Virus record (IMG/VR): IMGVR_UViG_3300024324_000075
Location: 1-24,946 of that record
Source: a virus
Length of the DNA: 24,946 nucleotides
Reading direction: 5' to 3' (one strand)
The notes under the pieces were generated by a model. It had not been told where the DNA came from, did not search any database, and saw only the letters and a program-made list of their open reading frames with translations. Numbering within the stretch: position 1 is the first letter of the stretch; each line of letters starts with the position of its first letter. The position numbers and the translations under genes were made by a program. Below are positions 1 through 24,946 of the stretch, piece by piece.

Positions 1-683
1 AAACTTCTATCATGAGCAACTCTATCTTCTTTAGATAAACTTTCTACATTTTTAATAGTTCATCTTCTTTTGAAAAATCTTAACCAATAATCTAATCTTT
101 GGTCTTTTATCGTCATTGTGCGACAATTTATAAAAAATACTTTATTGTCTATTCATTTTCTAAATACCTCTATATCCATTTCTATAGGTTTCCTATTTTT
201 TCATAAACTATCTAATATATAATATTTTTTAGCAGTAGGAGAATAGAAATAAGTTAGAAAGTGTCATATAACTGTATGAGTAGAAGTGTCTCTAGTAATT
301 TCTTTTGTAGTAATAATTAAATCCTCATTCATATCTCTGTAAAATCTGCCTGCAAATTTTAACCCTATTCAGAAAGCATTTCAGTTTTTCAACATAGTTT
401 CAAATTGTTTTGAATATCATGATATAGTAATTAAATCTAGTTCTATCTTATATGTATCATAAATGGTTTTCTTAACCCATTTAGATATGGTATCAGCATA
501 AGCCCCCCATGAAAATAAAACCTTATCTTCTTTAGCTTTTTTTGTAGCAGCAACTAAAACTTTATTTTCTATCGTAATCCAGTACTGTATTTGAAAAATA
601 TGAGCCCATACATATAAACTACAAGAAGCTCATGTTAGTTTTTCAAGTGTTTGATTATATATAATAAAAGCTGACTTAAGCAT
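1..683 (-). CDS. Partial protein, possibly a papain/C39-like cysteine peptidase
   Basis: The start is ATG at 683 and the frame stays open to the left edge (227 codons visible), so the C-terminus is missing. TGA must be read as Gly. Near residue 25 there is a Cys in the context LTGASCSLYVWAHIF. About 120 residues later comes HTVIGHFLTYFYSP, then YYILDSLGKN. A Cys followed by His and then an Asp/Asn-Ser-x-Gly motif is the order seen in papain-like and C39-like cysteine peptidases. That is my only basis for the family, so the assignment is tentative. It lies downstream of a holin-like gene, so a role in lysis (peptidoglycan or crosslink cleavage) is possible, but a virion or prohead protease cannot be excluded. 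It starts 12 nt after the upstream HNH gene ends. No signal peptide is evident. Confidence 0.7.
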
Positions 684-694
684 AATTTAATTTA

Positions 695-1144
695 TTAATA
701 ATTAGTTTTTCATTTATTCCAAGGAATACATCATTTATTAGCTTCACTTATTTTTCTTCTATGTTCTTCTGAAAATGTTTTTCATAACATCCCATTTCTT
801 CATTTATTTTCTCTATCTTGCATATTATCTTTATGTGTTCAAATCCAAAGATTTGAAACCATATTATTTAATAGTCAGTTAATTGTCTTTTCGGAATAAT
901 GACAGACAGATAAAGAACTATCTATATCAAAATTTAAAAAAGCTTGAGCAACTAATCTATGAACAAAAAAATGTTTTTGTTTTTTATTTTTACTTAAATT
1001 AACCCTACTATATACTTTTTTTATATGAAATTTTCTTATTCTTTCTTTGTTTCTCCGCTTTCAATGTATTAAACTTTTTATCCTCCCATAACTACTAACT
1101 TGATATAATCATTCATATCATTTAATATCTTTCCATATTTCCAT
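695..1144 (-). CDS. HNH homing endonuclease with NUMOD4 and NUMOD3 motifs
   Basis: A 149-aa free-standing homing endonuclease. Residues 3-25 form a NUMOD4 motif (EIWKDIKGYEGLYQVSSYG), in which both glycines of GYEG are TGA codons. VHRLVAQAF (61-69), CH (81-82), NNMVSNLWIGT (93-103) and HKDNM (104-108) follow the HNH fold order. Residues 120-145 (GKTFSEEHRRKISEANKG) are a NUMOD3 DNA-binding motif. Such proteins cut DNA at a target site and spread by repair. The gene sits between the lysis-type genes and the partial peptidase gene. Its ATG at 1144 is preceded by AGATAAA and a structured leader (1161-1225). It has no good Shine-Dalgarno. It ends with TAA. Confidence 0.88.
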
Positions 1145-1160
1145 TTTATCTAAAATTAAA

Positions 1161-1225
1161 GCACTAATACAAGTAGGCTAGTTTGCATAGAAACCTACTC
1201 ATATTAATGCTATAATTTGCAAACT
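1161..1225 (-). promoter_or_regulatory. Predicted pseudoknot leader of the HNH gene at 1144
   Basis: On the minus-strand RNA, positions 1210-1202 (GCAUUAAUA) pair with 1169-1161 (UAUUAGUGC, one G-U). Inside that, 1199-1194 (AGUAGG) pair with 1177-1172 (CCUACU). The apical loop (1193-1178) contains UGCAAACU, the exact complement of AGUUUGCA lying upstream at 1225-1218. This creates a pseudoknot. The 3' end is followed by UUUAAUUUUAG and then the ATG at 1144. Two other HNH genes in the window have leaders of the same plan with different sequence. Confidence 0.6.
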
Positions 1226-1245
1226 ATTTAATTCTATGCTTATCT

Positions 1246-1273
1246 ATTATATACATAAATTAGTAAAAGTAAA
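1246..1273 (-). promoter_or_regulatory. Candidate promoter for the HNH cassette
   Basis: On the minus strand there is TTTACT (1273-1268), a 16-nt spacer, and a perfect TATAAT (1251-1246). It lies about 20 nt upstream of the first strand of the pseudoknot leader, in the gap between two genes. AT-rich DNA produces such matches by chance, so this is only a candidate. Confidence 0.4.
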
Positions 1274-1300
1274 TTTTGATTATACCATTTAAACATAATT

Positions 1301-1759
1301 TTATTTTAAAACATTAAAAGTATCTGTAAGTTGTATATTTCTAACTACTCAATTATGTATTTTAATATGTATATCTGATTCTATAGTACATCTTCAAATA
1401 TCTAAAGTTGGGTTAGCTGGAAATTTAACATCTATTTTAGTTAATCAATTAGTTTCTTCTAAAATTATATCATTAAATTGAAAAGCCCAATCAGGATTAA
1501 TAATTCAATTACAATATATTTTAAAATAAAAATCAGCTATTGTATTAATTCTACTATCTCTATATGAATATAATAATTGAAAATCGTCTGACTTTGAAAC
1601 ATCTTGAAAATCTAATTTTTCAAATTTAATAAAATTATTTATAGGAGCATAATGATAATAAATATGTTCTATACTATACATAAAGAAAGTAATAACACTT
1701 CATATTATTAACCATAATCCTATATTTAGAATATTATGAGTTACTTTTTCTTTCATCAT
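1301..1759 (-). CDS. Membrane-anchored protein of unknown function next to holin-like gene
   Basis: A 152-aa protein. It begins MMKEKVTHN, followed by one hydrophobic helix at about residues 10-28 (ILNIGLWLIIGSVITFF). The remainder is a soluble domain with few glycines (CNGIINPDWAFQFNDI and ILEETNGLTKIDVKFPAN are recognisable stretches). The ATG at 1759 overlaps the end of the upstream holin-like gene by 19 nt, which suggests translational coupling. One N-terminal helix plus an extracytoplasmic-type domain beside a holin-like gene could suit a lysis accessory protein. I do not recognise the family. It ends with TAA, followed by about 157 nt of non-coding DNA. Confidence 0.75.
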
Positions 1760-2028
1760 GCAATTTTAGATAGTAAACTTTCTGTAAATTCTTTAGATAC
1801 TTCAATTCATAAAATAACTGCAGCACTTCCACTTCAAACTATATCAAATATCATAGGAACTTCTAATCAATTTAAAAATCAATATAAATGCATTCATAAC
1901 CATACTATAAAAAATACACTTCAAAATACTTCTTGTCTTTTTAATGTTATTTTTTTATTTGTAATTACTCAGACTATAAATCATATTATAAATCATAGAA
2001 GAATCAATATTATTTGCTCAATAGTCAT
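1741..2028 (-). CDS. Holin-like small membrane protein
   Basis: A 95-aa protein with a hydrophobic helix at about residues 4-23 (EQIILILLGFIIGFIVGVIT), a basic stretch (NKKITLKRQ), then further hydrophobic segments at about 33-45 and 52-70 (the latter containing GSGSAAVILGIEV). It finishes with the charged tail KIAGGKKK. The size, two to three membrane segments and lysine-rich C-terminus are typical of phage holins, which permeabilise the membrane at lysis. The family was inferred from topology, not from a specific motif. It follows the DUF1353 gene by 3 nt and overlaps the next gene. Confidence 0.65.
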
Positions 2029-2031
2029 TTG

Positions 2032-2430
2032 TTATTTAGTTATATTATATCCTTTCCCCCAAGCTACCCACCCTCAAATTCTTACTCAAAGATAATACAT
2101 AACCCTCTTTAATATAAATACATTACATAATTTTAGTATATTGTAAAATAAATCATCACAATCTACTCTTTCTTTTGTCTTAGTAGAATATAGATAATCA
2201 TGGATAACGGCACCGATTAATGTATCTGTAGCCATAGGAGTACCTATAATATAAAACACTCTTGGAATAGAAGCTCAGTTAAATATGAATCACTTAGGAA
2301 TATTTATAGTAGGTCATTCTCATTTAGTAATAATATAATATGTAAAATTTTCTAATAATACCCATTTATTTCTTCAAATAGGAGATATTTGTAATCTTTC
2401 ATATATTGATATTAAAGCTTCTCTTTCCAT
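2032..2430 (-). CDS. DUF1353 family phage protein
   Basis: A 132-aa protein matching the DUF1353 pattern: GFIFNGASIPRVFYIIG in the first half, then GAVIHDYLYSTK, then a C-terminal YYLGVRIGGWVAWGKGY. The family is common near tail and lysis genes of tailed phages, and its biochemical role is not established. Several of the conserved glycines (for example in PKGFIFNGAS and VRIGGW) are TGA codons, which supports the Gly reading. The ATG at 2430 follows the glycine-rich tail protein by 24 nt. There is no Shine-Dalgarno. It ends with TAA at 2032. Confidence 0.82.
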
Positions 2431-2454
2431 TATATTATTATTAATTTAAAATTA

Positions 2455-3309
2455 TTACATTGGAAACATAAAAAATCCAGCACTAGTATTTCAAGAACCT
2501 GCTGCTTCAACAGCTGTAAAAGTTCAACTAGAAGTAAATGTATGTATTGTTTGTCCTAATACTGTAGTAATAGTTCCTCCTGTACTATCAGTTGAAACTC
2601 AATCACTTCAATCGGTAGCGTAAGAAATTATGATTATTCAATTTCAACCATCTCATCAAGTTCCTCAATTATATCAAGCCCCTCATCCACCTCATCATAA
2701 TCAATCAGTTCAAGCACTTCAATTTCAATCATTTAAGTGATTTCAATTTCATCATCATCCATTACCTCAATCTCAAGCTATAGAAGTGCTAAATGAAGCT
2801 CATCAACCTCATCATCAACCTCAATAGAAAGTACTACTTCACGATATTGAATTGGCTATTCAATTTCAACCATCTCACGATTGAGCCGCATCTCAAGTTC
2901 ATCAAACAGCTCAAGCTCATCATCAACCTCAAGGTGACCAAGTATTACCTACGCCATCAAAAAATGCAACTCATCAATTATATCATTCTCAACTTATTCA
3001 AGTTCAAAATGCTCAAGTTTCAGGAGCAGCTCATCAACCACTACCTCAATTTTTTCAAGTAACACCATCAAAATATCCTCAACCTCATCAACCACTAGTA
3101 GATATACTATTAAAAGAGGAATTAGTTCAGTTAATACCTTGTGCAGAAGCTGTTCATCAATTTCATCAAGTTCATACTGTTACTGTAAGAGCTCCAAATG
3201 ATATTGAAGAAGAAGCTTCATATTTTAATCAACCAGCTCATCCTCAACCTCACATAGATCCTCAACCTCAACCTCATCAAGATATTATTAATGCTTTTAC
3301 ATTAGCCAT
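2455..3309 (-). CDS. Glycine-rich tail/adhesin protein with about 70 TGA codons
   Basis: A 284-aa protein built of glycine runs: an N-terminal LIISGGGGGG, repeated GGGGAGG, GDGGNG and GGGG(N/A)G blocks, STFYGGGGGGGASF in the middle, then GGTGGDGGNGIIIISYATDG. That last motif is characteristic of phage glycine-rich tail-tip or receptor-binding modules. A short C-terminal domain (TITTVLGQTIHTFTSSGTF) follows. I counted 69 TGA codons, often two or three in a row beside GGT/GGA. Read as Trp they would give an implausible Trp-Gly polymer. Read as Gly they rebuild a known protein type. It lies directly after the 1042-aa tail fibre gene, so it is probably a receptor-binding tip or fibre partner. Confidence 0.85.
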
Positions 3310-3331
3310 AATATTTTATTTAAGAAATAAA

Positions 3332-6300
3332 TTATGCTACTCATACACATCTCCATTTTGAAGTAACTGTATTCCAAGCAAATACTACATCTAATCTTGT
3401 ACTTATTACTGTTGTACTTGGCAATGTAACTGTAGAACTTTCAAAACTAGCTCCCCAAGTTATTGCTCTTGCTGTTCAATTATCAGTAATATCGACTCTT
3501 AACATATCTCATTCTACTGGAGTTCCTGAAAGATTAGTAGTAAATGATGTTATTGCTTGCGCTAATCATACAATATGTACCACATCTGTATTATCAGTAT
3601 TTATTGTAGGAATAGCTGCTTGTGTAATTGTGGGAGCTCTTTTTGTGTTTCTCTTATTAGTTACTGTAACAGTATTAGTTAGTGTACTAAAATCATCATC
3701 AGATAAAGCTATATTAAATTGAGCTGTTGTTCAAGTCAATGTATTGCTTGTAAGATTAATAGTTTTAGTAGTTAATGTAGCTGTAGCACTATTTTTTGTA
3801 GCATCACTAGTATTATCTACATTTCATAATCAAACATTTGTTGCAGTTACTGAATGTGGATTAGTAGTTGTATCTGCTATATGTGAATCTATTTGAGCGT
3901 GTGAGTTAGTTCAAACATCTGATAATCAAGTATGCGACCTATTAGTAATTTGTGTAATATTGTCTAAAGTAATATCATTTGGAACTTGTGCATCTGTAAC
4001 AGCTCAACCTAAACTAGATAAAGTTAAGTTTGCTTCAACAACATCAACATCAACTTCATCATTTCAAGTATCATCTGTTATTGTAATTTTAGAACTTCAA
4101 GCATTTAATTTCTTAAATTCTAGATCTACTCAAGTTTTTTGTTTAAATACTCAAACTCAAGCAGTTCAAACATTAGAAGCAGTATTAGTTTCTCAACCTC
4201 AAGCTGTAGGTAAGTTTCAAACTTGTACCATTTTCTTGTTATTGGCATCAGCGCTATCTTCTATAATTATCATATCTCAAATTACAGGAGTTCATTTTTC
4301 TGTAATTACTGATATTTCAGCAGCTACATTATCATGGATAGCATTTGTATCTGTTGTACCAAAACTTAAATTATCTATAGTGTCTAATGCTTTTTGTACA
4401 TCAGTATCAGCAGCACTTAGATTATTATTAAAGTTTGTTATATCTGTTTCAGTATTTAATGCTGAATTATCTATAAATTCTAAAGCTGTTTCTCAAGCAT
4501 TAGCTTGTAATATTTTATTAGCTTGTCATACATAACTACTAGGTACATCTGAAAGTGCTGTAAAATCTGTTACTCATCAACCACCTCAACCTCATCAAGC
4601 TATAGTATTAGGTATTTTACCTCTTAAATCTTGTGTATCTATTAATACATTTTCATTACTTTTAAGTGTAAATGTGAATCTAGCTATTAGGAATCAAACA
4701 GTAGTATAAAGGGCAGGAATATCATATACAGACTGATTATCTGCATCATTTACTGCATCTGTAGGAGAAGCAAAAGCATAACTACCTGTAGGTAAATTAG
4801 CCATTAAATGACAAGTCGTTCAAGTCTTATTTTGTATTCCCCAAACTACTATTGAATAAGAAGTATTGTTTAAACTTACTCATAAAGCATCTAATTGTTC
4901 AGCTCATAGATTTGTAACTTCTTTAAAAGCTGTAGTAGAGTCATTAACTATATGTAATGTATCTCAACTAGCCATATCTAAAGCTGGAAATACTTGGTCG
5001 TGTAATTGATAAACTACTCAAGAAGTATTTGCTATTGTTACTGTATCAGGTGTTCAAGTTCAAGTTCAAACTATAGCAGCACTTCAAGCAGCTCAACTTC
5101 TCCATTTTGGTGGCTCAAGTCTAAGCCTTTCTGATATATGTAATAAATGCCCATTATCTCAATCTGATTTTATATGATCATTTACATTTTGATTAACTAA
5201 TGCTCAATCAGTAACTGTTGCTGTAGCACTTCTAACTACTATATAAGCAACTTTAATATGTTCAGAAGCAGGAAAATCTGTTGTACTAACTGTTAGTACT
5301 TTAGTAGATAATGGAATATATATATAATTTTCTTGTGGATTAGTGTCAGTTCATTGTGTAAGAGTGATAGTTAAAGCAGGAGTTACATCTAATATAGTTA
5401 ATCCATCAGAAAAAATCATAGTTAAATCATTTGTAAGATCTGCATTTACTAAACTACCTGTAATAGTAGCACCATCAGAAGCTATAGTAAATTTTAAACT
5501 TTCTCTAAAACTTCAATCAAAAGCATCATTAAAAGTGTTTGATACAAAAGTTGTTTGATTTACTCAAATTGTTCAATCAGCAGCGGCAGTTTCTACTATA
5601 CCCATTTCTATTGAATAGTTTGGAAATACAGGCTTTGTTTGAGTAAATTCTCAAGCATTTGTTGGAGATATATATATTGGCTCTCAAGCGGTAAACAAAG
5701 ATGTATCTACCCCTCTTACTTTACCAAATATAGTCATTGCTCAAACTCATCATATAGCAACTTCTGTCGTAGTCATAAATATAACTCAACTAATATTATC
5801 TACTAAATCAGCTTGTGCTAATACGAATCAAGTAGGAGATGGTTTTACGAAACTTCAGTTAGGTATTATACTACCTGTAGTATTAGTAAAAACATTACCT
5901 AATTCTTGTCAAAGTTGTATTGAATTTCATAAATCAGTATCTAAATCTAATGTATGGTCTGCTGCACTCCATCTAAGTCTTCAATCTGTGTGTGTAGTCG
6001 AAGCAGGAGTTAAATCAAAATCAGCACTTTCAATATTCTGTAATATTCAAGTATCTGTTTCAGTAACTACTCAATTATCTACTACTGTTCAAGTTGTAGA
6101 ATCAAATCTAACTAAAGCATTATCTGTAGCACTAGCAGGTCATAATGTTGAGCCATCTAGTTTAATTTCATCAGTAGTCGTAAATGATGCTGTAGTAGCA
6201 TCTAAAACAGCTTTATTACTATGTGTATGTCTAGCTGAAGTATTTGCTGCTACATCAGTATTTGCAGAAACTTTAACTTCAGTATAATATTCATTAGTTC

Positions 6301-6460
6301 ATTCTGATAGATCAGAAGTTGTCTTATCTCAGAATATAGTAGTTCATACTTCTGTAATTGTAGCGTCTTTTAAAGCATTAGAATCTGCTGAATCTGCTAA
6401 TGGTAATATATCTCATCATACAGGTGTCTTACCTGTAGTATCTGTTGGGAAAATAGTCAT
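3332..6460 (-). CDS. Large tail fibre / host-specificity protein
   Basis: A 1042-aa beta-rich protein high in Thr, Ser, Asp, Asn and Gly. It has collagen- or collar-like recurring phrases: LTMIFSDGLTILDVTPALTI, YIPLSTKVLTVST, and HIKVAYIVVRSATATVTDGA. A run of eight glycines (NTIAGGGGGGGG) comes about two thirds along, followed by VTDFTALSDVPSSYVGQANK and LQANAGETALEFIDNS. The C-terminus (LSGTPVEGDMLRVDITDNG, ITWGASFESS, KWRCVGVA) resembles the fibre-end modules of many phage tail proteins. It probably forms the trimeric fibre that binds the host surface. It is the largest gene in the window. Many glycines are TGA codons. The start is ATG at 6460 and the stop is TAA. Confidence 0.8.
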
Positions 6461-6482
6461 AGTTTTTATATTAGAAATTATT

Positions 6483-6650
6483 TTATGCCCAAGTAGTAGT
6501 AATTTTTGGTACTAAATTATCAGTTCATCAAGATATAATTTGTATATCAACTCAATCAACATCTTGTATCTGTATTCAATCAACATCTTCAAAAGCTGTA
6601 ACTCATATAAATCTTGGTCTATCCCATTCTGTTATTATTGGTGTTCTCAT
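6483..6650 (-). CDS. Small conserved-looking structural-region protein, 55 aa
   Basis: A 55-aa protein starting MRTPIITEWDRPRFIGVTAF. It contains a short internal near-repeat (GIQIQDVDG then GVDIQII) and ends in TTTWA. It fits tightly between the 578-aa virion protein (23 nt before) and the tail fibre (23 nt after), in the same reading direction, and uses TGA for several Gly residues. I do not recognise the family. Its place suggests a minor virion protein or fibre attachment or assembly factor. Confidence 0.6.
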
Positions 6651-6672
6651 AATAAGTATAATTAAAAATTAA

Positions 6673-8409
6673 TTAATTTCAATTCAATTCCTCTCAAACT
6701 TGAGAAGTTCATATTACTCATGCTTTTTGTAAAAGGTTTTGTATATCTATATCTCATCTTCAATAAATTTGTTTAATCATTTTATTTAATAAAGTATTTG
6801 GATCTCTCATCTTTTCTATTATTTTTACAACTAATGCAGTTTTACTTGCGGCTGTAATTTCTCATCTAGCAGCTTGTCATAATGCAGAAAAAAATCAAAA
6901 TTGTGAAACTATATCATTTCAACTATCTCTTATTTCTTGTGCTACTTTAGCATAAAGAGGTTCTTTTATATTAGAAATTGCAGCATATTCTCTTTTAAAT
7001 CCTTTAACTCATTCTCATACTTTTCATAAAAGTTCCTCTAATTGATTTCAAAGTCTAGTGTTAATTTCTGTAAGGAAAGATTTATTTAATCATTTTGGCG
7101 CTCATTCTCTCAATTCCGTTGCTACTACTCTTTTTAAATCTTCTATTTCTTGAAAAGTTAATTTTTGAGTTTCTCTATTTTTCCAATAATTAACTAATCC
7201 CTCAAAGGCTTCTTCTGTTTCTTTAGTTTGTCCAATTCATGCTCATGTCCTTTGTCATGCTACTTTTGGATCTATTTTATTAAGAATATCATCAGTAATT
7301 CAAGTTAATTGTACAGTTCATGAATCTCAAGCTTTTGCTAATATAGGATTAATATTTTTAGTATAAATATCTTGTTGTCTTTTATTTAATACTTCAAATA
7401 ATTCAAGTCTAGTTGTTGGTTTATCTCAAGTTGCTTTAATTGAATCTAAAACAATTTCAGCATCTTTTTTTACATTTCAAGCACCTAAGTTCTTTAATTG
7501 ACTAGGTTTTAATCATGTTATTTTTCTTAACATATCTACAGGACTTCAAGCTCATACAATTTTAGCTATTCATCAAATAAATGGATTTACTACAGCTCAC
7601 ACAGTTAATCACTCTTTAGTAACTTCTCATTCAGTAACAGCCTCAAATTGAGCCACTTGTCAAGCTCATGTAACAGCTGATTTTAATATATTTCATACTT
7701 TTGGAATATTTCAAATAAGTTCCATTCACTTACTTATTAATGGAGCTTTTCATGCTGGAGTTGGAGTAAAAGCTAATCAATATTTAGCTAAGGTTCATCA
7801 TAATTTAGTTTCTAATCATTCAGGATTTTTAGTAAATTCTTGCTGTATAGCTTCTTTTGTTTCTAGTCATATAGATTTTAATTCATCTCATAATCATTCT
7901 GATTCTTTTGGAGTTAATAAGTCAGCTCAAAATCATAATAAATTTCATACTACTTCAAATCATGTTGATAATGCTCAAATTTTTACATCAGATGGTCTAA
8001 CAACATCTATTACTTTTTCTCATATAGTTTCTCTCCCTGGAATATCAAAAACTGGGGTTTCTTCTATTGTAGTTATAGTTCATAATTCTTCATCAATATC
8101 TATACCTTCTATAGTAAATCCTTTAGATTTATATGAATTTAATAATCAATCAAATATTTCATCATCTGACATTTCTCAAAATTTTCAAGAAGCTTTAGCA
8201 TTATTAAAAGACTCTTGAAATTGCTCTTGAGTTCTTGAGTTAGATTGTTGAGTTTGTATTTGTTGGTCTATGTCTGCATCAATAGCTCATGTATCTACTC
8301 CTAATTTTTGCAAATTAGCAGGAGTAAATTTTTGGTCTTCCTGTTTTTGTCCAGGAAAAGTACCAAATTGTCATTGAGCAAATGCTTGTTGAAAAGTTCT
8401 TTCAGGCAT
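6673..8409 (-). CDS. Putative internal virion / DNA-ejection protein, 578 aa
   Basis: A 578-aa protein with a Gln-rich N-terminus (TFQQAFAQGQFGTFPGQ, then a QQIQTQQSNSRTQEQFQ stretch). The middle is Gly/Ala-rich and moderately hydrophobic (KIGALSTGFEVVGNLLGFGAD, GLTVGAVVNPFIGGIAKIVGAG). The C-terminal half is long, helical and charged (NYWKNRETQKLTFQEIEDLK, LREGAPKGLNKSF). Amphipathic, glycine-rich central segments between helical domains are seen in podoviral internal or ejection proteins. That is an inference from composition and gene order, since no motif was recognised. It follows the 980-aa protein by 10 nt and has a high density of TGA glycines. The start is ATG at 8409, with upstream AATTAATTAATT instead of a Shine-Dalgarno. 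Confidence 0.65.
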
Positions 8410-8419
8410 AATTAATTAA

Positions 8420-11362
8420 TTATTTTATAAATTCATCAAAATCAGTATTTGTAGGAGTTGTACTTATTGTTTTACTTCTAAAAGAAGTTCAAGTAGGTGT
8501 TGTTCATAATTTAAATTCAGGGAATAATTCATTAAATAAATCAATATCATTTAATTTAGTTCTAGCTCTTATTGTTCCTGATTTAACTGTAGACCCTCTA
8601 AAGCTTTCTAACATATTTGTAAATCTTTTAGGATTATCTTTTAATTGTGGTAATTGTGCTGATAATCTTACATATTCAGGTTCAGATACAGCAACTCAAC
8701 TTATAGATTTTACATAAGCTGCTAACATTTTACCTGTTAATTGATCTATTCTAGTAAGTGTTCAATCTCATATTTCATCTCAAACTCTTTTAGCTATAGC
8801 ATTTCATGCCGCTGTAGTTAATCAAGTATCAACATCTAAATCACTAAATAAGTCTTGTATAACTGTAATTTGTTCCTGTACATCTAATGCAGGTGCTAAT
8901 TCATCAAATATAGCCTTGTCTCATAAAATAGCTTGCCTTATTTGATTTTTTAAAGGACTTAAATCTCAATCTCATAAAGCTGATTCTCAAATAGCTCTAT
9001 TAAAATTCTTAACTTGTTCTTTATCAGAAGTCTTAGAACTTTCTCAAGTAACTTCTTCAAATTTTCTAACTAAATCTATGTTATCCTGTCTAAATTGTTC
9101 TATTTTAGTTCACATTTCACTAACTAATCAAACATCAGCTCATAGCTTTGTTTTAGTCGTTTTATCAATAGTATCTGCTCATAAGAATAAATCTATTGCT
9201 GTATTTCTAGCTAATCTATCAGTAACAAAATCCGTATCCGCAATAGCCTCTGTAGTTCACATAAATTGATTTGGGTCTATCCAATTTCAACCTCTTAATG
9301 CAAAACTTCAGTTATCAGATACTCTGTAATCTAAATGACTACCATCTCATCATTCTCATTTAACTACTGTTCAAGTATTTCACATTTCAGCTATAGTTTG
9401 TCCTCTTTTTACTTCATCTCAAACATGTACAGCTGAAGCATTTAAGTGATTATAAACATGTTGATTTCAGTCAGTATCTTCAATAACTATTCTTCTACCA
9501 AATCATCCACTTTCATTTGCTTCTTGTAGAGCAATAACTTTTCAATCTGAAAAAGAGCTAATTATATCTCAAATTTGTCCATCTATATCTATTCATGGTG
9601 TTCATGTTGTTCAATCTGCTAATTTAACATTATCTCTAGTTACAGGAGAAGTTGCTCCATAATTTTGAGTAACAGTTCATGTTCAAGTTTGAATAAATGA
9701 TGTTGGAGTGACTCACTCTGTTCAATCAGCAGGTTTAAATTCAACTTCTCATGTATTAGGATTAAAAACCATTAATCATCAAGATGTAGAAAATCATTGA
9801 AATGCTTTTTTATTTAATTCATTTTGTTTCTCTAAATAAGCTAATTTATAAGATTGATCTTTAGCTGCCGCCACATCTCAATCTTTAATAGCTTGTTTCC
9901 TAGCTTCTTCAGCTCTAGTTATTGACTCTTCTAATAATTTATCTTGTCTAGTTATATCTTCTTGTCTGATAATATCGGTTCTAGTTGTTCAATATAAAGT
10001 ATCTATTAATTGATTCTTTTGATCTAACATAGACATATTAAATTCAAATTCAGCTTTATCTTGAGTATCTGCATATTGATAATCAGCCATTTGATTAGAA
10101 TAAGTTCTTTGTAATGCAAATAATTCATCATCAACAGCCTCTGTTTCATCTCTAGCGATTTTTAATTGAGTAGATAAAGGTAAATTAGGATTCCTTTTTT
10201 TTACATTATCTAATATTCTTCTTTTTTCTACATTTAATTCATCAATCTGACTAGCTGTGTCTTGAGATAATTTTCTTAAATTATTAGTTTCTTCTGTTCA
10301 AGCTTTATAAGTAGAATACATAGTTTCTATGTTTTCAAACATATTAACTTTTGTATCTAAATAATCTTTATCTAACTTTTCCAAAGTTGTTGAATTTTCT
10401 TCTGCTTTAGTTGTAGAAGTTACTGTAGTTTCTCATCAAAAACTCTTATATAATTCTAATGAATTATTATTAATAGAGTCTGTTTTAATTGATGTTTCAT
10501 ATTCCGCTGAAGCCATTAACATAGCAGTTGTTGGTTCTCATCAATTCATTTTAATTAATCTATTCCATGTTTCTCAACCGGTAGCAATTTCATTTGACTT
10601 TAATCATTCTAAATAAATATCTGAAGTAGCTCATTTATATTTAGAATATTTCTTAAAAACAGCAGATGCAGTAATAGCCTCTCTGCTTCATTCTTTAAAT
10701 TTAGCTGAAGTTCAAAATTGATTAATAATATCTAATGCTTCATCAAAATTAGATGGATTAAAAGTAATTCATCATTTTTGATCTATATCAAAAGAAATTC
10801 AAGCATTTTTAGCAAAAGTTTCTTTTTCATTATCCACTATTCATAAAGATTTTCTTATAGGATTTCAAGCCGAATCTATTATCCATTCAAATCTTTCCCC
10901 ATCTCTTATTCAAGTAACTTTATTTCAAACTACCTGTACATCTTCAGTAGTAGTAGTTGGAGAATTTTCTAAAAAATTAGCTAAATTATCTACATTACTT
11001 CACGCAGTCTTAAATTCCCCTAAAGTTTTTATTTCTAGTGGCTTCTCTTCAATTTTTGGTTCTTCAACTTTAACTTCTTCGATTTTTGGTTCTGTGATTT
11101 TTGGTTCTGTAACCTTAACTTCAGGAGGAGTAATAACTTCCCCTGAAGTTAAGTCTGTTGTAATTTGAGATTTATCTTCTGATTTAACTCATTCTGTTGG
11201 AGTTGGCTCTTTAATAGTGTCTGTAGGAGCTTTAGCTCATTCCACTCATCTATCAGTTAAGGTTTGATTAACTTTATCAGCTCAAAACTTATCAATAGCA
11301 GCTTGTACTTTTGTTTTATCTAAATCAGAAACTTGTTTTATTCAATTATTCTTTTCAGGCAT
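8420..11362 (-). CDS. Large virion protein with degenerate M23 (LytM-like) peptidase domain
   Basis: A 980-aa protein. Residues 75-110 are a Glu-Pro-Lys repeat region (VTEPKITEPKIEEVKVEEP). Residues 330-520 are strongly helical or coiled-coil (TRAEEARKQAIKDG). Residues about 585-695 follow the M23 metallopeptidase order: TPGIDIDG, FSDGKVIAL, VYNHLNAS, VHVGDEVKRGQTIAEMGNTG, GSHLDYRVSDNG, WIDPNQF. The HxGxD zinc motif has Thr588 in place of His, though Asp592 is kept. The HxH motif reads H676-L-D678. It is therefore probably catalytically weak or inactive. The C-terminal region is helical. It may be an internal virion or tail-lysin-type protein acting at cell-wall penetration. TGA supplies many of the glycines, including that in PGID. 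Confidence 0.78.
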
Positions 11363-11401
11363 AATCAATTTGTGAGTTATTAATTAAAGTATATTTATTT
11401 C

Positions 11402-11851
11402 TTATCATATTGCAACTAAATGTAAATCTATGCTTAATCCTTGATTTACTGTATGTTGCATCGTAAATCAATCTTCATCAAAACTTCTCATTTTAAACCT
11501 TTGTTGTAATGTTGTTCCTCTATATATATGTACAATATCAGTAGTTGCAGAAGCAGTTATAGAAAATTTATCTCTAAAATTATATAGATTATAATTTATT
11601 GTAGTAAATAATGTTCAATCATCTTGTAATACTGTTTTACTATCTGATTCTGCATCTTGGTTTGTATAAATAGCATTTATCTGTACAGATTTAGGTCTAA
11701 ATCAAGTAACTATTTTAATATCATCAGTTCATGCTATCGCTATAACACGATAATGTGAAGTAAATCTTTTAACTGTTGGTACATTTTTTAAACTAATGCT
11801 GGCATCTAATTTATCTTCAGTTAATCAAGGTATGTTATTTATAACTATCAT
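11402..11851 (-). CDS. Small structural protein, paralogue of the adjacent upstream gene
   Basis: A 149-aa protein. It begins MIVINNIPGLTEDKLDASIS and contains IKIVTGFRPKSVQINAIYTN and DEDGFTMQHTVNQG, with the C-terminus LHLVAIG. The same order of motifs occurs in the gene just upstream, so the two are tandem duplicates that have diverged. The GF(R)PK phrase and beta-rich character recall small phage tail or baseplate-adjacent proteins, but I cannot name the family. The ATG overlaps the upstream stop region by 7 nt (ATGATAG), so coupled translation is likely. The last sense codon is TGA (Gly) directly before TAA. Confidence 0.72.
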
Positions 11852-12321
11852 TCTGCATATATTTGTAAAGTAAATGTGTCATTTCTATTAATATCTACTA
11901 AGGTAAATCATGTATCTGTAATTACTCATATTTTTGCATAAGTTCTAGTATCTTCTATATGCATAGCATCTACAACTGTATTACTTCAGCTTCATAAAGA
12001 TACTAACGAGGAAGTTCAATATTGAGCTGTAACAGTTATAGTTCAATCATCATTTTCAACTGACCAACTTTTAGAAGCAAAAATATCAGGTGTTGTATAA
12101 AAAGCATCTATAAAGATATATTTTGGCCTAAATCATACAGTAATTGTTTGGTCTGTTGTAGTCCCTATAATCCTTTCTCAGCTATAAGTTTTTATCGCAT
12201 CTAATCATCTAACACTAATACTAGCATCTATCTTATCCTCCGTTAATCAAGGTACCACCTCTGTAGATAATTCAAACTCAGGTATTGTTTCAGGTATATA
12301 TTCTGTTATTTCTTCAGCCAT
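11845..12321 (-). CDS. Small structural protein, paralogue of the adjacent downstream gene
   Basis: A 158-aa protein. An acidic N-terminal extension (MAEEITEYIPETIPEFE) precedes VVPGLTEDKIDASISVRGLD, then ITVGFRPKYIFIDAFYTTPD, DDGTITVTAQYG and TDTGFTLVDINRND, ending IYAEG. The core aligns with the 149-aa protein that follows. The 476-aa propeller-like gene ends 1 nt before this one. The gene ends GAA TGA TAG: TGA is the terminal Gly and TAG the stop, while the overlapping ATGATA starts the next gene. Read by the standard code it would lose a residue and the layout would look wrong. It is a likely tail or decoration component. Confidence 0.72.
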
Positions 12322-12322
12322 A

Positions 12323-13753
12323 TTAATCTATATTAGAATATATAAGTTGTATTTCATAAAGTTTAGGTGTAGTAGTTCAATCTGATATAAAATTAATCTT
12401 AAACGCTATATCAAAAAATACATCTTTTTTAGAATATACTTCTGTTTTAGTAATACTTGTTCATGCTATAATAGTTTCAGCAGAAGTAAATGATCATCAA
12501 TCTATACTATATTGTAATTCTATTGTATTATCAACATCACAATCACTTGTAACTAATTTAATTTGTTCTATTTTCTTTTTTTGTATCCTACTTCATCAGT
12601 CTATGATATTTGTTTGTAGGTATCAACTAGGTTTATATGTAGGAGTAGTTGTATTTACATCTATATATTCCATAAATGTTCAGGCTCATGTTTCTATTCA
12701 TATATATAGTCTATCTGTAGCTGTTAATTCTACTCATTTAATAGCGCTAATAGTAGAAATTTGTGTGTCTAAACTATCTTTTGAATAAGGAATATTAAAT
12801 CATTTACTTAGTGTTGGATTTCATGTCCCATATGAAACTAAATCATCAGAAGTTATCCCATCTTGTACAAAATATAATTGATTAGATAATCTTCATCATT
12901 GATTAGTTTGTGAATAAGTGATCTTAAATAAGTAATCTCATAATCTTTCACTATCTCTAGTTAAAAGTAAATCTTGTATAGTATATCAAGTTAGCACTTT
13001 AATTTTTGATTGAAAATCACTCTTTCATGCTAATATATAATCAATTTTACCATCATTAATTACTCATCTAACAGCTTCTTGTACTTCTAAAAATGAATCT
13101 ATAGAACCTGTCTCTCAATCCCAAAATGCTATTGTTCAATTTTCTGTATAAACTTTAAATACTCAACCTGTTCTTGTTAATCATACTATTTCTCAATCCC
13201 ATATATCATAATTTGTAACTATATCATCTTGGTCTACTACAGATACTAAATCTCCATTTCATAAGTAAAACTTAGTATTTAATAAAACAACTACAGGATA
13301 AATATTGGCTGAAGTTGTTATACTATCTCAAGTAGTAGTTATATTCTCTGATACAGTTCATGTCCAATTATTGGCTGCAGCATTAGCTATTGTAATTCTA
13401 TTTAATGGACTAGAATTATTAGTTAGAAAATATAAATATCCATTAAATTGCCAAGCATTTAAAGCTTGATTTCATAAAGTATACTTTAATATTCAAGTGC
13501 TAGCATCATATATTTCTCATCAATCACAATATGCAAAAGTATTACTTCATGCTGTTATAAATCAATTAACTTGTGCAGCAGTAGTATATCTTCATTCTGA
13601 GTCTTTATTTAAACTTACATAGTAACTATTAGTATTCAAATCTAAATTCTCTGCATACAATACTTGTTTTCAAGTAGTTAAAAAATCATCCTGAGATATT
13701 CCTCAAGTGAAGTTTTTAAGGTTTATTCAAAAATGATTTGTTTCAAATGCCAT
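12323..13753 (-). CDS. Propeller/nozzle-like tail protein
   Basis: A 476-aa beta-rich protein with repeated sheet-turn units of the type NGYLYFLTNNSSPLNRITIAN, LLNTKFYLGNGDLVSVVD, GGVFKVYTENGTIAFWDG and INDGKIDYILAGKS. The C-terminal part (GYLQTNIIDGGSRIQKKKI then ELQYSIDGGSF) resembles a domain seen in phage tail nozzle/propeller proteins. Its position after the adaptor gene suits a short-tail nozzle or stabilisation protein similar in role to P22 gp10, which is an inference. It starts at ATG 13753, 1 nt after the adaptor stop. Gly-Gly turns are often TGA-TGA. Confidence 0.68.
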
Positions 13754-13754
13754 A

Positions 13755-14486
13755 TTATAATAGGTTAGGCTCTATAACTATGCTAGGAGATTCTCTATCT
13801 ATAGGATAATCCATATATAATGGACTAATATTCCTATCTGATAATTCCTCAGTAGATTGCTTTCTTTGTCTAATATATTCTTGTTTTTCTGATATAGATT
13901 CTTGTCATTTCCCCATAGCTTTATATATATATGGTAAAATTCATTGAACTAATACTTCATGATGATCTATAGGAATAACCATCGCAGATTCAGTAGTAGT
14001 AGTTTCATAATCTACTATTTTTTTAATTCATTTTAATTCTATTCATGCTGCAGTAGTTGCTGTAGGCATAGGTGCTACAAAAATACTATTATCAGCTATA
14101 TAGTAAATAGGAAATTCTTTATCTTGATTATTTTTATAATAACTCCAATTTCTTTTTAATGATGATAATTTAATCGGTTTAGCTTTTATGTATTTTAATC
14201 CTCAATCATCATAAGTTTCATTATCATAATTAACCGATACACTTGTAACTTTTTTACTTCAAGCTGAGTCGCTAGCCATTAATGGTAATACATATTCATC
14301 TTGATCAGCTACAGTATCAGTAGTGAAAATATCCCAATCATAATCTTCACTTATAGAAGAAACGATATAACTCCAAAAATTATTCTTAACTATGTTTAAA
14401 TATTTAAGAACTTGTGCATCAGGGAATTGTGTTGAATTAGTATGAGATTGATCTCTTGCTAAATCTAATATATCAGATACATCCAT
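13755..14486 (-). CDS. Head-tail adaptor (connector) protein
   Basis: A 243-aa protein. The N-terminus MDVSDILDLARDQSHTNSTQF, followed by PDAQVLKYLNIVKNNFW, matches the helical start typical of phage head-tail adaptor proteins (a D-I-L-x-x-A-R helix, then a pattern of x-D-x-x-x-L-x-x-x-N). The middle contains YVLPLMASDS, KRNWSYY and FPIYYIADNSIFVAPMP, and the C-terminal part includes HHEVLVQGILPYIYKAMGK. Adaptors bind below the portal and lead DNA to the tail. The order (MCP, small protein, adaptor, nozzle) agrees. A hairpin precedes the start, whose context is TTAAATAATTATG without Shine-Dalgarno. Confidence 0.75.
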
Positions 14487-14510
14487 AATTATTTAAGTTA
14501 AATAACAAAA

Positions 14511-14537
14511 ACCAACCCATTATTTATAATGAGCTGA
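14511..14537 (-). terminator. Hairpin with U-rich tail between 50-aa gene and adaptor gene
   Basis: The minus-strand RNA CAGCUCAUUAU pairs with AUAAUGGGUUGG (two or three G-U pairs) over a tiny AU loop, followed by UUUUUG. It lies in the 56-nt gap between the stop at 14543 and the ATG at 14486. It may be a partial terminator or an mRNA processing/stability hairpin. Confidence 0.5.
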
Positions 14538-14542
14538 ATTTA

Positions 14543-14695
14543 TTATTTACCAGCCTTTAAGGTTTTAACTTCTTCAGCAGTAAAATCTCTTCATGTAGTA
14601 TGAAGTTTATGAATTTTAGAATCTAAATCCTTAGAATCTATTCTTTTGTCCACAAGATTACCAGCTTTATTTTCTACTTTTACATTAAGTAACAT
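14543..14695 (-). CDS. Small unknown protein, 50 aa
   Basis: A 50-aa charged protein, MLLNVKVENKAGNLVDKRID at the N-terminus and EEVKTLKAGK at the C-terminus, with one TGA-encoded Gly (TTGRDF). It stands alone between an HNH gene with its terminator (about 70 nt upstream) and the adaptor gene. I do not recognise it. It is likely to belong to the head-completion region that the HNH cassette interrupted. Confidence 0.55.
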
Positions 14696-14750
14696 AGTAA
14701 TAAAAATTATAATATAAGTATTATTATACTATCATTTATATGATTTTTGT

Positions 14751-14782
14751 CAAAAAAAAATGAACTAGATAGATTTAGTTCA
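14751..14782 (-). terminator. Intrinsic terminator overlapping the HNH stop codon
   Basis: The minus-strand RNA UGAACUA pairs perfectly with UAGUUCA across an 8-nt loop (AAUCUAUC), followed by a run of nine U. The TAG stop of the 277-aa HNH gene forms the start of the second arm, so terminator and gene end are fused. It would end the HNH transcript and limit read-through into the 50-aa gene. Confidence 0.8.
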
Positions 14783-15598
14783 TTTTTGTAAATTTGCAGT
14801 TGCTGTGAGAATCTGTAGATTAAATGGTGAATGTAAACCTCATTTAGAAAGAGGTATAATGTGATCAACATGGTATTTTTCTTGAAATATATCTTCCATT
14901 ACTTTTGCTAACTTGTAAAAAAAGGAAGTATTAGATACTGTTACCCAAAATGGTGTTTGATTTAATTTCCTATTTTGTCTGATTCTAACAGATGCTAAGT
15001 GTTTTTCAGGATTTTCTCTTTTCCATTTTCTTCAAGCTTCTAATAATTTATCACGATTTTTAATTCTAAATTGTTTATGTTTTAATTTAAGTAATTCCTT
15101 ATTTTTATTTCTGTATATTTGTTTTTTATATTTTACTTCATCTATATTATTTAAAACATAATTTCTATTTCTTTCAGAAATTTTTTCTTTATATTTTAAA
15201 TAATATAATTTTTCTTTCTTTTTAATAGATTCTAAATTATTTTTTCTATAATTCTTAGCAATATTTATTAATTTCTCTTTATTATTTTCCCTATATTTTT
15301 TACCTTGTTCTCTTATTTTTATAATATTATTTTGTCTATAAATTTTTTGCTTTATTATTAACTGTTCTAAGTTTTGTTTTCTATATTGTTGTCATAATTC
15401 TTTTATTTTCTCTTTATTATCCTCTCTATATTTTTTTCTTTGTTGTTGTATTTTAATATTATTCTTAGCAGTATATTTTGCTCTTATATGTTTTTGACAA
15501 TCTTTACAATTATATCACCTTCAATTAGGTCTTCTATTATCTTTTATAAAGTCTTCTAGTTTTTTATTTACCTTACATTTTGTACATATTTTTCCCAT
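14765..15598 (-). CDS. HNH endonuclease with N-terminal zinc finger
   Basis: A 277-aa protein. Four cysteines at residues 5, 8, 31 and 34 (CTKC ... CKDC) form a zinc finger. Residues 40-215 are very rich in Lys, Tyr, Asn and Ile with repeats of the type KYRENNKEKL, probably a long basic helix touching DNA. The C-terminus HVDHIIPLSKGGLHSPFNLQ then LQKGTKSI is a canonical HNH nuclease, with the second Gly of KGG and the Gly of QKG both TGA codons. It lies just after the major capsid gene, a favoured site for phage homing endonucleases. It has its own leader structure and its own terminator. The base composition is extremely AT-rich, even against its neighbours. Confidence 0.9.
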
Positions 15599-15613
15599 AT
15601 TTTTTAAAAACAA

Positions 15614-15677
15614 AAAAACCAACTCATTTAGTGGAATGAATTAGTTTTTAACTAAGTATAAATACTTACTCCACTAA
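15614..15677 (-). promoter_or_regulatory. Predicted pseudoknot leader / attenuator-like hairpin of the HNH gene at 15598
   Basis: On the minus-strand RNA a 15-bp hairpin forms between 15649-15635 and 15628-15614 (with G-U pairs), and its loop is CCACUA. The loop plus the next base (CCACUAA, 15634-15628) is the exact complement of UUAGUGG at 15677-15671. A small hairpin AAGUAUUUAUACUU (15667-15654) sits between them. A run of U follows, then the ATG 16 nt past the stem. Without the pseudoknot it would look like a simple terminator after the capsid gene, but that gene already has one at 15722-15755. Confidence 0.6.
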
Positions 15678-15686
15678 TTGTAAGGA

Positions 15687-15692
15687 TTTATA
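15687..15692 (-). promoter_or_regulatory. Possible -10 box for the HNH cassette
   Basis: TATAAA on the minus strand, 9 nt before the first strand of the pseudoknot leader. No convincing -35 at the right distance was found. Weak support. Confidence 0.22.
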
Positions 15693-15721
15693 CAGAGAGT
15701 ATACTGATAAATTTAAAAAAG

Positions 15722-15755
15722 TAAAATAAAAAAGAGAGATAATTAAATCTCTCTT
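15722..15755 (-). terminator. Intrinsic terminator after major capsid gene
   Basis: A perfect 9-bp stem, AAGAGAGAU with AUCUCUCUU, has a 6-nt loop and is followed on the minus strand by UUUUAUUUU. It starts 22 nt after the capsid stop codon. It separates the abundant capsid message from the HNH cassette and tail genes. Confidence 0.85.
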
Positions 15756-15777
15756 AATTTTTAGCTTTATAAAGCGA

Positions 15778-16947
15778 TTATGCTTCAGCAGCTTGTGATA
15801 CGATTTGTAAATCATAAATTCTCTCAGCCCCCTCAGAAAAAGTCTTAATTCAATATCTAGCCCAAGTCATATATCTTACTCCAAGTTGTTTTTGAACATC
15901 TTGTACTTTAAGAGATACTTCTTTTTGCATTACTAAATTAATTGCTCCTCTTTCCATAATTAAATTATGAATAGTAACAGCTTGAAAATCATTAGCAGCA
16001 GCAGTCATAGAAGTAGAAGCTACTTTGTAACCTCTTTTAGATTCAATTAATACTTGATCAGTACCATCAGTTGCAGTAATTCATTCCATTTTAGATCTAT
16101 CAGCAGTAGATAATTCTACATATTTAGTTCATGGAGTAGTCCCATTAATCGCAGCAACTAAATTTGTAGCCGATTCATCAGCAGTACCACCAATATCTAC
16201 ATCTCAAGCAAGAGCAGGAGAAGCAACATATGTAAATACTACACCATTAACAGTAACGGTATTAGTAGCAGTTGGATTAGTAGCTAAATCTAAAACATAG
16301 TCAGCAGTTAGATTTGTAGAAACAACTATAGCCATATTTTGAAAATCCCCTCTGTAACCTTTTTTAAATGAAGCATCAGCTACTTTAAAAGTATTACCCA
16401 AAGAAGCTACCCCTATTGTAGATAATTGAAAAGGATCAATAACAGCAACAATGTTTGAACTATCCACACCATCATTTACTAATTGTGCGAAAGTATTACC
16501 ATAAGTTTCTACAGTATTACCTGAAGCACCAGTAGTTAAAGTAATTGGAGCAGCAGAAGCATTATTAGCATTAGAATATTCGTTAAAGAAGTTACCTTCA
16601 ATATCTTGTTTAATTCTATAAGCTGCTTTTGGAGCAGCAGATGCAACAACATCATAACCATTATCAAGATTATCAACATCATCATAAACAAAAGTTACAA
16701 TAGGAGTTTGATTAATTACTAATTGTTCATTAGAAAAATTTAAGTCTTGATCTGTAACATCTGTATATTTTTCGTACGATTGTACATTTTGAAATTCTGG
16801 TCTTGGAAAGTTAATAGTATTCCCATCAGGCATATTAGCCATAAGAGTAGTATTAGCTAAATCCATAGCTACTAGAGTATCTTCTAGTAATGCTTGAACC
16901 AATTTCGTATATTTCTGTTTATTTAAAACAGATACTGAATTAGCCAT
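15778..16947 (-). CDS. Major capsid protein (HK97-fold type)
   Basis: A 389-aa protein. The N-terminus is MANSVSVLNKQKYTKLVQALL. Then come GNTINFPRPEFQNVQSYEKY, the beta-strand LVINQTPIVTFVYDDVDNLD and KAAYRIKQDIEGNFF, a combination common in podovirus and siphovirus coat proteins where DDVD is followed by a long helix. It ends YGIKTFSEGAERIYDLQIVS, the usual strand at a coat C-terminus. It follows the scaffold gene and precedes a strong terminator. The first 247 codons hold no TGA although they contain about 12 glycines, and only four TGA occur in the rest, unlike the tail genes. The start is ATG at 16947 with an AT-only upstream region. Confidence 0.85.
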
Positions 16948-16998
16948 AATAATATGTATTAAAATTTAAAGTTATTTGGTTTTAATACTACTATTTTC

Positions 16999-17565
16999 CT
17001 ATCTAATTTTTCCTTTAAGTCTTTGGTATTCCAAATACTTGTCATTAGGAAGCTTTAAAGCCTCTTCATCAGTTAAATCAGCGAGTTTTTTCCTTACTTT
17101 AACATTAGAGCTTTTAGAACTAAAATCATTGCTAGAACTAGACTCTGTAGGAATTTTAGCTTTTACTAAAGTAAGCGCATCTTCAAAAGACATGTTTGGA
17201 TATTCGTCTAAGGTAGCTTCCATTTGATTTTTATATTCTTTAGCTTCAGGATTTTCTATAGTGAAAAACCTAAACTCTGTCTTATCAAAACCAGTAGAAT
17301 CATCCTCAAATTCATCTTCCTCATCTTCTCAATCACTATCGTTATTAACTAATTTAGCTTTTAAGTCAGCGATTTCTTTATCTTTAGCTTTCATAGCTTT
17401 AGACATCTTTTTCCAATTACTTTTTTTACCTTTAGTAGAGGATGTATTTTCCTCGTCTTCATTTTTAACTTTCGTAGAGGTAGAAGATTCTTCCTCATTA
17501 GTTTCTACTATAGTTTCGTCTTGATCAGCAGACTCATCTATTAGTTCAAAATCTAATTCTGACAT
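16999..17565 (-). CDS. Scaffolding protein
   Basis: A 188-aa, highly charged protein without hydrophobic core segments. Acidic and Ser/Thr-rich residues 1-45 are followed by a Lys-rich coiled-coil helix (MSKAMKAKDKEIADLKAKL), an acidic patch (EDEEDEFEDD), and a basic helical C-terminus (VRKKLADLTDEEALKL then KYLEYQRLKGKIR). This composition directly upstream of the coat gene is typical of phage scaffolding proteins, whose basic C-terminus binds the coat during prohead assembly. Only one Gly codon is TGA. It ends with TAG and the coat ATG comes 51 nt later. A pair of long inverted repeats sits just upstream. Confidence 0.8.
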
Positions 17566-17588
17566 AATTTAATATGTTAATGTTAAGG

Positions 17589-17653
17589 CCATTTAAGGCT
17601 TAGGGTTAAAACCTAAATGGTTGTTATAACGATAATCTCTAGGTTATAACAAC
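17589..17653 (-). repeat. Two adjacent long inverted repeats before the scaffold gene
   Basis: GTTGTTATAA (17653-17644 on minus) pairs with TTATAACAAC (17629-17620), 10 bp perfect. Directly next, CCATTTA (589-595) pairs with TAAATGG (614-620), extendable with GG/CC and an inner GGTT/AACC pair. The two hairpins share base 17620. Neither has a following U-run, so they are more likely mRNA stability, processing or protein-binding structures than a terminator. They fill a 97-nt gap. Confidence 0.65.
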
Positions 17654-17662
17654 TATTAAATT

Positions 17663-18151
17663 TTAATCTTGTTTTTCTTCTTGAGTTGGGGCCTCCTCAT
17701 AAACTGACTCTTCTTTTTCTTCTTGTTTTTCTAATGCAGCTATCATTCAATCTAATTGTGTTTGAAAATATCTGTTATCTTGTACCTCACATCTAAGTAA
17801 ATCAATTTTATCAAATATTTGAGAACTATTTGTTATTCAATATTGATCTCTTATCCCTAGTGTAAGAAATTCTTCTGTTTTGTCAATTTGTGCTTGTAAA
17901 TCTTCTCTTAAAATAAGAGCTCATTCTCATGTATCTTTTATCTCTTCTAATCTATTTCTATTAAATACCATTCTTTGTGCATTCACATCATGATTAGAAT
18001 AAATACAATCATTTTGCTCTGTTGGTATTCAATCCTTATATAATTCTAATATCTTAGATTGTTTAGTCTCTTGTCTATTTTTGCATTTAGTAAGAATATC
18101 TTGAAATTCTTTAGATTCGTTATATTTTCTTAATTCTGTAATTTTAGCCAT
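17663..18151 (-). CDS. Unknown helical protein between portal and scaffold, 162 aa
   Basis: A 162-aa, charged and mainly helical protein: MAKITELRKYNESKEFQDIL near the start, FNRNRLEEIKDTGEG and LREDLQAQIDKTEEFLTLG in the middle, and an acidic Glu/Lys-rich tail (ALEKQEEKEESVYEE). The ATG lies 2 nt after the portal stop, so the two are co-transcribed and perhaps coupled. The position suggests a head assembly role (portal-associated or minor capsid), but I do not recognise the family. Confidence 0.65.
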
Positions 18152-18153
18152 TT

Positions 18154-20058
18154 TTATTGATTAGATATTAAACTAGAACTTTCATTAGCTATTTGACTCA
18201 TTCATTGTGCTCATACATTATTTTGTACTGATTCTGAAACCTCAGTCATTTGTTGTTCCTTATCTCAGCCTTGTGCTTTATATAAATCTAATAAAGATTG
18301 TCTATAAACCATTGTGTTCAATTCTTGTGGAGCAGCTTTTATAGCAATTAAATGTGTTAATGGATCATAATCAGATTTAACTTCAACAAATTCTCAATAA
18401 GTTAATGCCTCTACATTTTCAATAGCTATTATCTCTTGTGGAGTTAATGGTATTTCTATCTCTACTTGTGCCTCAGGGATTCATGAACTTGTAAGAAATC
18501 TTCTATATGAATAATTCTGTGCAGCCTTAGGTCTTTCTAATGTTTGTAGTAATGGTAGAGTATTTGCATAAGCTACTCTCTCTTTATCTTTTCTTTTATC
18601 TAATTCAGCAACAGTTATAACTTGTATTCTAACAAATTTCTCTGATAAGAAATCTTTTCTTTTTAATTCTCTAGGAATTATTCAAAATCAAGTATTAAAA
18701 TTAACTATTTTTGTATCTCAATCAGTAAATTTTTCTAAATATCATCTTAACCATAAATTTAATAATTGCTTCTCTCCCCAACTCTCTACCTTAGAAGATA
18801 AAGCTAAATTTACATCAGTATTTGATTGGATTAATTCATTAGTTCATACACCCTCTCTTCTTTCAGTAGTAGAACCTTGTGCTATCTTCCCTACAGAAGT
18901 AGATGCCTCTACTTGTCTATCTAAACTATCATCTACTATATATGAATTATCAGCTCTAAAATCTCTTTGAATTGGAGTAACAGCGTTATTTAAACTCTCT
19001 CATTCTAATGGATTAGCTGCTACTAATTTATTAAATCAGAAATTTAAGTCTTCTTTATTCTTAATTAACCTAGTATTGTACATATACATAGGATAAAGCT
19101 CAGCCATTGATTTATCTAATCTTAAATTAGCCATCAGCGCCTTAACCCTCTGAACATCACTTATAAATGTAGCAATTCTATCTCCAAACGGATTACTAGT
19201 TCTTGGTTTCCGATATGTGAATGCAAATGGAAATGGTATTAATTGATTATCTTTTTTCTCTTTATTATCTATCGTTTTTAATAATTCTCAGTCTACAATA
19301 GTTTTTTGTTCATTCCCCATTGTAAACATAGCCTTTACAGTAGCTTTTGGTCATACAAATATTCAAAAATGTGTATAAATTTTGAAATTTGGATTATCTG
19401 AATTTCCTTGTTTATACGATGTGTTTAAATCTGAATTAACCTGGTCATCCGATCTACTTCTATCACTTCATCTAAAATCTCATGTACTTGGATTTAATTG
19501 CTCTATAATCTTATCACTATATCATAAATTTTCTAAATCTGTTTTAAACATTTGTTTGTCAAAACCTGTATATGAATAATTTCCATTCACATAATCCCCA
19601 TCAGGGTCAGGAATCCAATTTCTAGGATCAACAGTTTCAAATTTAGGACTCTTAGTAATTCCACACCATCAAATTTTTGCAACTATACCAACTCAATAGA
19701 AAAATTTATCCCAATCTCTTTGGTATTTTAATATTTCAATATCTTGTTCGTTAAAATCTTCCTCTAAAGTAGCATTTAAATTTTTCACTATATAATCTCT
19801 ACCTATTTTTGTAGAAATAAATTTTGACTGAGGTCTGTCTACATAACTTCTAGCCATTAATGCAGAATGCACATTGAAAAGAGTAGTATCTCAAATCTTA
19901 TCCTTATTCTTTTTTTGATTATTAAATAATCTCATATCTGTTTCAAAAATTTCTCTTTTTTTTGTAACAAATCTATATCATCTCTCGTATTCTGAAGATA
20001 TTTGTGATATAATATCCTCCTTCTTTAATCAAGTTGCTTTTAAAATATCTTTTAACAT
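18154..20058 (-). CDS. Portal protein
   Basis: A 634-aa protein of the length of podoviral-type portals. Recognisable segments: KKREIFETDMRLFNNQKKNK near the N-terminus, WDKFFYGVGIVAKIGWCGI, FETVDPRNWIPDPDGDYVNG (the 'VDPR..I.DPDG' wing motif common in portals), RVKALMANLRLDKSMAEL (stem helix), and a C-terminal helical barrel (KAQGGDKEQQMTEVSES). It forms the dodecameric DNA channel at one capsid vertex. It follows the large terminase by 37 nt, the classical order. The start is ATG at 20058 and the stop is TAA. Around twenty glycines are TGA codons. Confidence 0.82.
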
Positions 20059-20095
20059 AAATAGCTTTTTTATGTACTAATATAATTATATTAAT

Positions 20096-21805
20096 CTAAT
20101 ATACAGATAAATCAAGTTCTTTTTTCTCCTCTTCTTCTCATTCTATTAAAAACTTCAATAATTCATCTTGATCTATTTCTTTTTGAGATTTTGAGTTGAT
20201 AATATCTTCTTCAGAAATATTTCCATTTGAATGTTCCTTTATAAGATAATACATTCTCATTGAAATCATGTCAGCAAGGTCAGGCGAGTGTCATAGCTCT
20301 TCTTTCATATCACTCTTTGGTACTATCTGTAACTTACTATCATTCACAACATCTTTCTCTTTCACAGTTAATAATTCTTCTATTATCTGCTCTTTTTTAT
20401 CATTATCTGTAGTAATAGTAATTAATGACATATATTTCTGAAGATAATAGAATGCTTGTGTCCTTAAATTAGCATAATTCCTCTTTTTGTATTTCAATAA
20501 CTTAGCCGAATACGGATGAATAGCCTGAGTATTACCAATAAATCATTTACAACCTAACATATCAACTAATCCTCATCAAACACCAATTTCATCTATTAAT
20601 ATATTATCTATAGGGACAGCAAATTTAGCCTGCAAAGTCTCTATCTTATTAGCCTGGGTTACTAAGTCAGCCTTAGGAATAGTAATAATATCTTTTAAAT
20701 GTAATCATTCAAAATATCAAATCTCAGTACCATCTTTACCTAACCTCGCAGCATCCACAATTAAAAACGGAGTTGTATCACCCTGATATTCCCTCGTGAA
20801 CATACCTTCTATAGTATTTGAATCATATAATATATTAGGAGAGTCATCAAAATCAAAGTTACCATACAATAATCTCTGCTTTCTTATAGAACTATCAGGT
20901 AATCTCTCTAATCTCTCTATATATTTAATATCTACCCATGGATTATCCCCAACCTTAGATGGTATAAATTCCATATAAGAAGGTAATTGCTCCTGTTTCC
21001 ATGGACGATAAAATTCTGACCTAGTAAAATTAGTTCCTGGATTACATCCTGTAAATGTACAACCTTTAAAATTCCATGAATATGTGTGAATAAGTTTGTT
21101 CTTTATTATTTCCGATTTCATTAATTTGTACGGAATTCTAAGCATCTCTTTCCTCACAATATAACATATCCTTCCTCAATCTAAAATTTCCTCTAAAATA
21201 TCATCCTTATTAAGTGTACACTCCTTCTCGTCCCTAACAGTCTGACCTACTATCTTAAACTCAACCTCCCATCATGGTTGTATTTGCTCCTCAGTATAAT
21301 CCTTATACTCTATAGGTACTTCTGTTTGAAAACTACCATCCAATTCACTCAACCTACCTGATAATACCTCCCTAACCTTATTTGACATTTGTTGCCCCTC
21401 ATCTAAAAAACCACCACTATATCAATATGATCATATCCTATCAAACTCAGGATCTCATGGCTCTAAATTTACCTGTATCACATATAATTTACTCTTATTA
21501 ATAAATTCTATATGCCTCTCATCCCTAATTTTATCCCTATAACTCTTCTCGTCATATCAAAATCTCCTAATAACATTATAAAATGTATTAAGTGTAGTCG
21601 CCTTTAAATCAGCAAGCACAGTTCTAGCTAATAACCAAGAACTACCAGGAAATGCAGATAAACATATAGCTAATATCATACCTATAGTCTCACTCTTTCA
21701 TCATCTTGCCGCACCACCGAAAAGTATATCCTCAGTCTCGTCATTAAAAAAACATTGAATCGCCTTAAATTGTTTCTCTGATGCTAGTAGTGTGTTTTTA
21801 ACCAT
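20096..21805 (-). CDS. terL: Terminase large subunit
   Basis: A 569-aa DNA-packaging motor. The ATPase domain has Walker A GGAARGGKS (residues 30-38) with the adjacent Gly35-Gly36 pair both TGA, and Walker B GGFLDEG (131-137, catalytic Glu136). CNPGTN (254-259) is the coupling motif. The nuclease domain has LIVDAARLGKDGTEI (348-362, Asp351), ILIDEIGVGGGLVD (402-415, Asp405, with Gly410 and Gly411 as TGA), and HSPDLADMISMRMYY near 507-521. These invariant positions prove both the family and the genetic code. It is translated from ATG 21805 overlapping the upstream gene by 8 nt (ATGGTTAA), and stops at TAG. Confidence 0.97.
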
Positions 21806-22124
21806 TATTATTAACTATGTTAATTGTTATATTTGCAGGTATTAATTGTGTATTCTTATCATCATCCAATCCTAATAGTTTTAAATTACTTTTAAAAGCA
21901 CTGTCTTTAGCACTAACTATATCAGTTATCCTTAATGATCAATCTTGATGCTCTAATCTCTCTATTAAATTTTTATCAGCTAAATTAATGATTCTCTCAT
22001 TCTGCTTAATAGTATATAACTCAGATGAAGTATCTTCTGTAAGTGAAATGTCCGTGGGGTCGTCTTGAAATGAATCAAGAAATTGTTGAGCCTCCTGTTC
22101 TGTTAATGTCTCTTGATTAGTCAT
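21798..22124 (-). CDS. Putative terminase small subunit
   Basis: A 108-aa acidic protein starting MTNQETLTEQEAQQFLDSF. A second ATG 27 nt upstream (22151) is in frame but lies inside the HNH gene, so 22124 is preferred. The C-terminal half (LIERLEHQDGSLRITDIVSA, then KDSAFKSNLKLLGL) recalls the oligomerisation part of small terminases, which often end with a K-L-L-G type helix. No helix-turn-helix is clearly visible. The strongest argument is position: it overlaps the large terminase start by 8 nt. It has a single TGA codon. Confidence 0.6.
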
Positions 22125-22135
22125 AGTGTGTGAAG

Positions 22136-22690
22136 TTAATAATATTCCCATTTAAATCCTCATGCTGTCTTTTGTTTTCATCTACAAACATCTCAAACAT
22201 GACTTATTCATAAATCTCTTATAATATCAGCTATACTATACCATTTTTTAATAAAATCTCAATTTTTTGTGTATTGACTTATTTTTTTACTAGAATTATG
22301 ATACTTTCAAAACTTTCATAAAGAACTCCTTGGATGATTAGTTTGAAATATTGTCTTGTTTCATAAAATTCTATAAGAATGCTTTTGATTATCGCTATGA
22401 GTACAATATTCAAGATTATTTAAATTATTATTAGATTTATCTCAATCTTTATGATTAATTTTGATTCCCTTTAAACGATATCAAATAAATTCATTCATCA
22501 CTAAAGAATGAATAGTGTGAGCTTTTATAGTTCAATTATTATATAAAATAACTTGCTTATATCATCTAGTGTCTCCATGACTTAATACTCTCTGAGTATT
22601 TGAGTTTTTTACTCTACCATAATTTGATATTTGATATGATCAATTATAAATCACCTGCTTAATATAAGTAATATCTCTCCATTCTTCCAT
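22136..22690 (-). CDS. HNH homing endonuclease with NUMOD4 and NUMOD1 motifs
   Basis: A 184-aa free-standing endonuclease. NUMOD4-like residues 3-28 (EWRDITYIKQVIYNGSYQIS then NYGRVKN). HNH residues 78-104 (INHKDGDKSNNNLNNLEYCT then HSDNQKH), with the Gly of HKDGD as TGA. NUMOD1-type helix-turn-helix at 137-182 (ISQYTKNGDFIKKWYSIADI, then GKQKTAGGFKW) that reads DNA specifically. Gly177 in AGGFKW, at a conserved spot, is TGA. It sits between the iteron region and the terminase genes, and its last bases run to 12 nt before the small terminase start. It has its own promoter-like and pseudoknot leader. Confidence 0.92.
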
Positions 22691-22705
22691 ATTTTATTTT
22701 ACTTA

Positions 22706-22782
22706 AAAAAAGCAAGAATAAGGCAGATTTGGATAACACCTTATTATTACTTTTTTAAAATACCAAATCTTTTAAGTTATCC
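22706..22782 (-). promoter_or_regulatory. Predicted pseudoknot leader / attenuator of the HNH gene at 22690
   Basis: The minus-strand RNA starts with GGAUAAC (22782-22776), then AGAUUUGG (22770-22763). A hairpin follows: AAAAAAG and AAUAAGG pair with CCUUAUU (22723-22717 side) and CUUUUUU, separated by a 4x4 internal loop. Its 15-nt loop contains GUUAUCCAAAUCU, whose halves are complements of GGAUAAC and AGAUUUGG. Only one may pair at a time or in part, so alternative pseudoknots exist. The 3' arm ends in seven U, as in an intrinsic terminator, and the HNH ATG comes about 16 nt later. This arrangement suits attenuation or translational control. Confidence 0.65.
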
Positions 22783-22789
22783 AATAAAC

Positions 22790-22817
22790 ACTATATATAG
22801 AAAATCTCAAAAGTCAA
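22790..22817 (-). promoter_or_regulatory. Candidate promoter for HNH-terminase transcript
   Basis: On the minus strand there is TTGACT (22817-22812), a 16-nt spacer and TATAGT (22795-22790). The predicted start point is near 22783, which coincides with the first base of the pseudoknot leader. It could drive the HNH gene and the packaging and head genes that follow without another visible promoter. Confidence 0.5.
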
Positions 22818-23056
22818 AAAATGCTTATATACTATAGTTACAATTATTTCACACTTTAAATTTAAACTCCCCCTGTGGGGTGGTAAAATTTTTAGTGAAT
22901 TATAAATACATCACATAATGTCTGTTATGTAATATATTATATAGGTTGTTTATGGCTTAAAATAGCCAAAGTATATAAATATAATAACATAGATCTAAAA
23001 ATATGTGTTTTTTGATCTCGAATATGAGCAATTTATATACCTTTTTATATACTTTA

Positions 23057-23415
23057 TTGTTTACATTTTTTTTACAGCTATGTAAACAAATATAGATATA
23101 AAAGGGCTATTTAAAGCCTTTTTTGATTAACTTTGTTTACATATTCTAATTAATTTCATTTTTTTTTTAAAAAGGGGAGTAATATATATGTTTTTATGCT
23201 TAATGGAGAATTTATGTAAACAATGTAAACAAATTTGAAAAATGTCCTTTAAAGTAAACTAAAACCCCTGATTTCAAAAAGTGTTAAAAAATGTAACACG
23301 ATGTAACACTTTCAGAATAAAAATAACAATTTTTAATTGTCAATACCACTTTTAAAAATTTCTTGTTACAAACTTATAAAAAAAATGTAAACAAACCCCC
23401 ATATTTTGTAACACG
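23057..23415. repeat. Iteron-like repeats TGTAAACAA and TGTAACAC
   Basis: Six copies of TGTAAACAA(A): forward at 23081-23090, 23215-23223, 23224-23233 and 23386-23395, and inverted at 23057-23065 and 23132-23141. The first two form an inverted pair around TTTTTTTACAGCTA, and those at 23215/23224 are back to back. A related shorter repeat TGTAACAC lies at 23292, 23302 and 23407, with inverted forms at 23281 (GTGTTA) and 23363 (TTGTTACA). Both families share TGTAA-CA and may be one protein's sites. Confidence 0.75.
23101..23124 (+). terminator. Terminator-like hairpin within the iteron region
   Basis: AAAGGGCT pairs with AGCCTTTT (one G-T) over the 6-nt loop ATTTAA, followed by T-rich sequence on the plus strand. 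The mirror strand also ends in a short T-run, so it may act both ways. No plus-strand gene is seen to be terminated, so the function is unclear. Confidence 0.5.
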
Positions 23416-23466
23416 CCACTTTTTCACACTTCTTTTTTCACCCCCTAAAAACTATACACTTTCGCA

Positions 23467-23500
23467 CAAAAAAAGCCTCTTTTTTATAAGAGACTTTTTT
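23467..23500 (-). terminator. Intrinsic terminator after the small-gene cluster
   Basis: The minus-strand stem GUCUCUU/AAGAGGC (7 bp, one U-G) has a 6-nt loop and is followed by a run of seven U. It lies about 50 nt after the stop of the zinc-ribbon gene at 23548. The plus strand also has T-runs beyond the stem, so it may be bidirectional. Confidence 0.82.
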
Positions 23501-23547
23501 AATATATTATTATTAAATAACATATTAATAATATAATTATATCCATG

Positions 23548-24228
23548 TTATTTTTTTAATATTAAAATTTCTTTTTTTAATTGTTTAATATTATCATTAT
23601 ATCTTTTTGTAGTTTCGATTATATCTTTTTTATATCTTTTTATTTTCCACTCTTTAGATTCAATTTCTTTTTGTAGAATTTTTTCTTTTTGCATTATTAA
23701 ATGTTTACTAATCCATTCTTTATTTGGTATATACTTTTTATCATATGAATTTAATCCTAATTTTGTTATTTTAGTTAAACAATAATTTGATTCTTCCATA
23801 TGCTCACTCCCTTGACACTCTAAGCATTGTCCCCCTAATTTATCTAGTCAATACTGTTTGCCGCAATAATTACAGCTACATCTATTATTCATAACTTCCT
23901 GAATTTTTTCACTTCCTTCGCTTACATAGTAACCCTCCTTTATATTAGAATTATTAAAAATAGTTTCGCTCCATAGCCAAAATCTATATCCATTTTGTCC
24001 ATCTTTTCAAACCGTGTTAAATTGATCTTCAAATATATAAGAATCATCTAACTCATAATATCATTGTAAATTTTTTATATCTAAGCTCCTTTGGGAACTA
24101 AACATTGTGTCTTTTTTTAATCCTTTACTTTTTAACTCTTCACATATACCCTTATATATATTAAAATCACTTTCTTTACTTATATCTAAATAGTAAGTTT
24201 TTACTATAAATTTTATATTATTATTCAT
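23548..24228 (-). CDS. Zinc-ribbon protein of unknown function, 226 aa
   Basis: The N-terminal domain (MNNNIKFIVKTYYLDISKES then a mixed alpha/beta region with RFWLWSETIFNNSN) is followed by a zinc ribbon at about residues 117-138: CSCNYCGKQYGLDKLGGQC then LEC, in which one Gly is TGA. The C-terminal third (from about residue 150) is a long Lys/Glu/Ile-rich coiled coil (KEKILQKEIESKEWKIKRYK). Zinc ribbon plus coiled coil suggests DNA or protein binding. It is the last gene of a four-gene cluster; the preceding gene ends 1 nt before its ATG (TAAAATG). TrpTGG codons also occur here, separate from TGA. Confidence 0.72.
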
Positions 24229-24229
24229 T

Positions 24230-24454
24230 TTATTTATAATTATTGTTAAAATATTCCTCCACTTGTTTAAATGTATAGTTAATTTTTATTAGTTTTTTAG
24301 CTTTATTAAAAGTTTTTTCATTACTAATATATATTAAATTATCTAAGTTATTATCAATTACAACATGACTATTTCATATATTATATATATCAGAATTACT
24401 AACTAGTTTTAAATTACAATTATCTATATTCATGATTAATTCTTTTTCTATCAT
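24230..24454 (-). CDS. Small unknown protein, 74 aa
   Basis: A 74-aa protein starting MIEKELIMNIDNCNLKLVSN, with YISNEKTFNKAKKLIKINYT near the end and the C-terminus VEEYFNNNYK. It has one TGA Gly (NIGNSH). It is followed by the zinc-ribbon gene after 1 nt and preceded by the 42-aa gene after 17 nt, so the four genes form an operon. No family was recognised. A second in-frame ATG exists at codon 8. Confidence 0.55.
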
Positions 24455-24471
24455 TTTATTACTTATTATTA

Positions 24472-24600
24472 TTAAAATATTATTAATCCATCATTATAAA
24501 AGACCTGTTCTTTTATTTCCTGCCTTAGCATCTCGCTTTTTTTAAAAGCCTGTTTGTTTTGCTTTTCTAATTTTTTATTAGTTATTATTTTATTATTCAT
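24472..24600 (-). CDS. Very small basic protein, 42 aa
   Basis: A 42-aa Lys-rich protein, MNNKIITNKKLEKQNKQAFK at the start and KEQVFYNDGLIIF at the end. It has no TGA codon, so the code does not help decide it. Support comes from its tight position within the minus-strand cluster and lack of another reading. Likely helical; function unknown. Confidence 0.45.
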   Translation of the reverse strand: MNNKIITNKKLEKQNKQAFKKSEMLRQEIKEQVFYNDGLIIF

Positions 24601-24625
24601 AATTATTTTTTAAATTTTAAATTAT

Positions 24626-24919
24626 TTATTTATCATATCTAAAATATATCTCTTGTGTATCACTTAACTTGTTAAAATGTTTGCTTATTACAATACCCGT
24701 TGTAGTATTAGACAAAAATATTAAACTTGTGTAAATTAATTCTATATTATCATTATTTATTAGTCCTTTACTTTCACAAACTACCAAAAAATTATATATT
24801 TTTTTTCAATTTAAATTTGAGTATATCTCACAATTATTATTTAATTGTTTTTCATAATCAATTCAATATTCTTTTTTATCTCTTATTTTATAAGAATTTT
24901 TTCAGTATCTTTTTTGCAT
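24626..24919 (-). CDS. Small unknown protein, 97 aa
   Basis: A 97-aa protein starting MQKRYGKNSYKIRDKKEYGI, with three TGA codons, and ending SKHFNKLSDTQEIYFRYDK. The C-terminal half (NFLVVCESKGLINNDNIELI) is hydrophobic and beta-like. The upstream context is TATATAAAG before the ATG at 24919; an earlier ATG at 24935 is followed at once by TAA. It is the first gene of the small early-type cluster visible here. No family recognised. Confidence 0.55.
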
Positions 24920-24946
24920 CTTTATATATTTACATTATAAACTAAA

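Follow-up and report, generated by a model that had tools for sequence, protein, structure and literature searches.

The HNH endonuclease gene HNH-1 of a 24.9-kb phage record (the window, that is, the whole stretch of DNA analysed here) is preceded by a leader whose hairpin loop can pair with sequence lying upstream of the hairpin. At the level of sequence, covariation in two related phages that share the window's genetic code, code 25 (TGA = glycine), confirms that this pairing is real and settles the matter. We propose that the HNH-1 leader is a 5′ mRNA leader that acts as a transcription attenuator built on the loop pairing, a reading to which we assign about an even chance. The general layout, seen among relatives, is that of two kissing hairpins situated just past a promoter, the second of which is terminator-like; this layout, which precedes many other phage genes too, has the look of an RNA switch of a kind not yet catalogued.

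Long reading frames are obtained in the window only with code 25. The positions of its three HNH genes and of the elements preceding them are given in Table 1. Several other features of the window were also recorded. The minus-strand frame at 2455-3309 encodes a very glycine-rich protein of 284 aa, in which 69 codons differ in reading from table 11. The long non-coding stretch at 22850-23500 contains repeated GTTTACAT/ATGTAAAC pieces on both strands and is perhaps an origin or a regulator site. An intergenic palindrome (GUUGUUAUAAC / GUUAUAACAAC) accompanied by a further inverted repeat is found at 17600-17657, and the related record L214 has the same. Finally, a strong intrinsic-terminator-like hairpin (15755-15732, minus strand) is located directly after the capsid gene, ahead of the HNH-2 cassette.

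Table 1. Genes and leader elements of the window (all on the minus strand).
Feature	Position	Strand	Description
HNH-1	695..1144	minus	149-aa NUMOD4/NUMOD3 protein, code 25; NUMOD4 5.5e-15, NUMOD3 4e-7; gene behind the studied leader
HNH-1 promoter-like site, TTTACT-16-TATAAT	1246..1273	minus	10/12 match
S0a GCAUAGAA	1232..1239	minus	begins 7 nt past the last base of the -10 hexamer, where the transcript is predicted to start; partner S0b
S1a UAGUUUGCA	1218..1226	minus	partner S1b; previously noted AGUUUGCA at 1225-1218
H2 5′ arm (S2a)	1194..1211	minus	6/18 pairs compensated
S0b UUCUAUGC	1185..1192	minus	inside H2 loop; UGC common to S0b and S1b
S1b UGCAAACUA	1179..1187	minus	inside H2 loop
H2 3′ arm (S2b)	1160..1177	minus	pairs with 1211-1194
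U-rich stretch UUUAAUUUU	1152..1160	minus	at and after stem end; weak as a terminator tail
HNH-2	14765-15622, likely start 15598	minus	HNH_4/HNH domains
HNH-2 promoter-like site	15725-15698	minus	
HNH-2 leader	15612..15693	minus	H1 GUAUAAAU-c-CUUAC(AAUUAGUGGA)GUAAG-u-AUUUAUAC 15693-15656; loops complementary
HNH-2 leader H2	15646-15617	minus	loop CCACUA; U-run 15618-15612
HNH-3	22136-22690	minus	NUMOD4/HNH_3/NUMOD1 domains
HNH-3 promoter-like site	22817-22790	minus	
HNH-3 leader	22705..22784	minus	S0a UUGGAUAAC 22784-22776
HNH-3 leader H1	22775-22755	minus	UUAAAA(GAUUUGGUA)UUUUAA
HNH-3 leader H2	22745-22717	minus	AAUAAGG...CCUUAUU, loop UGUUAUCCAAAUCUG; U-run 22711-22705
Exchanged block	window 22142..22832 / L214 16689-17462	minus	in the window, promoter, leader and HNH-3; in L214, a different HNH and a different leader

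The HNH-1 leader (1239-1145) consists of a hairpin, H2, then a U-rich stretch and then the HNH start codon, and two upstream pieces, belonging to S1 and S0, are complementary to the hairpin loop. A preliminary description of this DNA had reported an 8-nt complement of the loop, which is present and in fact extends to 9 nt (S1), and had overlooked the S0 match, which is complete (8/8). It had also divided the hairpin into parts of 9 bp and 6 bp; the hairpin is there, with a single stem of 18-20 contiguous pairs counting G-U (MFE -30.8 kcal/mol, z -4.55, 0/200 shuffles as good). The S1 match alone is modest: with 60 nt of upstream sequence, 9 nt are reached in 104/5000 shuffles and 7 nt in 1015/5000, so that a lone 7-8-nt loop match is weak evidence, whereas two separate upstream runs of at least 8 nt are rare (3/5000 shuffles for HNH-1 and 0/5000 for HNH-3). 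S0 and S1 are probably alternatives, since both use the UGC of the loop and cross each other. The TTTACT-16-TATAAT promoter described earlier is likewise present; it is not significant alone, since the scan gives 4 promoter-like sites vs. 2.6 in shuffles. A promoter-like site from which an antisense RNA might start also occurs on the plus strand at 1188-1216, but the number of sites is within the shuffle range.

As the preliminary description had it, one leader layout is common to all three HNH genes of the window, different as these genes are: the pseudoknot score exceeds 300/300 shuffles in each, and S0a begins 5-7 nt past the -10-like hexamer in all three. Besides HNH-1, the remaining two leaders have best runs of 8 and 9 nt (42 and 33/5000 shuffles). 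When the whole window is scanned, the HNH-1 and HNH-2 leaders are the best two minus-strand hits and the HNH-3 leader is the fifth; the plus strand has hits down to -30.3, and thus the window scan alone is not specific.

The covariation was examined using two further code-25 records, L105/L213 and L099/L215, whose HNH leaders were aligned to that of the window (mean column identity 74%), with the pairs defined from the window alone. In this trio of sequences, all 24 cells of S0 are paired and 4/8 pairs are changed on both sides; for S1, 92.6% of cells are paired and 1/9 pairs is doubly changed; and for the H2 stem, the values are 96.2% and 6/18. Both covariation scores are matched by 0/500 shuffles. 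Loop-upstream pairing is found in 6 of the 7 non-redundant HNH leaders of code-25 records, with 0, 0, 4, 15, 0 and 3 of 500 shuffles equally good, respectively; two of these leaders, L213 at 780 and L215, were given by the finder a pairing that differs from the S1 of the alignment. The seventh, the HNH leader of L214, yields no pairing candidate. Among the other code-25 leaders (n = 78), 1/78 stands out at 0/200 shuffles and 6/78 at the 1% level, so within these phages the genes other than HNH mostly lack the layout.

L214 also provides a case of cassette exchange. Its identity to window positions 5454-22141 is 99.84%, and the two records align again from 22833 onward (90.6% over 466). At the exchanged site between them, L214 carries another HNH gene (204 aa, HNH_3 4.1e-13), which lives there without the kissing layout. 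Because promoter, leader and HNH-3 are exchanged as one block, leader and gene move together, in agreement with the earlier suggestion of an RNA element that travels with the nuclease gene. Two nearly identical code-25 phages hence have different HNH cassettes and leaders at the same site. In the distant relatives L218 and L219, the capsid gene and its neighbour lie ~300 bases apart, with no HNH-2 match.

Among viral contigs, NUMOD4-HNH relatives often show interleaved repeats, then a U-run ahead of the ATG. In most of them the upstream strand lies inside the loop of a hairpin of 4-13 bp (H1), giving two kissing hairpins; in L039, L044, L079, L102, L113 and L132 the first loop is 8 nt long and the kissing helix comprises 7 bp, and several relatives have, by eye, a short inner stem below the H2 loop. 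The geometry in which a free upstream strand meets the loop, as first described, therefore differs from that of most relatives, and the plain H-type pseudoknot was dropped as a general model. HNH-1 itself has a weak H1 (AAUU/AAUU), which leaves plain pairing of the strand with the loop as its description.

In order to follow the wider class, we used a finder that demands H1, H2, a U-run and loop pairing. Non-redundant leaders that beat all 200 shuffles amount to 24/81 for NUMOD4-HNH, a set that includes leaders chosen by their U-run, and the layout is found in 7/44 of an HNH set not chosen in this way. The corresponding counts are 26/44 for DUF6291 (80/151 loci kept, 75 with a usable start, 44 non-redundant) and 19/26 for Lin1244_N (70/70 loci kept, 69 with a usable start, 26 non-redundant); it should be noted that these two families were picked since their members scored in the control set, so that the frequencies do not stand for genes taken at random. 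The controls with the layout are 10/322 other genes on the same contigs, 4/292 background leaders and 3/36 other code-25 genes (HNH-2 excluded). The background set comprises loci L222-L301 from a scan for the pattern AGTTTGCA-N20-50-TGCAAACT, which is too loose and finds at least 120 stretches. The control genes with the layout include DUF6291, Lin1244_N and one weakly PAPS-reductase-like protein, and an HNH-specific element is thereby rejected. The preliminary description had named an equal frequency in non-HNH genes as a result that would refute it, and DUF6291 and Lin1244_N are families for which this holds. When loops were tested against the upstream strands of other leaders, 19/60 HNH leaders fell in the best 5%; with hairpin energy <= -7, this holds for 18/43 HNH leaders, 9/55 other genes and 4/42 background leaders.

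HNH-2 gave 66 loci, of which 39 leaders were examined, and HNH-3 gave 6, of which 4 were examined. Besides the near-identical copies L139 and L140, the clear layout is seen there only in L174 (0/100 shuffles), while L143/L144 pass by numbers and not by layout. L040, L053 and L059 were dropped from the geometry table, L059 being probably a chance hit. In L137, an HNH leader and a PAPS-like leader share the linker and the outer H2 stem, and their loop pairs differ, each being self-consistent; the sequences suggest that one leader was copied from the other and given a new loop pair. Two additional observations were made on these contigs. In L058, near 1252, the leader of a replication-like gene contains a long hairpin together with a loop-upstream match of 10 nt. 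In L008, L042 and L097, the sequence ahead of the HNH start resembles in its motif a group I intron 3′ core; L008 and L042 have no match at the Rfam gathering threshold.

Alignments of the two non-HNH families also contain compensatory changes. In DUF6291, 97.5% of S1 cells are paired and 6/8 pairs are changed on both sides in a MAFFT alignment that is not structure-fitted, and the whole structure has 69 doubly changed cells vs. 23.0 in shuffles, a value that 0/500 shuffles reach. This alignment holds 16/44 leaders, namely the closer ones, including L354 and L361, which missed 0/200. The Lin1244_N alignment, likewise made by MAFFT and not structure-fitted, holds 20/26 non-redundant leaders, the 6 more distant ones being left out. 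Its 11 ungapped rows, a subset chosen for being ungapped, give S1 as 100% paired, with doubly changed pairs in H1 (6/12), S1 (2/7) and S2 (3/9); in all 20 rows S1 falls to 75.4% paired, because MAFFT misplaces the S1a gap in 9 rows. MAFFT failed to bring H1 into register across the mixed HNH set.

The position of the elements relative to promoter and gene was also considered. A promoter-like TAnnTT motif, which we take to be the Bacteroidota -7 box, ends 1-10 nt ahead of H1 in 19/24 rows, and 4 of the 5 rows that have no such placement are code-25 leaders. On the basis of this motif alone, the contigs of the wider class may be those of Bacteroidota phages. A U-run directly after the hairpin is seen in most relatives. 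In DUF6291 its first base coincides closely with the end of the stem (median -1, sd 1.2) and its distance to the ATG ranges over 0-19 nt (sd 7.2); being tied to the stem and variable in its distance to the ATG, it fits a terminator tail. In Lin1244_N the U-run-to-ATG distance is nearly constant (sd 0.9) and the U-run start varies more (sd 2.4), and the HNH leaders show similar spreads for both measures (sd 2.4 and 2.9). These latter two sets do not separate the readings, and thus the register argument rests on DUF6291. The feature is weak for HNH-1, where the U stretch is interrupted by AA and the terminator rule (loop 3-8) made no call; in HNH-3 the U-run begins 5 nt past the stem.

In the proposed attenuator, transcription would start at or just before S0a, and the nascent RNA would present S0a and S1a (the latter forming the H1 loop in most relatives), then H2, and then the U-run directly before the AUG. 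H2, once closed, would together with the U-run stop RNA polymerase ahead of the gene. If the upstream strand or the H1 loop pairs with the H2 loop, through S1 and here S0 too, this would keep the H2 loop open or strained and oppose full closure of H2, so that the polymerase would pass; the direction of the switch, like its function in the phage, is thus a prediction of the model. In the window, S1b lies 1 nt from the 3′ arm, and therefore full S1 and full H2 could hardly coexist, as expected of a two-state switch. The spacers of the Bacteroidota-like leaders may leave room for kissing alongside a full H2, and the case for competition would then be weaker. We favour the attenuator because of the position of the promoter motif, the U-run register in DUF6291 and the precedent of the guanidine-IV riboswitch, and it is supported by the covariation of S0, S1 and S2 in the code-25 trio, of H1, S1 and S2 in Lin1244_N, and of S1 in DUF6291. 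Against it stand the low number of compensated S1 pairs in the trio, the weak U stretch of HNH-1 and the offset U-run of HNH-3, the limitation of the register argument to DUF6291, the occurrence of the layout in only a minority of HNH leaders when these are not chosen by U-run, and the HNH gene of L214, which does without it.

The structured leader could instead limit ribosome access or set a standby site, as the T4 endonuclease hairpins do. Such translational control, which we consider possible though doubtful, would fit a stable hairpin 15 nt from the AUG, and PMC2988022 offers T4 precedents, including seg43(25), where the hairpin is just upstream of the RBS and does not hide it. On the other hand, inspection by eye reveals no SD-like sequence within the stem or behind it, S1 is not needed for RBS hiding, and the U-run of DUF6291 follows the stem and not the AUG. 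RBS hiding proper, which had been raised as a possibility for this leader, is not supported in view of the 15 nt between stem end and AUG, the U-rich stretch after the stem and the promoter-like site upstream of the whole structure, from which every transcript would contain the hairpin. That the 90-100-nt leader is itself the product, as a small RNA, or serves as a stable cap protecting the 5′ end of the mRNA against nucleases, appears unlikely to us; the leader extends from the predicted transcript start to a U-run, which is small-RNA-like, and the analysis covered elements located ahead of genes.

The location of the leader inside the exchanged block could also be explained at the DNA level, by inverted repeats serving recombination or by footprints of endonuclease cassette insertion. 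This is highly improbable in our judgement, given that the layout also precedes genes not known as mobile, is directional relative to the ORF (promoter-like motif and U-run) and uses G-U pairs. We attach least belief, close to none, to an ordinary terminator of the upstream gene combined with chance loop matches in AT-rich DNA: S1 alone is indeed reached in 2% of shuffles, and controls do score at the 1% level, but the compensatory changes in three separate sets disfavour it, as does the comparison of own with swapped loop-upstream pairs.

The attenuator resembles known systems in part. In the guanidine-IV (mepA) riboswitch, as described in PMC11611296, there are two hairpins whose kissing loops compete with a terminator stem followed by a poly-U tail, the kissing loop being the antiterminator against the terminator stem. 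The likeness is one of architecture only and is found in the relatives, H1 being weak in HNH-1; unlike that riboswitch, the leaders have no Rfam match, have a kissing helix without fixed sequence and precede phage genes. In the pT181-type attenuators (PMC3753616), kissing hairpins also control termination ahead of a gene, but the partner there is a separate antisense RNA, whereas the phage leader has both loops on one strand. The RBS-sequestering hairpins of T4 I-TevI and segB and of Aeh1 mobE share with our leaders the placing of an RNA hairpin immediately ahead of a homing endonuclease gene, and the late promoter of I-TevI leaves the hairpin out of the transcript (PMC2988022). The phage leaders differ from these in having their own upstream promoter-like site, a U-run past the stem and loop pairing, and in preceding non-endonuclease genes too. 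In HNH-1, the stem ends at 1160 and the AUG is at 1144, with no SD in the stem and none by eye in 1159-1145, and the predicted promoter (1273-1246) lies upstream of the whole structure and does not leave the hairpin out.

In the window and in 14 loci, no Rfam 15 family reaches the gathering threshold, and another 14 loci searched at E 0.5 gave no match. Weak matches to mir-2797 and mir-5984 over 1149-1222 were discarded, as they are far below the gathering scores and only reflect the hairpin. Surveys of structured RNAs report palindromic Bacteroidetes motifs near phage genes, e.g. HMP_4078 (PMC8040213, PMC2864571). The leader was not found described in the open-access literature searched, in which key surveys are missing. 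Mechanisms of this type are known; this RNA class and gene set were not found described in a comparison outside which HMP_4078-like motifs fall.

A broader and rather improbable idea is that the leaders form a phage-wide class of RNA switches in which each gene has its own kissing-loop ‘password’. Terminated leader RNAs could then also act in trans, kissing leaders of the same gene as these are being transcribed, and a gene would thereby sense its own copy number or transcription; distinct loops would keep the genes of one phage apart, and mobile HNH genes would have adopted the switch.

Taken together, the analysis describes a widespread covarying RNA structure that is absent from Rfam 15 and occurs in phages of two different genetic codes, and it adds to the code-25 phages, about which little is known. 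With two short complementary loops whose sequence is free, the candidate switch is directly testable and would be useful for orthogonal regulators. It also suggests a way for homing endonuclease cassettes to bring along their own controlled promoter.

Follow-up and report, generated by a model that had tools for sequence, protein, structure and literature searches.

Evidence for glycine at TGA, and apparently for tryptophan at CGG, in a clade of tailed phages

The window, by which we mean the whole stretch of DNA that was analysed, comprises the 24,946 bp of IMG/VR record IMGVR_UViG_3300024324_000075. It is linear, lacks a terminal repeat, has a GC content of 27.5 per cent and carries practically every gene on its minus strand, where we counted 23 complete genes and one truncated at the left end of the window. 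The window is a fragment of a tailed phage and probably covers about two thirds of the genome, consisting of the structural module with a few genes on its flanks, because relatives with terminal direct repeats measure 36 to 39 kb (39,004 bp in the case of G005, which has such repeats).

The large terminase subunit (TerL) is encoded at 20096..21805 (minus strand, like all genes described here unless stated otherwise) in a frame of 569 codons that begins with ATG, ends with TAG, contains 15 in-frame TGA and matches phrog_979 (E 1.4e-11). Two of these TGA (21698-21703, codons 35 and 36) lie in the Walker A motif GGAARGGKS and two (20573-20578, codons 410 and 411) in the nuclease motif GVGGG; the coordinates of the gene and the two TGA in each motif are just as a sequence-only reading of this DNA had given them. 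This TerL resembles those of Flavobacteriia/Bacteroides phages. The 117-aa gene directly upstream of it (21798..22151) likely encodes, by its position, the terminase small subunit; it has homologues in eight relatives, and a family search returned no match for it. The portal protein (18154..20058; 634 aa, 23 in-frame TGA; PF23899 SU10_portal, E 4.8e-9) is the marker gene for the code-25 phage family, with 33 relatives. The module further contains genes of the major capsid protein (15778..16947; 389 aa; phrog_267, E 2.2e-12), of a SU10-type head–tail adaptor (13755..14486; 243 aa; PF24175, E 1e-8) and of a structural-module protein with homologues in 13 relatives (12323..13753; 476 aa, 37 TGA). 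Both SU10-type families score above their cut-offs (35.6 bits over 30 for PF23899 and 36.3 over 27 for PF24175) and are common to the window and the Escherichia phage SU10-type podoviruses, to which the likeness is remote in sequence and known here from sequence alone. Searches of 50,697 phage records gave no tblastn match for the portal and capsid proteins, and no match for the tail or injection protein with an M23 peptidase domain (8420..11368; 982 aa, 66 TGA; PF01551, E 1.8e-17).

The left part of the window encodes a tail- or fibre-like protein (3332..6460; 1,042 aa, 65 TGA), whose long frame is open only with TGA as a sense codon, a glycine-rich tail protein (2455..3309; PF21722 Gly_rich_2), in which TGA would supply 69 of the 101 glycines, a DUF1353 protein (2032..2430; 7 TGA; PF07087, E 8.3e-17) and a NUMOD4/NUMOD3 homing-endonuclease protein (695..1144; 9 TGA). 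A NUMOD4-HNH-NUMOD1 homing endonuclease (22136..22690; 13 TGA; PF13392, PF07463, PF07453) adjoins the terminase genes, and an HNH endonuclease (14765..15622; 6 TGA; PF13395, phrog_1035) is situated between the capsid and adaptor genes. The family matches identify as real domains the HNH, NUMOD4, DUF1353 and glycine-rich motifs to which the sequence-only reading had pointed. Genes of the homing-endonuclease type thus number three in the 25 kb of the window (695-1144, 14765-15622 and 22136-22690); homologues of the one at 22136-22690 adjoin TerL in G005 and G009 too, and the one at 14765-15622 seems to be a local insertion between the capsid and adaptor genes. On the plus strand, a 198-aa frame (16976-17572) is open antisense to an acidic gene (16999-17565). 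The antisense frame is open in G009 as well, where it is 57 per cent identical, and probably shadows the conserved gene on the opposite, minus strand.

Over the 24 genes, we counted 432 in-frame TGA codons, 189 GGN and 54 TGG, and gene stops comprise 19 TAA and 4 TAG. It had been claimed that all 28 genes are intact and stop only at TAA or TAG; the intactness and the stops hold, and the gene count is that given above. The share of the minus strand covered by ORFs of at least 60 aa is 10 per cent under code 11, 20 per cent with TAG open, 29 per cent with TAA open and 89 per cent with TGA open, and this contrast of 89 to 10 per cent matches a trait of code-25 phages. The longest run free of TAA and TAG spans 1,042 codons, compared to a median of 129 and a maximum of 220 in 300 shuffles of the window. 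ORFs of code 11 are broken throughout the window, as they would also be in an assembly artefact, a frameshifted sequence or a decayed prophage, but every gene is open once TGA is sense, only TAA and TAG serve as stops, and contigs near-identical to the window were recovered from two other metagenomes. The relatives refute this explanation, to which we assign the smallest probability of any that we considered.

To score the residue encoded by TGA, we masked TGA as X and aligned five proteins of the window with standard-code homologues from sequenced phages, with profiles built from the homologues alone (the TerL alignment additionally took in a TGA-free contig, L007). Glycine at TGA yields the highest profile score (831 bits), ahead of serine (792) and alanine (785), and tryptophan yields the lowest of all 20 residues (726). 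In the standard-code homologues, the TGA columns hold 173 residues, of which 79 are glycine and none is tryptophan; the sequence-only reading had proposed that TGA is read as glycine and had named mostly-tryptophan TGA columns as the observation that would contradict it. All six homologues have glycine in the TerL columns of codons 35, 125, 410 and 505, and five of the six have it in the columns of codons 367, 411 and 421. A likelihood computed within the family, from code-25 relatives, places glycine 157 log units ahead of the next residue across 236 TGA sites of the window. Among close relatives TGA exchanges with GGN and almost never with TGG; for instance, the 23 TGA sites of the portal gene correspond to 16 GGN and 5 TGA in G005.

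Individual domains differ in how clearly they speak. The Gly_rich_2 domain scores 62.3 bits with glycine at TGA and 19.1 with serine, and is not matched at all with tryptophan, arginine or X; the NUMOD4/NUMOD3 protein scores 55.8 bits with glycine vs 41.9 with tryptophan. In the DUF1353 protein taken by itself, phenylalanine, histidine, tyrosine and glycine score alike, and the HNH endonuclease at 14765..15622 slightly prefers serine. Because of these two proteins, the case is best placed on the sum of the scores together with TerL, the endonuclease at 22136..22690, NUMOD4 and the glycine-rich domain. On the alignments, glycine is strongly supported as the reading of TGA in the window and its family.

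The same data bear on code 4, in which TGA is tryptophan and which a mycoplasma-like phage, or any phage of a code-4 kind, would use. Since neither code 4 nor code 25 treats TGA as a stop, the length of ORFs cannot separate them, but tryptophan is the residue that fits worst at TGA and is absent from the 173 residues. Moreover, tryptophan occupies the TGG columns whereas glycine occupies the TGA columns, which bears out the earlier statement that TGG still encodes tryptophan. Code 4 is refuted by the alignments and retains only a minute probability.

Searches of IMG/VR with TerL, capsid and portal proteins recovered about 30 contigs, and almost every one of them shows the TGA pattern of the window. 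The sequence-only reading had considered phages with verified recoding of TGA to glycine to be few; this portal family alone tells against such scarcity with about 30 code-25 contigs, and Liu et al. (2023, PMC10746230) had already reported dozens of code-25 phages. The relatives used in the comparisons include G004 (IMGVR_UViG_3300023112_001117), G005 (3300033153_008390), G006 (3300033143_002720), G007 (3300033153_004061), G008 (3300027996_001800), G009 (3300037805_000804) and G010 (3300027972_000043), as well as L149, which lies within 3300032260_000009, and L163 and L182, which lie within IMGVR_UViG_3300046313_000544. The nearest relatives compatible with the standard code, L007 (TerL about 35 per cent identical) and L170 (portal about 26 per cent identical), have almost no in-frame TGA. 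L007 (contig 3300011013_000122) shows no sign of TGA stops either in about 20 genes, a feature shared with the phages that Liu et al. (2023, PMC10746230) found to be compatible with code 11.

A second codon of the window appears to depart from the standard code in its clade, which we define as the window, G004, G005, G006, G008, G009 and L031. For this comparison, CGA and CGG were masked too, and the residues filling their columns were scored. In the clade, nine of ten CGG sites fall in columns that are at least half tryptophan and none falls in an arginine column, although the ten sites are not all independent, as the window and G004 share the portal site. The corresponding fractions are 186/284 for TGG, 1/1,148 for AGR and 0/42 for CGY, so that AGA, AGG, CGT and CGC pooled occupy a tryptophan position at 1 of 1,190 sites. 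The mean tryptophan share is 0.70 for CGG and 0.61 for TGG, compared to 0.002 for AGR and 0.000 for CGT/CGC. Summed over the window, G005, G008 and G009, the log odds of tryptophan over arginine are about 39. G009 contributes 18.7 log units from four CGG sites, all of them tryptophan, one of which corresponds to a TerL tryptophan conserved in five standard-code phages.

The window itself has two CGG codons, one of them at a conserved position, and gives 5.6 log units in favor of tryptophan over arginine. The conserved one is codon 283 of the portal gene (19210..19212), in an aromatic column that holds 21 tryptophan, 6 tyrosine and 2 phenylalanine but no arginine in the relatives; the other, codon 30 of the NUMOD4 protein (1055..1057), is uninformative alone. 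The portal CGG is not a sequencing error, because it is shared by L002 and G004, which come from two other metagenomes. The window has no CGA, and the five CGA sites in the clade include none at tryptophan, few that are informative and some that lean to arginine. Considered across the clade rather than in the window alone, CGG appears to be tryptophan, and table 25 is for that reason probably not the whole code of the phage; of the code-25 assignment made earlier, the glycine at TGA stands and the completeness of the table probably does not.

Under plain code 25, TGA would be glycine and CGG still arginine, and the CGG codons would be ordinary Trp-to-Arg mutations. The mere two CGG codons of the window are compatible with this, as are sister branches that also read TGA as glycine and clearly read CGA and CGG as arginine. 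CGA and CGG are located on arginine columns in G010, L155, L157, L163, L164, L165, L167, L168, L171 and G007, and in the arginine-reading branches none of 24 CGG sites and none of 222 CGA sites is mostly tryptophan, in counts per contig and per clade that are independent of a low-/high-GC group split chosen after the data had been seen, but whose W-called and R-called sets are defined by the call itself. Mutation of individual codons does not account for the clade, where CGG sits on tryptophan columns and the other arginine codons practically never do. In addition, the identical portal column has turned to CGG in two distant lineages, the second being represented by the distant relative L161. 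We regard plain code 25 as unlikely, and CGG as tryptophan as the reading that fits the clade.

In two other distant code-25 relatives, L122 and L123, both CGA and CGG are found at tryptophan columns. On the portal tree, the clade of the window forms one group whose members are either called W or allow no call, and the tree requires at least four changes between W and R, a provisional figure given that L149, L161 and L169 are called from single sites. It is likely, in our judgment, that one family tracks its hosts through several codes, with TGA as glycine throughout the core, CGA and CGG as arginine on some branches, CGG as tryptophan on that of the window and both CGA and CGG as tryptophan on another.

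How these codons are decoded was approached through release factors and tRNAs. No release-factor gene was found in the 28 contigs searched, the window included. No UGA-reading tRNA was found in the window, which lacks the early half of its own genome, and in the complete relatives G005, G007, L162, L165 and L166 (all with terminal repeats) ARAGORN found no UCA tRNA, the sole tRNA detected being a tRNA-Gln in G005. Decoding is probably carried out by the host, because the complete relatives yielded neither a release factor nor a tRNA-Gly(UCA).

Alternatively, the host could use the standard code, and the phage could switch it by means of a suppressor tRNA or its own release factor, as do the self-recoding phages summarised in PMC10746230, which likewise use a stop codon as sense. 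The window covers its genome incompletely, and one relative (L163/G021) carries a 76-nt tRNA with anticodon UCA and a short variable loop (L182 1342-1417), next to genes that are, by eye from their translations, YopX-like and DNA methylase-like. This tRNA has G1:C72, C2:G71 and U73, and looks like a phage-borne candidate tRNA-Gly(UCA), although its third acceptor pair is A:U, as opposed to the G3:C70 criterion in PMC8629427. Against a switch by the phage, the complete relatives lack both a release factor and a detectable UCA tRNA, which sets them apart from the self-recoding phages. TGA is also not confined to late genes: in the complete G005 it occurs in early genes (primase, helicase, methylase and recombinase) and late genes alike, and this density in early genes led us to reject a late-gene code switch. 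A switch by the phage would also leave unexplained a sense-codon change like that of Absconditabacteria. We consider such a switch very improbable. A phage-borne tRNA-Trp(CCA) was also observed, at L172 7969-8042 on the contig of L149, whose one callable CGG site is tryptophan.

The simplest reading is that the host already reads UGA as glycine and CGG as tryptophan. A code-25 host is what TGA as glycine naturally points to, and from the code as a whole we infer an Absconditabacterium or a CGG-recoding Gracilibacterium. Very likely, the window would then be the structural half of a tailed-phage lineage of about 39 kb that lives in a host with two code changes, in which UGA would presumably be decoded as glycine by a host tRNA-Gly(UCA), with RF2 absent, and CGG as tryptophan by a host tRNA that decodes CGG and carries tryptophan. 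In looking for a host link, alignment of the capsid against genome contigs gave no relative, and a search with a pattern designed for tRNA-Gly(UCA) came back empty; the pattern is probably too strict, because the phage tRNA of L163 has a different acceptor stem.

There is precedent for phages of this kind. In Absconditabacteria and Gracilibacteria, Liu et al. (2023, PMC10746230) identified phages and prophages that use code 25, along with code-11-compatible ones; they tested code 25 against 11 only, linked hosts via spacers and did not mention CGG. The window resembles their code-25 phages in its dense in-frame TGA, its almost complete lack of code-11 genes, its TGA as glycine and its origin in IMG/VR; it differs in that CGG as tryptophan is added here and the host is not spacer-linked. 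We found no earlier report of CGG as tryptophan in a phage among open-licence PMC papers, a scope that may miss a report in a subscription journal or preprint. For bacteria, Shulgina and Eddy (2021, PMC8629427) predict that Absconditabacteria read TGA as glycine and both CGA and CGG as tryptophan, and some Gracilibacteria read CGG as tryptophan (PMC8629427). The clade of the window shares with the Absconditabacteria code TGA as glycine, CGG as tryptophan, arginine dominated by AGA and a very rare CGG. Unlike in that bacterial code, where CGA is tryptophan too, CGA is nearly absent from the clade, with few sites and none of them tryptophan, and Gracilibacteria with CGG as tryptophan may be the better fit. 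L122 and L123 fit the full Absconditabacteria code.

For a phage, following a change in a sense codon is harder than following one in a stop codon, because translation does not end but puts wrong residues into every protein. A family whose related genomes span the CGG change bears on how, and how often, phages cross a code boundary, and makes it possible to ask whether the code of a host shields it against phages. In practice, proteins of such phages annotated by table 25 carry the wrong residue at CGG, and what CGG encodes offers a sequence-only clue to the host. If the family does track the codes of its hosts, no virus before these would have been shown to follow a host in reassigning a sense codon, and the way in which a phage reads CGG would be a fingerprint of the host lineage.

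The use of TGA for glycine is uneven among genes. In the capsid gene of the window, TGA makes up 4 of 24 glycine codons (17 per cent), compared to 72 per cent elsewhere in the window, and in G005 its share is 8 per cent in the capsid gene and 55 per cent in the rest of the genome. All 28 capsid genes compared use TGA for glycine less than the rest of their own genome does, which suggests that TGA is still disfavoured for glycine in the gene with the highest expression. This avoidance in all 28 phages is a hint of poorer translation of UGA-Gly relative to GGN.
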